Shown here in pieces: positions 1 to 64,000 of a DNA stretch of 64,000 nucleotides (within the stretch, counting starts at the first letter, position 1; every line of letters starts with the position of its first letter). The position numbers and the translations under genes were made by a program. Location: assembly GCA_015487555.1 (NCBI GenBank), contig WFPK01000104.1, positions 1 to 64,000 on the forward strand, read 5' to 3'. The notes beneath the pieces are model-generated. The model did no database searches and had not been told where the DNA came from. It worked only from the letters and a program-made list of their open reading frames with translations. This DNA comes from Phycisphaerales bacterium (GTDB taxonomy: Bacteria; Planctomycetota; Phycisphaerae; Phycisphaerales; UBA1924).

Positions 1-1286
1 ATCTGGGCACTCGCGTGGCCAAGGGCGAGTTGGGCGGCTTCGAGGCCGAAGGCTTTGCGGATGTCCGTCGCGGCGTTGTGCCTGAGCTGGTGCGGGTGCC
101 AGCGGAACGGGGCTCGCCAGTCCTTGAGTTGTTGCTTCTGCTTCTTGCTCAGCCGGGCGTTCCACTGGGCAATCGTTTCATCGTCCCGCTTGCACAACGG
201 CGGCGGTGGGGGAGACGCACGATCGCACGCCCGTTGGATCGCCGAATAATAACTCGGCGTGGTATACCGGTCGCCCGCTTGTTTTACGGGATTGGGTATG
301 CGGTTCGTGCCGGTGCGGTTGCCGTAGGAGAGCGGGGTCTTGCGCTGGGCGGTGAGGGCGGCCCGTCGCTCGGCCTCGGCTTCCGATGGGCTGAACAAGA
401 ACGCATCGTCCGGGCGATCAGCCAAGAACGGGTTGATGATCGCCTGCGCACGCGGGCCGACAAAGATCACGCGGTCTTGCCCGCGGTACTGGTTCTTGTG
501 CTCCAGCGGGCGATAGGTCCATACGCCCGATTCGTCGTCCATCCTCAGGTCGGCCTTCCGCATCCCGAGCAGCTCGCCGGGGCGTGCGCCGGTGAGAAGC
601 TGGAGTTCGACAACTGCGCGGATCTGGCGATTGAGGAACGGGAGCGTCTTGTTGATCAGCTCTATCGGCACCGGCTCGACCCGCTTGCCCTCCTTGGCCT
701 CGGTGCGTCCTCGCTTGAGCGATTCGACGGTATCGAGTGCTTGGTAGACACTTGAAGGCACCATCTCGTATGACGCCGCCCATCGGAACATTCGCCGAAT
801 GCGCTGCATCTGCTGGTTGATGTACTTGCGTGACCAAGGCGTTCGTGGCGGATTGCTGGATTGATCGCCGACGATCATCGCCTCGCGGAGATGCCGGAGC
901 TTCTTGGGCCCGAACTGATCCGCCGGCAGCGATCCATAGTGCTCGCGAAGCAATCGAAGCACGACGCGGAGCGTGCCCGATTCATTGGGCTGGTAATACC
1001 GCTCGGCCCATCGCCAGTAATCCCGGATCAGGATGGTGATCGATGGGGCACTCGATTGCAGATAGGGAGCGTGCTGCTCGGCCCAGTCGGGCGTCGGCCA
1101 GCATCGGCGGTTCGCTTCCCACTCGGCGATGATGCGGTGGTACCGCTCCCGACTCTGAGGCGTGTTGTACTCGCCGAGCCAGAAGTCTTTTCGTTGTCCG
1201 GTTTGGGCATCGCGCAGCGTGACAAGCGCCTGGGTGTATCCCTTGCGCTTCCGATAGGTTGGTGTCTTTGTTGATGTTCGCGGCAT
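1..1286 (-). CDS. Tyrosine recombinase / phage-type integrase, truncated by the left window edge (C-terminus missing)
   Basis: Not in the ORF track because it has no stop inside the window. The reverse strand from the ATG at 1286 reads MPRTSTKTPTYRKRKGYTQALVTLRDAQTGQRKDFWLGEYN..., with TGARPGELLGMR (box I Arg) and HPHQLRHNAATD...LALGHAS (box II HxLRH). Confidence 0.85.
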   Translation of the reverse strand, partial: MPRTSTKTPTYRKRKGYTQALVTLRDAQTGQRKDFWLGEYNTPQSRERYHRIIAEWEANRRCWPTPDWAEQHAPYLQSSAPSITILIRDYWRWAERYYQPNESGTLRVVLRLLREHYGSLPADQFGPKKLRHLREAMIVGDQSSNPPRTPWSRKYINQQMQRIRRMFRWAASYEMVPSSVYQALDTVESLKRGRTEAKEGKRVEPVPIELINKTLPFLNRQIRAVVELQLLTGARPGELLGMRKADLRMDDESGVWTYRPLEHKNQYRGQDRVIFVGPRAQAIINPFLADRPDDAFLFSPSEAEAERRAALTAQRKTPLSYGNRTGTNRIPNPVKQAGDRYTTPSYYSAIQRACDRASPPPPPLCKRDDETIAQWNARLSKKQKQQLKDWRAPFRWHPHQLRHNAATDIRKAFGLEAAQLALGHASAQ

Positions 1287-1417
1287 CGGCGGAGCTCCTT
1301 GAAACGCTTTGCGCGGTGTAGCACCGCGCGAAATCAAGCGTTTTAGGCTGCTCCACCCGAGGGTGGGTTTCCGTATCGAATTTGTATCGCACGGACTCAG
1401 CGTGAGTTACGAAAAAA

Positions 1418-1489
1418 AGCGGGTGAACGGACTCGAACCGTCAACATTCAGCTTGGAAGGCTGACGCTCTACCATTGAGCTACACCCGC
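1418..1489 (-). tRNA. tRNA-Gly (TCC anticodon)
   Basis: Reverse complement GCGGGTGTAGCTCAATGGTAGAGCGTCAGCCTTCCAAGCTGAATGTTGACGGTTCGAGTCCGTTCACCCGC folds as a cloverleaf; anticodon loop CTTCCAA; 3' flank is a T-run. Confidence 0.95.
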
Positions 1490-1673
1490 AATTGCCACAT
1501 CGCCATAGGAATCGGGTGATCCCCAAAGCACTGGCATGGAACACAGTATAGGATTCACTTTCCAGATGGCAATCATCTGGAATGTGGAATGCAGAGTTTT
1601 TCATTCCCAGTGTACCCGTCCAAAATGACAGACATATACTGCATTGCAGGACTCATTCTTGCCAGGAGAAAAC

Positions 1674-2072
1674 ATGAAACGCACAGCTACAGCCGTCGCA
1701 CTCGCCGCCACACTCACGCTCTTGTCAGGATGCGGTGGGGGATCAGAATCATCCGAAACCGCTGCTACACCCGCAGTGGATGCGAACGCATTTGCCAAAG
1801 CAAAGGGCAAGGTCATCTACAACAAGACCTGCATCGCATGTCATGGTGAAGGTGGCGTCGGGGTCGAGAATCTCGGCAAAAACTGGGTGGTTAGCGAGTT
1901 CATCGCCAATGCAACCGATGAAGAGCTCGTCGAGTTCATCAAAGTTGGTCGCCCCATCGACGATCCGATGAGTGCAGGAAAAGCACCCATGCCTCCCTAC
2001 GGCGGCGACCCAACACTCACCGACGAAGACCTCCAGAATATCGTCGTCTACATGCGCAGCTTGCACGAATAA
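1674..2072 (+). CDS. Monoheme class I c-type cytochrome, predicted lipoprotein
   Basis: MKRTATAVALAATLTLLSGCGGG lipobox; heme motif CIACH; distal Met region in a small cytochrome c fold. Confidence 0.85.
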   Translation: MKRTATAVALAATLTLLSGCGGGSESSETAATPAVDANAFAKAKGKVIYNKTCIACHGEGGVGVENLGKNWVVSEFIANATDEELVEFIKVGRPIDDPMSAGKAPMPPYGGDPTLTDEDLQNIVVYMRSLHE

Positions 2073-2085
2073 ATCGACAAGCGAA

Positions 2086-2130
2086 TCAAAAGCCTGGTTT
2101 TCAAAAGCCTGGTTTTCAGCAGCTTGGTTT
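2086..2130. repeat. Three tandem 15-bp units (TCAAAAGCCTGGTTT x2, then TCAGCAGCTTGGTTT)
   Basis: Direct reading; the third unit contains the stop codon of the minus-strand gene 2116..3876. Confidence 0.95.
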
Positions 2131-3876
2131 TCGGCAACGGATGGCCAAGAACAACGGAATCTCACGCCGGGCGTGATTCTCCGCTGCTGCCCGTGGCCCG
2201 GGCTCGCTTGTCCGCTGGCTTGCCCACTCTTCGATCGCATCAACCACCAATCCGCTCTGGGCGCAAGCACTGATGTAGCGACTGATCGGGCGGTGATGGG
2301 TGATGGTGGTGATGGCAGGCTTGCCCTTGGACACTTCGCCCGGATTCATCACGATCGTGCTGGACTGCTCAGAGAGGTACTGATCGATTCGGCGGAACTG
2401 GACCTGCTGCCCGGTGCGCTGGTCCATCGTCCACCCCCAGGCGCTCCCTTGGGCGATGCGGAACGACGGGTGCGAGATGACGCACACGAATCGCCCGCCG
2501 GGTTTGAGCCGATCGTACACGCCTTTGAACACCGCATCGAGCTGTTCGATATTCATCATCGCCATGATGCAGGTCGCCGCATCGACGGGCTCAAGCTCGA
2601 GCTCGGAGAGTTTGCACGCATCCCAGACCTTGTACGAGGTGCGATCGGTCGCTCGGGTGTTGGCTGTTTCGATCAGCGCATCGGAGATATCCGTGCCAAC
2701 GATCTGGGCGACATCGGCATGGCGGGCGATGTATTCGCTCATCACCCCTTGTCCACAGGCCACATCGAGCACCCGCTCGCCGGGCTGAAGGTCGAGCAGG
2801 TGCATCACCCCGGGCAGGATGATCTGCTGGTGATGGTCTGATCCTCGCTGGGAGATGAGTTGGTCATACCACCCGGCGACATGATCCCATCCCTTTTTGA
2901 CTTGCGATGGAGCCGACTCTTCCGCGGCATTGATCGCAGCGTCGGGCGGAGGCGTGATGCCCATCGCCAGCCAGAAGGATGCCGGCGCGGGGCATTTGTA
3001 TCGCATGGTCTTGTCTTCTTCGGGATGGGTGATGCGGAGCCCATTGGCATGGAGCCCGAGCCGATGCAGATCGTCGCGCGTGGCGCCGTGTTTGTGATCG
3101 CCCACAATCGGATGCCCGATCTTGGCCAGGTGTTCGCGGATCTGCTCGGGCAGATCAGGGCGTGCGCGCACGCGCAAAAGGCTCAAGCCATTCCCCGTCT
3201 CGACGACCCGGATGTGCGTGCTCGGCGTCGCACCGATCCCCGACGAATGCGCAACTGCCCCGGTGACGGTTTCGCCGACTCGGCTTGCTTCTTCGGAGAA
3301 TACGCCTTCGACCAAAGCGAGGTAACTTGTCTCGGGATGGGTCTGTGTGCGAGGCGAGTCTTCGCTATCGCGCATCGCGACAAAGAGTACGATCCCCGAT
3401 GCGTGGGCATCGAGCTCGTGGGCCACACGCATCAGGCGTTTGCGGGCGCCCGAGAGCTCATCGACCATATCGACAAGCGTGGGCGATTTGCCTTTGCGGG
3501 TGGCGATGCCTGCGGGTTTGTTGACCAGAAGCACGAAGTTGTCTTTTTCGATGATGTCGGGTTTGGGATACCGCACCCGTTCTTCGCGTGCTTGATCTCG
3601 CTCATCGCGTCGATTGGTTCGGTGTCCACCTCGATCTTCAGGGCGGCCGCTGCCATACCCGCCACCGCCTTGGCGTCCACCGAATCCACCTTGTCCCCCC
3701 CCTTGGCGTCCACCGAATCCGCCGCCCGGTCTTCCACCGGGTGGCCCGCTGCGTTGCCCGCCGCCGCCATATCCGCCACCATGTCCGCCACCATGTCCGC
3801 CACCATGTCCGCCACCATGTCCGCTTCCATGTCTGCCGCCGTATCCGCCGCCTTGGTTTGGTCGATTATCTGCCAT
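2116..3876 (-). CDS. Fusion: Gly/His/Arg-rich N-terminal tail + RluA-like pseudouridine synthase domain + SAM-dependent methyltransferase
   Basis: GGGHGGGHGGGY tail; NKPAGIATRKGKSPT...RVAHELDAHASGIVLFVAM (RluA-like); GERVLDVACGQGVMSEYIARH (methyltransferase motif I). Confidence 0.8.
   Translation of the reverse strand: MADNRPNQGGGYGGRHGSGHGGGHGGGHGGGHGGGYGGGGQRSGPPGGRPGGGFGGRQGGGQGGFGGRQGGGGYGSGRPEDRGGHRTNRRDERDQAREERVRYPKPDIIEKDNFVLLVNKPAGIATRKGKSPTLVDMVDELSGARKRLMRVAHELDAHASGIVLFVAMRDSEDSPRTQTHPETSYLALVEGVFSEEASRVGETVTGAVAHSSGIGATPSTHIRVVETGNGLSLLRVRARPDLPEQIREHLAKIGHPIVGDHKHGATRDDLHRLGLHANGLRITHPEEDKTMRYKCPAPASFWLAMGITPPPDAAINAAEESAPSQVKKGWDHVAGWYDQLISQRGSDHHQQIILPGVMHLLDLQPGERVLDVACGQGVMSEYIARHADVAQIVGTDISDALIETANTRATDRTSYKVWDACKLSELELEPVDAATCIMAMMNIEQLDAVFKGVYDRLKPGGRFVCVISHPSFRIAQGSAWGWTMDQRTGQQVQFRRIDQYLSEQSSTIVMNPGEVSKGKPAITTITHHRPISRYISACAQSGLVVDAIEEWASQRTSEPGPRAAAENHARREIPLFLAIRCRKPSC
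3771..3836. repeat. Tandem 12-bp repeat (GCCACCATGTCC and variants) encoding the Gly/His-rich tail on the minus strand
   Basis: Direct reading of repeated gccaccatgtcc units. Confidence 0.9.
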
Positions 3877-4747
3877 TGGTCGTTGTTCCTGTCGGGGTGC
3901 CCATGCGTTGGTGTGTCAGCGGGGTGAGTTGTGCGATAAGCCATTGCGCGAACGCAGCTTTGGAGAGCAGGCCTGGGGTTGATTGCTGGTATGGTACCCC
4001 GCGATCGGGGTTGCCCAGAAGTGTTGCCTCGATCGAGTCAGAGTCCATCGTTTCAAGTGCATTGGCGACGATCAAGTCAATATTTTTTCGGCCGAGTTTG
4101 TCCTTGGCCGAGGCGATCAGTCTGTCTTTGGGTTCGAGGGCGAATCCGACGAGGAGCTGATCGGCGCGGGCATCTTGGGCACACTGGGCAAGGAGGTCAG
4201 GCGTGGGTTCGAGTTTGAGTACAAAGTCCCCAGCTTCACGCTTGCGTTTGCCATCGAGATCACCCGGGGAGACGATCGGACGATAATCCGCCACGGCCGC
4301 GGCCATAATCAGTGTATCCGACTGCAACAAATGGGTTTGAAGCAAGGACTGGAGGTCGGAAAAAGAGAAAAAACGAACGACCTCGATATCCGGATTGCTC
4401 GGTAAGATCGCATTTGGACCCAGCAAAAGGGTCACTTGCCATCCCGAAGCTTGGGCGCAATCGGCCAGGGCGCTCCCGAGTCTGCCCGACGAGCGGTTGC
4501 CGACGAATCGAACCGCGTCGATCGGCTCATAGGTCGGTCCGGCGGTGATGAGCAAGGCGGGAACCTTCGAAGGGGCAGCATCAGAAGAGGCAGAGGTTGC
4601 ACGGTCGGCACACACTTGAGATATCCTCGGGGATTGATTCAGAGATGCAGTGGAACAGGGACGGACGCCCAATCGTAGAGTCTCGGCTGCCCGATAGGCA
4701 TGAAATTCGAGAATCAGACCCGAGATCGCATGGGCCCAAAGGTGCAT
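3866..4747 (-). CDS. coaB: Phosphopantothenoylcysteine synthetase domain (CoaB/DFP C-terminal-like), stand-alone
   Basis: LLITAGPTYEPIDAVRFVGNRSSGRLGSALA...AAAVADYRP...KLEPTPDLL...VGFALE. Confidence 0.88.
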   Translation of the reverse strand: MHLWAHAISGLILEFHAYRAAETLRLGVRPCSTASLNQSPRISQVCADRATSASSDAAPSKVPALLITAGPTYEPIDAVRFVGNRSSGRLGSALADCAQASGWQVTLLLGPNAILPSNPDIEVVRFFSFSDLQSLLQTHLLQSDTLIMAAAVADYRPIVSPGDLDGKRKREAGDFVLKLEPTPDLLAQCAQDARADQLLVGFALEPKDRLIASAKDKLGRKNIDLIVANALETMDSDSIEATLLGNPDRGVPYQQSTPGLLSKAAFAQWLIAQLTPLTHQRMGTPTGTTTNGR

Positions 4748-4812
4748 GTCCGGGATTGGTCTCCCTATAGTGTCCTCTTGGTTGAGATCACGCCGTTTTA
4801 TTTCGCAGAGGA

Positions 4813-6558
4813 TTGAGCATACCTATGGCTAGAAGTCGGAAGAAACTAGGACAAATCTTGGTCGCCCAAGGGGCAATCAATGCCGGGCAAGCCGATCAGG
4901 GCATCAAACATGCCAAAGAGACCGGAAAACGCATCGGCGAAGCCCTGATCGACCTAGGCATCCTCGACGAGATGCAGGTCCTCAAAGCCCTCGCGGCACA
5001 GTACGGCATGAAATATGTCGATCTCGCCAATGACAAAATCAAAAAACTCATCGACGACGAAGCACTCGATAAGTCCGTCATGAAAAAGCATCTCGTGCTG
5101 GCATTGGGGAAATCAGGTGGAAAAATGCGCCTGGCCATCCATGATCCGATGGACCTCGAGATGCTCGACAATATCCGGTTTCGCCTCAATATGGATGTCG
5201 AGCCCATGCTCGCCACCAAGTCGCAAATCCGCAACTACCTCGACGGCGGCGACGCCAGCGCAGACGGGGTACCTGGGGTTTCCAATGCCCCCTCGATGGT
5301 CGATGGCGAGTCGCTGGTCACCGATTCGATCGACCGCTCGATTGACCGATCGCTCGATCGCTCGATGGATCGGTCGATTGATGTCTCCTCGGAAGATTCG
5401 CCGGTGGTCAAGCTGGTCAACCGGATACTCGACGAAGCCGTCCGCAACCGGACCAGTGACATCCATATCGAGCCCATGGGCGACCGTGTTCGTCTCCGGT
5501 ACCGCATCGACGGCGTCTGTATCGAACGCGACAACCTCCCCAAACGCATGCAGAACGCGATCCTCTCTCGACTCAAACTGATGGCCGGGATGAACATTGC
5601 GGAAAAGCGGGTGCCTCAGGACGGGCGAATCAAGATTCATGTCGATGATGTTGCGATCGACTTTCGTGTCTCAGCATGCCCGGCATACCACGGCGAATCG
5701 GTCGTGCTGCGTATTCTGCGCCCTGATGCAGTGCGGATCGGGCTGGTGAATCTTGGATTCGAGCAAGATAATCTCGACACATTCAACAAGATCATCCGCC
5801 GACCCAACGGCATCTTCCTCGTCACCGGCCCAACGGGTTCGGGCAAGACCACCACACTCTATTCCGCCCTCGATGTGCTCAATCGCCCGGATAAAAAGAT
5901 CATCACCGCTGAGGACCCCGTCGAATACAACTTCGACGGGATCAACCAGTGCCAGGTTCGCGAGGGGATCGGGTTCGGGTTCCCTGAAATCTTGCGATCC
6001 ATGCTCCGCCAGGCGCCCAATGTGATCCTGGTGGGTGAAATTCGAGACAAAGAAGTGGGGGAGATCGCGATCCAGGCCGCCCTGACGGGCCACTTGGTGT
6101 TCTCGACCTTGCATACCAATGATGCCCCTAGTGCAATGACTCGATTGATTGACATGGGGATCAAGCCGTTCCTTGTTGCCAGTTCGATTCAGGCGGTGAT
6201 GGCCCAAAGGTTGGTTCGGGTGCTCTACAAGAGCAAACGGCTGGCAACTGCGGAAGAGCTCGACCATAAATACCTGAGCTTGATTGATCTCAAGCCCGAA
6301 GATGCCCTGGGCAAGGTGTATACGCCGGTCTCGTGCGAGGAAGCGCCCGGGGGATACAAAGGCCGAATGGCGATCTTTGAGATGATGACGATGAACTCGG
6401 AGATTCGCGAGCTCGCATTCAACCTTGCACCTTCTTCGAAGATTCGCCATGCTGCGATTGCTGCGGGGATGAAGGAGCTTGTCGAGGACGGGCGCATCAA
6501 GGTGCTCAATGGCGTGACGACCCCAGAAGAGATTGCCCGTGTGAGCCAGACCGAATAG
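4813..6558 (+). CDS. PilB/GspE-type assembly ATPase with MshEN-like N-terminus (ATPase 1)
   Basis: GKRIGEALIDLGILDEMQVLKALAAQYG; Walker A GPTGSGKTTTLYSAL; VILVGEIRD; STLHTNDAPSAMTRL. Confidence 0.95.
   Translation: MSIPMARSRKKLGQILVAQGAINAGQADQGIKHAKETGKRIGEALIDLGILDEMQVLKALAAQYGMKYVDLANDKIKKLIDDEALDKSVMKKHLVLALGKSGGKMRLAIHDPMDLEMLDNIRFRLNMDVEPMLATKSQIRNYLDGGDASADGVPGVSNAPSMVDGESLVTDSIDRSIDRSLDRSMDRSIDVSSEDSPVVKLVNRILDEAVRNRTSDIHIEPMGDRVRLRYRIDGVCIERDNLPKRMQNAILSRLKLMAGMNIAEKRVPQDGRIKIHVDDVAIDFRVSACPAYHGESVVLRILRPDAVRIGLVNLGFEQDNLDTFNKIIRRPNGIFLVTGPTGSGKTTTLYSALDVLNRPDKKIITAEDPVEYNFDGINQCQVREGIGFGFPEILRSMLRQAPNVILVGEIRDKEVGEIAIQAALTGHLVFSTLHTNDAPSAMTRLIDMGIKPFLVASSIQAVMAQRLVRVLYKSKRLATAEELDHKYLSLIDLKPEDALGKVYTPVSCEEAPGGYKGRMAIFEMMTMNSEIRELAFNLAPSSKIRHAAIAAGMKELVEDGRIKVLNGVTTPEEIARVSQTE
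5326..5382. repeat. Degenerate 12-bp tandem repeat encoding (S-I/L/M-D-R) units in ATPase 1
   Basis: Translation DSIDRSIDRSLDRSMDRSIDVS. Confidence 0.92.
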
Positions 6559-6641
6559 GACATTCTACAGGAAGAAAAGCTTCGCGATGTGTGTGCAAAG
6601 AGCCATCAACGCGAGATTCGATACGACAGGAGAAGTGAACC

Positions 6642-7769
6642 ATGTCTACCGTTCAGATTGACCGATTGCTCGATACGGTTGTCAAAACCGGGGGGTCTGA
6701 TATCCACCTCACCACTGGGCGCCAGCCGACCATCCGCCTGCATGGTGGATTACGGAACCTGCAAACCAAAGTGCTCGATTCCGATGACATGGTTTCGCTC
6801 ATGAAATCCATTACACCTGAACGCAATCAGCAAGAACTCCAGGAAGAGGGGGGGACGGACTTCGGGTTCGCCTATGGCGACGCGGCCCGGTTCCGTGTCT
6901 CGGTCTTCCGGCAACGCGGCGATATCGCGATTGTCCTTCGCCAAATCCCCAACCGCCTGTTGACATTCGATCAGATCGGGCTTCCCGATATCTGTAAAGA
7001 CCTGATCCGCCGTCCTCGTGGATTGTTTCTGGTGACCGGGCCGACGGGTTCGGGTAAAACAACCTCGCTGGCGACGATGATCGATTATGTGAACCAGTAC
7101 ATGGATCGGCACATTGTGACGATGGAAGATCCGATCGAATACTACCACACGCACAAAAAATCCATTGTCAACCAGCGTGAGGTGGGCAACGATGTCCCCA
7201 GCTTTGCCGAAGCCCTTCGCCGAGCGCTGCGTCAGGACCCCGATGTGATTCTGGTGGGTGAGATGCGTGACCTTGAAACGATCGAGGCCGCGGTGCGGGC
7301 TGCGGAAACGGGTCACTTGGTGTTCGGGACGCTCCATACCACCGGTGCTGCCAAGACGATCGACCGTATGGTCGATGCCTTCCCGGTGACCCAGCAGAAC
7401 CAGATTCGGGTTCAGCTCTCGACGGCCCTGATTGCGGTGCTCTCCCAGGTGCTTCTGGGGCGGATTGATACCAAGGGAATGGTCGCTGCCTACGAGTTCC
7501 TGGTCATTACACCCGCGATCGCCAACCTGATCCGTGATAACAAGAGTTATCGGATTGACTCGGCGATCCAGACAGGGAAGAAGTACGGGATGCAGCTGCT
7601 CGATGACCACCTCTGGTCGCTCTACTCCCGAGGGATGGTCTCGGCAGAAGAGATGGTCGATAAATGTAAGAATCAGACCGATCTGCGGAACAAAGTGCAC
7701 CAGGCCGGGGGCGTGATCGGTCGACCTGAGCTCGATGATCCGGAAGCATCGAAAGAAATCGCGGGTTAG
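6642..7769 (+). CDS. pilT: Twitching motility/retraction ATPase PilT
   Basis: GSDIHLTTGRQPTIRLHG; GPTGSGKTTSLATMIDY; ILVGEMRDLETI; AAETGHLVFGTLHTTGAAKTIDRM. Confidence 0.95.
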   Translation: MSTVQIDRLLDTVVKTGGSDIHLTTGRQPTIRLHGGLRNLQTKVLDSDDMVSLMKSITPERNQQELQEEGGTDFGFAYGDAARFRVSVFRQRGDIAIVLRQIPNRLLTFDQIGLPDICKDLIRRPRGLFLVTGPTGSGKTTSLATMIDYVNQYMDRHIVTMEDPIEYYHTHKKSIVNQREVGNDVPSFAEALRRALRQDPDVILVGEMRDLETIEAAVRAAETGHLVFGTLHTTGAAKTIDRMVDAFPVTQQNQIRVQLSTALIAVLSQVLLGRIDTKGMVAAYEFLVITPAIANLIRDNKSYRIDSAIQTGKKYGMQLLDDHLWSLYSRGMVSAEEMVDKCKNQTDLRNKVHQAGGVIGRPELDDPEASKEIAG

Positions 7770-7949
7770 TTTTGGGATTTGCTCGGCATCAAAAAGGGCC
7801 GGCTGTCGTTTGTTTTCCACTTGTCGCATCGAATAAAGCGGCACAAATCGGTCTGTTTTCCGGAACGGACACCCTTTTCTCTGCGAATATCTTACCGTGG
7901 GCGATGCCCTCGGGCATTGGCGTACACACGCCTGGAACTGGAGTGATTC

Positions 7950-9680
7950 ATGGAACCTTCTGAACTCAAAGGCAGGAAACTCGGACGCGTGCTGACCAAG
8001 CTCAAGGTGGTCACGCGCGAACAGGTTCATGAGGCATTGGGGGTCCAGAAGGGGCGTGCGACCAAGGTTCGGATTGGTGAGATTCTCAAAGAGCTGGGAT
8101 ACTGCACGGATCTGGATATTGATCGCGCATTGGCTGGGCAGGCGGGGATGGCGTATGTCGATCTCGCAGGGATCGAGCTCGATGATGAAACCGTTGGAGC
8201 GATTCCGGCAGAAAACGCCAAAGCATACCAATGCGTGCCTATCGAATATAACCCGAAGACTCGCCAGCTCAAGATTGCCATCAAGAGCCCCAACAACTTC
8301 CAGGCGGTCGATGACCTTCGGCTCCTGATGGGGGCGAAGGTTGAAGCGGTCGTCTCATCCCCGACAGCGATCGATGCCCTGATCGAGAAGTATTTCTCGA
8401 AAGGGGAATCGATGGTCGATGTGGTCAATGCACTGGCATCAGACAAGAATCTTCAAGAGCTCGGGGCCCATTCCGACCAGTCGATTGATCTTGATGCGGT
8501 GATTGATGCTGCGGGGGATAACCAGGTCATCAAGCTGTTGAATCTGGTGTTGCTTCAGGCGATCCGGGATCATGCGTCGGATATCCATTTTGAGCCCTTC
8601 GAGCATGAGTTCAAGATGCGGTATCGCATCGACGGGGTGCTTTATGAGATGGTGCCTCCGCCGAAGCATCTGGGGACGGCGATTACTTCTCGTGTGAAGG
8701 TGATGGCGAATCTGGACATTGCCGAGCGGAGGTTGCCTCAGGACGGGCGTATTGAGCTGACGGTGGGTGGGAATCCTGTGGATTTGCGTGTGGCGATTTT
8801 GCCGACGATTTATGGCGAGTCGTGCGTGATGCGTGTGCTCGATCGTGGGAATGTGGAACTCTCGCTCGATCGCGTGGGGTTTCGTCCCGACGATCTTGAG
8901 CGTTTTCGCGGGTTGATCACCAAGCCTAACGGAATTGTGATCGTCACCGGACCTACGGGGTCTGGGAAGACGACGACGCTGTATGCTGCGTTGTCTGAGC
9001 TCAACGATATCGAGACTAAGATTCTGACCGCTGAGGACCCGGTTGAATACGACATCGACGGGTTGTGCCAGGTGCAGGTGAACTCGGAGGTGGGGCTGAC
9101 CTTTGCCAAGGCGCTGCGTTCGTTCTTGCGCCAAGACCCCGATGTGATTCTGGTGGGTGAAATCCGTGACCTCGAGACCGCCCAGATCGCGGTGCAGGCC
9201 TCGCTGACGGGTCACCTGGTGCTCTCGACTTTGCATACCAATGATGCGCCCAGTTCGATCATTCGATTGGTGGACCTTGGGATCGAGCCGTTCTTGTTGA
9301 CCGCGACGATCGAGGGGATCGTTGCCCAGCGTCTTGTGCGGACACTTGATCCCAAGACCAAAGAGGCGTTCACCCCAACCGAGCAAGAGCTGATGGAGTT
9401 GGCGCTGCGTCCTGAGGATATCAAAGGTCATCAGTTCTATCGCCCCGGGGAGACGACGAGGGTTGGCGGTGGATACAAGGGGCGGATGGCGCTCTTTGAG
9501 ATCATGACGCTCGATGATGAGATTCGTGAGCTGATGATGAACGAGGCGAGCACCAATGTGCTCCGCGACGCAGCGCGCAAGAAAGGGATGCGTTCGTTGC
9601 GCGAGAACGGGTTGATGGCGCTGTATGAAGGGTTGACCACCATCGACGAGGTGGTGAGCGAAACGCTCGAAGAGGAGTAG
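7950..9680 (+). CDS. PilB/GspE-type assembly ATPase with MshEN-like N-terminus (ATPase 2)
   Basis: GRKLGRVLTKLKVVTREQVHEAL...RIGEILKELGYCTDLDIDRALAGQAG; GPTGSGKTTTLYAAL; RQDPDVILVGEIRDLETAQ. Confidence 0.95.
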   Translation: MEPSELKGRKLGRVLTKLKVVTREQVHEALGVQKGRATKVRIGEILKELGYCTDLDIDRALAGQAGMAYVDLAGIELDDETVGAIPAENAKAYQCVPIEYNPKTRQLKIAIKSPNNFQAVDDLRLLMGAKVEAVVSSPTAIDALIEKYFSKGESMVDVVNALASDKNLQELGAHSDQSIDLDAVIDAAGDNQVIKLLNLVLLQAIRDHASDIHFEPFEHEFKMRYRIDGVLYEMVPPPKHLGTAITSRVKVMANLDIAERRLPQDGRIELTVGGNPVDLRVAILPTIYGESCVMRVLDRGNVELSLDRVGFRPDDLERFRGLITKPNGIVIVTGPTGSGKTTTLYAALSELNDIETKILTAEDPVEYDIDGLCQVQVNSEVGLTFAKALRSFLRQDPDVILVGEIRDLETAQIAVQASLTGHLVLSTLHTNDAPSSIIRLVDLGIEPFLLTATIEGIVAQRLVRTLDPKTKEAFTPTEQELMELALRPEDIKGHQFYRPGETTRVGGGYKGRMALFEIMTLDDEIRELMMNEASTNVLRDAARKKGMRSLRENGLMALYEGLTTIDEVVSETLEEE

Positions 9681-9802
9681 GCAACGAGTATGCGGGGTTG
9701 AAGCTCGGCAAAGAGAAGAATACGGACATCGACGCACGCAGCGGATTTGTTTGGCAAAGACTGTTTGGAATAGGTTTGAGTCGGGACGAGGAGTAAGGCA
9801 AC

Positions 9803-11086
9803 ATGGCGACATACACATACCAAGCACTCAACGCATCAGGCAAGACCCAGAAGGGGACGGTCGAGGCGGCGAGCTCCGAAGAGGCGATCCAGCGGATCAA
9901 ATCGCAGGGGTACTTCCCAACCTCGGTGCAGGCACAGAAGGCGAAGAAGTCTGCAACCAAAGGCGAAAAGGGCGAGAAAGCTGCCAAACCAGTCAAAAAG
10001 AAGAAGGGGGGCGGGTTCTCGATTGGGGGGGTCAAGCCCAAGTACCTTGCACTCTTTACGCGCCAGCTTTCGACGCTTCAGGATGCGGGGCTGCCATTGT
10101 TGCGCTCGTTGCAGATTCTTGAGAGTCAGCAGAAGCCTGGGCTGTTGAAGAATATTCTCCTCGGCGTCACCGAGGAGGTCGAGGGGGGGAGCTCGTTGAG
10201 TGAGTCGATGGGCAAGTTCCCCAAGGCTTTCGATCATCTGTATGTGAAGATGGTCAACGCGGGCGAAATCGGTGGTGTGCTCGATGTGATTCTCCAACGG
10301 CTTTCCGAGTTCATGGAGAAGAGTGAGAAGCTCAAACGCAAGATCAAGGGCGCGATGGTCTACCCGATCGTGGTGATTATCGTGGCGATTTCGATTCTTG
10401 TGGGCATCATGCTGCTCATTATCCCCAAGTTTGAAGAAATCTTCTTGGACTTCGAGATCGAGTTGCCTGCATTGACGCAGGGGTTGATTAATACCAGCCG
10501 ATGGGTCGCCGGGACTAATGCCGGGGCGACGATTCCCGGATGGGCGATTCTTGTCTTTGGCGGGCCGATCCTTTGGATATCGTTCAAACTCATCCGCAAG
10601 ACGCCTCCGGGGCGTGCGGTGTTCGACACGATGATCCTGTGGGTGCCTGTGCTTGGCACGCTGATCCGCAAGACGGTGATCGCTCGGTTTACACGAACCT
10701 TGGGCACGCTGATTAGTGCGGGTGTGCCGATTCTTGAAGCCGTGACGATTACCTCGCAAACCTCGGGCAACTATGTCTTTGAGAAGGCGTTGACCAATGT
10801 GCACGATTCGATCCGCGAAGGTGAGACTTTCGCAGCACCGTTGCGTGAGTCGAAAACCTGCGATGCGATCGTGGTCAATATGATCGATGTGGGCGAAGAG
10901 ACCGGGGAGATGGATGCGATGCTCCTCAAAATCGCGGATAACTATGACGAGGAGGTTGATGTGGCGGTGGCATCGTTGGTGTCGCTGCTCGAGCCTTTGA
11001 TGGTGGTGATGCTCGGGGGCATGGTCGGGACGATCGTGGTCGCGATGTTCCTCCCGATGATCAAGATGCTCGAATCGCTCGGGTAA
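9803..11086 (+). CDS. PilC/GspF inner-membrane platform protein
   Basis: TYQALNASGKTQKGTVEA...FTRQLSTLQDAGLPLLRSLQIL...LIPKFEEIF; conserved two-repeat T2SSF pattern. Confidence 0.95.
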   Translation: MATYTYQALNASGKTQKGTVEAASSEEAIQRIKSQGYFPTSVQAQKAKKSATKGEKGEKAAKPVKKKKGGGFSIGGVKPKYLALFTRQLSTLQDAGLPLLRSLQILESQQKPGLLKNILLGVTEEVEGGSSLSESMGKFPKAFDHLYVKMVNAGEIGGVLDVILQRLSEFMEKSEKLKRKIKGAMVYPIVVIIVAISILVGIMLLIIPKFEEIFLDFEIELPALTQGLINTSRWVAGTNAGATIPGWAILVFGGPILWISFKLIRKTPPGRAVFDTMILWVPVLGTLIRKTVIARFTRTLGTLISAGVPILEAVTITSQTSGNYVFEKALTNVHDSIREGETFAAPLRESKTCDAIVVNMIDVGEETGEMDAMLLKIADNYDEEVDVAVASLVSLLEPLMVVMLGGMVGTIVVAMFLPMIKMLESLG

Positions 11087-11130
11087 TCGTGTACAAAGGC
11101 AGCGGGGCGAACAGGAAACGAAAGTAGCTT

Positions 11131-12306
11131 ATGAAGGTCAATCACACACAAGATGCGAGCCAAGGGGATCGGCAGCCGCGTGCAGCGCGGCGAGGCGGGT
11201 TCACGCTCATCGAGCTGTTGGTTGTGATTGCGATCATTGCGCTGCTCATGGCCTTGCTGATCGGTGGACTCAATCAGGCGATGAAGAGCACCAAACGCTC
11301 GGCGAGTCAACGCTCGGCAGCAGCCTTGGCCCAGGCGGTCGATCAGTTCCGCAGCGAGTTCGGGTTCTTGCCGCCTTTGGTGCACGATGGTGAAGGAATC
11401 AGCACCGGCAATGATGCGTATCGCCCTAGACAGCTCGATTCTTCCGTTTCGCAGGTTGATGGGCCGATCTTTGAGCAGGTGGGCGGGGCCTATGAGTTCT
11501 TTACCGTGGTGGTCTGGTCGGAGGGGCTCGATTTCAACTTCTTCCGCAGACGGACAGGGTTGGGCAGCGATGAGATCGCGCTCGCGGGCGGGGCGACGAT
11601 CTGGGATGATGAAGGTGCATGGGAAGACAAACGATATAGCAAGTATTCGCTCGCGTACTACCTCACCGGGGTGCTCGATCGAGATGTCGATGGCGTGCGC
11701 GGGCCTGGGTTTGCTCGCCCGATGATTGATGGTACCTATCTCGGGGTTGGGTATCCTGTTGGGTCTTCGCGCGATCGGTATGAGCCGTTGATAGATGTTG
11801 ATCGGCGAGGGGTGCAGATCGCGATTGATTATGTGGAACCCAATGAGTATCCCGAGCATCTGCTGACAGGCGATCCGATGGATCGGGATGATGCGTACGG
11901 GACTTACGCTGATTATCAGCGTGATGCACTTGTCTCATTGGTCGATGCCTTTGGCAATGCGTTCCGGTATTACCGATGGGAGCAGGGTCGGTTTGTCAAT
12001 GGTCAGCTGGTGGTGGAGAATGTGCTTGATCTCAATATCCCGCCGGTCTTGATTGATCCGGTGGTGTTGGGCAAGGTGATGAATGATCCGAGCCGTATTG
12101 ATGAGGTGGATATCACCGGGGGCGACCCTCGGCTTCGCGATGCGCGGTACGCGATTGTCAGTGCCGGGCCCGACGGGATGTTTGGAATCGAGAGCATTGA
12201 AACGATCGCAGCGTTTCTCAGAGAGCCGTTGCCTGGCACGCTCGATGAGGCGGCGAGGTTGCGTCAGCGGGTCTGGGTGGACAATGCTGTGGAGGTCGGA
12301 AACTGA
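11131..12306 (+). CDS. Long prepilin-type N-methylation protein (pseudopilin)
   Basis: RRGGFTLIELLVVIAIIALLMALLIGG class III signal; 391 aa. Confidence 0.9.
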   Translation: MKVNHTQDASQGDRQPRAARRGGFTLIELLVVIAIIALLMALLIGGLNQAMKSTKRSASQRSAAALAQAVDQFRSEFGFLPPLVHDGEGISTGNDAYRPRQLDSSVSQVDGPIFEQVGGAYEFFTVVVWSEGLDFNFFRRRTGLGSDEIALAGGATIWDDEGAWEDKRYSKYSLAYYLTGVLDRDVDGVRGPGFARPMIDGTYLGVGYPVGSSRDRYEPLIDVDRRGVQIAIDYVEPNEYPEHLLTGDPMDRDDAYGTYADYQRDALVSLVDAFGNAFRYYRWEQGRFVNGQLVVENVLDLNIPPVLIDPVVLGKVMNDPSRIDEVDITGGDPRLRDARYAIVSAGPDGMFGIESIETIAAFLREPLPGTLDEAARLRQRVWVDNAVEVGN

Positions 12307-13592
12307 TGAAACATGCTCCGTCCTATTTTGTTGATTCTCGTTTTGTTGATTCTCGTGGGGGCGCCTTTGGGCGAGGCTTTGCCCGTCGGGCGTTTACGAT
12401 CGTTGAGCTGATGGTGGTGGTGCTGATCGGGTTGATTATCCTTGCGATCGCAGTGCCTGCGTTTCAGTCGATGGTGTATTCATCGAATCGTTCGCTGGCG
12501 GTCAATGCGCTCGCAGCATCGTCGCAGATGGCGCGTGATGTGGCGCTGAGCACCGGGCAAGATGGTGCGGTGGTCTTTGTCTATGACCCACAGGTGGGCA
12601 AGGTGCAGATTATCCCGGCGGTGATGGTGGGGACATTGCGTGAGAAGACCACGGCGGCGTCTGGTTCGGGTGGGTCGTCGGCGTTGAGTGATTCGCCATA
12701 CTTTGATCGCGATGTGTTTGTTCCTGCTTCGGCGGGCGAGACACTCGAAGTCCCCCGGTATTGGATGGTGCGTGGATACGCCCCGCCTCGGTCGCTGATT
12801 GATCGTGATTCGGCGGGCAATGCGGCTGCCAACTGGTATACCTCTGATGTCTATGGGGGCACTGACCCGTTGGCAGCGGTCAAAACGAAAGATCATTGGG
12901 TATTCCCCGAGACCGGATTCTTCCCCGTCGATGCGCAGGTCGTTGGTGGTGGGCTCGATGGTGAGTTTGGCGCGGTGGACACCACGCTGCCGACGGCTCG
13001 TCAATCGTTTATGATTCGGTTTAGCGCACGGACCGGAGTGGTGAGCAAGAGCACGAACGCGGCATTGTTTATCAATCCGCGCAACAGCCGAAAGCGTCCT
13101 TATGGTGATCGCCCGACGCCACACGAGCAGAGTCTGCGTGTTGATATGGCTGAGGATTTGGGGATCTGGGCATCGCGGATCATCAACTCGGCGGATTTGA
13201 CGGGCGATGGGATTGCTTATGGTTTTGATGATCTCGAACTTCGTGACCAGCTTATCGGCAATGCGTCGAACGACACGATTCTGGTCAAGCCGGTGACTCG
13301 GTTGGCGCTTTATGATGAGCGCAAGCTCGGGGTTGGGGTTGGTTCTCGTGGGCTCAATGAGCAGACGCAGACGCTGTATCTTCCTGCGGACCAAGACGAT
13401 GCCGATACGCGCATTGGGCTTGATCTTTCACTGTTTTCGAGTATGAGCGAGGGCGAGCTGCTTACAAGGATTGACCAATGGGTTGATGGGGACACCAACT
13501 TCGATGGCGTTTTCGATCTGGATGACGAGCCTGAATCCCGGATGTATCTGATCCAGCCTTACACCGGGCAGCTGCAGGAGGTGCTGCGATGA
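12306..13592 (+). CDS. Long pseudopilin (GspH-like N-terminus)
   Basis: RRAFTIVELMVVVLIGLIILAIAVPAF; 428 aa; start overlaps the upstream stop. Confidence 0.88.
   Translation: MKHAPSYFVDSRFVDSRGGAFGRGFARRAFTIVELMVVVLIGLIILAIAVPAFQSMVYSSNRSLAVNALAASSQMARDVALSTGQDGAVVFVYDPQVGKVQIIPAVMVGTLREKTTAASGSGGSSALSDSPYFDRDVFVPASAGETLEVPRYWMVRGYAPPRSLIDRDSAGNAAANWYTSDVYGGTDPLAAVKTKDHWVFPETGFFPVDAQVVGGGLDGEFGAVDTTLPTARQSFMIRFSARTGVVSKSTNAALFINPRNSRKRPYGDRPTPHEQSLRVDMAEDLGIWASRIINSADLTGDGIAYGFDDLELRDQLIGNASNDTILVKPVTRLALYDERKLGVGVGSRGLNEQTQTLYLPADQDDADTRIGLDLSLFSSMSEGELLTRIDQWVDGDTNFDGVFDLDDEPESRMYLIQPYTGQLQEVLR
12326..12355. repeat. Perfect 15-bp tandem duplication TTTTGTTGATTCTCG x2
   Basis: Direct reading; encodes FVDSRFVDSR. 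Confidence 0.97.
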
Positions 13593-14797
13593 ATCCAGAT
13601 TTACGGGCAGATTTATGGGCAGGTTCTCAAGCCGGTTCTTTTCGCCGTGGCTTTTCGCTTGTCGAGGTGCTGATTGCGATTCTTGTGCTGGCGATCGGTC
13701 TGCTTGGGCTTGGCGCGATTTTTCCTGCGGTGATCGCCGAGCAGCGCAATGCATTTGCAGTGATCGAAGGTGCGAACGCTGCCAGTGCTGCCGAGGCGTT
13801 GATTTCGAATCGTGAGCTTGTCGATTTCTCGATGATCAGCGAAGACTTCAATCGTCCATTACGAGGCGGCGTTGGGGGTGGTCCATCGAGTGCACTTGGG
13901 CCGCCGCGTTATTCGTATGAGTGGGTTGTGCCTCAGGATGGGGTTTCGTACTACAACTGGAGCTCGCCGGTCCCGAGTATGTATGGGTTTGCAAATTTTT
14001 CGACGGGGCTTTGGAGTTTTTATTCCAACGACGGCGGGCCTTCGATCAATCCGACGCTCGATATTGTCAAGACGAATCCGACGATCGCCCAGATTCCGGT
14101 TTCGGCACGGCTTTTCCCCCAGCCCTACTCGGGCAAGGATCCCAAGTATGTGTGGGATATCGCGCTTCGGCGTGAGCCTTCGGGGGATCGGTTGCAGGCG
14201 GCGATCTTTGTGCGCCGGATTGATGCCCGGATTCGTGTGCCCAAGGGATTTTCGCTCAGCGATGTGCTCACCGGGGGGACTTCGGGGAATCCGCTTCCGA
14301 CTGATCCGGTGCTCCCCGTGGCGATCGATGGCGGGTCTGGACGCCCGGCGGTCGATGATGGTGTGAATCCGATGATGTTCTACGCCGCGATCCAGATGCT
14401 CGAAGTCGAGGTGCATCAAGAGCATCTTGATTGGCTTATATTTCCCAATGGGCGCAATCCGATGATTGATACTTCTGTTGGTTTTGCGACCCAGATTGGG
14501 CAGAAGCTTGTTGATAACACCGGGGTGGTGCGCACGGTTGTGGGCTTGCCGAGTGTTGATACGGATGATCCGCTCTTTGATATGGTGACGGGGCAGGGGC
14601 GTGTGGTGGTGGTCGATCCGCCGTTCACACTTCAGCAGGCTGGTGGCGATGATACGGATGAGGCGCGGTCGAACGCGACCCGGTATCTGACCGATCCGAC
14701 CTATGACTCGAAGCGAGCGAGCTGGGTTCGGCAGGTGATTTTCACGCCGAGGACGCCGGTGACGGTCCGTGTGGTGACTTTGGAGGAATCGCAATGA
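13589..14797 (+). CDS. Long pseudopilin (PilV/GspI-like N-terminus)
   Basis: RRGFSLVEVLIAILVLAIGLLGLGAIFPAV; 402 aa; overlaps the upstream stop. Confidence 0.9.
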   Translation: MNPDLRADLWAGSQAGSFRRGFSLVEVLIAILVLAIGLLGLGAIFPAVIAEQRNAFAVIEGANAASAAEALISNRELVDFSMISEDFNRPLRGGVGGGPSSALGPPRYSYEWVVPQDGVSYYNWSSPVPSMYGFANFSTGLWSFYSNDGGPSINPTLDIVKTNPTIAQIPVSARLFPQPYSGKDPKYVWDIALRREPSGDRLQAAIFVRRIDARIRVPKGFSLSDVLTGGTSGNPLPTDPVLPVAIDGGSGRPAVDDGVNPMMFYAAIQMLEVEVHQEHLDWLIFPNGRNPMIDTSVGFATQIGQKLVDNTGVVRTVVGLPSVDTDDPLFDMVTGQGRVVVVDPPFTLQQAGGDDTDEARSNATRYLTDPTYDSKRASWVRQVIFTPRTPVTVRVVTLEESQ

Positions 14798-16698
14798 ACT
14801 CCAATCGAAGCAATCGTTCCTTGGTTCGCCGGTCTGGTTTTACCCGGTCTGGGTTTACGATGGTCGAGATGATCGTGACAATCGGCATCTTGATGGTGGT
14901 GACGGCGGGGATCGCGACGATCTTCAGCTCGGTTGGTGATACGGTCTCGAAGGGTCGCAAGCTCTCGGAGCTCAACCAGTTCGCTGCCCGGGTCGAGCGG
15001 ATCATGCGCGAGGACTTCGAAGCCATGACCCGTGATGGGTTCCTGGTGATTGTCAACCGCAACGCGAACTTTGGGCGCGATGTGCAGCTCTTCCGAGGCG
15101 AGCAGACAAATATTGATGAAAACTTGTTTGGTGGGTTCTCAAATATGCCTGGGCGGATTCGGCGTTCGGATGAGATCATGTTCTTCACCCGAGGCGAGTA
15201 CGAAACCGCCCGGCGTGCGATCTCGCCCGATATGATCGCGCGTTCATCGGAGGCGGCGATTTATTATGGGCACGGACAGAAACGGCGGCCTCAGCTTACT
15301 GGCTTCAATGGGATCAACAACTTCTTTTTCAATCCTGCGCCGTGGGATTCAAACTTTGATTTCGAGTCGGGGTTCAACCAGGCCGGCGTTGGGGTTACTT
15401 CGACTGCGGGGGCGCTCAATCCCAACGAGTTTGCGCGTGATTGGTCGCTGCTGCGTCAGGTAACGCTTTTGAGCACGCCGATCGGTGAATCGCGTAATGT
15501 CCCGCGCGAGCTCTTCGGATACAGCCGAGGTGTGGCGGGTCAGCGTGATTGGTTGATGGACTCTGATCGTCAGATCGCGCTTCAGCCTGCATCGCGGAGT
15601 ATTTTTAACTCGCTGGGGTGGTCGGATCCTTCGCGTGTTCTGCCGGGGAGTACGGACCCGATTCGTTGGCTTGGGGATAATGCGATCAATCAGTTGAACC
15701 TCAGGGAGCTGCCTCAGTATCGTGCCAGCGGTTTGGTTGATATCGTGACCGAAGACATTGCGACGATTCGGACGATGATCCAATCGCTTCCGGTGAAGGT
15801 TTCGCCTTTGGATTATTCATTCTTCGATGCGGGGAGTGGGTTTGGCATGAATGTCGGAGCCGATGGCGTGATTCTCAATCGCGACCAGTTCGAGTTCGAT
15901 TATTGGGCAACCGCATCGGATGCCGATGCGGTGATTCCGGATCCCAAGGATGCCGACGAGTTGAATCTGACGGGTTCGGCAGCTCATCGGGCGAACATTC
16001 GCCGGTGGATGATCGATGCGCTCCCGAGCCGATGGGACACAAGCGTGACTCCGCCTGAGCATCTCGCCGGTGTTCGGTACGAAGATATCCCGACGCGGAT
16101 CATGTATCCCGAATCGCAGTTTGAAGTTTCCGATCGTGGCGATCTTCAGCGGGCGTATGCCGAGGCTCATCAGGAGATGCTTGGTTCGTCGATCTTTGTG
16201 CCTCGGTGTACGGAGTTTATTGTCGAGTGGTCGTATGGGTTCTTGCAGGACCTCTCCAACCCGGCGTCTCCGAACTACAAAGAGATGATCTGGTACGGGC
16301 TCGATCGGTATGTGGATTCGAATAACGATGGTGTTCTGAGCTCTGGCGGGACGAATCCTGACCAGCGTGCCGCGGTGCCGTATTCGCAGCGTGTGCTTGT
16401 GGGTGCTGCTGCGACGGATCCGGCGACGGGTCGTCCTCGGAATCTGGGGATGGATCCGAATCTGGTTGTTGGTGTGAATCGTCTTCCGGTTCTGGGCGGG
16501 CCGCCGCCGTTGTCTCCTGATTCTGTGGAGATTGCGACCTTTGGTTTTATGGATCCCAGGGGGACTCCAGCGGTCGATGACGATGTCGAGTGGCTTTGGC
16601 CCAAGTTTATCCGCATCACGATGAGCCTTGGGGATCCGACGGACCCAGAGATCGAGCAGACTTACCAGGTGATCTTTGAGCTCCCCGAGCGTGAGTGA
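14794..16698 (+). CDS. Long pseudopilin (GspJ/PilW-like N-terminus)
   Basis: RRSGFTRSGFTMVEMIVTIGILMVVTAGIATIFSSV; 634 aa. Confidence 0.9.
   Translation: MNSNRSNRSLVRRSGFTRSGFTMVEMIVTIGILMVVTAGIATIFSSVGDTVSKGRKLSELNQFAARVERIMREDFEAMTRDGFLVIVNRNANFGRDVQLFRGEQTNIDENLFGGFSNMPGRIRRSDEIMFFTRGEYETARRAISPDMIARSSEAAIYYGHGQKRRPQLTGFNGINNFFFNPAPWDSNFDFESGFNQAGVGVTSTAGALNPNEFARDWSLLRQVTLLSTPIGESRNVPRELFGYSRGVAGQRDWLMDSDRQIALQPASRSIFNSLGWSDPSRVLPGSTDPIRWLGDNAINQLNLRELPQYRASGLVDIVTEDIATIRTMIQSLPVKVSPLDYSFFDAGSGFGMNVGADGVILNRDQFEFDYWATASDADAVIPDPKDADELNLTGSAAHRANIRRWMIDALPSRWDTSVTPPEHLAGVRYEDIPTRIMYPESQFEVSDRGDLQRAYAEAHQEMLGSSIFVPRCTEFIVEWSYGFLQDLSNPASPNYKEMIWYGLDRYVDSNNDGVLSSGGTNPDQRAAVPYSQRVLVGAAATDPATGRPRNLGMDPNLVVGVNRLPVLGGPPPLSPDSVEIATFGFMDPRGTPAVDDDVEWLWPKFIRITMSLGDPTDPEIEQTYQVIFELPERE
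14830..14859. repeat. In-frame 15-bp duplication of the RSGFT prepilin cleavage motif
   Basis: CGGTCTGGTTTTACC CGGTCTGGGTTTACG. Confidence 0.95.
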
Positions 16699-16860
16699 TC
16701 TGGCGGGAGGATATTGAAGTCGTGGGGGCATGAAGAATAGGACGCCGATGGGGATGGGTAGGTTGATGGGAAATCTGTATGCACCGTGCAGATGGATGAC
16801 GGGCCGAGAATAGATGGAAGTCATGGTGCAATCGCCCGGCGGAAGGGCGAGGAGATAGAC

Positions 16861-19800
16861 ATGAAAATCGAACAGTCAAACACACCCTTCGTTCTTGATG
16901 CCCGCATTCGTGCGCGTGCTTTGTCACAGCGTTCTGAAGCTTCGCGCAAGGGGTCTGCGCTGTTGATTGTGATCGGGACGCTCGCGCTGATGTCGGTCTT
17001 TGCAGCGGTGTACATCTCGGTGGGGCGGACAGATCGCAGGGCGGCCAATGCGGTCAAGGCTCGCGTTGCCCAGCAGAATATCTCCCAGAACTTCGGCGAA
17101 GCGTTGAGCACGGTTATCGGCAACGATCGGCTCGATGCGTTTGTGCAATGGAACGGCATAGATCCGCAGGACCCCTTTGGTCTGCGCGAAGTTACCGATG
17201 CGCCCTATACGGATTGGACACGCCGATCCGAGTCGCTCTTTGTCGATGGGCGTGATTTGTTTACCCCGGTTGGCGGGCCGTTCTCGATCCAGAATTTGAA
17301 TCAGGGCAATGATTTTAGTGTTGCGTCTGATCCTTGGTTGGCCTCGACAACGCCGGTGTATCTCGGGAATCCCGGCAATGCCAGCGCTGGGATCACGGAC
17401 AGGCCGTTCTCGACTTATCTGCCGTTTGAGACGAATTATCCCAACGCCAAGAACTTCCTTGACAATCGGGACTGGCTTCAGATATCGAACTTTGCGCCCG
17501 ATGGGCGGTTTGTGAATCTGGTGAATCTGCGCCCCAATAGCTACTCGGGTTTCGATGGCTTGGTTGATGGGGATATCGGTGGGTTTTCGGCGCAATCGGG
17601 TACGGGTGTTTCAGAGGATCCGGCCGACGGGCGTCGGATCCGTCGGATGAGCAACTATCTTTCACTCTGGAAGATGGCCGATCCGACGAATCCGGAATCG
17701 TTGATCCAGACGCAAGACCCAGCCAACGGCGGGTTCATCTGGTTTCCGGGGCAGGATCAGAATAGTCCGGTGACGGGGATTCTCCCGATCAATGAGATCG
17801 CCAACACGCCTGCGGTGTGGACGATGTATCAGCGGTTTATGTATATGCCGATGAATCAGCCGTTCCAGACGCTCAATCGCAATGGGCAAGTTTCGAGCTG
17901 GGCCGATCCGGATTATCCAGCGTACCAGTATGCCGATGCTGATGGTGATGGGATGGCGGATTCGCGGTGGTTTGAGCTGACCGCTGCCAGGGACAAGGTG
18001 CAAGGCGACTCAGATCAAACCCGCACGGATATCGAGGTGATGTACGATCGCAAGGACTATCGGTTCTTCCTTGCTGCCCGGGCGGTTGATTTGTCTTCGA
18101 TGGTGAATGTGAATACCGCGACGGATTTGCTGGTGCCTCCGACCAGGGAGTATCCGTTGGGGTTGACGCCTGCGGATGTCGATCTGCGTCGGCTTTTGAC
18201 GATGCAGGACGCAGCGGGGGACTACACCGCCAACAACACGCACAACTTGCCGTTGTCTTATGCGCAGCTGCACCGCCCGTATATCGGTGAGGTTGGTGTC
18301 GAGCCTCGGTTCGGGCCTTGGATACCCTCGGCGGCGACTGGTTGGGAACAGCGGAACCTGAACCGGAATGTGACGGATTATTGGCTTTATAAGCACGAGT
18401 ATGACCGGGCAGCTTCGGGTGGATCGGGTGATCTGCGTGAGCTTGAAAACAGCTCGACCTCGATGCTTGTCGGGCGCTATGCCTACGACGCGCTTCGTCA
18501 GGGGATCATGCTTGGGAACTCGCTTTCGGGTGCGTATGAGGGGTTTGATTATGCGTATCAGATGCCCAGTGAGCGCCAGCATTTGCTGCAGTATGAGCGA
18601 GACCCGTCTGATATCGGGATGATTCCGGCGCGGATCACCGCGCAGAAGCGGATCGAGCAATATCGGCAGGTCGGACAACTCGATCCGACGAATCTGGGGA
18701 CCTCTTTGGCGCGAGGGACAGACTTTGGTTCCGGGCTCTATGGCATGGATGATCTGGTTGAGCTCTTGACCTTCCACGGGCTCAATGATCCTGAGGTTAC
18801 GACCCGTCTCGAGCGGGTGACGACCGGGCGGTATAGGAGCCCCAACGCCGATACGCTCCAGACCCAGAGGTTTGGGCCTTTGATGAGCAATCGCCCGTTG
18901 TCGCTCGATCGTCAACAGCACGGGATGGCGCTGATTGACATCACCAATGATCCCAGCACCGCGCCGAGCGCAACCGATCGTGAACTCCGGGCGCCTAACG
19001 GTCGCATCTCATTCAACTCGATGGCTCACATGGCGCTCACGCCTCGCAATAAGCTTACCACGATCAGTGGGGCGGTGCCTTTGGTGCCCACAGGGGTTGT
19101 CGAGAATCCGTCCAGGCCTGAAGCATTGACTCAGCTCTTGGCTGCTTCGGATTTGGCGGGGATACTCTCGAATGCGAACCAGCTCTTTGGGTTGTATACG
19201 AGTTCGCTTGCCGGGGCGCTCGATACGCCTGAGACTTTCTTTGCCGACGCGACCTATTGGCCTACGGATGTGAACCTGTTCCAGAATCAGCTGACCTCGA
19301 CACTTTTTTATGGTCATCGTGGCCCAGAGCTCGCGCTGCGCATCGCAGCTCATACGGCGGTGAATATGGCCGACATGATGGACAGCAATACCGACCCAAC
19401 CATCGCGACGGTGATTGTTGATAACGATCGGGGGCAGGTTGTTCGTGACTACTTCAATAATGATCTTGCTTCGGGTGGGGGCTTTGATCCTGTCACCGAC
19501 CCTGAGTACACGCTTTATCCGGGGATTGCCGATGGGAATCTCTTTGATCCGGGTGTGAACACTTTGCCCAATGGGAACCTGCCTGACAAACGCCAGGCGG
19601 TCAATGTCTATGGGTTCGAGGCGATGCCGGTGCTTACGGAAGTCTCGGTGCTTTATGCCTACACCGACGCATCGGATCGGGGTGGCGGCGGCGACAAAGA
19701 CTATTTCGACTCCGTTCCGATTATACGAAGAGGGGTAGTGATCTATCCGCGTCGTGAGGATATTGATGAGATTTCAATCAACGGCGATGTTTCGCCGGGG

Positions 19801-22734
19801 AACGCTGATTTCCTGATTCAGGTGCTCGCGTTCCAGTTGCACAATCCATACGACCAGGACATCAGTCTGGGCGGGTCGAGCTATAACGGTACGCCTTTGG
19901 GGGGCGATGAGCCGTTGACTCGTCAGCGGGCCTACCAGAATGAAGAAAATGCGATCGATCCAACATCGAACTATCAGTTTGACTACTACATCGAGTTTGC
20001 GGGGCGGTTCTTCAAGGTTGCGAAATACATCGAGTGGTATCCCACCGTGAATAACGCAGAAAACTACACGGTTGTCGATGCGAGCTCGGCTGCGTACACC
20101 TCGGGCTCTGTTCCGAGCCCGGAGGTTGATTTTCCTCTTGGGCACACTCGGATGGAGCCCGGGACGCAGACATCGGCGGGGGCGACTCCTGGCAACTACA
20201 CGAACCAGGCACCCTACAGCGATTTCATCACGCGCAATGTTGTGCTCAGAGCGGGCGAGACGCGTGTGTTCTATGTGATCGCGGACAAGCGGTTTGATGA
20301 TGCCACGCCGGGCAATCTTACTGATGGGTCGAATCCCGATGATCGGTGGGCAAGATCGCTCGATGCGTGGGAGGCGGGAATCCCGGCGGGGTTCACGAAT
20401 CTTGTGCCTGGCAATGACCTTGATCTCGATGGGCTTCCCGATGGACCCGGCGGCGATCCGCGCGGGTGGACTGGCCCTGCGGAACAATGGGTTGAGCATC
20501 AGTTCCGCGTGATGAATGGGGGGACGGGGATCGATCCGGTGATGATGATGGAGTTTGATCCGCGTGACGGCAAGCTGCTCAACGAGACGGGCTTTGAAGA
20601 CCTCACGACACCGAGCGCATCGCCTTTGTTTCCCGCTCCGATTCTCGGGCGTACAGATGCGCTCGAGGTTCGGCTCTGGAAGAAGATCGTCACCCGAGGC
20701 GAAGAAACCGTCGAGCTTAGCTCGGCCGATATTCCCAATCCGACGAAGCGCAATGTGGTCGCGAATGATCTGCTCGTCGATCGGATGATACTTGGTGAAT
20801 CACTCGCTTCGCCGATCGCTTCGGGCGATTTCAAAATCGTCGATACGGTTTCGTATCGTGAGGACTTCCCTGTTCCGGGTTCGGAGATGGACGACTTGGG
20901 TGTTCGCAATGACAACACCGGCGTGACGATCGCGGCGTGGAAGACCAATCGGCGTGCCGATAGCGATACGCAAGAGCCGCCTTCGATCGGCGAGGTTGTG
21001 CCCTGGATGCTCCGCTCGTCTGCTGCTCCGGGAATCACCCGCCAGAGCCTTGTGAGTTTTATTTCCGGGACTCCTGTTGCCAGCGATATCTTTGATGGCG
21101 ACGATCTCGCCGATCCTGCCGAGGCGGTGACGATTGCGGGTGACTTTGAGATCAGCCAATCGCTCCTCGCGTTTTTTAATCTCTCGTTGGCCAACGGTGC
21201 CAACGCGATTATCCAGACGATCGCCCTGGCGCCGCATCTCAAGAACGATGTGACCGCCCAGGCGTTTGTTGAAGATGATGCGGCGAATGATTCAATCGGC
21301 AAGTTCCCGCCTTTGATCCTGACGGTGCAAGACCCCGCCAACGATATTGTGCCTGAAATCCTGGTCAATGGGGCAACGATCAAAGACACCCCACGCCTGG
21401 CGGACTTGCTCTTGGCATGGGGGATCGGGCCTGCGTTCTCGCCGAGCCCTGTCCGTGTCAATCGGCTTGATTATGTCCCTGAGGAGTGGATGACGGGCCC
21501 AGAAGCCATGGCGACGGCGTTGGGGATCAATGCGCCCAACCCGGCGGGCCCGTTGTTCGATGACATCGACAGCATCTGGAAGGACACTTACGATCTTACC
21601 ATCGGCGATGTCGTCCTCGATAACGGACACCTGGCGATTGATAACTATGTGTCGTATGTCAATACAGACCTCAACATCCCGCCGACCTTTGATCCGGTGG
21701 TCGATATCCCGCGTGGAACCGGGGTGCCGATGGCCCTTGGGGTGATCGACCATGCGCGGGCGATTGCGCCGATTCCTCAGGTTTCGGATCCATCATCTCC
21801 AACCCCAGATCAGATACTCCGTATGGCGCTGGGGCGGGCGACCTTCGGGACGGTGAATATCAATACCGCCCCGATCGAGGTGCTGCGTTTGCTTCCGGGG
21901 TTGACACCAAGCCGAGCGCAGTATATTTCTGGCGGCATGGCGACCAATGCGTGGTGGGGCAAGGACTTTGCGGGCACCAAGCTCCCGCCGTTGACCAATC
22001 CGCCGCTTGGATCGGGCACACTTGATGATTTGGCGGACAACCCGGATGTGGCTGCAGCGATTATCGCCTACCGGGATCGGACCTATGGCATCCCCAACAC
22101 GGCGGCACGGCCTGAGCCCTATGGACTGAACTTCTACGACAACGCGCCGATGAACTTGGGGCCGACCGATCCCCAGCTCTTTGCCAACAACATGCGAGGG
22201 GAGTACCCAACGATTCTGCCGTTGCCTGTAAACTCGAATGCGCCAGTCGATCGCAGTGCGATGACTGGGATCGACGGCATCCGCTCAACACCCGGATTTG
22301 GCTCACTCGGTGAGTTGCTCGCGGTGCGGATTGACCCCGCTTTGGAAGTGACTGATCCCACTCGTTGGAACATCCTCAAGCACCTCTCGATTCAGCAGTA
22401 CGGATTCGACGAAGAGGCATCGGGGATCGAATCGAATGTGACGATCATGTCGCAACTCTTCAACGGCACCAGCACGGGGACGACCAAGGATGACTACGCC
22501 GAGAAGATTTCGATGGCCAACTCGGTCCTCAATACGATCTCAGTGCGGTCGGACTACTTCGCGGTCTGGTTTGTGGTGCACGGGTACCAAGAGTCAGATG
22601 TGAAGAATCTCCGCCCGGAGGATCCCTTGGTGCCTTCGATCAAGAAGCGGTTCTTGATGGTTGTGGATCGGACGAATGTGATCGAGCCGGGCGATAAGCC
22701 CAATATCCTGGTCTTCAAGGAGCTCCCGTATTGA
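16861..22734 (+). CDS. Giant GspK/PilX-like pseudopilin-family protein (~1957 aa)
   Basis: RKGSALLIVIGTLALMSVFAAVYISVGRTDRRA N-terminus lacking Glu5; C-terminal VNINTAPIEVLRLLPGLTPSRAQYISGG (GspK-like helix-hairpin-helix region) and a similar VNVNTATDLL segment earlier. Confidence 0.8.
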   Translation: MKIEQSNTPFVLDARIRARALSQRSEASRKGSALLIVIGTLALMSVFAAVYISVGRTDRRAANAVKARVAQQNISQNFGEALSTVIGNDRLDAFVQWNGIDPQDPFGLREVTDAPYTDWTRRSESLFVDGRDLFTPVGGPFSIQNLNQGNDFSVASDPWLASTTPVYLGNPGNASAGITDRPFSTYLPFETNYPNAKNFLDNRDWLQISNFAPDGRFVNLVNLRPNSYSGFDGLVDGDIGGFSAQSGTGVSEDPADGRRIRRMSNYLSLWKMADPTNPESLIQTQDPANGGFIWFPGQDQNSPVTGILPINEIANTPAVWTMYQRFMYMPMNQPFQTLNRNGQVSSWADPDYPAYQYADADGDGMADSRWFELTAARDKVQGDSDQTRTDIEVMYDRKDYRFFLAARAVDLSSMVNVNTATDLLVPPTREYPLGLTPADVDLRRLLTMQDAAGDYTANNTHNLPLSYAQLHRPYIGEVGVEPRFGPWIPSAATGWEQRNLNRNVTDYWLYKHEYDRAASGGSGDLRELENSSTSMLVGRYAYDALRQGIMLGNSLSGAYEGFDYAYQMPSERQHLLQYERDPSDIGMIPARITAQKRIEQYRQVGQLDPTNLGTSLARGTDFGSGLYGMDDLVELLTFHGLNDPEVTTRLERVTTGRYRSPNADTLQTQRFGPLMSNRPLSLDRQQHGMALIDITNDPSTAPSATDRELRAPNGRISFNSMAHMALTPRNKLTTISGAVPLVPTGVVENPSRPEALTQLLAASDLAGILSNANQLFGLYTSSLAGALDTPETFFADATYWPTDVNLFQNQLTSTLFYGHRGPELALRIAAHTAVNMADMMDSNTDPTIATVIVDNDRGQVVRDYFNNDLASGGGFDPVTDPEYTLYPGIADGNLFDPGVNTLPNGNLPDKRQAVNVYGFEAMPVLTEVSVLYAYTDASDRGGGGDKDYFDSVPIIRRGVVIYPRREDIDEISINGDVSPGNADFLIQVLAFQLHNPYDQDISLGGSSYNGTPLGGDEPLTRQRAYQNEENAIDPTSNYQFDYYIEFAGRFFKVAKYIEWYPTVNNAENYTVVDASSAAYTSGSVPSPEVDFPLGHTRMEPGTQTSAGATPGNYTNQAPYSDFITRNVVLRAGETRVFYVIADKRFDDATPGNLTDGSNPDDRWARSLDAWEAGIPAGFTNLVPGNDLDLDGLPDGPGGDPRGWTGPAEQWVEHQFRVMNGGTGIDPVMMMEFDPRDGKLLNETGFEDLTTPSASPLFPAPILGRTDALEVRLWKKIVTRGEETVELSSADIPNPTKRNVVANDLLVDRMILGESLASPIASGDFKIVDTVSYREDFPVPGSEMDDLGVRNDNTGVTIAAWKTNRRADSDTQEPPSIGEVVPWMLRSSAAPGITRQSLVSFISGTPVASDIFDGDDLADPAEAVTIAGDFEISQSLLAFFNLSLANGANAIIQTIALAPHLKNDVTAQAFVEDDAANDSIGKFPPLILTVQDPANDIVPEILVNGATIKDTPRLADLLLAWGIGPAFSPSPVRVNRLDYVPEEWMTGPEAMATALGINAPNPAGPLFDDIDSIWKDTYDLTIGDVVLDNGHLAIDNYVSYVNTDLNIPPTFDPVVDIPRGTGVPMALGVIDHARAIAPIPQVSDPSSPTPDQILRMALGRATFGTVNINTAPIEVLRLLPGLTPSRAQYISGGMATNAWWGKDFAGTKLPPLTNPPLGSGTLDDLADNPDVAAAIIAYRDRTYGIPNTAARPEPYGLNFYDNAPMNLGPTDPQLFANNMRGEYPTILPLPVNSNAPVDRSAMTGIDGIRSTPGFGSLGELLAVRIDPALEVTDPTRWNILKHLSIQQYGFDEEASGIESNVTIMSQLFNGTSTGTTKDDYAEKISMANSVLNTISVRSDYFAVWFVVHGYQESDVKNLRPEDPLVPSIKKRFLMVVDRTNVIEPGDKPNILVFKELPY

Positions 22735-22803
22735 GCTGAGCCATGAATTTGCTGGATCGGGAGGTGAGATTTGTCGATAGGCGGGCTAGAGTAGTGGCCG
22801 CAA

Positions 22804-22877
22804 CAGGGTGTAGCTCAGCTTGGTAGAGCGTCTGGTTTGGGACCAGAAGGTCGCAGGTTCAAATCCTGTCTCCCTGA
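22804..22877 (+). tRNA. tRNA-Pro (TGG anticodon)
   Basis: CAGGGTGTAGCTCAGCTTGGTAGAGCGTCTGGTTTGGGACCAGAAGGTCGCAGGTTCAAATCCTGTCTCCCTGA; loop TTTGGGA. Confidence 0.93.
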
Positions 22878-22917
22878 TTGATCTGATTGATCCGGTAGGA
22901 TCGCACAAGTGGTAAAG

Positions 22918-22945
22918 AGGCCTGTGCATTGCACGGGCCTTTTTC
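22918..22945 (+). terminator. Rho-independent terminator after tRNA-Pro
   Basis: GGCCTGTGC ATT GCACGGGCC followed by TTTTT. Confidence 0.85.
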
Positions 22946-23052
22946 GTGCGCTTTTCTTATGCCTTTTTCGTGTGATTGGATCATTTTTGTTTTCCTTTGT
23001 CAGCCGAAATCTGGTGCTGCGGTCTCCATGCACTTGCGTGATTGGATAAGGT

Positions 23053-24366
23053 GTGTGCATGGCGATGCCGGGGCGGAAAAACGATGAGCCAGAATCCATC
23101 AGCGCGATCCGTGCGCCCCACCGATCACGGGATAACCCGCTGACTCGATCTATCGCTGGGATGCTTGGGTTGGGGGTGTTGGCGGTGATGTTTGTTGCGT
23201 GTCTGGGGTCATTGCCTTGGACGCTTGGATCGTCAGCAAGCTCGACGAGTCAATCGGTCGGCGTGCCCAGATACGATGCCGGATCGCCCAAATCAGGTCG
23301 GCTTCCTCCGCGTTGGTGGCGGTATGACGAGCAGGATATTGAACGATCGACCCGGGCGATCGAGCCCGGTGTCCTTGAGCAGATCGCCCGGGACAATGGC
23401 GTCGAGGTCGATGAGCTGCTCGATGCCCGTGATGGTCCGATGCTCGAGCTCGTCGAGCCGCACTGGCCTCGGTTCTGGTTTGGATCGGATATGCTCGGGC
23501 GTTCGCTTGGGGTTCGCTTGCTCGCCGGGGGGGGGATTTCGCTGACGATCGGGATCGCAGCGGCACTCATTAGCGTGAGCATCGGGACGCTGTATGGGGC
23601 GATCGCAGCGTACATGGGTGGCAAGGTCGATTCGGTGATGATGCGGGCGGTGGATGTGTTGTATGGGCTGCCTTATATCCTGCTGGTGGTGCTCCTGGCG
23701 GTGGCGAGCGATGCGATGGTCGATGAGTGGGTGACGCACAACAAGGCCAAAGCGAAATGGATGCAGCAGCGGGTTGTTGAGATGCAGTCGCAAGATGCTG
23801 GGGAGAAGATATCGAGGGGCGATGCTCGTGTGATTTTGAGTGCGGATCAGGCGCTCGCTGACGAGTTGATGGCCCAGGCGGTGCAGATTTACCCTCGGCG
23901 AGAGCTCTCCGCCCAGACCCGCACGATGCTCGATGTGCTGACGCTTTTGGTGGCGATTGGTGGGGTGAGCTGGTTGACGATGGCGCGGGTGATCCGTGGG
24001 CAGGTGCTGAGTTTGAAGAATCAGCAGTTTGTCGAGGCTGCGCGGGCGATTGGTGGGTCACCGACGCGGATCTTTGTTCGGCATTTGCTTCCCAATCTGG
24101 TAGGTGCGATCGTGGTGTATGCGACGCTGGCGGTGCCTCAGGCGATTTTACAGGAAAGTTTCTTGAGTTTTCTGGGAATTGGGGTCAAACCACCTTTGCC
24201 GAGCTGGGGGAATCTTGCTGCGGAGGGTCTTGGGGAGCTCAATACCTACCGGAGTCACTGGTGGCTGTTGTTTTTTCCGTGCCTGTTGCTGGGGGTGACA
24301 CTTTTGGCGATGAACTTTGTTGGAGAAGGGTTGCGGGAAGCGTTCGATCCCAAGCGACAACGCTGA
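23053..24366 (+). CDS. Peptide/oligopeptide ABC transporter permease (DppC/OppC family) with internal insertion
   Basis: FGSDMLGRSLGVRLLAGG; EAARAIGGSPTRIFVRHLLPNLVG (EAA loop); ESFLSFLGIGVKPPLPSWG. Confidence 0.88.
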   Translation: MCMAMPGRKNDEPESISAIRAPHRSRDNPLTRSIAGMLGLGVLAVMFVACLGSLPWTLGSSASSTSQSVGVPRYDAGSPKSGRLPPRWWRYDEQDIERSTRAIEPGVLEQIARDNGVEVDELLDARDGPMLELVEPHWPRFWFGSDMLGRSLGVRLLAGGGISLTIGIAAALISVSIGTLYGAIAAYMGGKVDSVMMRAVDVLYGLPYILLVVLLAVASDAMVDEWVTHNKAKAKWMQQRVVEMQSQDAGEKISRGDARVILSADQALADELMAQAVQIYPRRELSAQTRTMLDVLTLLVAIGGVSWLTMARVIRGQVLSLKNQQFVEAARAIGGSPTRIFVRHLLPNLVGAIVVYATLAVPQAILQESFLSFLGIGVKPPLPSWGNLAAEGLGELNTYRSHWWLLFFPCLLLGVTLLAMNFVGEGLREAFDPKRQR

Positions 24367-24456
24367 TCTGGGATGATATTGTATAGCCCCCCGTTTGGAG
24401 TGGGGGAACGATGGGTGGGTTGCCCATCGAGTTCGGTCGAGGCCAGATAGAGGCAG

Positions 24457-26433
24457 GTGCAAATGCAGAACAAGTTCGGTCTGAAAGATTTCGTGCTCAT
24501 GGTGCTTGTGGTGTTGGTGGGTGTGTTTACGCTCATGAATATCAAAGAGGGCGATCGGCGATGGGAAAAGACGCAAGAGCTACTCAACAAGGTGGGGACG
24601 GTCGAGCAGCAAGTCGCCAAGCTTGATCGTAATCTTCAAGAAACTGAAACGGCGATACAAGAGGTCATGACCGGGATCGCAGCGGTCGAGGGGCGACTCA
24701 CTAATCTCGATGATCGGCTTTCGAGTGGTGCCTTTAGCGTGAATGTTGGGGCAGGCTCGAACTCGAATACGGGCAGTGCCAATACGGCTGGCAACGCGCG
24801 AGGAAGCTGGGCGCGCCCCGGCAGCGTGCCGATTCAATGGCAGCCTCGGGTGGAGTTTGCATCTGAACCCTACGATATGGAAGGGTATCGGCTCGGCGGC
24901 GAGTTTACCGAGGTCTTCCCCGCTCAGTTGAGCAAGCTCACGCCGGTTTTGGCCGAGGATACCTATGCACGAAGGGTCAACGATCAGATTTGTGAATCGC
25001 TTGGCGATCTTGATCCGGTGACACTCGAAATGAAGGGGTTGCTCGCCGAGGCATGGCAGTATGATCCTGAGGGGTACTGGCTTCGTGTCAAGATTCGTGA
25101 CAATGTCAACTTCTCAGACGGTGTCGAGGTGACGGCTGAGGATGTCCGCTGGACTTTTCACGACTATATCAACAACCCAGAGCTCGAAACCGAAGCACTG
25201 CGTTCGATCCTGACCTCGATCGAAAAGGTCGAGGTGATCTCGGAGAAGGTGGTCGAGTTTACTTTCAGGCAACCCGATGCGTACAACCTTCAGGCGGCGT
25301 TGGGGTTTTATATTCTTCCCAAACATTTTTACACCCAGCTCACCCCAAGCCAGATCAACCAAAGCACCGCGTTGTCGATGGGATCGGGCCCATTCAAGCT
25401 CAACAATCTGGATGTGGATAACCAATGGGCACCGGGCAAGGATGTGATTCTGGTTCGCAACGAGCAGTATTGGGGCCCAAAGCCCGCAATGAAATCTATG
25501 CGTTTCAAGGTGATCATCGAGGATATCGCCCGCCTGACCGAGTTTCGCAACGGCAATGTGAGCATGATCCCGCCAAGCTCGCCTCAGTTTTCAAAGGTGT
25601 CGCGTGAGGAGGGTTGGGATGATTTTGCCTACTCGCTCAACTGGGCGAACATGCGTTCGGGGTATGGATTTATTGGTTGGCAGTGTGGCCCGCGCAATGG
25701 CAAACTGACGCCGTTCCATGATAAGCGTGTTCGTCAGGCGATGACTTTGATCATTGATCGTCAGCTGATTATCGACGATATTTTCAACGGCATCGGGAGT
25801 GTCGCAGTTGGGCCCAACAATCCACCTTCGCCAGCAGCCAATCCTGATATCGAACCTTGGCCCTATGATATTGAGCGGGCCAAGATGCTGCTGGCCGAGG
25901 CGGGGTGGGTTGATATCGATGGCGACGGCATCTTGGAAAACGAACGCGGGGACGAGTTTACTTTCGAGTTCACCCGCGTTGCCGGGTCGCAGACGACCGA
26001 ACGGATCGAGAAGTATATTGTGGATCAATGTGCAGCGGTCGGTATCCGGTGTGAGCCTCGGATCGTTGACTGGTCGTTGTACGATCAAATCTTGAAGAAC
26101 CGTGATTTCGACGCGATCATGATGGGGTGGGCTGCTTCGTCTCCCGAGTCTGATCCCAAGCAGATCTGGCATACGGATTCGATCCAGAACCAGGGGCATA
26201 ACTTTATCCAGTGGGATGCCGGTCAGGATCGGTATATTGATAAGATCAAGTTGACGCTGGACTTTGACGAGCGGATGAAGGTGTTCCACGAGTTTCATTC
26301 GTTGATCCATGAGGAGCAGCCTTATACCTTCTTGCGTGTTGGGCCTTGGCTTCGGTTTATCAACAAAGACTTCAAGAATGTGCATACCTATCCCAAGGGT
26401 TTAGAGCAACGCGAGTACTACTACGCGCCATAA
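24457..26433 (+). CDS. Extracellular solute-binding protein family 5 (OppA-like), N-terminal TM anchor plus coiled coil
   Basis: N-terminal TM DFVLMVLVVLVGVFTLM; coiled-coil-like region; SBP5 features (ITAEDVRWTFHDY-like, SGPFKL, RQAMTLIIDRQ, ERAKMLLAEAGW). Confidence 0.88.
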   Translation: MQMQNKFGLKDFVLMVLVVLVGVFTLMNIKEGDRRWEKTQELLNKVGTVEQQVAKLDRNLQETETAIQEVMTGIAAVEGRLTNLDDRLSSGAFSVNVGAGSNSNTGSANTAGNARGSWARPGSVPIQWQPRVEFASEPYDMEGYRLGGEFTEVFPAQLSKLTPVLAEDTYARRVNDQICESLGDLDPVTLEMKGLLAEAWQYDPEGYWLRVKIRDNVNFSDGVEVTAEDVRWTFHDYINNPELETEALRSILTSIEKVEVISEKVVEFTFRQPDAYNLQAALGFYILPKHFYTQLTPSQINQSTALSMGSGPFKLNNLDVDNQWAPGKDVILVRNEQYWGPKPAMKSMRFKVIIEDIARLTEFRNGNVSMIPPSSPQFSKVSREEGWDDFAYSLNWANMRSGYGFIGWQCGPRNGKLTPFHDKRVRQAMTLIIDRQLIIDDIFNGIGSVAVGPNNPPSPAANPDIEPWPYDIERAKMLLAEAGWVDIDGDGILENERGDEFTFEFTRVAGSQTTERIEKYIVDQCAAVGIRCEPRIVDWSLYDQILKNRDFDAIMMGWAASSPESDPKQIWHTDSIQNQGHNFIQWDAGQDRYIDKIKLTLDFDERMKVFHEFHSLIHEEQPYTFLRVGPWLRFINKDFKNVHTYPKGLEQREYYYAP

Positions 26434-26467
26434 GCTGGCTCAATAAGCACAAGGAGCGCTTGAACCC

Positions 26468-27997
26468 ATGGGTGTCTATATTCTCAGACGATTGTTGATG
26501 ATGATTCCGACTTTGCTCGGGATTACCTTCTTGGTATTTATGCTCATCGCGCTGAGTCCTGGTGGGATTGGTGCATCGATGTCTGCTGGCGATGGGCAGA
26601 TGGAGGAGACAAGCCGGGCGATCAAGGAGGCGTATCTGGAGGACCGGTACGGGCTCGATGCGTCGGCTCCGGTGCAGTATGTTCGTTGGCTTGGGCGTAT
26701 TTCGCCGGTCAAGTTTGGCAAGCGTGATCAGATTGATCCGACGGGCGAGTTTATTCAGCCGCCCAAGGAGGTGAAGGTTCCGCCTTTGTGGCAGTGGTAT
26801 GTCGATGAACTCCCGGTGCCGCAAGCTGTCGAACCATATCAATGGGCCAGCGATGCCACTCCCGAGAGCAAGTCCAAGGTGTACCGCCGACAGGCGAATC
26901 TTTATTCCAAAGCCCGCGCCAAGCTGATCAGCGGGCGGGCCTTGCTCGATACCGAGTTGGGCAAGGCGATCGACGATCTTGGGATCAAGCACGCCCGTAA
27001 TAAAAAGGGTAAGGTCAAGCATGAAGTCATTGATTCGATGCGAGCTCAGATCGAGCAGACGCCGTATATTGATGAGATTGATCGGCTCGGTACTGATCTC
27101 ATCGGGTACTACCAAGATGCGGTCAATGAACGCGAAAAACTGATGGCGGTGTTCGACGCCAAGCCGTATCCGGAAGCCGGGTTTGGGATTCTTCCCGGGA
27201 TCAGTATTTCGAAACCCGACATGGGGAAATCGTTCTCGAAGTCTCGCCCGGTGATGGAGTTGATCTCCGAAGCGATCCCCGTGACGATCTTGCTGAACCT
27301 GATCGCGATCCCGATTATTTATTTCATTGCGATTCCCTCGGGGATGCTCGCGGCTGTGCGTTCGGGGGGGATTTTTGATCGCGTGAGTGGATCGTTCTAT
27401 ATCGCGTTGTGGTCGTTTCCGATTCCGCTCGCAGGCGTGCTGATGATCGGGTATATGGCGGACAATAGCTATTGGCTTGGCAAGTTCCCCGCCAGTGGTT
27501 TGCACTCCTCGGCAGCGGATGGATTTACCTATCTCCCGACCTACATTGATGGCGTTTGGCAACGGGGATACCTGCTCGACATGCTCTGGCATGTCGTGCT
27601 TCCGGTGTCGTGCCTGGTCTATGGCGGGTTCGCGGTGCTCTCCAAACAAACCCGGGCAGCAATGCTCGATAACTTCAACATGGATTATGTTCGCACCGCC
27701 AAAGCCAAGGGCGTGTCGTATAAAGACATCGTGTTCAAGCATGTGTTTCGCAATAGCTTGCTGCCCTTGATTACGATGTTTGTTTCGATCTTCCCAGCGA
27801 TGCTCGCCGGCTCGGTGGTGATCGAGAAAATCTTTACGATCCCTGGCATGGGGAACCTGGTGATCGAATCGATCAACCTCAAAGACCGGGAGTTGTTGTT
27901 GGCCAATACCATGATGATCGCGGCGGTGAACCTGCTGGCATTGCTGCTGGCCGATATTTTGTACTCTCTTGCTGATCCGAGGATTTCGTACAAATGA
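26468..27997 (+). CDS. Oligopeptide ABC transporter permease (DppB/OppB family) with expanded TM1-TM2 loop
   Basis: N-terminus YILRRLLMMIPTLLGITFLVFMLI; C-terminus VRTAKAKGVSYKDIVFKHVFRNSLLPLITM, GSVVIEKIFTIPGMGNLVIESI. Confidence 0.9.
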   Translation: MGVYILRRLLMMIPTLLGITFLVFMLIALSPGGIGASMSAGDGQMEETSRAIKEAYLEDRYGLDASAPVQYVRWLGRISPVKFGKRDQIDPTGEFIQPPKEVKVPPLWQWYVDELPVPQAVEPYQWASDATPESKSKVYRRQANLYSKARAKLISGRALLDTELGKAIDDLGIKHARNKKGKVKHEVIDSMRAQIEQTPYIDEIDRLGTDLIGYYQDAVNEREKLMAVFDAKPYPEAGFGILPGISISKPDMGKSFSKSRPVMELISEAIPVTILLNLIAIPIIYFIAIPSGMLAAVRSGGIFDRVSGSFYIALWSFPIPLAGVLMIGYMADNSYWLGKFPASGLHSSAADGFTYLPTYIDGVWQRGYLLDMLWHVVLPVSCLVYGGFAVLSKQTRAAMLDNFNMDYVRTAKAKGVSYKDIVFKHVFRNSLLPLITMFVSIFPAMLAGSVVIEKIFTIPGMGNLVIESINLKDRELLLANTMMIAAVNLLALLLADILYSLADPRISYK

Positions 27998-29703
27998 GTA
28001 GCGCAACGAAACAACCCGAATCAGTCACCGGCGTCCAACTCGCCCAAGGAATCGGACATCAACCCGCAAAGGGGTTCTGGACAGAAGCCTTCGGGCAGGT
28101 CATCCGAAGACCCGCTGCGGTGCTTGGGCTGATCTGGATCGCGATCGTCGCATTCTTTGCCATTTTTTCGCCTGTGATTGCTTCGGGGCATCCGATTTTG
28201 ATGTGGGCGATCAACGAGGATGGGTCTCGCGGGGCGATGACCTCGCCGATGGTGCGTATGTTGACCCTTGCCGATGTCGTGCTCATTGTCTGGGGGCTCT
28301 GGGCACCGGTGCTGATCTTCTTGCCGATCAAGAAGCTTAATCTTGGCGAAAAACTCCGGCTCATTGTTGCCGGTGGGATTCAGATGGCGATCGTTGTTGT
28401 GTTTGTCGGGATCGTGTCGAGCATCTTCGGCGCCCGCGATGCTTCGGATTGGATGCGTCGATGGGAGCAGTGGGGCGGGTTCCCCTGGGTTGCCTCGGCA
28501 GTGATCGCTCTGATGGGCTCGGTTCCCTTTGTGCTGATTTCGATCGGTGTATATAAGAGCACCTGGCGTGTGGTGTATGTCGGGGCGATTGTGCTGGTGA
28601 TGGTTGTTTTGGGCGGGTGGAAATGGTCACCCAACACAAGCACCTTTTTTTACCGTGCCCAGCAATCGGCCAATGAGATCGAGGCTGCATATACCGTTGT
28701 GCCGTTTTCACCGAACCAATCTGAAACGGCGATGTATAACCGGGCGCCGGGATCGACGCCTCTGGATTCGATGTGGGATAAACTGGCCGACAAGGAACGA
28801 ATCAATGCAGGTCAGCGGGCGACATTTAATGATGAGCAACTCGCAGAAATCCCCGTGACTGAGAGAACATTTGTTGAACTTGGGCAAATCGCTCGCTCAG
28901 TTGATGACCTGGTGTCGTATCCGATCTCGGATTTGATTCAGGGGCTCGAGACAAGCTGGCGAGATGGGCAGATCGTTTCGCTTCTGGACCTCAAGAACGA
29001 GATCATCAATGAATCTGCGCCTGTTCATGTACTCGGCACTGACACGCTCGGGCAGGATGTGTTTTCTCAGATGCTCCATGCGTGTCGCTTATCGATCTCG
29101 ATCGGGTTTGTCTCGACGGGGATCGCGGTGGCCATTGGCGTAACGATCGGGGCGCTGATGGGCTACTTTGGTGGATGGGTCGATATGTTGCTCTACCGCG
29201 TGGTCGAGATTTTCATGGCCATCCCGGTGCTGTTCTTGCTGATTGTCGCGGCGAGTGTGCTGCCTAGAAATATCTACTTCATGATGGCGATCATCGGGTG
29301 TTTTACATGGACTGGTGCTGCGCGCTTTGTGCGGGCGGAGTTTATGAAGCTGCGTGAGACGGATTATGTGCAGGCGGCTAAGGCGGTCGGTTTGCCCTTG
29401 TGGTCGATCCTCTTCAAGCACATGCTGCCCAATGGCGTGACGCCGGTGCTTGTGGATTCATCGTTTGCGATCGCGGCAGCGATCCTGATCGAAGCGATTC
29501 TCTCGTTCCTTGGGCTTGGCCCATCGGGACAGGCGAGCTGGGGCAAGTTGCTCTCGAACGCATCGGGCGAGACCTCTGATTTTATTTGGTGGCTTGCGAT
29601 CTTCCCCGGGGCGGCGATCTTCCTGACGACCATGGCATACAACCTGATCGGCGAGGCGCTCCGCGACGCGATCGATCCGAAACTCAAGAAAGCACGCGTC
29701 TAG
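27994..29703 (+). CDS. Oligopeptide ABC transporter permease (DppC/OppC family) with extra N-terminal TM segments
   Basis: HVLGTDTLGQDVFSQMLHACRLSISIGF; VQAAKAVGLPLWSILFKHMLPNGVTPVLV; EAILSFLGLGPSGQASWG. Confidence 0.9.
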   Translation: MSSATKQPESVTGVQLAQGIGHQPAKGFWTEAFGQVIRRPAAVLGLIWIAIVAFFAIFSPVIASGHPILMWAINEDGSRGAMTSPMVRMLTLADVVLIVWGLWAPVLIFLPIKKLNLGEKLRLIVAGGIQMAIVVVFVGIVSSIFGARDASDWMRRWEQWGGFPWVASAVIALMGSVPFVLISIGVYKSTWRVVYVGAIVLVMVVLGGWKWSPNTSTFFYRAQQSANEIEAAYTVVPFSPNQSETAMYNRAPGSTPLDSMWDKLADKERINAGQRATFNDEQLAEIPVTERTFVELGQIARSVDDLVSYPISDLIQGLETSWRDGQIVSLLDLKNEIINESAPVHVLGTDTLGQDVFSQMLHACRLSISIGFVSTGIAVAIGVTIGALMGYFGGWVDMLLYRVVEIFMAIPVLFLLIVAASVLPRNIYFMMAIIGCFTWTGAARFVRAEFMKLRETDYVQAAKAVGLPLWSILFKHMLPNGVTPVLVDSSFAIAAAILIEAILSFLGLGPSGQASWGKLLSNASGETSDFIWWLAIFPGAAIFLTTMAYNLIGEALRDAIDPKLKKARV

Positions 29704-29723
29704 CTTTGGCGTGAGGAGTAGAT

Positions 29724-30860
29724 ATGACTGAATCAACGATCGAACAACCCAAGCCCTCGGCAAAGTCAGTTCTCGCAGAACAGCCAATCATGCAGGTCAA
29801 CAACCTCGCGGTATCGTTCGACAATGGGTCGGGCCCACGCATCCAGGCGGTCGATGGGGTGAGGATGACGGTCTATCCTCGTCAGACATTGGCTGTCGTT
29901 GGTGAATCCGGGTGTGGTAAATCGGTGACGGCGATGAGCTCGATGCAGCTTGTCCCTCGCCCGCCGGGGCGGTTCGATCGTGGCGAGATCCGGTATCGCA
30001 TGGAGGACGGCAAGGTCGTCAACCTCATCGAACTGAGCGAGGCGGAGATGCGCCATATCCGAGGTAACGAGATCGCCATGATCTTCCAAGAGCCCATGAC
30101 CTCGCTCAATCCGGTCTACACCGTTGGTGATCAGATCATCGAAGCGATCACACTTCATCAAGATGTCGGCGCCAAAGAAGCAATGCGGATCGCGATTCAG
30201 GCGATGGATGATGTCGGGATTCCCGATCCGGCAGGACGCATCAAGGCCTACCCGCACCAGTTCTCAGGCGGGATGCGCCAGCGTGTGATGATTGCCATGG
30301 CACTGGCGTGTCAACCACGCTTGCTCCTTGCGGACGAACCAACGACGGCCCTCGATGTGACGATCCAGGCGCAGATTCTTGAGTTGCTCAAGTCTCTCAA
30401 GTCCACCCGTGACATGGCGGTGATGCTCATTACCCATGACCTTGGCGTGGTGGCCGAGAATGCTGATATTGTGTGTGTGATGTATGCCGGGCGTGTGGTG
30501 GAGTTTGCCAATGTGTACGATCTCTATGCCAATCCGATGCATCCTTATACGCGTGGATTGCTCGCGAGCATCCCGACGGTGCGCACCAAGCTCGATCGGT
30601 TGACGACGATCACTGAGATTGTTGGCAATCCCGAGGAGTTCAAGAAGTTACCTGGTGCCGATCAGGGGATCACGCCTTGGTGGCCTTGGAATGATGCGCC
30701 TGCGGATTTGTGCAAACGCGACGAGCCCGCGGGCGATTATGTGTTGCGCAAAGTTGCCAAGGACCACTGGGTAGGTGTATGGCGGACGCAGGCAGTGAAG
30801 GATGACGAATCGTCGCCACCGGATCTGACCTTCCGTATCACTGACCAAGAGTCTTCCTAA
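29724..30860 (+). CDS. Oligopeptide ABC transporter ATP-binding protein (DppD/OppD family)
   Basis: [74 protein letters not shown]. Confidence 0.95.
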
Positions 30861-30893
30861 AGCCGATTCGCCCCGGGGAAATGTGAGGGTGCC

Positions 30894-31991
30894 ATGCGCG
30901 TGCTGATCCTAGTCGATGCCCGGTTCGCCCTGCATGAACGAGCGCTTGTCGAGCGGGTGCTTGTCGGGCTTGCCGACGAGGGGATCATGGCCCAGGTCGT
31001 GCTGCCACAGGGGCGTCGGCTTGAAGAAAAGGGATTCGATCTGATCAGCGAACCAATCTGGTACGCCGATCGCGGTTTGGCATTCACCCGCCATATTCGC
31101 GCAAGTCAAGTCGCACGCCAGGTGACCAAGGACTGCGATTCGACCATCGGCGTGATCGACATCGTGCATGTCTTTGGGGGGGCAGCATGGTCGATGGGGC
31201 GAGAGCTCGCACGGATTCTCGGCGCTGGAATGGTCTTCGAGCTCTGGCGGGCGGGATTGATCGATTCGGCCAAATCGCTTCATCTCGATGCGTCGGATCG
31301 CGCGTTGTTCCTTATTCCAGAGCGCCCATTTGAAGCCGGGCTCAGCAAGGGGGGGCTTGGGCAGCGGGTTCATCTGGCCCAGTGGGGGGCGCAGGTCTCT
31401 GCCGAGCCGGCACAGATTTTTCATCAGGACAAAAACACCTCGATCGTGCTGATGAGTTCGGGGCGTCAGAAGGACCAGTGCATCGCAGCCTTCGAGGGCA
31501 TCGCCGATGCGATCGAATCGCACCCGCAGGTCATGGTCTTTGCCAATCTCGAAGTAGTCCAGCGGGCAGATCTGTGGGGGCGCGTGCAGAATCGAAAGCT
31601 CGAGGATCGGTTCACGATTATTGATCGAAGTGAGGATCGGCGGGACTTATTGCTGCGTTGTGACATGATGGTCTATCCCGATACGCTCCATGAAGAGCGC
31701 ACGCTGCTGCTCGATGCGATGGGCATCGGTATGGCGATCATCGCGGGCAATGACGAGCACATCACCCCGATTCAGGAGTCGGCTGGGATTTCGATTGTGG
31801 ATCGTCCATCGCGAAGCTCATGGGCAGCAAAAATCGGCGAGCGCCTCGCCGATCCACAGGCAACACGAAGGGCCGGGCTCGAATCCCGGGAGTATGTCAC
31901 CAGGAACCGACGGGTGGGGATGTATATCACCTCGATCCTCGACGCCTACCACGCATTAGTTCGTGAAGATGAGCCTGCAGATTCTGTATAA
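30894..31991 (+). CDS. Glycosyltransferase-like protein (GT-B/GT4-like)
   Basis: MRVLILVDARFALHERALVERVLVGLADEG N-terminal Rossmann; C-terminal LLLDAMGIGMAIIAGNDEHI pattern. Confidence 0.6.
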   Translation: MRVLILVDARFALHERALVERVLVGLADEGIMAQVVLPQGRRLEEKGFDLISEPIWYADRGLAFTRHIRASQVARQVTKDCDSTIGVIDIVHVFGGAAWSMGRELARILGAGMVFELWRAGLIDSAKSLHLDASDRALFLIPERPFEAGLSKGGLGQRVHLAQWGAQVSAEPAQIFHQDKNTSIVLMSSGRQKDQCIAAFEGIADAIESHPQVMVFANLEVVQRADLWGRVQNRKLEDRFTIIDRSEDRRDLLLRCDMMVYPDTLHEERTLLLDAMGIGMAIIAGNDEHITPIQESAGISIVDRPSRSSWAAKIGERLADPQATRRAGLESREYVTRNRRVGMYITSILDAYHALVREDEPADSV

Positions 31992-32203
31992 AGGTCCGAG
32001 AGTATCGGTTCTTCGGAGCGCCAGGTTCATATCGAGGGGGCGAACCCTCATAATCGGCGAGATTTATAGGCTCAAACGGTTATCAAACTGGTGTATTAGC
32101 GGTTTTCGTGCACACTTGAATCATGCAAGGCAGTGACGCCGGGCATACGCGCCATTGGATTGATCTCAATGGCCAAACAACAACCAAAGAATGGAGAACC
32201 GAT

Positions 32204-32986
32204 ATGATGCTTACCACAGTAATCGGTGCAATGACACTCGCTGCGTTGGGACCAAACCATGCGAACAACTTCTATGTCAGTGATCGAATCACCACACCCG
32301 AGATCGTCGAAATCCGGGCGGGCATGATCGACACCAACGCGGTCGATCGCGGGCAGATTCGTTTCTCGAATCAAACCCGAGGCTCCGTCGTCGCCGTCTC
32401 CAACCCCGACGGATCAATCCAGTGGGACAACCCCACCTCCGATCGCGAAAAACTCGGTGGAGAAGACGCCCCGGCATTGATCTACATCCAGATGTTCGAT
32501 GGCGTCTTTGCGATTGATCCATTCGTGCCACTCCCGGCAGCCAACGACTCAACCGCCAGCATGCTCTTCCGAGGCACCACTCTCGAAACCAACCGGGCGC
32601 AGTATGGACGCCAGGAGATTGATCGCACAAGAGAGTTGTTCAGCAAGCTCGAGCAAGCCCGGATCAACTGGTTGCGCGACAACGGGTTCTATGGCGTTCG
32701 CGTCTATACCAACGAACGGGCAGAAGCACAAAGCAATGAGCAGGCCAAAGCCGACGGGCAGCCAAAGCCCTCAGCCGTCTTCGAGCGCCCAGCCGATGTC
32801 CCGCGGATCAAATCCCGCGAGCAGGTCCAGGCAGAGCGTAAGATGCCAGGCGTCGCAGCGATGCTCACAGGCGACGAGCCGATCCGCATCTCCCTGCCTC
32901 ACAATATGGCTGCCGATGTCGTTGCTCGTGTCGAAAAAATGAACAAGGCGCAAGAGGAATCCGCCGAGGTGGCACTCGATCGGTAA
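32204..32986 (+). CDS. Hypothetical protein, no family recognised
   Basis: ORF 32123..32986 with a probable ATG at 32204; codon usage consistent with neighbours. Confidence 0.6.
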   Translation: MMLTTVIGAMTLAALGPNHANNFYVSDRITTPEIVEIRAGMIDTNAVDRGQIRFSNQTRGSVVAVSNPDGSIQWDNPTSDREKLGGEDAPALIYIQMFDGVFAIDPFVPLPAANDSTASMLFRGTTLETNRAQYGRQEIDRTRELFSKLEQARINWLRDNGFYGVRVYTNERAEAQSNEQAKADGQPKPSAVFERPADVPRIKSREQVQAERKMPGVAAMLTGDEPIRISLPHNMAADVVARVEKMNKAQEESAEVALDR

Positions 32987-33039
32987 GTCACAGGGGTGCA
33001 GCAGGTGACCAATGGGTACTTTGGCCATATCGTGTAGAT

Positions 33040-34566
33040 GTGACCGGACGACTCCCATTCAATCCTGATCGAATGAAAAGCAAACAAACTGGTGAGAGAG
33101 CCGGCGCGAGGGACAAACCGTCCCTTGTGTCGGTTTTGGGGCAGGGCAACGCCATCACCGTCTCCCAGCTCGCGGTCAGAATCGACCATGCGATCAAGGC
33201 GGGGCTCCCCGATCGGTTCGAGGTCGTCGGCGAGATTAGCTCGCTCTCGCATCGCACGCACTACTACTTCTCGCTCAAGGACGATCGCTCGGTCATCAGC
33301 GCGGTCCTCTTCGCCTCCTCGGCCCGACGCATGCCCTACACCCCGACCCATGGCGACTCGGTCATCGCCAAAGGACGCATCGAGTACTACGCACCTTCCG
33401 GACGCATCAGCCTGATCGTCACCTCGATGACACCGGTGGGCGCGGGCGATCTCGAAGCCCAGTATAAACAACGCTGCGATGAACTCCGCAAGCTCGGATG
33501 GTTCGATCCGGCGACGAAACAAACCTTGCCGACCTTCCCGCGTCGGATTGCAGTGGTGACGAGCAAGGACGGGGCTGCGGTCGCTGATGTGATCGACACG
33601 ATGGGCAAGCGATGCCCGAGTATCGAGTTGGCCATCGTCGATGTCCGCGTCCAGGGCGAGTCGGCCAAGGGGCAGATCACCAACGCGATCATCAAGCTCA
33701 ATGCGCACGCCGAGGCGCTGGGGATCGACGCGATTCTCCTGACCCGAGGCGGCGGATCGCTCGAAGATTTATGGGCATTCAACGAACTCGAAGTCGCCCA
33801 GGCGATCCATGATTCAACGGTGCCGATTGTCGCTGCCATCGGGCACGAGACCGATACAACCATCGCCGAGTTGGTCGCTGATGAGCGCTGCGCCACGCCC
33901 ACGCAGGCAGCGATGCGCCTGGCGCCCGATCGCCAGGCCCTGCGCGAGCAGCTCAGCTCGCTGCGCAGCCGACTCGACCGGACGGTGCGATCGGAGCTGC
34001 GTTACGAAAAGCAAAGGCTCGACACCATCACTTCGTCGCGTTCGATGTCCGATCCGCGCCAGGTCATCGCCATCCACCGCGATCGGCTCGATACATTTAC
34101 CGATCGGCTCACGAGCGCGACCACCTCGGCGGTTGCTTCGAGCCGATCGAAGCTCGATCGCATCGCCCTTCGACTCGCCCGCCATCAACCCGCAGCTGCC
34201 CACGCCCGGCGCGAAGAACGCCTGGCCCAGCTCGGCGATCGGCTCGGACGCGTCATGGGGCGAATGATCGCGGCCAAAGCCGACGAGCTCGACGCCTTCG
34301 CCCGCGAGCTCTGTGCCATCGGGCCCGCCCAGGTGTTGGCCCGAGGATTCACTGTAACCACAGCTTCGGATGGGTCACTCATCCGCTCAGCAGCGGACAC
34401 TTCGCCGGGGCAGACGATCATCACCACCTTCGCCGACGGCAAGGTGCGATCGAGTGTCGAAGGCGGATCGGGCCCGTCCGACCCTCGGCTTGCCAAAACG
34501 CCCATGCCCAAACGAAAAGTCAAAGCCAATAACAAACCAAACCCCGACCAGCAAGAACTCTTCTGA
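33040..34566 (+). CDS. xseA: Exodeoxyribonuclease VII large subunit
   Basis: ITVSQLAVRIDHAIKAGLPDRFEVVGEISSLSHRTHYYFSLKD; VVTSKDGAAVADVIDT; RGGGSLEDLWAFNELEVAQAI. Confidence 0.93.
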   Translation: MTGRLPFNPDRMKSKQTGERAGARDKPSLVSVLGQGNAITVSQLAVRIDHAIKAGLPDRFEVVGEISSLSHRTHYYFSLKDDRSVISAVLFASSARRMPYTPTHGDSVIAKGRIEYYAPSGRISLIVTSMTPVGAGDLEAQYKQRCDELRKLGWFDPATKQTLPTFPRRIAVVTSKDGAAVADVIDTMGKRCPSIELAIVDVRVQGESAKGQITNAIIKLNAHAEALGIDAILLTRGGGSLEDLWAFNELEVAQAIHDSTVPIVAAIGHETDTTIAELVADERCATPTQAAMRLAPDRQALREQLSSLRSRLDRTVRSELRYEKQRLDTITSSRSMSDPRQVIAIHRDRLDTFTDRLTSATTSAVASSRSKLDRIALRLARHQPAAAHARREERLAQLGDRLGRVMGRMIAAKADELDAFARELCAIGPAQVLARGFTVTTASDGSLIRSAADTSPGQTIITTFADGKVRSSVEGGSGPSDPRLAKTPMPKRKVKANNKPNPDQQELF

Positions 34567-34586
34567 CGAAAGGCGTATCCTTCATC

Positions 34587-34820
34587 GTGCCCAAGAAAAC
34601 ACCCCAAGCTGACGAATCCGCTGAGCCCCGCTACGAGGAGCTGATCGATCAGCTCGAAACCATCGTCGATCGCATTGAATCCGGCGAGATCGGGCTTGAG
34701 CAATCGATCAAAGGGTACGAAGAGGGCATCGAGCTCATCAAGCGGGCACGGGCGATTCTTGATCGGGCCCAGCAGCGGATTGTCGAGCTCAACGCTGACG
34801 AGCTCGATGCGGATTCTTGA
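34587..34820 (+). CDS. xseB: Exodeoxyribonuclease VII small subunit
   Basis: RYEELIDQLETIVDRIESGEIGLEQSIKGYEEGIELIKRARAILDRAQQRI; directly follows xseA. Confidence 0.93.
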   Translation: MPKKTPQADESAEPRYEELIDQLETIVDRIESGEIGLEQSIKGYEEGIELIKRARAILDRAQQRIVELNADELDADS

Positions 34821-34866
34821 GTGTTGGTTGTCGAGCGATTTGACCCGATCGGCCGATGAATGAACG

Positions 34867-36279
34867 ATGCCCGATTGGTTGATTTACAATCTCCCCTCCA
34901 TCACGATTCTGCTCTTTGTGACTGCGGTCGGTGCGTGCATCGGGTCGCTGACCAATGTGCTTGTCTATCGCATCCCCCTGGGGCTCGATGTTGTGACGCC
35001 GACCTCCCGGTGCCCCAAATGCAATCAGAAACTCACCTGGCGCGAGAATATCCCGATCTTTGGGTGGATTCTTTTGCGTGGCAAGTGCCGATTCTGCAAG
35101 GCCAGGATATCGGCGGAATACCCGATCGTTGAAACCATCGTCGCCCTGCTCTTTGGCACCATCTACGCGCTCTGGTACATCGTGCCCGATGATGCGATTC
35201 TGGGCTTGGGAAAGATCGCACCCGAATGGGCAGCCAACGGCCCGGCACTGACCTGGCCTGCGATGGTCGTGCTCTTGGTGCTGGTGGGGTCCATGGTCTC
35301 GATGACCATCATCGATGCCCGCACCTCGACGATCCCGCTCGTGCTCACCTGGGTGCCGGCATTGGTGGCCTTATTTTTGCACACCGGGCACGCGATCTGG
35401 TTCCAGACCAAGTATGGCACGCCTGAGATGATGCCCTCCGGGCTCGAAGGGCTCTGGACGGTCGAAAACCTGCGCGCCAAGTGGATCACCGCCCCTGGCG
35501 AGGTCTGGACGATCGCCACCGGCGGGCTGACTGGTTGGCGATTCATCGGGATCGGGCTCGGCGGGTGCCTGGGGCTGATCCTGTCAAACCTGATGCTCAA
35601 GTTCGGTTGGCTCACCCGAAGCTTTGCCGACTTCGAGCAGTGGTATCAGGCCCATCACGAATCGAAGGCGGAAGAGGCTGGCGAGGACGCAGCTGCTGAA
35701 ACCGAACCTGAAGCTGGGGAAACAGAATCTGAATCTCTCGAGGATTGGCTGATGTATCCTTACGCCCGGCGTGAAATGATCCGCGAGCTGGCGTTTTTGT
35801 GCCTGCCTGTGCTCCTCGGACTCGGCGGCGGGTGGTTGATGGTCCAGCTCTTCGGGCAGTGGACAACCGACCCCGAATCCGGATTGGCGATTGCCCCTGC
35901 CGATGCTCCGCTCTGGCTCGTCGTGCTCGGCGGGGTGTTGATGGGGTATCTGATCGCGGGCGGGGTGGTCTGGGCGGTCCGGATCGGCGGGACGCTGGCG
36001 TTTGGGAAAGAAGCGATGGGATTGGGCGATGTGCACATGATGGCTGCGGTGGGGGCGTGTCTGGGATGGATTGATCCGACGATCGCGTTCTTCCTCGCCG
36101 CCTTTGTCGGCGTGGCGTATGCGATTGTGGCGCAGATATTTAGAGGAAAATTGAGTCGGGCGATGCCCTATGGCCCGTTCTTGGCGGTGGCGACGATGAT
36201 GGTGATTCTGGGCAAGCCGATCGTGGAGATTGTGCTTGGTTGGATATTCAAGATGCCCGGAGCTTTGAACTTGCCTTAG
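34867..36279 (+). CDS. pilD: Prepilin peptidase / A24-type leader peptidase (PilD/GspO)
   Basis: GACIGSLTNVLVYRIPLG; CPKCNQKLTWRENIPIFGWILLRGKCRFCKARISAEYPIVE; GLGDVHMMAAVGACLGW. Confidence 0.93.
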   Translation: MPDWLIYNLPSITILLFVTAVGACIGSLTNVLVYRIPLGLDVVTPTSRCPKCNQKLTWRENIPIFGWILLRGKCRFCKARISAEYPIVETIVALLFGTIYALWYIVPDDAILGLGKIAPEWAANGPALTWPAMVVLLVLVGSMVSMTIIDARTSTIPLVLTWVPALVALFLHTGHAIWFQTKYGTPEMMPSGLEGLWTVENLRAKWITAPGEVWTIATGGLTGWRFIGIGLGGCLGLILSNLMLKFGWLTRSFADFEQWYQAHHESKAEEAGEDAAAETEPEAGETESESLEDWLMYPYARREMIRELAFLCLPVLLGLGGGWLMVQLFGQWTTDPESGLAIAPADAPLWLVVLGGVLMGYLIAGGVVWAVRIGGTLAFGKEAMGLGDVHMMAAVGACLGWIDPTIAFFLAAFVGVAYAIVAQIFRGKLSRAMPYGPFLAVATMMVILGKPIVEIVLGWIFKMPGALNLP

Positions 36280-36389
36280 GTCGATTTCGACCAAGATGAT
36301 TGATTCTGTTGGGCGCGTTGCCCACGCCGGTGGTGGAACCGGATAGACTGTGGATGGACGACAACAACTTTGAACCGGGAGGTGCATGG

Positions 36390-37052
36390 ATGAACACGCC
36401 GAGACTTGTATTGATCGCACTGGGTGCCCTGAGCATAATCATACTGAGTGGATGTAAAACCATTTCCCAGCGTGACTATGACGCGGCAATTGATGAGAAT
36501 ACCCAGCTTCGCGAACGCATCGCGGGGCTTCAAGAGAATATTCGCCAGGCCAATGATGGCAATGACGCATTTCGGCAGCAAAATGCCGAACTGCGGGCCG
36601 AGAATCAGAGGCTTGCATCTCAGCTCAACGAAGCGCTCGCTCGCCCGACGACAGGTTTCGAGGGAATCAACGGCATCGATGTCGGCATGAGATCAGGTGG
36701 GGCGATTGTCGTCGGGGTTGCAGGCGATGTCCTGTTCAGCTCGGGCTCGGATGAGCTTCGCAAAGATGCCAAAGCAACCCTCAACCAGATCGCCAAAGTG
36801 ATCAAATCAACCTACGCAAGCAACGAGGTCCGTGTTGAGGGATACACCGATTCAGATAAGCTCGTCAAGACCAAGAAAAAGTGGGGCACCAACGAGAATC
36901 TCAGTGCTGCCCGCGCACTGGCAGTCGAGCGATATCTTGTCGGCAAGGGGATTGATAATGACCAGATCTACTCCGCAGCTTTCGGTCCATCGAATCCCAA
37001 AGGGACGAAAAAGGAGTCTCGACGGGTCGAGATCGTGATCCTTGGTGAATAA
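36390..37052 (+). CDS. OmpA/Pal-family peptidoglycan-associated lipoprotein with coiled-coil linker
   Basis: Lipobox ALSIIILSGC; OmpA-C pattern VLFSSGSDELRKDAKATLNQIAKVI...VEGYTDSD...NLSAARALAVERYL...GPSNP...RRVEI. Confidence 0.88.
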   Translation: MNTPRLVLIALGALSIIILSGCKTISQRDYDAAIDENTQLRERIAGLQENIRQANDGNDAFRQQNAELRAENQRLASQLNEALARPTTGFEGINGIDVGMRSGGAIVVGVAGDVLFSSGSDELRKDAKATLNQIAKVIKSTYASNEVRVEGYTDSDKLVKTKKKWGTNENLSAARALAVERYLVGKGIDNDQIYSAAFGPSNPKGTKKESRRVEIVILGE

Positions 37053-37127
37053 AGAGGTGGATAACGCGATTCCGGACGGATCGACATCAAACATCGAGAG
37101 ATTTGTCGATCCCCAGGCGTGTTGTAT

Positions 37128-37155
37128 TTGCATTTCCGAGCTTGGAGGATACAAT
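37128..37155 (+). promoter_or_regulatory. Sigma70-like promoter for the tRNA cluster
   Basis: TTGCAT - 16 nt - TACAAT, about 11 nt upstream of the first tRNA base. Confidence 0.55.
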
Positions 37156-37166
37156 CCTCCCGCTTT

Positions 37167-37240
37167 GGGCTATTGGCGCAGTTGGCTAGCGCACCAGTAT
37201 GACACACTGGGGGTCACAGGTTCGAGCCCTGTATAGCCCA
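37167..37240 (+). tRNA. tRNA-Val (GAC anticodon)
   Basis: GGGCTATTGGCGCAGTTGGCTAGCGCACCAGTATGACACACTGGGGGTCACAGGTTCGAGCCCTGTATAGCCCA; loop ATGACAC. Confidence 0.95.
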
Positions 37241-37339
37241 TTTGGGAAAATACGGCCTCGCTCTATGCGGGGCCGATATTTTTCGGACTGTTCGACGATT
37301 CGGGAGAAATCCTGAACAGGCGGACGACATCTGATCTAT

Positions 37340-37412
37340 GCCACCTTAGCTCAGTTGATAGAGCAGCTGATTTGTAATCTGCAGGTCCTCGGTTTGAGTC
37401 CGAGAGGTGGCT
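37340..37412 (+). tRNA. tRNA-Thr (TGT anticodon)
   Basis: GCCACCTTAGCTCAGTTGATAGAGCAGCTGATTTGTAATCTGCAGGTCCTCGGTTTGAGTCCGAGAGGTGGCT; loop TTTGTAA. Confidence 0.94.
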
Positions 37413-37446
37413 TTGAGGCGGTTTTTGGATCGTCTCGGGACACTTT

Positions 37447-37529
37447 GGGCGTGTATCCAAGTGGCCAAAGGACGGGGATTGTAAATCCTCTCGCATTCGC
37501 GTTCGGTGGTTCGAATCCACCCGCGCCCA
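37447..37529 (+). tRNA. tRNA-Tyr (GTA anticodon), long variable arm
   Basis: GGGCGTGTATCCAAGTGGCCAAAGGACGGGGATTGTAAATCCTCTCGCATTCGCGTTCGGTGGTTCGAATCCACCCGCGCCCA. Confidence 0.95.
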
Positions 37530-37534
37530 TTCGA

Positions 37535-37565
37535 ACAAGCCCGATGCAAAGCATCGGGCTTGTTC
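37535..37565 (+). terminator. Rho-independent terminator after the tRNA cluster
   Basis: ACAAGCCCGATGC AAA GCATCGGGCTTGT then a T-rich tract. Confidence 0.8.
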
Positions 37566-37694
37566 TTTGTTTATACTTTGTTTGCAGACGAGGTGTCCGC
37601 TTGCCATCTGGCAGGTCCGAAAAGGGGTCACATGGGCAACGGTTGGCATATTGGGTTGATGCGGGGGACGAATCGACCGATATCCGGCAGGTAA

Positions 37695-39587
37695 ATGGCA
37701 ATTGCCATGGGAATCCTGCTTATGACCACACCCAAGACGCAAAGTCGATTCGGTATCCAAAGGTTCTTTGTTCGTGGCGAGTCACTTGTCGCGACGACGG
37801 GCATGGCGTTTATCGCTATTTTGGCATTCGCTGTCGGCGGGGTGGTGTGGGTTTCTGCGCGGACAATTGATGAATCCGTTCTCGTGCAGAGCGAGGAGCG
37901 CATTCGTGAAACGAGTGCGTTGATCGCTTCGCAATCCGAGCTTCGGCTCAGCGACGCAGACCTCTCGGGTCTGCGCCGGTTGATGCTCGATGCGGTTGCG
38001 TCGGGGATGGTCGAAGAGTGCGAGGTCAGCATTTCGAATCTTGGTGTGATTGCCTCGTCCGATGCTTCGCAGACGCTTGTGACCGAGTTGCCTCAGACAT
38101 GGGACCCATCGCCCGGGGTAGAAGCCAATATCATTCACAATACCGAGACCCACCGTTCGATGATCCACGAGCCTTTGACGGTTGATGGGCGGACCGGGGT
38201 GATGCTCAGTATGGTGATGAATCAGTCGGGGCAGGTTGTCGGGTCGGATTCGATCCGTGCCTCGTCGGTCGGGATCATGAGTGTTGGGTTGATTCTGATG
38301 CTTTTGGTCTATCGCCGATTTCGCAATCGGCTTGGTGCTTTGGCGGGGATCGGCGATGCCCTCGTTGCGGCGGCCGAGGGAGAGCGCCGAATGGCGTGCC
38401 TGGTTGTGGGCGAGCAGCTTGGTCCAGAAGCCAAGGCATGGAATACGCTGCTCGCCGAGCGTGAAGCGCTCGAGCAGATCGAAGCAACACGCGAAATCGT
38501 CGAGGCATCAAGTGGCGGCGGGGTTGAGTCCAGCGGCTTGCCCGCTGCGTGCAATACCCTGACCCAGGGCGTTGTGCTCGTGGATTCTGATCTGAGCGTG
38601 GCCTATGCCAATGGCGCTGCCTGCGTGTTCCTGCGTGTTTCGCGTGAGGAAATGGTCAACTCGACACTCGATGGCGTGCCCGGTTCGGAACAGATCATCG
38701 AAGCGACACTCGCGGTACTCTCGAACCATGGGCCTGCTCGACAAGTCATCGAGCTGGGCAATATCGAGGAAATCGAATCGCAAGGGGCGATCCTGCGCGT
38801 GGTGATTACTCGCGTCGAGGAGGAAGAGGTTCCTCGGGCGATGATCTTTATCGAAGATGTGACCCAGCAACGCCTGGCGGATCAGTCACAGGGCGCATTT
38901 ATCGCCCAGGCAACCCATGAGCTTCGCACGCCTTTGACGACGATCCGTTTGTATGCAGAAGAAGCGGTCGAAGCCGGGAGCGATGACGAGCAGATTCGTG
39001 ACAAGGCGCTCAATGTCATCAACTCGGAGACGCGCCGACTCGAGCGGATCGTCGGGGACATGCTCTGTGTGGCCGAGATCGAAGCGGGTTCGCTCTCGAT
39101 CCGATCCGAGACGATGCGGACCGAGTCTTTGTTCGCCGAGCTTCAGGAAGATTACGAGATGCAGGCCAAGGAGAAGTCGATCGAGCTGGTCTTCGATTTG
39201 CCTCCCAAGTTTCCCTCGATCCAGGCCGACCGGGATCGTTTGGGTCAGGCGCTCCACAACCTTGTGGGCAACGCGATCAAATACACCCCCGCGGGCGGGC
39301 GTGTCGAGGTGAAGGTCAACTTTGCCGAGGATGATGCCATGACTGTTTCGGTGATTGACTCGGGGATCGGCATCGACGAGTCGCAGCAGGAACGAATTTT
39401 TGAGCGTTTCTGTCGAGCGGATGATCGGCGGATTGCTCAGGTAACGGGTTCTGGGCTTGGTCTTGCGCTCGCTCGCCAGATTGCTCGTCTTCATGGCGGG
39501 GATGTGCATGTTGAATCCGAGATTGATCAGGGGAGCACATTCACATTCATGATCCCGGGTTCGCAGGAGATGGCCAAAGCCGCATAA
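37695..39587 (+). CDS. Membrane sensor histidine kinase with PAS-like domain
   Basis: FIAQATHELRTPLTTIRLYAEEA (H box); LVGNAIKYTPAGG (N box); SGIGIDESQQERIFERF; GSGLGLALARQI. Confidence 0.93.
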   Translation: MAIAMGILLMTTPKTQSRFGIQRFFVRGESLVATTGMAFIAILAFAVGGVVWVSARTIDESVLVQSEERIRETSALIASQSELRLSDADLSGLRRLMLDAVASGMVEECEVSISNLGVIASSDASQTLVTELPQTWDPSPGVEANIIHNTETHRSMIHEPLTVDGRTGVMLSMVMNQSGQVVGSDSIRASSVGIMSVGLILMLLVYRRFRNRLGALAGIGDALVAAAEGERRMACLVVGEQLGPEAKAWNTLLAEREALEQIEATREIVEASSGGGVESSGLPAACNTLTQGVVLVDSDLSVAYANGAACVFLRVSREEMVNSTLDGVPGSEQIIEATLAVLSNHGPARQVIELGNIEEIESQGAILRVVITRVEEEEVPRAMIFIEDVTQQRLADQSQGAFIAQATHELRTPLTTIRLYAEEAVEAGSDDEQIRDKALNVINSETRRLERIVGDMLCVAEIEAGSLSIRSETMRTESLFAELQEDYEMQAKEKSIELVFDLPPKFPSIQADRDRLGQALHNLVGNAIKYTPAGGRVEVKVNFAEDDAMTVSVIDSGIGIDESQQERIFERFCRADDRRIAQVTGSGLGLALARQIARLHGGDVHVESEIDQGSTFTFMIPGSQEMAKAA

Positions 39588-39603
39588 GAGGAGTGTCGCA
39601 GGT

Positions 39604-39942
39604 ATGCGCATCGAAACGAATCGACATGGAGCGGTGACGGTGATCAAGCCCGGCGGCCCTGTGATTACTCAGGAGGACGCGACGCAGCTGCGCACGGAGT
39701 CTTTCGAAGTACTGGGCAACACGCTCGGGCGGTTTATCATTGATGTTTCTGAGATGACCTTTGTCGACTCGACCGGGCTCGAAACTCTTGTCGATATCAC
39801 CGACGAGCTTGGTGCATCCGGGCAATCGCTCAAGCTTTGCGGGCTTAGCGATACGCTGCGTGAGATTCTGGCAATTACTGAGCTGACCTCGAAGTTTCAG
39901 CAGTTTGAGGATGTGCAGACCGCGGTAAGGAGTTTCTTATGA
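39604..39942 (+). CDS. STAS-domain protein (anti-sigma factor antagonist-like)
   Basis: FIIDVSEMTFVDSTGLETLVDI; 112 aa. Confidence 0.85.
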   Translation: MRIETNRHGAVTVIKPGGPVITQEDATQLRTESFEVLGNTLGRFIIDVSEMTFVDSTGLETLVDITDELGASGQSLKLCGLSDTLREILAITELTSKFQQFEDVQTAVRSFL

Positions 39943-41732
39943 CTTCGCCTCAAGACAATCATCCGCATCAGGGCATGCGCAGGTCTCAGCGTCCTCGGCT
40001 TGTCGGCGAAGTGCTCATCACCGATGGGCATATTACCGAAGATCAGCTTTCCAAAGCGCTTGTGGATCAGAAAACCGCCGGGCGGATGCTCGGCGAGCTG
40101 TTGGTCGATCAAGGGATGATCTCGGGGGCGACGCTTGTCCAGTCTTTGGCCAAGTGCCTGGGTGTGCGTGGGGTGCAGCTTCGCCATGGGCTGATGGATC
40201 CGAACTTGCTGAATCTCATCGGCGTCGAAGAGGCCGAGCGGCTCAAAGCGATCCCGCTGTTCCGTGTGCATGATACCCTGACTGTTGCGATGTGCGAGCC
40301 TCAGAGTTTGCCGACGATTGATCGGCTTGGCGAACTCACCGGACTCGAGATTCGCCCGGTGCTGGCGCTTCAGGATAACATCCTCGAGTTTGTCCATAAG
40401 TACGCCGAGGGCGATGTGGATGTCGATGCGTTCTTGACAAGCCTTGCCGAGTCTGATGTTGAAGTCGTGGAGCGCGAGCAGGTCGATGAAGGTCCGACGA
40501 CGGACCTCGATCATATGGTCGAAGGCTCGCCGATCGTGAACCTCGTCAATGTGGCCTTGCTCACCGCGGTCAAGGATAAGGCATCAGATATCCACATCGA
40601 GCCCAACAAGAACGGCACACGGGTTCGGTACCGGATTGATGGAGCGCTGCGTGATCTGATGAACCCGCCCCCGGGGATGCACGCAGCGATTGTGTCGCGC
40701 ATGAAGATCATCGGGAAGATGGATATCGCCGAGAAACGCCTGCCTCAGGAGGGGCGCGTGCGGATCGTGGCTGAGGGACGCGAGATTGACCTGCGCGTGT
40801 CGAGTATTCCTACGCTTCTGGGCGAAAAACTGGTGATCCGAATCCTCGATAAGCAGAACCTGCATGTGCGCATGGAAGACCTTGGGTTCCGCCCCGAAGC
40901 GCTCGAGGGCTTCCAGAGAACACTCAGGCTCTCGCATGGGATGGTGCTTGTGACAGGCCCGACGGGCTCGGGCAAGACCACCACACTCTATTCGGCACTT
41001 GATCTGCTGCGGAGTCCTGAGCTCAACATCGTGACCGTCGAAGACCCGGTCGAGTATCAGCTTGATTTGATCAATCAGATTCAGGTGCACGAAGCGATTG
41101 GGCTTGACTTTGCGCGGACGCTGCGCTCGATTCTTCGCCAGGACCCCGATGTGATTATGATCGGCGAGATTCGTGACCAAGAAACGGCAGGCGTTGCTGT
41201 TCAGGCAGCACTCACCGGGCACGGGGTGCTCGCGACGCTGCATACCAATGATGCGCCAGGTGCGGTTGCCCGTTTGGTGGATATGGGTATTGAGCCTTAT
41301 CTTCTCAGCTCCGCGATCAATGGCGTCGTCGCCCAGCGACTCGCCAGAACAATCTGCCCATCATGCACCATGAAATACTACCCCTCCGAGATGGTGCTTC
41401 AGGATGCCATGATCCCCGAGATGACCGGGCGGGCTTTCCGCAAGGGCGCCGGGTGTACGAGCTGTCATGATTCGGGGTTTCAGGGTCGGATGGGGATTTA
41501 TGAGTTCATGGAGGTGACACCCGAGCTTCGCAGATTGATCTATCGTAACGCCCCGACGCATGCGCTTCGTGGATTGCTGCATAGTCAGGGTCAGCTTTCA
41601 TTGCGCGAAGAGGGTGTCCGTCTGGCGATCGACCAGCATACGAGTCTTGAAGAGATTATCCGCGTCACGCAGGTCGATGATAACGAGGGTTCGGGCGATG
41701 AGTTTGCGGGGGAAGTTGGGGTGGCTGCATGA
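39939..41732 (+). CDS. pilB: PilB/GspE-type assembly ATPase with MshEN-like N-terminus and tetracysteine motif (ATPase 3)
   Basis: LVGEVLITDGHITEDQLSKALVDQ; GPTGSGKTTTLYSALDLL; RQDPDVIMIGEIRDQET; CPSC...CTSC. Confidence 0.95.
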   Translation: MTSPQDNHPHQGMRRSQRPRLVGEVLITDGHITEDQLSKALVDQKTAGRMLGELLVDQGMISGATLVQSLAKCLGVRGVQLRHGLMDPNLLNLIGVEEAERLKAIPLFRVHDTLTVAMCEPQSLPTIDRLGELTGLEIRPVLALQDNILEFVHKYAEGDVDVDAFLTSLAESDVEVVEREQVDEGPTTDLDHMVEGSPIVNLVNVALLTAVKDKASDIHIEPNKNGTRVRYRIDGALRDLMNPPPGMHAAIVSRMKIIGKMDIAEKRLPQEGRVRIVAEGREIDLRVSSIPTLLGEKLVIRILDKQNLHVRMEDLGFRPEALEGFQRTLRLSHGMVLVTGPTGSGKTTTLYSALDLLRSPELNIVTVEDPVEYQLDLINQIQVHEAIGLDFARTLRSILRQDPDVIMIGEIRDQETAGVAVQAALTGHGVLATLHTNDAPGAVARLVDMGIEPYLLSSAINGVVAQRLARTICPSCTMKYYPSEMVLQDAMIPEMTGRAFRKGAGCTSCHDSGFQGRMGIYEFMEVTPELRRLIYRNAPTHALRGLLHSQGQLSLREEGVRLAIDQHTSLEEIIRVTQVDDNEGSGDEFAGEVGVAA

Positions 41733-42952
41733 ACCTGGGCTACACCGCTTATGACAAGTCTGGCGCCTTGCGCGAAGGGGTGATCGAAGCTTCGAGCAAG
41801 GAAGAAGCGACCGAGATACTCCGGAAGAAGGGATTGTTTGTCTCATCGGTCGAGTCGTCGGGCAGCAAGGCAGGAAACAAGAAGTCATCAAAGACCTATA
41901 GCCGAAAGAAAAAGGTTCCTGCGAAGATTGTCGCCGGATTTGCCCGAGAGCTTGCGGTGCTGGTCTCGACGGGCACGCCTTTGATTGATGCGATGTCGTC
42001 GATCGAACGCCAGACGACCAACGAGGCATGGGCGCAAGTGCTCGGGCGTGTTCGTTCGCGTCTCGAAGAGGGCGATGCGCTCTCAGTTGCCCTAGAGGGT
42101 GATCGGCAGGCGTTTGATGCGGTGTTTCGGTCATTGGTCGCAGCGGGAGAATCGTCTGGGCATCTCGATGCGATGCTGATGCGTGTGGCGGTGCTGACAC
42201 GAAAGCAGGCGCAGATCCGATCCAATGTGCTTGGCGCATTGATGTACCCGATTCTGCTGATGGGTGTCGGGATATTCGTGGTTGGATTATTGATTGGTGT
42301 GGTGTTGCCGAGATTTTCGGGGATGTTCGAGACACTCGATACTGCGTTGCCGCCTTCGACCGCGGTGCTGATGGCGATCTCGGAGTTTGTTCGATCCTAC
42401 TGGTGGGGTGTGATCCCGGTGTTCATCGCGACGATCTTCGGGATTGTGTGGTGGGTCAAAAGCCCTGCGGGGCAGCTGATGATTGGTAGTGTGGCGTTGC
42501 GGATTCCCCAGCTCGGCGATATTCTCCGCTCGTTTATGACTGCTCGAATTACGCGTTTGATGGGTGTGCTGCTCGAAGCGCGTGTGCCGATGCTCGATGC
42601 GATCAACCTTACCCGCGAATCACTCGGGCACGAGCGATACCAGAACCTGATGACGCAGGCCGAGCAAGCGGTGACACGGGGCGAGCCGATCAGCACCGCC
42701 TTTGGGTCCGATGGGTTGATGGTTCCCTCTGCGTGCGAAGCGATCCGCAACGGCGAGCAATCCGGACGATTGGCCGAGGTGATGATGCATGTTTCTGATT
42801 ACCTCGACGAGGACAACGAGACAGTGATCAAATCGCTTTCATCGCTCATCGAGCCGGTCATTATGATCGTGCTTGGTATCTTAGTCGGCTTTGTCGCCAT
42901 CAGTATGTTCTTGCCCTTGTTTGATCTCACAGCAACCGCAGGAGTCCAATGA
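41729..42952 (+). CDS. pilC: PilC/GspF inner-membrane platform protein (second copy)
   Basis: GYTAYDKSGALREGVIEASSKEEATEILRKKGLFV...FARELAVLVSTGTPLIDAMSSIE; GEQSGRLAEVMMHVSDYLDED. Confidence 0.94.
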   Translation: MNLGYTAYDKSGALREGVIEASSKEEATEILRKKGLFVSSVESSGSKAGNKKSSKTYSRKKKVPAKIVAGFARELAVLVSTGTPLIDAMSSIERQTTNEAWAQVLGRVRSRLEEGDALSVALEGDRQAFDAVFRSLVAAGESSGHLDAMLMRVAVLTRKQAQIRSNVLGALMYPILLMGVGIFVVGLLIGVVLPRFSGMFETLDTALPPSTAVLMAISEFVRSYWWGVIPVFIATIFGIVWWVKSPAGQLMIGSVALRIPQLGDILRSFMTARITRLMGVLLEARVPMLDAINLTRESLGHERYQNLMTQAEQAVTRGEPISTAFGSDGLMVPSACEAIRNGEQSGRLAEVMMHVSDYLDEDNETVIKSLSSLIEPVIMIVLGILVGFVAISMFLPLFDLTATAGVQ

Positions 42953-44016
42953 TGCTTGATATGATTCGCACACGATCGAAACTCTCAGCGATCGGGCTCA
43001 CAATTGATGCCCATGAGTTTCGCGCAGTTCAGCTGATGCAGACCACCAAGGGGATCAGCACGATTGCGTGGGCGGTTTTTCCTCGTCGGGATGATATGGG
43101 ATATGCGGATCATGCCCGGCGTGCGAGTTTGCCCGAGCCCGATGAGCTGCGATGGGCTGCTGGGATTCTGGAGCGCAGGGGGTTTATAGGGAATGCCATT
43201 TCGATCGCACCTTCGACCGCAGAATGCAGCTCGCATGTGATCGAGCTGCCCCCGGCCCGAAGTGGTGTGCCGGTCGATCAGCTCGCCAAGATGGAAGTTG
43301 CCCGCACCAAAAAATGTGGGCCTGAAGATTTCGAGCTTGGATATTGGGCCTTGCCCGCCAAGGGACGCACCCAGGAGACCCTCGCGGTGGCGTGTCCTCG
43401 GCAGGTGATCGACGACACCATCGAACGCTTTGAATCGGCAGGCTTTGTGCCTGTGGGGATTGACCTGCTCGAGCTGGCGATCAACCGGGGCGGGCAAGAT
43501 GGAGCGGAGGAAAACGAGATCAACGCATCGCTTCATATCGGGTGGAGGAGTTCGCTGGCGGTGCTCTCACTTGGCGAGACGGTGATCTATGTTCGTCGCA
43601 TCGAACATGGCGCAAGCGGTGTTTGGGATATGGCAACAGGACGCTATGGGCTCTCTCCTAGGGGTGCCGATGCGGTCATCGATGACCAGAAGCTCGCGGA
43701 TGGATCAAGGGGGTACGCAAAGGTCAAGCGGGCAACCTGGTCGGTGCTAGCTGCCGAGCTCGCCAGGGAGCTCGATGTCACCATCGCATATGTTGCCCAT
43801 TCGTTCCGGACTGCGCCGCTTGGGAAAATTTTCCTCTCGGGGTATGGGTCGGTGAATCCTGTGATCGACGAGCATCTCGATAAGGTTCTCGGGATTCCGA
43901 TCGAATGCGCAGCACCTTCTGCCCTGGTCAAGGGGATCGGATCAGGGCAGGAAATCTGGTCGCTGGCGTGTCGATTGTCCACCGCCTACGGGCTCGCTGC
44001 GAGGTTTGACCGATGA
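42949..44016 (+). CDS. PilM-like actin-fold pilus assembly protein
   Basis: IGLTIDAHEFRAVQL...ELPPARSGVP...IGWRSSLAVLSLGETVIYVRRIEHG...IFLSGYGSVNPVIDEHLDKVLGIPIE; position in operon. Confidence 0.75.
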   Translation: MMLDMIRTRSKLSAIGLTIDAHEFRAVQLMQTTKGISTIAWAVFPRRDDMGYADHARRASLPEPDELRWAAGILERRGFIGNAISIAPSTAECSSHVIELPPARSGVPVDQLAKMEVARTKKCGPEDFELGYWALPAKGRTQETLAVACPRQVIDDTIERFESAGFVPVGIDLLELAINRGGQDGAEENEINASLHIGWRSSLAVLSLGETVIYVRRIEHGASGVWDMATGRYGLSPRGADAVIDDQKLADGSRGYAKVKRATWSVLAAELARELDVTIAYVAHSFRTAPLGKIFLSGYGSVNPVIDEHLDKVLGIPIECAAPSALVKGIGSGQEIWSLACRLSTAYGLAARFDR

Positions 44017-44624
44017 AAACGACTCCGCCACCAATGGTCAATTTGATTCCTCAGGAGTACCTCGATCAGCGATTGCGCTTGCATTGGATGTCACGGTGGG
44101 GTGTTGCGATTGTATCGACCGCGATCGTCATTGGTATCCCCGGGGTGTATGTTGGCGGGTCTGCCGCGTTGACCGATTCGGGGATGTCCGAGCAGATCGC
44201 TGAGACGAATATGGAATATGCCCGCCATCAGCAGGCGATTCCGATCCTGCGCGAGCAGCTTCGATTGCTCGCTGCCGAGCAGGAGGTGCTTGACCTTGTG
44301 GAGAATCGGATCGAGTGGCGCACAGTTTTTTCGGTGCTGATCAAGACCGCCCAAAGCGATGTTCGGTTCCGTAGAATCAGTGCTTCGGGGGGCGGGGTTG
44401 AGGGTGATTCTCCCATCGAGATTCATATCGAAGGATTGGCTCCGACACAGACCATTGCCAGGTCGTATGTGGTCGGTCTTGAGAAGGCCAATATCTTCGA
44501 TACAGTCGAGCTGGTCGAGACAACGCGCGAGCAGATCAATGAAATCGAGCTGATCCGATTCCAGATCGACATCACGGTGTTGGGAAGCACGATTCAACCG
44601 GAGGGAGCAAACGATGCCGGGTAA
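44013..44624 (+). CDS. PilN-like bitopic assembly protein
   Basis: MVNLIPQEYLDQRLRLHWMSRWG N-terminus; single TM then coiled coil; order after PilM. Confidence 0.65.
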   Translation: MKTTPPPMVNLIPQEYLDQRLRLHWMSRWGVAIVSTAIVIGIPGVYVGGSAALTDSGMSEQIAETNMEYARHQQAIPILREQLRLLAAEQEVLDLVENRIEWRTVFSVLIKTAQSDVRFRRISASGGGVEGDSPIEIHIEGLAPTQTIARSYVVGLEKANIFDTVELVETTREQINEIELIRFQIDITVLGSTIQPEGANDAG

Positions 44625-45177
44625 TCAATCTTCGGGAAATCGTCTGTTGGGCATCCACTTTGTGGGCGGATTGATCTGCGTGCTCATCGCCGGGTCGTCG
44701 ATTTACTTTGCAGGCAGCTCGATTTCCAAACGCCGGGGGCTCTTCTTTAGCGCTCGTCATGAGTTGGCCAATGCCAAATCGCAACTCAACGAGTCGATCA
44801 AACAGCGGACATCGCTCGCTGGGCGGGTGCAGGTGCTCGAGCAGGAGTCGGCGACCAAGCTCGAGCTTGTTTCGGTCAAGGAGCTCAACGCCAAGACAGC
44901 AGCGATCGTCGGCCTTGCAGAGTCACTTGGCATCCGTATCGACTCGTTACAACCCGAGGAGCGCATTTTAGACAAACGCGTCCCGGTGCAGCCTTTGCGG
45001 TTCAAAGGGCTGTCGGATGCGGACGATGTTTTCGCGTTTCTTGGACTGATGAGTGAACGGATGCCCGATATCCATATTCATTCAATCGACATCCTGAGCA
45101 GCACGATGGAATCGAGCGAGGTCCAGATCGAGATGCAGATGTATTGGTTTGTCGATCCTGCCGACGCAGGAGCATAA
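44614..45177 (+). CDS. PilO-like bitopic assembly protein
   Basis: Single N-terminal TM, coiled coil, ferredoxin-like C-terminal pattern (LRFKGLSDADDVFAFLGLMSERMPDIHIHSIDIL). Confidence 0.6.
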   Translation: MPGNQSSGNRLLGIHFVGGLICVLIAGSSIYFAGSSISKRRGLFFSARHELANAKSQLNESIKQRTSLAGRVQVLEQESATKLELVSVKELNAKTAAIVGLAESLGIRIDSLQPEERILDKRVPVQPLRFKGLSDADDVFAFLGLMSERMPDIHIHSIDILSSTMESSEVQIEMQMYWFVDPADAGA

Positions 45178-45229
45178 ATTTTCGCAAACTCATTTGCACT
45201 CCTCTGGAACGCAATGGTTACTTGACTCC

Positions 45230-45799
45230 ATGGGACTCACAACAGAACGCAAGGTATTTCTCGGATTGGCATGTGTGGCGGGGTTGGCGCTGGTGATCGA
45301 CCAGGGATTTATGGGGCCAAAGCAGGCTTCGGCAGATATCGCCCCCGCAGACTCATCGCCCCCGGCATCTGAGACTGTCAGTGTGCCTACCAGTGCGCCC
45401 GCAGGCAAGCCCGCTGCGATGGTGCTCATCGACCGGCTTGAATCATTGGCTTTGTCAGATCAGGGCGAATCGTTGGGCGCATCATTCTCGCTCACCAAGC
45501 TCGTCGAGCCTTCCATCGGATTGCCGATAACCGACGGGACAAGCACATCCGAACAGGAAGAAGACTCGACAGCAAGTTTCCCATTGATCGCACCCAAAGC
45601 CAATGACTTGCCAATCCTCTCATCGGTCATGCCCGCCAAGAACGGCGGCGGGGCGGTCCTGGGCGGGAAACTGCTCAGGGTTGGACAGGTCGATCCAAAC
45701 GGATACCGACTTGTGCTTGTCCATGCGCGATCGGTGCTTGTCGAGCGCGATGGGGTGCAATACGCGATCGAAATTCCGACCATCTCGGGTCATGAGTGA
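45230..45799 (+). CDS. PilP/GspC/GspB-like periplasmic linker protein
   Basis: N-terminal TM; disordered linker; C-terminal LGGKLLRVGQVDPNGYRLVLVHARSVLVERDGVQYAIEIP; operon position. Confidence 0.45.
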   Translation: MGLTTERKVFLGLACVAGLALVIDQGFMGPKQASADIAPADSSPPASETVSVPTSAPAGKPAAMVLIDRLESLALSDQGESLGASFSLTKLVEPSIGLPITDGTSTSEQEEDSTASFPLIAPKANDLPILSSVMPAKNGGGAVLGGKLLRVGQVDPNGYRLVLVHARSVLVERDGVQYAIEIPTISGHE

Positions 45800-45932
45800 G
45801 TTTGCCGATTGTGTCGCTTGCCTGCCGGAAAAGTATCTGCGCATGGGCATTGGGCCTGAACTCTGGGCGGAACATACCCGATTCGAATGATGTGGACTCA
45901 ATGGAGCAGTCTGTATCAGAAGGAGAATCAAC

Positions 45933-46427
45933 ATGTTTGCACCCCAAGGCGTTGCCCACCCCGTTCGTGCTCGTAGAGCGTTTAGTCTGATTGAGCTTGT
46001 AATTGTGGTCGTGATCATCGGGATCATCGGCGCGATTGCGATTCCTCGTATGAGCCGAGGTGCAGCAGGTGCAGCGGATTCGAGCCTTATCGCAGATTTG
46101 GCGGTGATGCGCAGTGCGATTGACCTCTACAAAGCAGAGCATGGCGGAACGCTTCCTGCATTGGCCACATTCGAAGAGCAGCTTACGACATACACAAACG
46201 ATGCAGGCACCGCCAACGCATCGAAGACATCAACTTACTACCTCGGTACCTATCTTCGAGAGATTCCCACACTCAAGGTGGGGTCCAACAAGGGTAAGAA
46301 CGCGATCGTTGCCACTCAGGGCGGCACAACCGCCGGGTGGGTCTACAACGAAACCACAGGTGCGATCAGTGCAAATCTGCCCGATACCGAGCTTGATGTT
46401 CGGGGTGTTCAGTATAACTCATACTAA
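45933..46427 (+). CDS. Type IV pilin / GspG-like major pilin candidate
   Basis: RRAFSLIELVIVVVIIGIIGAIAIPRMSRGAAGAADSSLIADLAVMRSAIDLYKAEHG. Confidence 0.9.
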   Translation: MFAPQGVAHPVRARRAFSLIELVIVVVIIGIIGAIAIPRMSRGAAGAADSSLIADLAVMRSAIDLYKAEHGGTLPALATFEEQLTTYTNDAGTANASKTSTYYLGTYLREIPTLKVGSNKGKNAIVATQGGTTAGWVYNETTGAISANLPDTELDVRGVQYNSY

Positions 46428-46440
46428 TCAGACCTTCTGA

Positions 46441-47043
46441 TTGGATAGTCCACTTTCGCCCCGGTCTGTAAAAGCAGGTCGGGGCGTTCCCGATTCAGGA
46501 GCACGCGAGATGGACACCGGGGATTCAACAATCACACGCGGGTTCTCGCTGATCGAGCTGGTTTTGGTGATCGCGATCATCGGGATCATCACCGCGATCG
46601 CGTTGCCCAAGTTCGCCCATGCCGGTTCGGGTCGCAGGCTCATGGCTGCAAAGAGCACGCTGCTCTCGGACATCGAGATGATAACGCTCCGCGCCAGGGC
46701 GAGCTCGAAGGTGCATGTGATCAAGTTTTACCCTGACGAGAACAGGTACATCGTTGCGGAAGGTGCTGTGATTGATCGTGAGTCGGTGATTCTGAGCCGT
46801 GACTTTGACGATGAGCCCTACACGGTGGGCATATCGAGGACGAATCTCGGAGCCGACCAGTCCGTGGTCTTTTCGGTCTATGGCGACATCAGCCCAGGGT
46901 TTACCGTTGGACTCACAGACGGAGAAGTTGAAATCGCAGTTGTGGTCGGCGGGGTCGCGAGTTTGGGGATCACAGTCACCGATGCGATCAGCGCCGATGA
47001 AGCAAAGGCACTCGATGTCGGGATCGGCGAGGTGGGGTTATAA
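46441..47043 (+). CDS. Pilin-like protein (GspH-like)
   Basis: TRGFSLIELVLVIAIIGIITAIALPKFAHAGSGRR. Confidence 0.88.
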   Translation: MDSPLSPRSVKAGRGVPDSGAREMDTGDSTITRGFSLIELVLVIAIIGIITAIALPKFAHAGSGRRLMAAKSTLLSDIEMITLRARASSKVHVIKFYPDENRYIVAEGAVIDRESVILSRDFDDEPYTVGISRTNLGADQSVVFSVYGDISPGFTVGLTDGEVEIAVVVGGVASLGITVTDAISADEAKALDVGIGEVGL

Positions 47044-47045
47044 TC

Positions 47046-47564
47046 ATGGTTCGATATTCCAAGATCGTACACCCTCGTTCTGGGTTCACACTGATCGAAG
47101 TCGTGACGAGTCTTTCGATCATGTCTGTCCTGCTGCTCGGGCTCAGCGGAGCGGTGATGGTGGGCTCTCGTGCAATCCCCAGCGCCACTGACATTGGTCA
47201 GAGTGACCAGGTGCCCATTGACGCCATCAACAGGATCCGAAGCGAACTCCGCGAAGCAAGTGCAATTCGGTATCAAGTCGGGGCGAATGAGCACGAGATG
47301 AAGATTCAGATCAAGGATTCGGGCGCTTCTGGAACACCCAGTGTGATCGTGTATAGATACTCACTTGCTTCTGGAACACTCATGCGTAAGGCCGATGCCC
47401 AAGATGCGGTTACGCTGGTTTCGGGGATCAGCTCGCTTGTCATCGAGATTACAGATGATGGGGCAGATGCAAGTGTCGTGTACCTGAGGATGACCGTCGA
47501 GGGAACCATCAAGCAGGTCTATGAGATGCACGCCCTGCTCCCAGACAAGCCGAGGGTAATCTGA
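47046..47564 (+). CDS. Pilin-like protein (GspJ/PilW-like)
   Basis: RSGFTLIEVVTSLSIMSVLLLGLSGAVMVGSRAI. Confidence 0.87.
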   Translation: MVRYSKIVHPRSGFTLIEVVTSLSIMSVLLLGLSGAVMVGSRAIPSATDIGQSDQVPIDAINRIRSELREASAIRYQVGANEHEMKIQIKDSGASGTPSVIVYRYSLASGTLMRKADAQDAVTLVSGISSLVIEITDDGADASVVYLRMTVEGTIKQVYEMHALLPDKPRVI

Positions 47565-48085
47565 TGCGTAGACACTTGACACATCGGCGTGGAATATCAA
47601 TGGCCGAGACCGTGATCTCGATCCTGCTCATCGGGTTTGTGCTGGGTTCGACGCTTCAAATTGTGGGCCCAATGGCCCGGTCAACATCGGTCCATGCCGA
47701 CAGGTTGATCGCTGCAAATCTTGCGGCTGAACTCACCGAAGAAATCGCAACCAAACGGTGGGCGTCGCCTTCGGCTGGGGACCCAGACCTGATCGGCCCA
47801 GATGTGGGCGAAATCAGAGCAACCTACGATGATGTCGATGACTATGACGCATGGTCCGCAGCCCCGCCGATGCTCTCGACAGGGGTGCCCAATACCGCAT
47901 TGGCAGGGTGGTCACGCAGGGTCAATGTTGATCATGTCCTGGTGAGTGATGCGTCAACAATCTCGGGAACCTATACCGGGCTCAAACGGGTCACGGTCAC
48001 GGTATTCAAAGGCGATATTGAGCTTGCCCGAGTTGAATCATTGCACTCAGATAGTGCTGACTTGCTTGGGTTTATTGTCCCATGA
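47564..48085 (+). CDS. Pilin-like protein (GspI/PilV-like)
   Basis: RRGISMAETVISILLIGFVLGSTLQIVGPMARS; Glu5 present. Confidence 0.8.
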   Translation: MRRHLTHRRGISMAETVISILLIGFVLGSTLQIVGPMARSTSVHADRLIAANLAAELTEEIATKRWASPSAGDPDLIGPDVGEIRATYDDVDDYDAWSAAPPMLSTGVPNTALAGWSRRVNVDHVLVSDASTISGTYTGLKRVTVTVFKGDIELARVESLHSDSADLLGFIVP

Positions 48086-48095
48086 GGAGTAAGCG

Positions 48096-49262
48096 ATGAG
48101 CAGATATGCAGACTCATCCAGGCGTGGTTCGATCTATCTGATCACACTCATCACCGTCGTCGCCATTGTCTCGATGGTGCTCATCGGCGTCTCGCTTCGA
48201 TCATCGGGGAACACCAGGTCGGCGTTGATCGAGGAGATGGCCAAAGGGGGCAATGGTGTGCTCGATGCTTCCGAATATGCGATCAAAGTCATCGAATCAG
48301 ACCCCTTATGGAGACTCGCGGCACAATCAGGGAAAGTCTTCGAGAAGATGGCAGTGGGGGATATGAGCTATTCTGCGACAGTGGTCGATGGGGGGACTGG
48401 AACAAAGCCGGTCTACACCACATCCACTTACCGGGTCATCGCAACCGCAGAGAAAAGCACAGCGAAATCATCAGCATCAATCGAAATACTCGCAACAGAG
48501 ATGGATTATGCGGCATACCTGAGGACAATGGGCGCGGTCCACTACTGGGCGCTTGATGAATCTTCCAATCCCCCTCAGGCGATCGATCAGATCGGTTTGT
48601 ACCACGGCTCATATCTGAAACCATCGGTCGCGGGCGCAGGTTACAACGATGAAGCAGGGCTTGTACCTGTATTGGCCGACGATAATGATTATGTCAGTGT
48701 GCCCTGGGGGGAGAGCTTTGAAATCGAGAATGGCACCATCGCGATGTGGGTGAAGTGCACAGGGGCGAGCAAGTGGTCAAACTACAGCTTCCTCGGGATG
48801 GATTATAAGCTCAATGGCGTGCCTGCGATCAATATGGCAATTTGGGGGTATGGAATCAAGGTCTACATCAATGATGAGGGGGAGTATCGGTGGAGTTCGG
48901 CGCTGAGTACACCACTCGATACCATCGCTCCAAATACCTGGCATCATGTCGCAATGATCTGGGGCGATAAAGGGCTCGCCATCTATATCGACGGGGTAGA
49001 GCGGGCGAGCAAAGGGTCGAATACCAATGGACTTAAATCGGCCAAGGCAGGCGACGGCGGCGAGCAGCCATTGCATATCGGCGCGGGATACAACACGAGT
49101 GTGCCGAGTACGCCCGAAGATGGGTTCGATGGATCGGTCGCTCATGTTGCGATCTTTGATGTCCAGCTCAACCCGGCCCAGATCGCCGAACTCGCAGCCA
49201 TCAAGCCCGACAAGCTCAACTTGAGCCTGGTTGAAGACTCATGGGTTCGTGTGTTTGAATGA
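48096..49262 (+). CDS. GspK/PilX-like minor pilin with C-terminal LamG/concanavalin A-like domain
   Basis: RRGSIYLITLITVVAIVSMVLIGVSLRSSGNTR N-terminus; C-terminus AVHYWALDESS...IENGTIAMWVKCTG...NTWHHVAMIWGDKGLAIYIDGVERAS...FDGSVAHVAIFDVQLNPAQIAEL. Confidence 0.85.
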   Translation: MSRYADSSRRGSIYLITLITVVAIVSMVLIGVSLRSSGNTRSALIEEMAKGGNGVLDASEYAIKVIESDPLWRLAAQSGKVFEKMAVGDMSYSATVVDGGTGTKPVYTTSTYRVIATAEKSTAKSSASIEILATEMDYAAYLRTMGAVHYWALDESSNPPQAIDQIGLYHGSYLKPSVAGAGYNDEAGLVPVLADDNDYVSVPWGESFEIENGTIAMWVKCTGASKWSNYSFLGMDYKLNGVPAINMAIWGYGIKVYINDEGEYRWSSALSTPLDTIAPNTWHHVAMIWGDKGLAIYIDGVERASKGSNTNGLKSAKAGDGGEQPLHIGAGYNTSVPSTPEDGFDGSVAHVAIFDVQLNPAQIAELAAIKPDKLNLSLVEDSWVRVFE

Positions 49263-49267
49263 TTCGA

Positions 49268-50902
49268 TCAGGCAGCCTGCTGGACTGGAGATTGGGCTTT
49301 GTGCTTGGCAACCATTGTGTCATAGATCGAAAAGTCCAATGACAAGAATGGTTCAACAAGATCAGGGTCGAACTGCGTCCCGGCACATTTCCTGAACTCG
49401 GCAAAGACCTTCTCGCGAGGCATCCCCGAGCGATACGCACGATTCGAGCTCATCGCATCGAAGGTGTCAGCCAGCGCCATGATCCGCGCCATACGCGGGA
49501 TATCTTCGCCCGCGAGATTCTCAGGATATCCCTTGCCGTCCCATCGTTCGTGATGATGGAGTACCCCGGGAAGGATGTCACAGAATTGGGGGATATCTTT
49601 CATGATCTCATGCCCGATCCGTGGATGGGTTTTGATGATCTCAAACTCTTCATCGGTCAGTCGGCTTGGTTTGCAGAGTACCGCTTCAGGCACCCCGATC
49701 TTGCCCACATCATGGACAAGTCCTGAGATGCGGATTCGCTCGGCTTCTTCTTCCGAGTATCCCACCTTGAGGGCAAGCAGTGCCGAGAGCATCGCCACGC
49801 GTTCGGAGTGCCCTTGGGTGTATTGGTCCTTGGCGTCGATCGCTGCGGAGAGGGCGTGGATGGTGCCAATAAAGGTTAGGTGCTGACGGTGGTAGAGCTC
49901 CGCATTTTCCATACACGCACCGAGCATCCCGGAGATGGATTCCATCAGTTTGGTTTCATGGCTTGAGACCTGTGGGTCATCGCCGTTCTTTCCCCCAGCG
50001 ATCAGAACCCCGAGCAGCTCACCATTGCGGTCGATCGGATGCACCAGAATCTGAGGCTCAAGATCGGGCGTCGACCGATCAACAGGGTAAATCTTGGTCG
50101 TGTCCGCCATGCCCAAAGGCTCGGTTGTCCGGATACTCTCGAGCACCGAGCCGATCTGTTCGTCATCAAAGTGCATTGTCCCGGCCTGGTGAATCTCGGT
50201 GCCGATGACCTCAAAGATCGTATGTTCTTTATTGATTACGCATGCGACCCAGTTGTAATCGAGCGTGGCTGCGATCTCGGTGATCCCATCGAGGATAATC
50301 CCGCCAGGTTCATTGAGTGAGCCCATCGAGCGTCCAAGGTCCTGAAGCGTGGTGACGACTTCGTACGAGTCGCCGAGTTGTTCGGAGAAGAGTTCGATGG
50401 TCTCATCATTGCGCTTGATCGTGCGAAGATCATCGAGCATCCAGGCAATGGTTGAATGGATATTGGGCACATACTCATCGACGAGCGTCGCACGCTCTTT
50501 GAGCAGGTGCTTGAGCGCAGAAACCTGAAGCTGATTGCCCGCACACCCCTCCTCGATGTGCTTGCTCTCGAGAATCTCAGGTCCAAACCCGATCGCGACA
50601 AAGTACCCCGTCCGACGATCCCGATGCTCTTCAACAAACGGAAACACCCAGAGCCCAGGATGGATTTCCTTGGGCTCGAGTGTGTCGTGGGCAGCCCAGA
50701 TCATCGCGGTTTCGGCCATCAGCATCCGGATCGGACGCGAGCTGAGCCAGAGCCCGAGCATGCTCGGCGCGATCGGGTCATTGACCGGCATCCCGTTGAG
50801 ATCAAGACGCCAGCAGGCGAGTCCGAGCTCGAGGCACCGGTTGAAGAGCGCACCTGGGATTGGATCGTGTTGCTTGGGGGCTCTGCGGATATTCATGCAC
50901 AT
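49268..50902 (-). CDS. HD-GYP-type phosphodiesterase with N-terminal GAF-like regions
   Basis: AIDAKDQYTQGHSERVAMLS; SGLVHDVGKIGVPEAVL; GVLHHHERWDGKGYPENLAG; MALADTFDAMSSNRAYRSG. Confidence 0.93.
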   Translation of the reverse strand: MCMNIRRAPKQHDPIPGALFNRCLELGLACWRLDLNGMPVNDPIAPSMLGLWLSSRPIRMLMAETAMIWAAHDTLEPKEIHPGLWVFPFVEEHRDRRTGYFVAIGFGPEILESKHIEEGCAGNQLQVSALKHLLKERATLVDEYVPNIHSTIAWMLDDLRTIKRNDETIELFSEQLGDSYEVVTTLQDLGRSMGSLNEPGGIILDGITEIAATLDYNWVACVINKEHTIFEVIGTEIHQAGTMHFDDEQIGSVLESIRTTEPLGMADTTKIYPVDRSTPDLEPQILVHPIDRNGELLGVLIAGGKNGDDPQVSSHETKLMESISGMLGACMENAELYHRQHLTFIGTIHALSAAIDAKDQYTQGHSERVAMLSALLALKVGYSEEEAERIRISGLVHDVGKIGVPEAVLCKPSRLTDEEFEIIKTHPRIGHEIMKDIPQFCDILPGVLHHHERWDGKGYPENLAGEDIPRMARIMALADTFDAMSSNRAYRSGMPREKVFAEFRKCAGTQFDPDLVEPFLSLDFSIYDTMVAKHKAQSPVQQAA

Positions 50903-51291
50903 TTTCCCTTGGAATCGGTGCCTGCCTCGATCAGTTCGGTGATATACCCAAGCAGGTCTTTGGCGCTAAATGGTTTCGAGAGCAGCTTGCGAATCGAGGG
51001 GAGCTTCTCGATTTCGCTTTCGATTGCATATCCTCGGGCGGTGAGCAGGATAATCGGGATTCCTGCGCACTTCGGGTTCGCTGCGAGCTGCTCGGCGAGC
51101 TCGATCCCCGAGAGGTACGGCATCTGGAGATCGGTGACGATGACATCGGGGGTGCGTTCGATCGCTGCTTTGAGCGCCATCTCCCCATCTTCGACCACGA
51201 GCACCTCCATCCCCGCTCGTTTGAGCTTGTGGGCGATGATGTGCGTGATATGAGGCTCATCGTCTGCGAGCAGGATCAATGGTTGAGGCAT
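50893..51291 (-). CDS. Stand-alone response regulator receiver (REC) protein
   Basis: ILLADDEPHITHIIAHKLKRAGMEV...DVIVTDLQMPYLSGIEL...IILLTARG...LLSKPFSAKDLL. Confidence 0.92.
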   Translation of the reverse strand: MPQPLILLADDEPHITHIIAHKLKRAGMEVLVVEDGEMALKAAIERTPDVIVTDLQMPYLSGIELAEQLAANPKCAGIPIILLTARGYAIESEIEKLPSIRKLLSKPFSAKDLLGYITELIEAGTDSKGKCA

Positions 51292-51551
51292 GCGGTACTC
51301 CAACAAAATGGGGGGAAAAGAAGAGGGCCCCTCATTGCCCGGTATCGGAAAAGACGGGCCCGATCTTGCCCAAACTTTGCCCAGATCATGCGGATTGAGG
51401 GCGTTTTGGACTGTACGCTCACACCTGCGAGCATAAAGTTGAGCTATCGGACGCACGGTGTTCGGTCAGGCCAGTGCCCAGGCCGATACCGATGTTGTTT
51501 CCGTTGGCATAAGGGCGAGCGAAACGCTCCCAATCGTGATAGAGTGCAGGC

Positions 51552-52193
<642 letters not shown>

Positions 52194-52261
52194 ACGGATC
52201 GCATGATACAGTGTCTGCCCACAGGCACCATGCGGCGAGGACATCAACAACGGAGGTCGAT

Positions 52262-52780
52262 GTGAACACAACGCACGGACAGCGTCGCAGCTGCACAAAT
52301 CAAATCCCATCCACCCGCACCAGCATCCCGTTCTTTGCGATGGTGGTCGTTGCGCTTCTCGCCGTTCCCATGCTTGGCGTGGGCGGGTGCGCATCATCGG
52401 CCAAGAGCATCATCAAAGGGCGCGTCATCGCAGGGCCTGTCGGACAATCGGTCGCTGCTTCGGAGGCAGATCAACGATTCGATGAGCCCGGAATCCCCGA
52501 TGCCAAAATTACCATCCTCCGCAAATCCGGAGGCAATAAATCACGCGGGCGAGGCGTGTATACCAGCGCCACCTCCGATGCGTTCGGCAACTTTGAGCTC
52601 GTCTTTGCCAATGGACAATACCCCCGTGATGCGGTTCAGGTCCGTGTCGAAGGCGAAGGAATCTACACATCAAGATCACAGACATTCCTCCCCGACGATG
52701 GCGAGGAGATGCTCTGCGTTGTGATAACCCGCCCTGGGTATGTCATCCCTGAGCCGCCTGAGGATATGAAGAAGAAGTGA
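52262..52780 (+). CDS. Predicted lipoprotein with carboxypeptidase-regulatory/Ig-like domain
   Basis: GTG start in frame within ORF 51860..52780; lipobox MLGVGGC; IPDAKITILRKSG...TSATSDAFGNFELVFANGQYPRDAVQVRVEGEG. Confidence 0.65.
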   Translation: MNTTHGQRRSCTNQIPSTRTSIPFFAMVVVALLAVPMLGVGGCASSAKSIIKGRVIAGPVGQSVAASEADQRFDEPGIPDAKITILRKSGGNKSRGRGVYTSATSDAFGNFELVFANGQYPRDAVQVRVEGEGIYTSRSQTFLPDDGEEMLCVVITRPGYVIPEPPEDMKKK

Positions 52781-52863
52781 TCGAAAAAGAACGATTCAAT
52801 CAGCGCAGCCAATCGTGATATGAAGAGCGAGGTTGATAAGAGACGCTGCCGATAAAGGATTCG

Positions 52864-54141
52864 ATGAGTGCATTTGGGCGTCAACATACCCGAGAGGATC
52901 AACAGGGGCATGCGCTCTGGGCTGAGCCAACAGCCCAGGCGTCTGCCAAGCGGGGTCTTGAGCATCTCGATCATTCGATGCGGGCATCTTCCAAGCCTGC
53001 CGGGCGAACATCAAAGATCACATTCGGCGGGCTTATCTACATCGGCGTCACCATTTTCCTCGCCATCGGCGCGGTCAACTCGCAGAACAATCTCCTCTTC
53101 TGGCTCTTTGGCGTTTCGATCGCCACGCTGATCGTTTCAGGGCTCTTCTCGGGCAGCGCTCTGATGCGGGTTCGGCTCGAGGCCCAGGCGATTCCCGATG
53201 CGGCTGCAGGCGAGGCCCTTCGGGTGCATTATCTGGTGAGCAACCACTCAAAGTTCTTCCCACTCTTTGCCGGGTTGATCGCCGAGCTGCCAGGTGATGA
53301 GCATCCCGATGCCCGGTTTGATCCCGCAGCGATCTTGCACCTGGGCCCTGGACAAGAGATCAAGGCTGCGGGCTCGTTCGTCCCCAGAACCCGAGGCCGA
53401 TACAGCCTCGAACAAATCCGACTCTCGACGCGGTTTCCCTTTGGGCTGCTTGAGAAGTCACTGGTTTTCCAATGTCATCGCTCGGCACTGGTTTTGCCCT
53501 ACCAGCTTGAGATCAAGCCCGAGCTTGTCCGCATCGTCCAAGGGCACGGCGAAGAGGTCCGCAAGCATACCGTTTCGAGCGGTTCGAGCACCGAATACTG
53601 GGGGCTTCGTGAGTATTTGCCGGGCGATCCCAAGCGGTCGATCGCCTGGAAACAGAGCGCCCGTCATGGCCAGTTGGTGGTGATCGAGCATGCGGTGTCG
53701 ATCTCGACCAAGCTCTGGATCTGGATCGCTGCCGAGTGCTTTGAATCGTGCGATGATGATCCGTCAGCTCCCGAGCGGGCGATCGCGCTGGGGGCATCAT
53801 TGGTGACCCAGGCATCGAGGCGGGGAATCCCCGTCGGGCTCTGGGTTCCATCGCGTGGGATTCGGATGTCGCCGAGCACTGGCAAGGCGGGGATGATGCG
53901 GAGTCTGCGTGCTTTGGGGGCGCTCGATCTTTCGCTCGAGGGCCAGCGAGAATCGTTGCCCGGGGCTTCGAGCACCGATGATGTGATTGTGCTCAGACCC
54001 GGGCAATCTTCGTCGGCTGCTCCTGGTGCTGCCCGGGTGCTCGATATTGATGACCCATCGTGCTGGTTGATCGACCCATCAACCCTTCCGCCTGCGCTCT
54101 GCTCGGTGGGGATGGGTGTATCTGGGGAGGGGGATGTATGA
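52864..54141 (+). CDS. DUF58-family protein
   Basis: Two TM helices near the N-terminus; STEYWGLREYLPGDPKRSIAWKQSARHGQLVVIEH. Confidence 0.88.
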   Translation: MSAFGRQHTREDQQGHALWAEPTAQASAKRGLEHLDHSMRASSKPAGRTSKITFGGLIYIGVTIFLAIGAVNSQNNLLFWLFGVSIATLIVSGLFSGSALMRVRLEAQAIPDAAAGEALRVHYLVSNHSKFFPLFAGLIAELPGDEHPDARFDPAAILHLGPGQEIKAAGSFVPRTRGRYSLEQIRLSTRFPFGLLEKSLVFQCHRSALVLPYQLEIKPELVRIVQGHGEEVRKHTVSSGSSTEYWGLREYLPGDPKRSIAWKQSARHGQLVVIEHAVSISTKLWIWIAAECFESCDDDPSAPERAIALGASLVTQASRRGIPVGLWVPSRGIRMSPSTGKAGMMRSLRALGALDLSLEGQRESLPGASSTDDVIVLRPGQSSSAAPGAARVLDIDDPSCWLIDPSTLPPALCSVGMGVSGEGDV

Positions 54142-56414
54142 AACGCAGTGCTGCCCGATCCGCCACCCAGTTGTTCACTCGCTCGATGCTCCACGCGGTG
54201 TTTGGATCGGTGTTGGTGTTCAGCATAGCCGACCAGAATCCGGTGTATTTTCTTGTTGCGATGCTCGGCGTGGGCATGGCCTGGGTGTTTTCGGTCGGGC
54301 CTGGGCGTCCAGCGCCCCGGATGGTGATTAACTCGATTCTGCTTTTGGTGATTGTCGTTGCAGGTATCGAGATGCTTCGGATCGGCGTGGGGGTCAACGC
54401 ATTTACGATCTTCGTCACACTTTTGATGATCGTCAAGCTGCTCGATCTTCGGACGCCCAGAGATGACGGGCAGGTCATTGTGCTCTGCGTGGCGATCCTG
54501 ATCGCAGCGGTGCTCACGAGCAACTCACTGATGACTGGGATTCTTATGCTTCTTGCGATCGCGTTGATTCTCCGCGCGGTGGTGCTCTATCAGATTCACG
54601 ATGTGCTTGAGCGAGCCGACGCTCGTACCAAATCCATCGGCCAAAGGGCACGCATTGATATCCGGTCGATGATTCTCGCGACCGGATTCCTTTGTGCGAT
54701 CATCGGCTCGGCGGTCTTCGTCGTGCTCCCGAGAAACATCGGCACGCAAGCGTTCGGGCAGTGGGGCAACGGGGAATCGGTAAGTGGTTTTTCAGATACG
54801 GTTGAGCTGGGGCGTCCGGGGTTCATCTCCCAGTCATCGACCCCGGTTTTAGATCTGACCATCACCAATCGAGATGGGCTCAATATCGGGAGCGAAGATA
54901 CGCCTCCGGTCTATCTGCGCGGTGCGGTGCTCAGCGAATACGACGCTGGGCGATGGAACCGGAGCCCGGTGATGCGTGCTCCACTCGAAAGCCGAACGGC
55001 ACTCATCCCCCCCAACACCTCGCTGCGTCCGCGAGGGCGGGTCGATACAACCCAATGGGATCAGCAGTTTGCAATCTCGATCCGCTCATCAAGCAACGGC
55101 CCGTCCTACCTCTTTGCGCCATGGAAGACCGTCGAGTTTCGAGTAGGAGACGAACCGATGCGCGTTGGGCTGGACTTTGAACGCGGAATTTTTATCAAAG
55201 ACGGAATCGGAGGCAAGCTCGATTATACAGTCCGCTCGATGAATACCAAGTTCGACACGATCGACTTTGAATCATTCGATCGCCGATCCCCAGTAACACC
55301 CACACCGATCGAACCAGAGATCGCCCAACTCGCCAAAGACATCCTGGTCGAAGCCGAGATCGAGCCCGACGCATCCCTACGCCCGATCAGTGATGATCGG
55401 ATCGCCCTGAGCGTCATCGAACGGCACCTGCGATCGCAGTATACCTACACGCTCGATGCCCAGCCCGTTCCCCCCGGCGAGGACGCGACCAAGTGGTTCC
55501 TCTTCGAGCGCCGCGCCGGGCACTGTGAGTATTATGCGTCGGCCTTGGCGTTGATGTCACGATCCATCGGGATTCCCGTGCGCGTGCTCACCGGGTATAT
55601 CGTCTCGGATTACAACGCCATGACCGGGCAATATGTCGTTCGCGAGAGCAACGCCCATGCATGGGTCGAAGCCGAGATTGCTCCAGGGCATTGGAGAATC
55701 TTCGATGGTACCCCGCCGGCGGTGTTCCACTCCATCCATGAGCCCGATCCGAGTCTGTGGCGATCGATGGTGAAAATGTACGAATCCGTCGAGTTCCTCT
55801 GGGTGCGATCCGTCGTCGGGTACGACTCGGCTGCTCGCCAGAACATTGTGGGTTCATCTGCAGCGGGCTTTGGGCTCTCGGGGTTGGGCGATTCATTTCT
55901 GAATCGGCTCGCAGCCGGGCGGGGTCAGCTTGTTCTTCGTGGAGCGATTGTCGCTGGGGTTGTCTTTTCAATCTCGATGCTCATCGGGATCACGCTCTTG
56001 AGATACAAGCAGATCATCGCGGGGATACTCCAAGAGCTGGGCGCCTTGGTCAGGCGTGTTCGAGCTCGGCTGGGCGCGTCTCAATTGGCAGCAGGAACCG
56101 ACCCAAGGTTCGACGAGCTCGAAATGCTGGTCGCTCGGAACCTTGTTGGTTTGGGCATCCCCAAGCCGAGCTCGGTGCCGCTCAAGTCGCATATCCGTGC
56201 GCACTTCTCCGTTGGTGATTCAGCCCCCGAGTGGACCCGCGAAGCGCTCGTTGAAGCCTCGTCGGTGCTCTATCGGCACCGATTCTCGGATGATCCAAAC
56301 GGGATCGTCCCCGAAGAGCTCTCGAAGCTCGAATCCAAACTTCGAAAGTCCGAGAAATGTATCGCCAAGCGATCGTGGTCCACATCTGCGAGCAAGGCAT
56401 TGGGTCGTCCTTAA
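54138..56414 (+). CDS. Membrane transglutaminase-like protein (TgpA/DUF3488-type)
   Basis: Multiple N-terminal TMs; FLFERRAGHCEYYASALALMSRSIGIPVRVLTGYIVSDYNAMTGQYVVRESNAHAWVEAEI; ATGA overlap with the DUF58 gene. Confidence 0.9.
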   Translation: MKRSAARSATQLFTRSMLHAVFGSVLVFSIADQNPVYFLVAMLGVGMAWVFSVGPGRPAPRMVINSILLLVIVVAGIEMLRIGVGVNAFTIFVTLLMIVKLLDLRTPRDDGQVIVLCVAILIAAVLTSNSLMTGILMLLAIALILRAVVLYQIHDVLERADARTKSIGQRARIDIRSMILATGFLCAIIGSAVFVVLPRNIGTQAFGQWGNGESVSGFSDTVELGRPGFISQSSTPVLDLTITNRDGLNIGSEDTPPVYLRGAVLSEYDAGRWNRSPVMRAPLESRTALIPPNTSLRPRGRVDTTQWDQQFAISIRSSSNGPSYLFAPWKTVEFRVGDEPMRVGLDFERGIFIKDGIGGKLDYTVRSMNTKFDTIDFESFDRRSPVTPTPIEPEIAQLAKDILVEAEIEPDASLRPISDDRIALSVIERHLRSQYTYTLDAQPVPPGEDATKWFLFERRAGHCEYYASALALMSRSIGIPVRVLTGYIVSDYNAMTGQYVVRESNAHAWVEAEIAPGHWRIFDGTPPAVFHSIHEPDPSLWRSMVKMYESVEFLWVRSVVGYDSAARQNIVGSSAAGFGLSGLGDSFLNRLAAGRGQLVLRGAIVAGVVFSISMLIGITLLRYKQIIAGILQELGALVRRVRARLGASQLAAGTDPRFDELEMLVARNLVGLGIPKPSSVPLKSHIRAHFSVGDSAPEWTREALVEASSVLYRHRFSDDPNGIVPEELSKLESKLRKSEKCIAKRSWSTSASKALGRP

Positions 56415-56479
56415 GACAGGCCTATTTTGATCCGAAGAGGGTGGGGTATTCGTATAGATCCCCTTTGAAAGGACGGATT

Positions 56480-57331
56480 GTGCCTGCAAACCGATCAAGA
56501 ACAGACCGTTGGCGCCAGAGTCTTCAGAAAATCTACGAGCGAGGCGGCGGGCTTGAGTTTGCGATCGATCGGCACGAAGATCAGGGTGCTGTCAAAGATC
56601 TGGTCTGGCGTGTTCGTGTGCTCGATCTCTCCGAGACTGAGATCATCATCGAACAACCCGGGGCGATGGGGCAGTCATTCAAAATCAACGAGGGCGTGGA
56701 GCTCGTCGGGATCATGGCTGTGGGGCAGAACAAGTGGATGTTCAACACCACAGTGCTGGGAACGACGCTCAATCAAACACGATCGGGTTCCTTCCCTGCC
56801 CTGCGGGTGGCGATGCCCGAGAAGGTCGTGCGGTGCATGCGTCGTCATGCCGACCGGACTTCGATCGCCCATATTAATCTTCCCAATGTCGAGTGCTGGA
56901 AGCTGCTCGATCCGATGAGCGCGGTGCCCATCGAGGTTGCCAACCGAATCCATATCGAAGAGCTCGTCGCCAAGGGGCAGACCGCCCAAGCGGTTGATGA
57001 TCAGATAGCGCTGCCTTCGGTTGGGCCCAAGTTCGAAGCCAGTCTGGCCAACCTCGGCGGCGGCGGCGTCGGGCTCGTCGTCCCACGCGAATCACGGGCG
57101 GGGATCGACTCGGGCAAGGTCTTCTGGCTCAGGCTCGATCTGCGCCCCACGATCCCTGCGCCCATCGTGCTCACCGCCAAGCTTGCGCACTCACACATTG
57201 ATTCTTCGCAGAACACCTACGCGGGCATGGCTTTCGACTTTGGGATCAACAATCAGCACAAGGACTTTGTGATCAAGCAGATCGCCCGGTACATCAACTC
57301 GGTGCAGGAGTTCGAGAGGAAGGCAGCCTGA
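56480..57331 (+). CDS. Putative PilZ/YcgR-like c-di-GMP effector
   Basis: GTG start; VWRVRVLDLSETEIIIEQPGAMGQSFKINEGVELVGIM pattern resembling the N-terminal domain of YcgR/flagellar brake proteins. Weak assignment. Confidence 0.4.
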   Translation: MPANRSRTDRWRQSLQKIYERGGGLEFAIDRHEDQGAVKDLVWRVRVLDLSETEIIIEQPGAMGQSFKINEGVELVGIMAVGQNKWMFNTTVLGTTLNQTRSGSFPALRVAMPEKVVRCMRRHADRTSIAHINLPNVECWKLLDPMSAVPIEVANRIHIEELVAKGQTAQAVDDQIALPSVGPKFEASLANLGGGGVGLVVPRESRAGIDSGKVFWLRLDLRPTIPAPIVLTAKLAHSHIDSSQNTYAGMAFDFGINNQHKDFVIKQIARYINSVQEFERKAA

Positions 57332-57373
57332 TCGAACGGTGGTTCGCATTGGCAACGATCAACCTGGTATGAG

Positions 57374-57403
57374 AAACGCCTCGATCTTCATCGAGGCGTT
57401 TTT
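57374..57403 (+). terminator. Rho-independent terminator
   Basis: AACGCCTCGAT CTTC ATCGAGGCGTT then TTT. Confidence 0.85.
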
Positions 57404-57433
57404 GTATTGTGTGGTGATTGTATTGTGTGGTGA
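57402..57433. repeat. Perfect 16-bp tandem duplication TTGTATTGTGTGGTGA x2
   Basis: Direct reading. Confidence 0.97.
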
Positions 57434-57446
57434 GGGGATGCTTGGC

Positions 57447-58286
57447 TTACCTGGTCTTGCCCGATGAATACATCACCGGGTTCTCGACGACCATGACAGT
57501 GGCATCGCCATCTTCGGTACGAAGCCGAATTTCGTTGGTGCCATCGTTCCAGATACCTGTCCAGTGTCCCTTGGCAGGCATGGAGTGGTTGACGATCCCG
57601 TATCGCGAGTTGAACGAAGTTTTCCCGCGTGGAGCGATGAGTTCGATCGTGCCTGCTGACTCTGGGCCAGTGACGAGGGTGACATGCCCGTTGTTGGTGG
57701 TGGCGTGGATGGTTTCGAGCTGGGAGAGGTCCGTACGGATTTCGATGGGCCCACCTTTGCGGATGTTGGTTCCTGATTCGACATTGATGACGCCGGTGAC
57801 GCCGACGATGATGACTTTTCCGCCCGCATTGCGGACTTCGATCCCGTCACATTGCGGGATATAGACCGTGAGGTCCACCGGCGGGCGGTAGCCTTCAACG
57901 GTGAGATCGGTCGGGGAGATGGTCAGGGTGCTCAGTTCGCCGGTGTTGGTATGGACTGCGGTGAAATATTCGCCTGTGGGATCAAAGTCAAGCCCCATCC
58001 GGGCAGCTCTCCACCGGAGCTGGCGTTCTTTGTGGACTCGGAAGTAGATGTGGGCTTCTTCGTGTGCGGGTTTGGCGTAGACCTTGACCTTGCCGTTGGG
58101 ATTGTCGATGACGATGGCGTTGAGCCGACCGACGGTGATGGGGTCGCCGACGATGGGGACTTGGTGGGCGAGTTCATTGGCTGCCATGCGTGCCCGGAGC
58201 CCACCCATGCGGGTACACCCGGACAAAATCACCGAGCCGAGCGTGAAAAGCACGATCAATGGAATTAGGGTCTTGGCGCTACGCAT
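57447..58286 (-). CDS. Predicted lipoprotein, DUF4097-like beta-helical domain
   Basis: MRSAKTLIPLIVLFTLGSVILSGC lipobox; repeating short strands (VDLTVYIPQCDGIEVRNAGGKVIIVGVTGVINVESGTNIRKGGPIEIRTDLSQLETIHATTNNGHVTL). Confidence 0.7.
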   Translation of the reverse strand: MRSAKTLIPLIVLFTLGSVILSGCTRMGGLRARMAANELAHQVPIVGDPITVGRLNAIVIDNPNGKVKVYAKPAHEEAHIYFRVHKERQLRWRAARMGLDFDPTGEYFTAVHTNTGELSTLTISPTDLTVEGYRPPVDLTVYIPQCDGIEVRNAGGKVIIVGVTGVINVESGTNIRKGGPIEIRTDLSQLETIHATTNNGHVTLVTGPESAGTIELIAPRGKTSFNSRYGIVNHSMPAKGHWTGIWNDGTNEIRLRTEDGDATVMVVENPVMYSSGKTR

Positions 58287-58754
58287 GGTGGGCATTCCTC
58301 GGAGTATCTGGTGATTTGGCCGATCATTTGGATGTTCGATCGTGTGGATCATATGGCGGATTGGTTTCTCTTTTGCCCCAAATCGTACGATTTGAGTGCC
58401 GGTGAGTTCTCGTATCGTTGCAAAGACATGCTAAGATAGGTCATTGTCGTCAGATCGGGGGGCCGATCTGATGGAAACATACGCTTTTCCACCCATCCGA
58501 TCGAAACGCGAGCGTTCGAAAAGAGGGTGTCTGTCGGGTATATCGGTTCAGTAGCAGCTTTATTTGCACACTCGTTGTTCAACTTTTTGATTCATCTGCT
58601 GTCTGGACTTGTGGAAATCTGCATATTTTTATGGATCGTGCACCTTCTGCGCACCCGAGCGACATTCCGTCGAATCCCGATTCGCTGCCGAGATGGGTTT
58701 AGAATGGGTCGTCCTGCCAACCCGGGCAAGGATTGACGCTGAGGGGTTCCATCT

Positions 58755-60377
58755 GTGGATACTCATTTTTTCGCTCAAGTATTTGAATCTGCACAGCTTG
58801 CATCTATTTCGCCTGGTCAGGGAGGAGGCGGGGAGAACCCGCTGATGCTCTTGATTGTTGGGTTGGTGGCCATTGGCATCGGGATCGGGCTTGGTGTCGT
58901 CCTTGCCGGGGTGCTTGGAGGCAAGAAAATTGAACGCCTGCGCGCCCAGGCCGATTTGCTCGCAAGCCGGGCCAAGGACGATGCGGCCACGGCTGCGGAG
59001 AAAATCCTCCTCGATGCCGAGCGCAAGGCCCTTGATTGGAAAGAGGCTGTGGATAAAGAACTCGAAGCGGCCCGCTCCGAGCAGCGCGCAGTCGATCGCC
59101 GATTGGCCAAGCGAGAGGACAACCTCGAACGCAAGGAAGATGCGCTCGCAGCCCGTTGTGACCAACTCGATGCGCGCAAAGCAAAGCTCGCCGATCGGGA
59201 GAGTGAGATCGATGCGCTGGTCGAAAAACAACGCCGAGAGCTCGAGCGCATCGCCCAGATCGACCGCGCCCAAGCCAAGGAACTCCTCCTTGAACGCGTC
59301 GCCGAGCAGGCACGCGTCGAGATGGGCAAAGTCACCCGCAAGATCGTCGAAGATGCCGAGGACGAAGCCAAGGACGAAGCCAAGGAAATCCTCATCAACG
59401 CCATCCAGCGCTACGCCAACGAGCACTCCTCCGAATCCACCGTCCGCACGGTGGCCATCCCATCAGACGATATGAAGGGACGGATCATCGGACGCGAGGG
59501 ACGCAATATCCGGGCGATCGAGAAGGCAACGGGTGCCGATGTGATCGTTGACGACACGCCGGGCGTGATCGTCGTCTCGTGCTTTGATAAAGTCCGCCAG
59601 ACCATTGCGGTCCGGGCGCTCGAAACCCTCGTCACCGATGGCCGAATGCACCCGACCCGGATCGAAGAAGTCGTCGAGAAGGTCAAGTCCGAGATGCAAG
59701 AGAAGATTGTCAAAGCGGGCAAAGATGCAGTGGTCGAGCTTGGGCTCAAAGGGATTCACCCCAAAATCATCGAAGCGATGGGGCGATTGACCTATCGCAC
59801 CAGCTATGGGCAAAATGTGCTCAACCACTCGATCGAGGTGGCGTATCTCTCGCAGATCATCGCCGATCAGCTTGGGCTCGATGGCAAGCTCGCCCGCCGA
59901 TGCGGATTCCTCCACGACATCGGCAAGGCGATGGACCATGAGATGGAAGGCGGGCATCCCAAGATCGGGATGGACTTCGCCCGCCAGTATGGCGAGAAGA
60001 ACGAAGCCGTCCTCAACGCGATCGGTGCCCATCATGCCGATATGCCCGCGACCACTTGGTACACCCCGATCATCATGGCTGCCGATGCGGTCAGTGCTGC
60101 ACGCCCTGGTGCTCGGCGCGAGTCGATGGAACGCTACATCCAGAGGCTCAACGACTTGCAGGATATCGCCCTCTCCCAGCCCGGCGTCACCGAGGCCTAT
60201 GCGGTCCAGGCGGGGCGCGAGGTGCGGGTGATGATCAACGCCGATCGCGTCACCGACGACGAGGCCTTCCTGATCGCCCATGAGATTGCCAAAAAGGTCT
60301 CCAACGAGATGACCTTCCCCGGTGAGATCAAGGTGACGGTGCTTCGTGAAACCCGTGCGATCGAAATCGCGCGGTAA
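58755..60377 (+). CDS. rny: Ribonuclease Y
   Basis: N-terminal TM + coiled coil; KH GRIIGREGRNIRAIEKATGADVIVDDTP; HD domain GFLHDIGKAMDHE; NDLQDIALSQPGVTEAYAVQAGREVRV. Confidence 0.96.
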   Translation: MDTHFFAQVFESAQLASISPGQGGGGENPLMLLIVGLVAIGIGIGLGVVLAGVLGGKKIERLRAQADLLASRAKDDAATAAEKILLDAERKALDWKEAVDKELEAARSEQRAVDRRLAKREDNLERKEDALAARCDQLDARKAKLADRESEIDALVEKQRRELERIAQIDRAQAKELLLERVAEQARVEMGKVTRKIVEDAEDEAKDEAKEILINAIQRYANEHSSESTVRTVAIPSDDMKGRIIGREGRNIRAIEKATGADVIVDDTPGVIVVSCFDKVRQTIAVRALETLVTDGRMHPTRIEEVVEKVKSEMQEKIVKAGKDAVVELGLKGIHPKIIEAMGRLTYRTSYGQNVLNHSIEVAYLSQIIADQLGLDGKLARRCGFLHDIGKAMDHEMEGGHPKIGMDFARQYGEKNEAVLNAIGAHHADMPATTWYTPIIMAADAVSAARPGARRESMERYIQRLNDLQDIALSQPGVTEAYAVQAGREVRVMINADRVTDDEAFLIAHEIAKKVSNEMTFPGEIKVTVLRETRAIEIAR

Positions 60378-60412
60378 GTTTCGCTATCGCGCAGCGAGTT
60401 TCGCAGATACGC

Positions 60413-60628
60413 TTATGCGTTGGCGACGAGCTTCTTGCCATTGCAGCATGGGCAGGGGATGGGATGTCCCGTGGAGGGTTGGAGGGCCGCGACGCCGTTG
60501 AATCCAAGCGTGCGGACTGCAACGGTCTGCTGGCAGGGGACGAACCCTCTGCCTGTGCAATATGGGCATTGTTTGAGTTCGAGTTCGCCGACGAGTTGAA
60601 GCGTTGGTGTGGTTGAGTGTGTGTCCAT
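60413..60628 (-). CDS. 71-aa Cys-rich protein with DnaJ-type CxxCxGxG-like motifs
   Basis: MDTHSTTPTLQLVGELELKQCPYCTGRGFVPCQQTVAVRTLGFNGVAALQPSTGHPIPCPCCNGKKLVANA; in frame with the C-terminal part of ORF 60413..61414. Confidence 0.65.
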   Translation of the reverse strand: MDTHSTTPTLQLVGELELKQCPYCTGRGFVPCQQTVAVRTLGFNGVAALQPSTGHPIPCPCCNGKKLVANA

Positions 60629-60802
60629 CAGAAGGCTCCTGGTGTTATCTCTATCGGCTCGATGGGGGACGAGGATGAGTGAAAGAGCGCAATGGGCAAG
60701 AGAAGCCCCTCGCGTCGTCCTTGCTCGGCACTGGTCGAAGCAGGGGGCAGGTGGGGCAATGGGCAAGGGGCAGGTGAGGGAGATGTGTGCTAGGATACAT
60801 CC

Positions 60803-61642
60803 ATGAGTGATGCGTATCGTGTGCAACTCGAGAGCTTTGAAGGGCCAATGGACCTGCTGTTGTACCTCATCCGCAAGCATGAGGTCGATCTGCACGATAT
60901 CCCGCTGGCGATGATTGCGGATCAATACATCGGGTTCCTTGATGATGTGGATCGGATTGATATTGATCTGGCCGGCGAGTTTCTGGTGATGGCCACCACG
61001 CTGATGGAGCTCAAGAGCCGGATGCTCGCTGCCCAGGCCGACGCAAAGGATGCGGGCGAGGTTGACGGTGACGACCAACCTGGCGATCCGGGGGTTGATC
61101 CGCGCATGGAGCTGGTGCGTCAGCTGCTCGATTACAAGAAGTATCGTGATGCAGCCGATGCGCTCGATGATCGACGCAAGACCTGGGAGCAGCGCTACCC
61201 GGTCAAGGCGGCTCCGATCGACGACGAATCCGTCCGTCAGGCGATGGACGAGATGGGCGAGCTCGAGCTCGAAGATCTGGACCTGTCCGATCTGGTCGAA
61301 GCCTTCCGTCAGATCGTGGCGAGTGTGAACTTTGATCGTATCGGCGAGCACGAGGTGATGACCGATGAGACGCCGCTCGAAGTCCATGTCGAGCACATCA
61401 TCGAGCATCTCCAATCGAAGATCGAATCGGGCAAGCCCGGCTCATCGTCGCTTCGCTCAATGCTCACTGGCAAGACCCGGGCCGAGATGGTCGGAATGTT
61501 CCTCGCGATTCTGGTCTTGGTGCGCGATCAGCGGGTGGGGGTTTCGATCGCCGATGGCGAGGTGGAGATGGAGCTTCGGACGGATGTCGATCAGCCGACG
61601 GATGCTATTCATCGAAGCGTGGCGGTGGATGAGTTTGATTGA
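60803..61642 (+). CDS. scpA: Segregation and condensation protein A
   Basis: YRVQLESFEGPMDLLLYLIRKHEVDLHDIPLAMIADQYIGFLD...LAGEFLVMATTLMELKSRMLA. Confidence 0.94.
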   Translation: MSDAYRVQLESFEGPMDLLLYLIRKHEVDLHDIPLAMIADQYIGFLDDVDRIDIDLAGEFLVMATTLMELKSRMLAAQADAKDAGEVDGDDQPGDPGVDPRMELVRQLLDYKKYRDAADALDDRRKTWEQRYPVKAAPIDDESVRQAMDEMGELELEDLDLSDLVEAFRQIVASVNFDRIGEHEVMTDETPLEVHVEHIIEHLQSKIESGKPGSSSLRSMLTGKTRAEMVGMFLAILVLVRDQRVGVSIADGEVEMELRTDVDQPTDAIHRSVAVDEFD

Positions 61643-61658
61643 AGGGAGTTGAGGGTGT

Positions 61659-61735
61659 CACGGCTTGACCGTCTTCGGCAGGCCGTGCTCTTGGATCGTT
61701 CGGAAGACACGGCTTGCCCTTCGGGTCAAGCCGTG
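61659..61735. repeat. Inverted-repeat region between convergent genes
   Basis: CACGGCTTGACC (61659-61670) is a perfect inverse of GGTCAAGCCGTG (61724-61735); CACGGCTTG recurs at 61708-61716. Confidence 0.85.
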
Positions 61736-61746
61736 GCGCCCGTGCG

Positions 61747-63021
61747 TTAGCTCAACCCCTCAACAAATCCCTTGAACCGATCCATCCCCTCGTTGATCTG
61801 CTCGTCGGAGCAGGCGAAGGAGATGCGGAGGTGGTTGGCGGAGATGCCTCCGAAGTCGTCGCCGGGGACGAAGGCGATGTGGGCTTCGTCGAGCATAGCT
61901 TCGGAGAGGCTTGGGGCATCGGTGATTTTGGTGCCTGCTTTGCTGGTCTTGCCGAAGAGTGCGGAGACATCGGGGAAGACATAGAACGCCCCGGTGGGGG
62001 TGGGGCAGGTGAGGCCTGGGATTTCGCTGAGCCGATCCATGATGAGTTTCGCTCGCGACGCAAAGGCCTGCCGCATCGTCTCGACCGTCTCGGCGACGGC
62101 TGGGTTGGTCAGCGCTTCGCGGATGGCGGGGTAGTTGAAGCTGGTGATGTTGGTCGTCATCTGCCCTTGCAGCGTGCCCATCGCTTTGATGAACTTCTTG
62201 CCGAACTCGCCGGGCATGGCGACATACCCGATGCGCCATCCGGTCATGGCGTAGGCCTTGGACATGCCGTTGAGTGTGATGACGCGGCCAGCGATCTCGG
62301 GGATAGACCCGATCGAGAAGTGGGCGTGCTGGCCATAGACGATTTTTTCGTAGATTTCGTCGGTGAGGACAACCAGATTGGGCGCGATGTCGATGGCTTC
62401 ATGGATGACCTTGGCGAGTTCGCGCAGGTCGGATTCGCAGTACATGGTGCCGCAGGGGTTGGAGGGGGAGTTCAAGATCAGCAATCGCGATCGCGGGGTG
62501 ATGGCGTCGGCAAGTTGCTTGGGTGTGATGCGAAAGTCGGTCTCTGGGCCGGCGTTGATTTCTTTGACCACCCCGCCGCTGAGTTCGCAGATGGGGCGAT
62601 AGGAGACCCATGCGGGGGTGGGCAGGATCATCTCCCAGGGGTCTTCCATGGGGCGGTGGAAATCGAAGAGGCACTGCATCGCTCCATAGAGCACATGCTT
62701 GCCTCCTGCGCCGATGGCGATATGTTCGCCGGTGAGTCCCTGGATGTTGTTCTCGGTTTCGAGCTTGTCAGCGATGCACTGGCGGGTTTGCATATCGCCG
62801 AGTGTGGGCATGTACTTGGTTTGTCCATCGAGCATGGCCTTGATGGCGGCGTCTTTGATGGGGCGAGGGGTATCAAAGTCGGGCTCGCCAGCAGCAAACC
62901 CGAGCACATCGACGCCCGATGCTTTGAGGGCTTTGGCGCGGTTGTTGAGGGCAACAGTAATCGAAGGCTTGAGCCCCGAAACACGACGAGAAAGCACAGG
63001 CGAGAGGATGGGCGTGGTCAT
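61747..63021 (-). CDS. Class I/II pyridoxal-phosphate aminotransferase (aspartate aminotransferase-like)
   Basis: FAAGEPDFDTPRPIKDAAIKAM...KYMPTLGDMQTRQCIADKL...NSPSNPCGTMY...LNGMSKAYAMTGWRIGYVAMP. Confidence 0.93.
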   Translation of the reverse strand: MTTPILSPVLSRRVSGLKPSITVALNNRAKALKASGVDVLGFAAGEPDFDTPRPIKDAAIKAMLDGQTKYMPTLGDMQTRQCIADKLETENNIQGLTGEHIAIGAGGKHVLYGAMQCLFDFHRPMEDPWEMILPTPAWVSYRPICELSGGVVKEINAGPETDFRITPKQLADAITPRSRLLILNSPSNPCGTMYCESDLRELAKVIHEAIDIAPNLVVLTDEIYEKIVYGQHAHFSIGSIPEIAGRVITLNGMSKAYAMTGWRIGYVAMPGEFGKKFIKAMGTLQGQMTTNITSFNYPAIREALTNPAVAETVETMRQAFASRAKLIMDRLSEIPGLTCPTPTGAFYVFPDVSALFGKTSKAGTKITDAPSLSEAMLDEAHIAFVPGDDFGGISANHLRISFACSDEQINEGMDRFKGFVEGLS

Positions 63022-63365
63022 GTCCAGACTCTAGCACAACCGATGCCCGAGCCCCATCCTCGATCCGGACGAATCTGATGGGAAGGGATGGATCATCAGG
63101 CCGAAGTTTTCGCCGGGTCTCTGCGAGGCTGCCAGGCCTGCGTATATCGGCCCGGCAACCTCGCGTGGCAACGCCCGAATTTGGGCTTCAATGTCCTTTT
63201 GGGCCCAAGAATCATGCTCTCTGGGGCAGAATCCATGCGAAACACGCCCCCCGGCGGGCTACTATCTGGGCACAGGCCATCCCGGGGTGGTCTGCACGAT
63301 TTGGTTGGCGGCACAAGCAGCGGGGTGTTCCTGCTTCAGTGTCCGCGACGGAAGGAAGAAGAACC

Positions 63366-63635
63366 ATGCCATTACCGACAGCTGAGAAAGCGCAGATCAT
63401 CAAAGACTTCGCACGCACCGAGGGCGATTCGGGCTCGCCTGAGGTCCAGATCGCTTTGCTGACCGCCCGTATCAAACAGGTGGCGACACACCTCAAAGAG
63501 AACAAGCAGGACATGCACAACCGCAGAGGATTGGTCATGATGGTTTCCAAACGAAACCGCCTGCTCCGCTACCTTGCCCGCAAAGACCGCAACGCGTATC
63601 TCGATACCATCAAGCGTCTTGGCCTGCGGAAATAG
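63366..63635 (+). CDS. rpsO: 30S ribosomal protein S15
   Basis: EKAQIIKDFARTEGDSGSPEVQIALLTARIKQVATHLKENKQDMHNRRGLVMMVSKRNRLLRYLARKD. Confidence 0.97.
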   Translation: MPLPTAEKAQIIKDFARTEGDSGSPEVQIALLTARIKQVATHLKENKQDMHNRRGLVMMVSKRNRLLRYLARKDRNAYLDTIKRLGLRK

Positions 63636-63645
63636 AACGATTGAT

Positions 63646-63680
63646 CGCCCCGCGTGTCTGGAAAGATTCGCGGGGCTTTG
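63646..63680 (+). terminator. Hairpin downstream of rpsO (terminator or RNase-processed stem)
   Basis: GCCCCGCG ... CGCGGGGC followed by TTTG. Confidence 0.6.
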
Positions 63681-63701
63681 TTGTTAGGGGCTTTGTTGTA
63701 A
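63672..63701. repeat. Near-perfect 15-bp tandem duplication (GGGGCTTTGTTGTTA / GGGGCTTTGTTGTAA)
   Basis: Direct reading; 14 of 15 positions match. Confidence 0.93.
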
Positions 63702-63914
63702 AAGTTTCTCGTAAAAAACAGTTGGAAGACCAAGAACCATCGGCCCAGAAAACGACCATCGGTCGTGAGTGAGGATGGAGCCGAATCTGTTGGCGATCCG
63801 TGCGAGCGCATCACAGTGATGTATCGACGGATCACGCGGGCACCTCGCACCCGCGCACAGTATCGCCCTATAGATCAATAGGAATACTGCTTATATTGGA
63901 AGGCAAAGAAGAAT

Positions 63915-64000
63915 ATGACAGACTCAAACACACCTACCGTCGTCGAAAAAATGATCGGCGGACGCATGATGCGTATGGAAACCGGACAGATCGCAAAGCT
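63915..64000 (+). CDS. pnp: Polyribonucleotide nucleotidyltransferase, N-terminus only (truncated by right edge)
   Basis: MTDSNTPTVVEKMIGGRMMRMETGQIAKL...; position immediately after rpsO. Confidence 0.75.
   Translation, partial: MTDSNTPTVVEKMIGGRMMRMETGQIAK

Follow-up and report, generated by a model that had tools for sequence, protein, structure and literature searches.

The final gene of a type IV pilus operon in a Phycisphaerales genome encodes a K-like minor pilin of 388 amino acids with an inserted LamG module (48096..49262, forward strand, in the 64,000-nucleotide stretch of DNA analysed here, the window). We consider it probable, at roughly two chances in three, that this protein (K) is a tip minor pilin, that its inserted LamG domain is of lectin type, and that the site of insertion is a slot for swappable ligand-binding modules. 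A tip adhesin is the best reading of K; we infer both its location at the tip and the ligand and role of its LamG module. Pilins bearing LamG are already known, among them PilC of Streptococcus sanguinis and the PF13385 pilins of a published survey. Three things look new: the carrier itself, a slot for insertions in a pilin at the K position, and the evidence that modules have been replaced repeatedly; in the open literature, which is only part of all literature, we found no paper on the carrier.

A conserved pilin–LamG reading frame

The gene runs uninterrupted from ATG to TGA and starts 10 bases past the I/PilV-like gene, in agreement with the sequence-only reading, which had placed it last in the pilin run. 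The protein begins MSRYADSSRRG^SIYLITLITVVAIVSMVLIGV, a short charged leader up to a glycine followed by about 21 hydrophobic residues, as in a class III signal. The leader MSRYADSSRRG (48096..48128, +) is predicted to be cleaved after Gly11, and prepilin peptidase is the enzyme that we infer to do so; position −1 is Gly in 23 of 24 K sequences (window and relatives) and Ala in the other. Mature position 5 is Ile in the window and I, V, L or M throughout, with Glu5 in 0 of the 24, which bears out the earlier description of a minor pilin N-terminus that lacks Glu5. The Pfam N_methyl family (PF07963) matched neither the window protein nor its homologues.

The search for the same joined frame in relatives, proposed with the sequence-only reading, found it genus-wide and also in further genera, at 24–71% identity. 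Each of the 20 other genus members encodes K (contig ends leave two of the copies as halves, and one copy contains masked bases), and the nearest named relative, L033 from an uncultured Phycisphaerales genome, is 71% identical. The assembly is a draft of 115 contigs, and an assembly or annotation accident could in principle have run a truncated pilin gene together with a LamG gene that has no relation to it; conservation refutes this, as full-length identity falls to about 30% among relatives with the layout unchanged, and we regard such an accident as excluded.

The module spans residues of about 140–374 (48513..49217, +), with a Pfam core at residues 196–364 (48681–49187) that matches Laminin_G_3 (PF13385) with E = 1.6e-19 and a score of 71 bits, where the cut-off is 27.6. 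This core contains NTWHHVAMIWGDKGLAIYIDGVERAS, the motif from which a LamG/ConA-like module had been proposed, and the module is thus real. Trp282, Gly329 and Gly346 are invariant in 23 homologues and Gly300 is nearly so. The mean pairwise identity of the LamG part (0.36) is as high as that of the pilin strand region (0.33), in line with a working domain. Among solved structures, the profile of 23 LamG-bearing homologues matched 4qvs best (2.1e-20) and also matched a domain of the arabinanase AbnA (5hon; 5.9e-9) and pentraxins. An NCBIfam match to TafC (5.6e-6) was rejected as an identity for K: it is far under its cut-off and limited to the LamG part, and we found no paper on it.

Structure prediction had been suggested as a check of the jelly-roll fold, and the LamG core passed it. 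The AlphaFold model of K was built from a 21-sequence alignment comprising the window protein, L033 and LamG fragments from viral contigs; the fragments were found by a LamG DNA pattern, and two protein queries of the viral contigs gave no match. The best blocks of the LamG module reach a pLDDT of 80–89, the model is weak beyond the core (mean pLDDT 60) and the pilin part is likewise of low confidence. In Foldseek, the AbnA domain 5hon_A ranks first among single-domain matches (target TM 0.75, r.m.s.d. 3.5), ahead of many other ConA-like lectin domains. The core therefore has a jelly-roll fold by AlphaFold and Foldseek, with moderate confidence beyond it. The one other LamG match in the genome is a small secreted protein at a separate site, the C terminus of which resembles a PEP-CTERM sorting signal.

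The pilin carrier and the insertion point

The carrier (residues 12–138; 48129..48509, +) consists of the hydrophobic helix that lacks Glu5 and strands predicted at residues 82–87, 90–98, 112–120 and 123–131; the pilin part of the AlphaFold model is a helix with four strands. LamG had been taken to reach the C terminus, which is incorrect: about 14 more conserved residues (LSLVEDSWVRVFE) come after the module and form the conserved C-terminal strand of the pilin (49218..49259, +). The consensus of this strand is PGSW.R.V, a motif that as a simple pattern fits about 41 of 54 Ks and is thus not universal. A search with the N-terminal 140 residues recovered a K-like pilin from 54 of 61 genomes of the family, nearly always in a single copy. 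Across about 50 genera the first ~130 residues are kept and the final strand is kept in most, and the middle differs.

Two orthologues without a module, L055 (153 amino acids) and L063 (157 amino acids), retain the carrier. In L063 the carrier passes directly into the last strand, ...YRMIPGSYRIEFE, with a junction that reads ...RSMIFEPTINPAAGQPAYRMIPGSYRIEFE; its counterpart in the window is ...SASIEILAT-[LamG]-LSLVEDSWVRVFE. These module-less forms indicate that the module lies between the presumed penultimate and last strands of the pilin, inserted and not appended. The earlier proposal of a direct fusion thus stands insofar as one reading frame joins LamG to a minor pilin, and fails as a plain C-terminal fusion. 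The last strand (residues 384–387 in the model) has a pLDDT near 31, so the case for its rejoining the pilin sheet comes from comparing sequences.

A carrier model trained on Ks with the repeat module alone (see below) scored the window protein at 50 bits, compared with a maximum of 41.9 among 540 decoys in which the real hydrophobic helix was retained and the remainder shuffled. The model also recognises Ks with LamG, CBM or nested modules and those with no module. The Ks of some genus members score 36–45 bits, within the decoy range, which makes synteny the stronger argument for orthology. No Pfam family was recognised in the carrier, and the GspK and PilX families gave 0 matches in 16 K homologues even at E = 10; the GspK/PilX-like label of the sequence-only reading accordingly holds for the position in the operon and not for family membership by sequence. 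Cadherin matches of the carrier profile were dismissed as chance because they fall on a short, acid-rich stretch.

Three known systems bear comparison. K resembles GspK and PilX in being the final minor pilin gene and in its missing Glu5, and GspK also has an extra domain inside its pilin fold, but the insert in GspK is a helical one placed between strands 3 and 4 (PMC6561018), and K lacks a match to either Pfam family. In ComZ of Thermus thermophilus, a solenoid is inserted between the penultimate and last strands (PMC6561018). ComZ, similar to K, has no recognised pilin motif; it has been argued to be a tip pilin and its nearest fold is GspK, but it carries a β-solenoid as its insert and binds DNA (PMC6561018). 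As far as sequence can tell, K would have the ComZ topology, and the K profiles had no pilin among their matches to solved structures, so that kinship in sequence with ComZ is not supported.

The contrast previously offered for K was MshQ, in which LamG-type sequence occurs in an MSHA-like pilus locus as a separate protein that is no pilin. That contrast loses its relevance because lectin-bearing pilins are already known (PMC9934059, PMC8179133). PilC of S. sanguinis is a minor pilin with a ConA-like lectin module and a proposed place at the pilus tip (PMC9934059), for which binding to sialylated glycans and sulfated glycosaminoglycans is proven (PMC9934059). PilC has a canonical Glu5 and an Ig-like module, with its extra modules at the C terminus, whereas K lacks both Glu5 and an N_methyl match, carries its module before the last strand and occupies the K position. 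PF13385 is also among the modules grafted on pilins in an InterPro survey (PMC8179133); that survey started from the N-terminal entry IPR012902 (PMC8179133), and would have missed K given that the carrier matches no Pfam family.

Repeated replacement of the module

LamG is one of several modules found in this carrier. Outside the genus, LamG occurs in 10 K loci (5 confirmed by Pfam) and is consistent inside several genera according to the genome lists; CBM_4_9 occurs in 6 loci (2 confirmed by Pfam, the rest assigned by a local model). A repeat-rich module of about 270 residues, present in about 32 loci, has no match in Pfam or the PDB, and may be a β-helix, judging from its repeat-like pattern. 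In two Ks (L065 and L066) the repeat module itself houses a CBM_4_9 domain, one module nested in another; Pfam confirms this in L065. Two loci are module-less and a few are unassigned. Nine weak carrier matches (L123, L124 and L126–L132) were left out of this count as members of a different pilin group; they form a separate K-like group (RRGVAMLLVLIALG...DWR) in genomes of the same family.

We mapped the five module classes onto a maximum-likelihood tree of the operon ATPase and platform protein (E+F; 50 genomes, 986 columns, with G252 dropped owing to its very long branch) and found at least 9 changes among them. On the starred branches alone, LamG must have changed 4 times (bootstrap range 4–4), the repeat module 5 times and CBM_4_9 3 times. 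Strongly supported branches unite sister pairs that differ in module: G089 (LamG) with G078 (repeat), and G025 (CBM) with G035 (repeat). These counts establish that the module has been replaced repeatedly in an orthologous K pilin; they neither separate gain from loss nor show whether recombination was the source of the modules.

The module classes also bear on what LamG binds. LamG domains often bind proteins, and LamG/ConA-like folds do so in many systems; the same tip pilin might therefore use LamG to hold a protein, such as a partner adhesin or the J subunit, or to stabilize the tip complex, with no lectin activity. The size of J also differs between relatives, as this explanation might lead one to expect. 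It nevertheless seems unlikely to us, as six relatives carry in its place CBM_4_9, a family that binds carbohydrate (from Pfam in 2 of the 6 and in one nested form, and from a local model in the others), the nearest single-domain structural match of LamG is the accessory domain of a polysaccharidase, and the carrier of two relatives does without a module. Because the module exchanged for LamG in some relatives belongs to a carbohydrate-binding family, LamG at the tip most likely binds glycans.

Operon context and a putative tip adhesin

In the operon regions that we examined, the gene order HK-STAS-E-F-M-N-O-P-G-H-J-I-K recurs across the family and its module classes, with K as the last gene of G-H-J-I-K. 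Where a contig ends within the region, the genes beyond are missing, and three genomes (G252, G040 and G049) deviate from the order. In the window, where all of these genes are on the forward strand, the operon is headed by a histidine kinase (37695..39587; PF00512, PF02518; syntenic) and a STAS-like protein (39604..39942; named from sequence and syntenic). A PilB/MshE-type assembly ATPase (39939..41732; PF00437, 1.3e-131; PF05157), a PilC/GspF platform protein (41729..42952; PF00482), PilM (42949..44016; PF11104, 3.6e-7) and PilN (44013..44624; PF05137, 2.1e-5) follow, and then proteins assigned to PilO (44614..45177) and PilP (45149..45799) from position alone, with no Pfam match. The pilins begin with a G-like, probable major pilin (45933..46427; N_methyl; TIGR01710, 2.2e-9, under cut-off) and continue with an H-like minor pilin, the true start of which is probably internal (46441..47043; TIGR01708, 2.5e-9, under cut-off), a J-like minor pilin in a short form without a module (47046..47564; N_methyl; relatives vary in length) and the I/PilV-like minor pilin (47564..48085; a weak TIGR02523 match, 0.0022; syntenic). 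A prepilin peptidase (34867..36279, +; PF06750, 2.4e-31; PF01478) ends 1.4 kb before the first gene of the operon.

The operon contains no secretin gene; genome-wide, four secretins and four PilT-family proteins score over cut-off, so the parts for a retractile pilus are present. A search for PilY1 (PF05567) gave 0 matches in 61 genomes, but its control was likewise empty, so this result does not speak for absence. The operon might instead build a short type II secretion pseudopilus in which K is a GspK-like cap and LamG selects or holds secreted polysaccharidases, given that pseudopili are also capped by K and that the G-, H- and I-like genes weakly match models of type II pseudopilins; the presence of PilM and PilN families, an MshEN-type ATPase that suits MSHA or type IV pili and the four PilT copies make this quite improbable.

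Several neighbouring features were observed. Where the sequence of a relative extends far enough upstream, the kinase and STAS-type genes (37695–39942) nearly always lead the operon, which suggests dedicated regulation of the pilus operon. Downstream and convergent (49268–51456, reverse strand) are genes for an apparent HD-GYP protein (HHERWDGKGYP) and an apparent response regulator, and cyclic-di-GMP control of the pilus is possible. A second type IV filament system at 4813–22734 has two PilB-type ATPases, a platform protein, four large pilins, a PilT (6657–7679; TIGR01420, 450 bits) and a K-like protein of 1982 amino acids (16786–22734) with a weak helix-hairpin-helix match. Among relatives (L093–L172), J pilins are about 150–166, 307–310, 337–368 or 530–604 amino acids long, apparently through inserted or added domains without a Pfam match. 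A long J accompanies every CBM_4_9 K, with three independent pairs, too few for a test.

For the tip adhesin, we propose the following sequence of events. Prepilin peptidase would cut off the leader of K, which, lacking Glu5, could not neutralize the N terminus of a pilin above it and would thus top an H-I-J-K tip complex. In the HIJK model a K without Glu5 caps the complex (PMC9934059), and the absence of Glu5 is expected of K subunits (PMC9934059). LamG would sit in the loop between the penultimate and last pilin strands and be pushed outward by the growing fibre; for ComZ it has been argued that a bulky insert is hard to place anywhere except at the tip (PMC6561018). Once exposed, LamG might bind extracellular polysaccharide or surface glycans and so mediate adhesion, and retraction by PilT with LamG bound would pull on the surface. 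The carrier would serve as a slot that holds LamG, CBM_4_9, the unnamed repeat-rich module or nothing. We think it rather likely that K, together with J, provides dedicated slots through which the pilus tip has been repeatedly retooled, perhaps in both pilins together, with the rest of the machine unchanged.

It is a long-standing question in type IV pilus biology how one and the same machine can gain different binding specificities. Here a single operon and one orthologous, putative tip pilin offer a natural series in which the module has changed at least nine times, with removal among the changes and some of them between sister genera; the idea of modular pilins thereby becomes directly testable through module swaps. 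Surveys based on N_methyl miss this putative tip subunit itself. For planctomycetes of this group, the findings suggest how cells may cling to particles or algal glycans.
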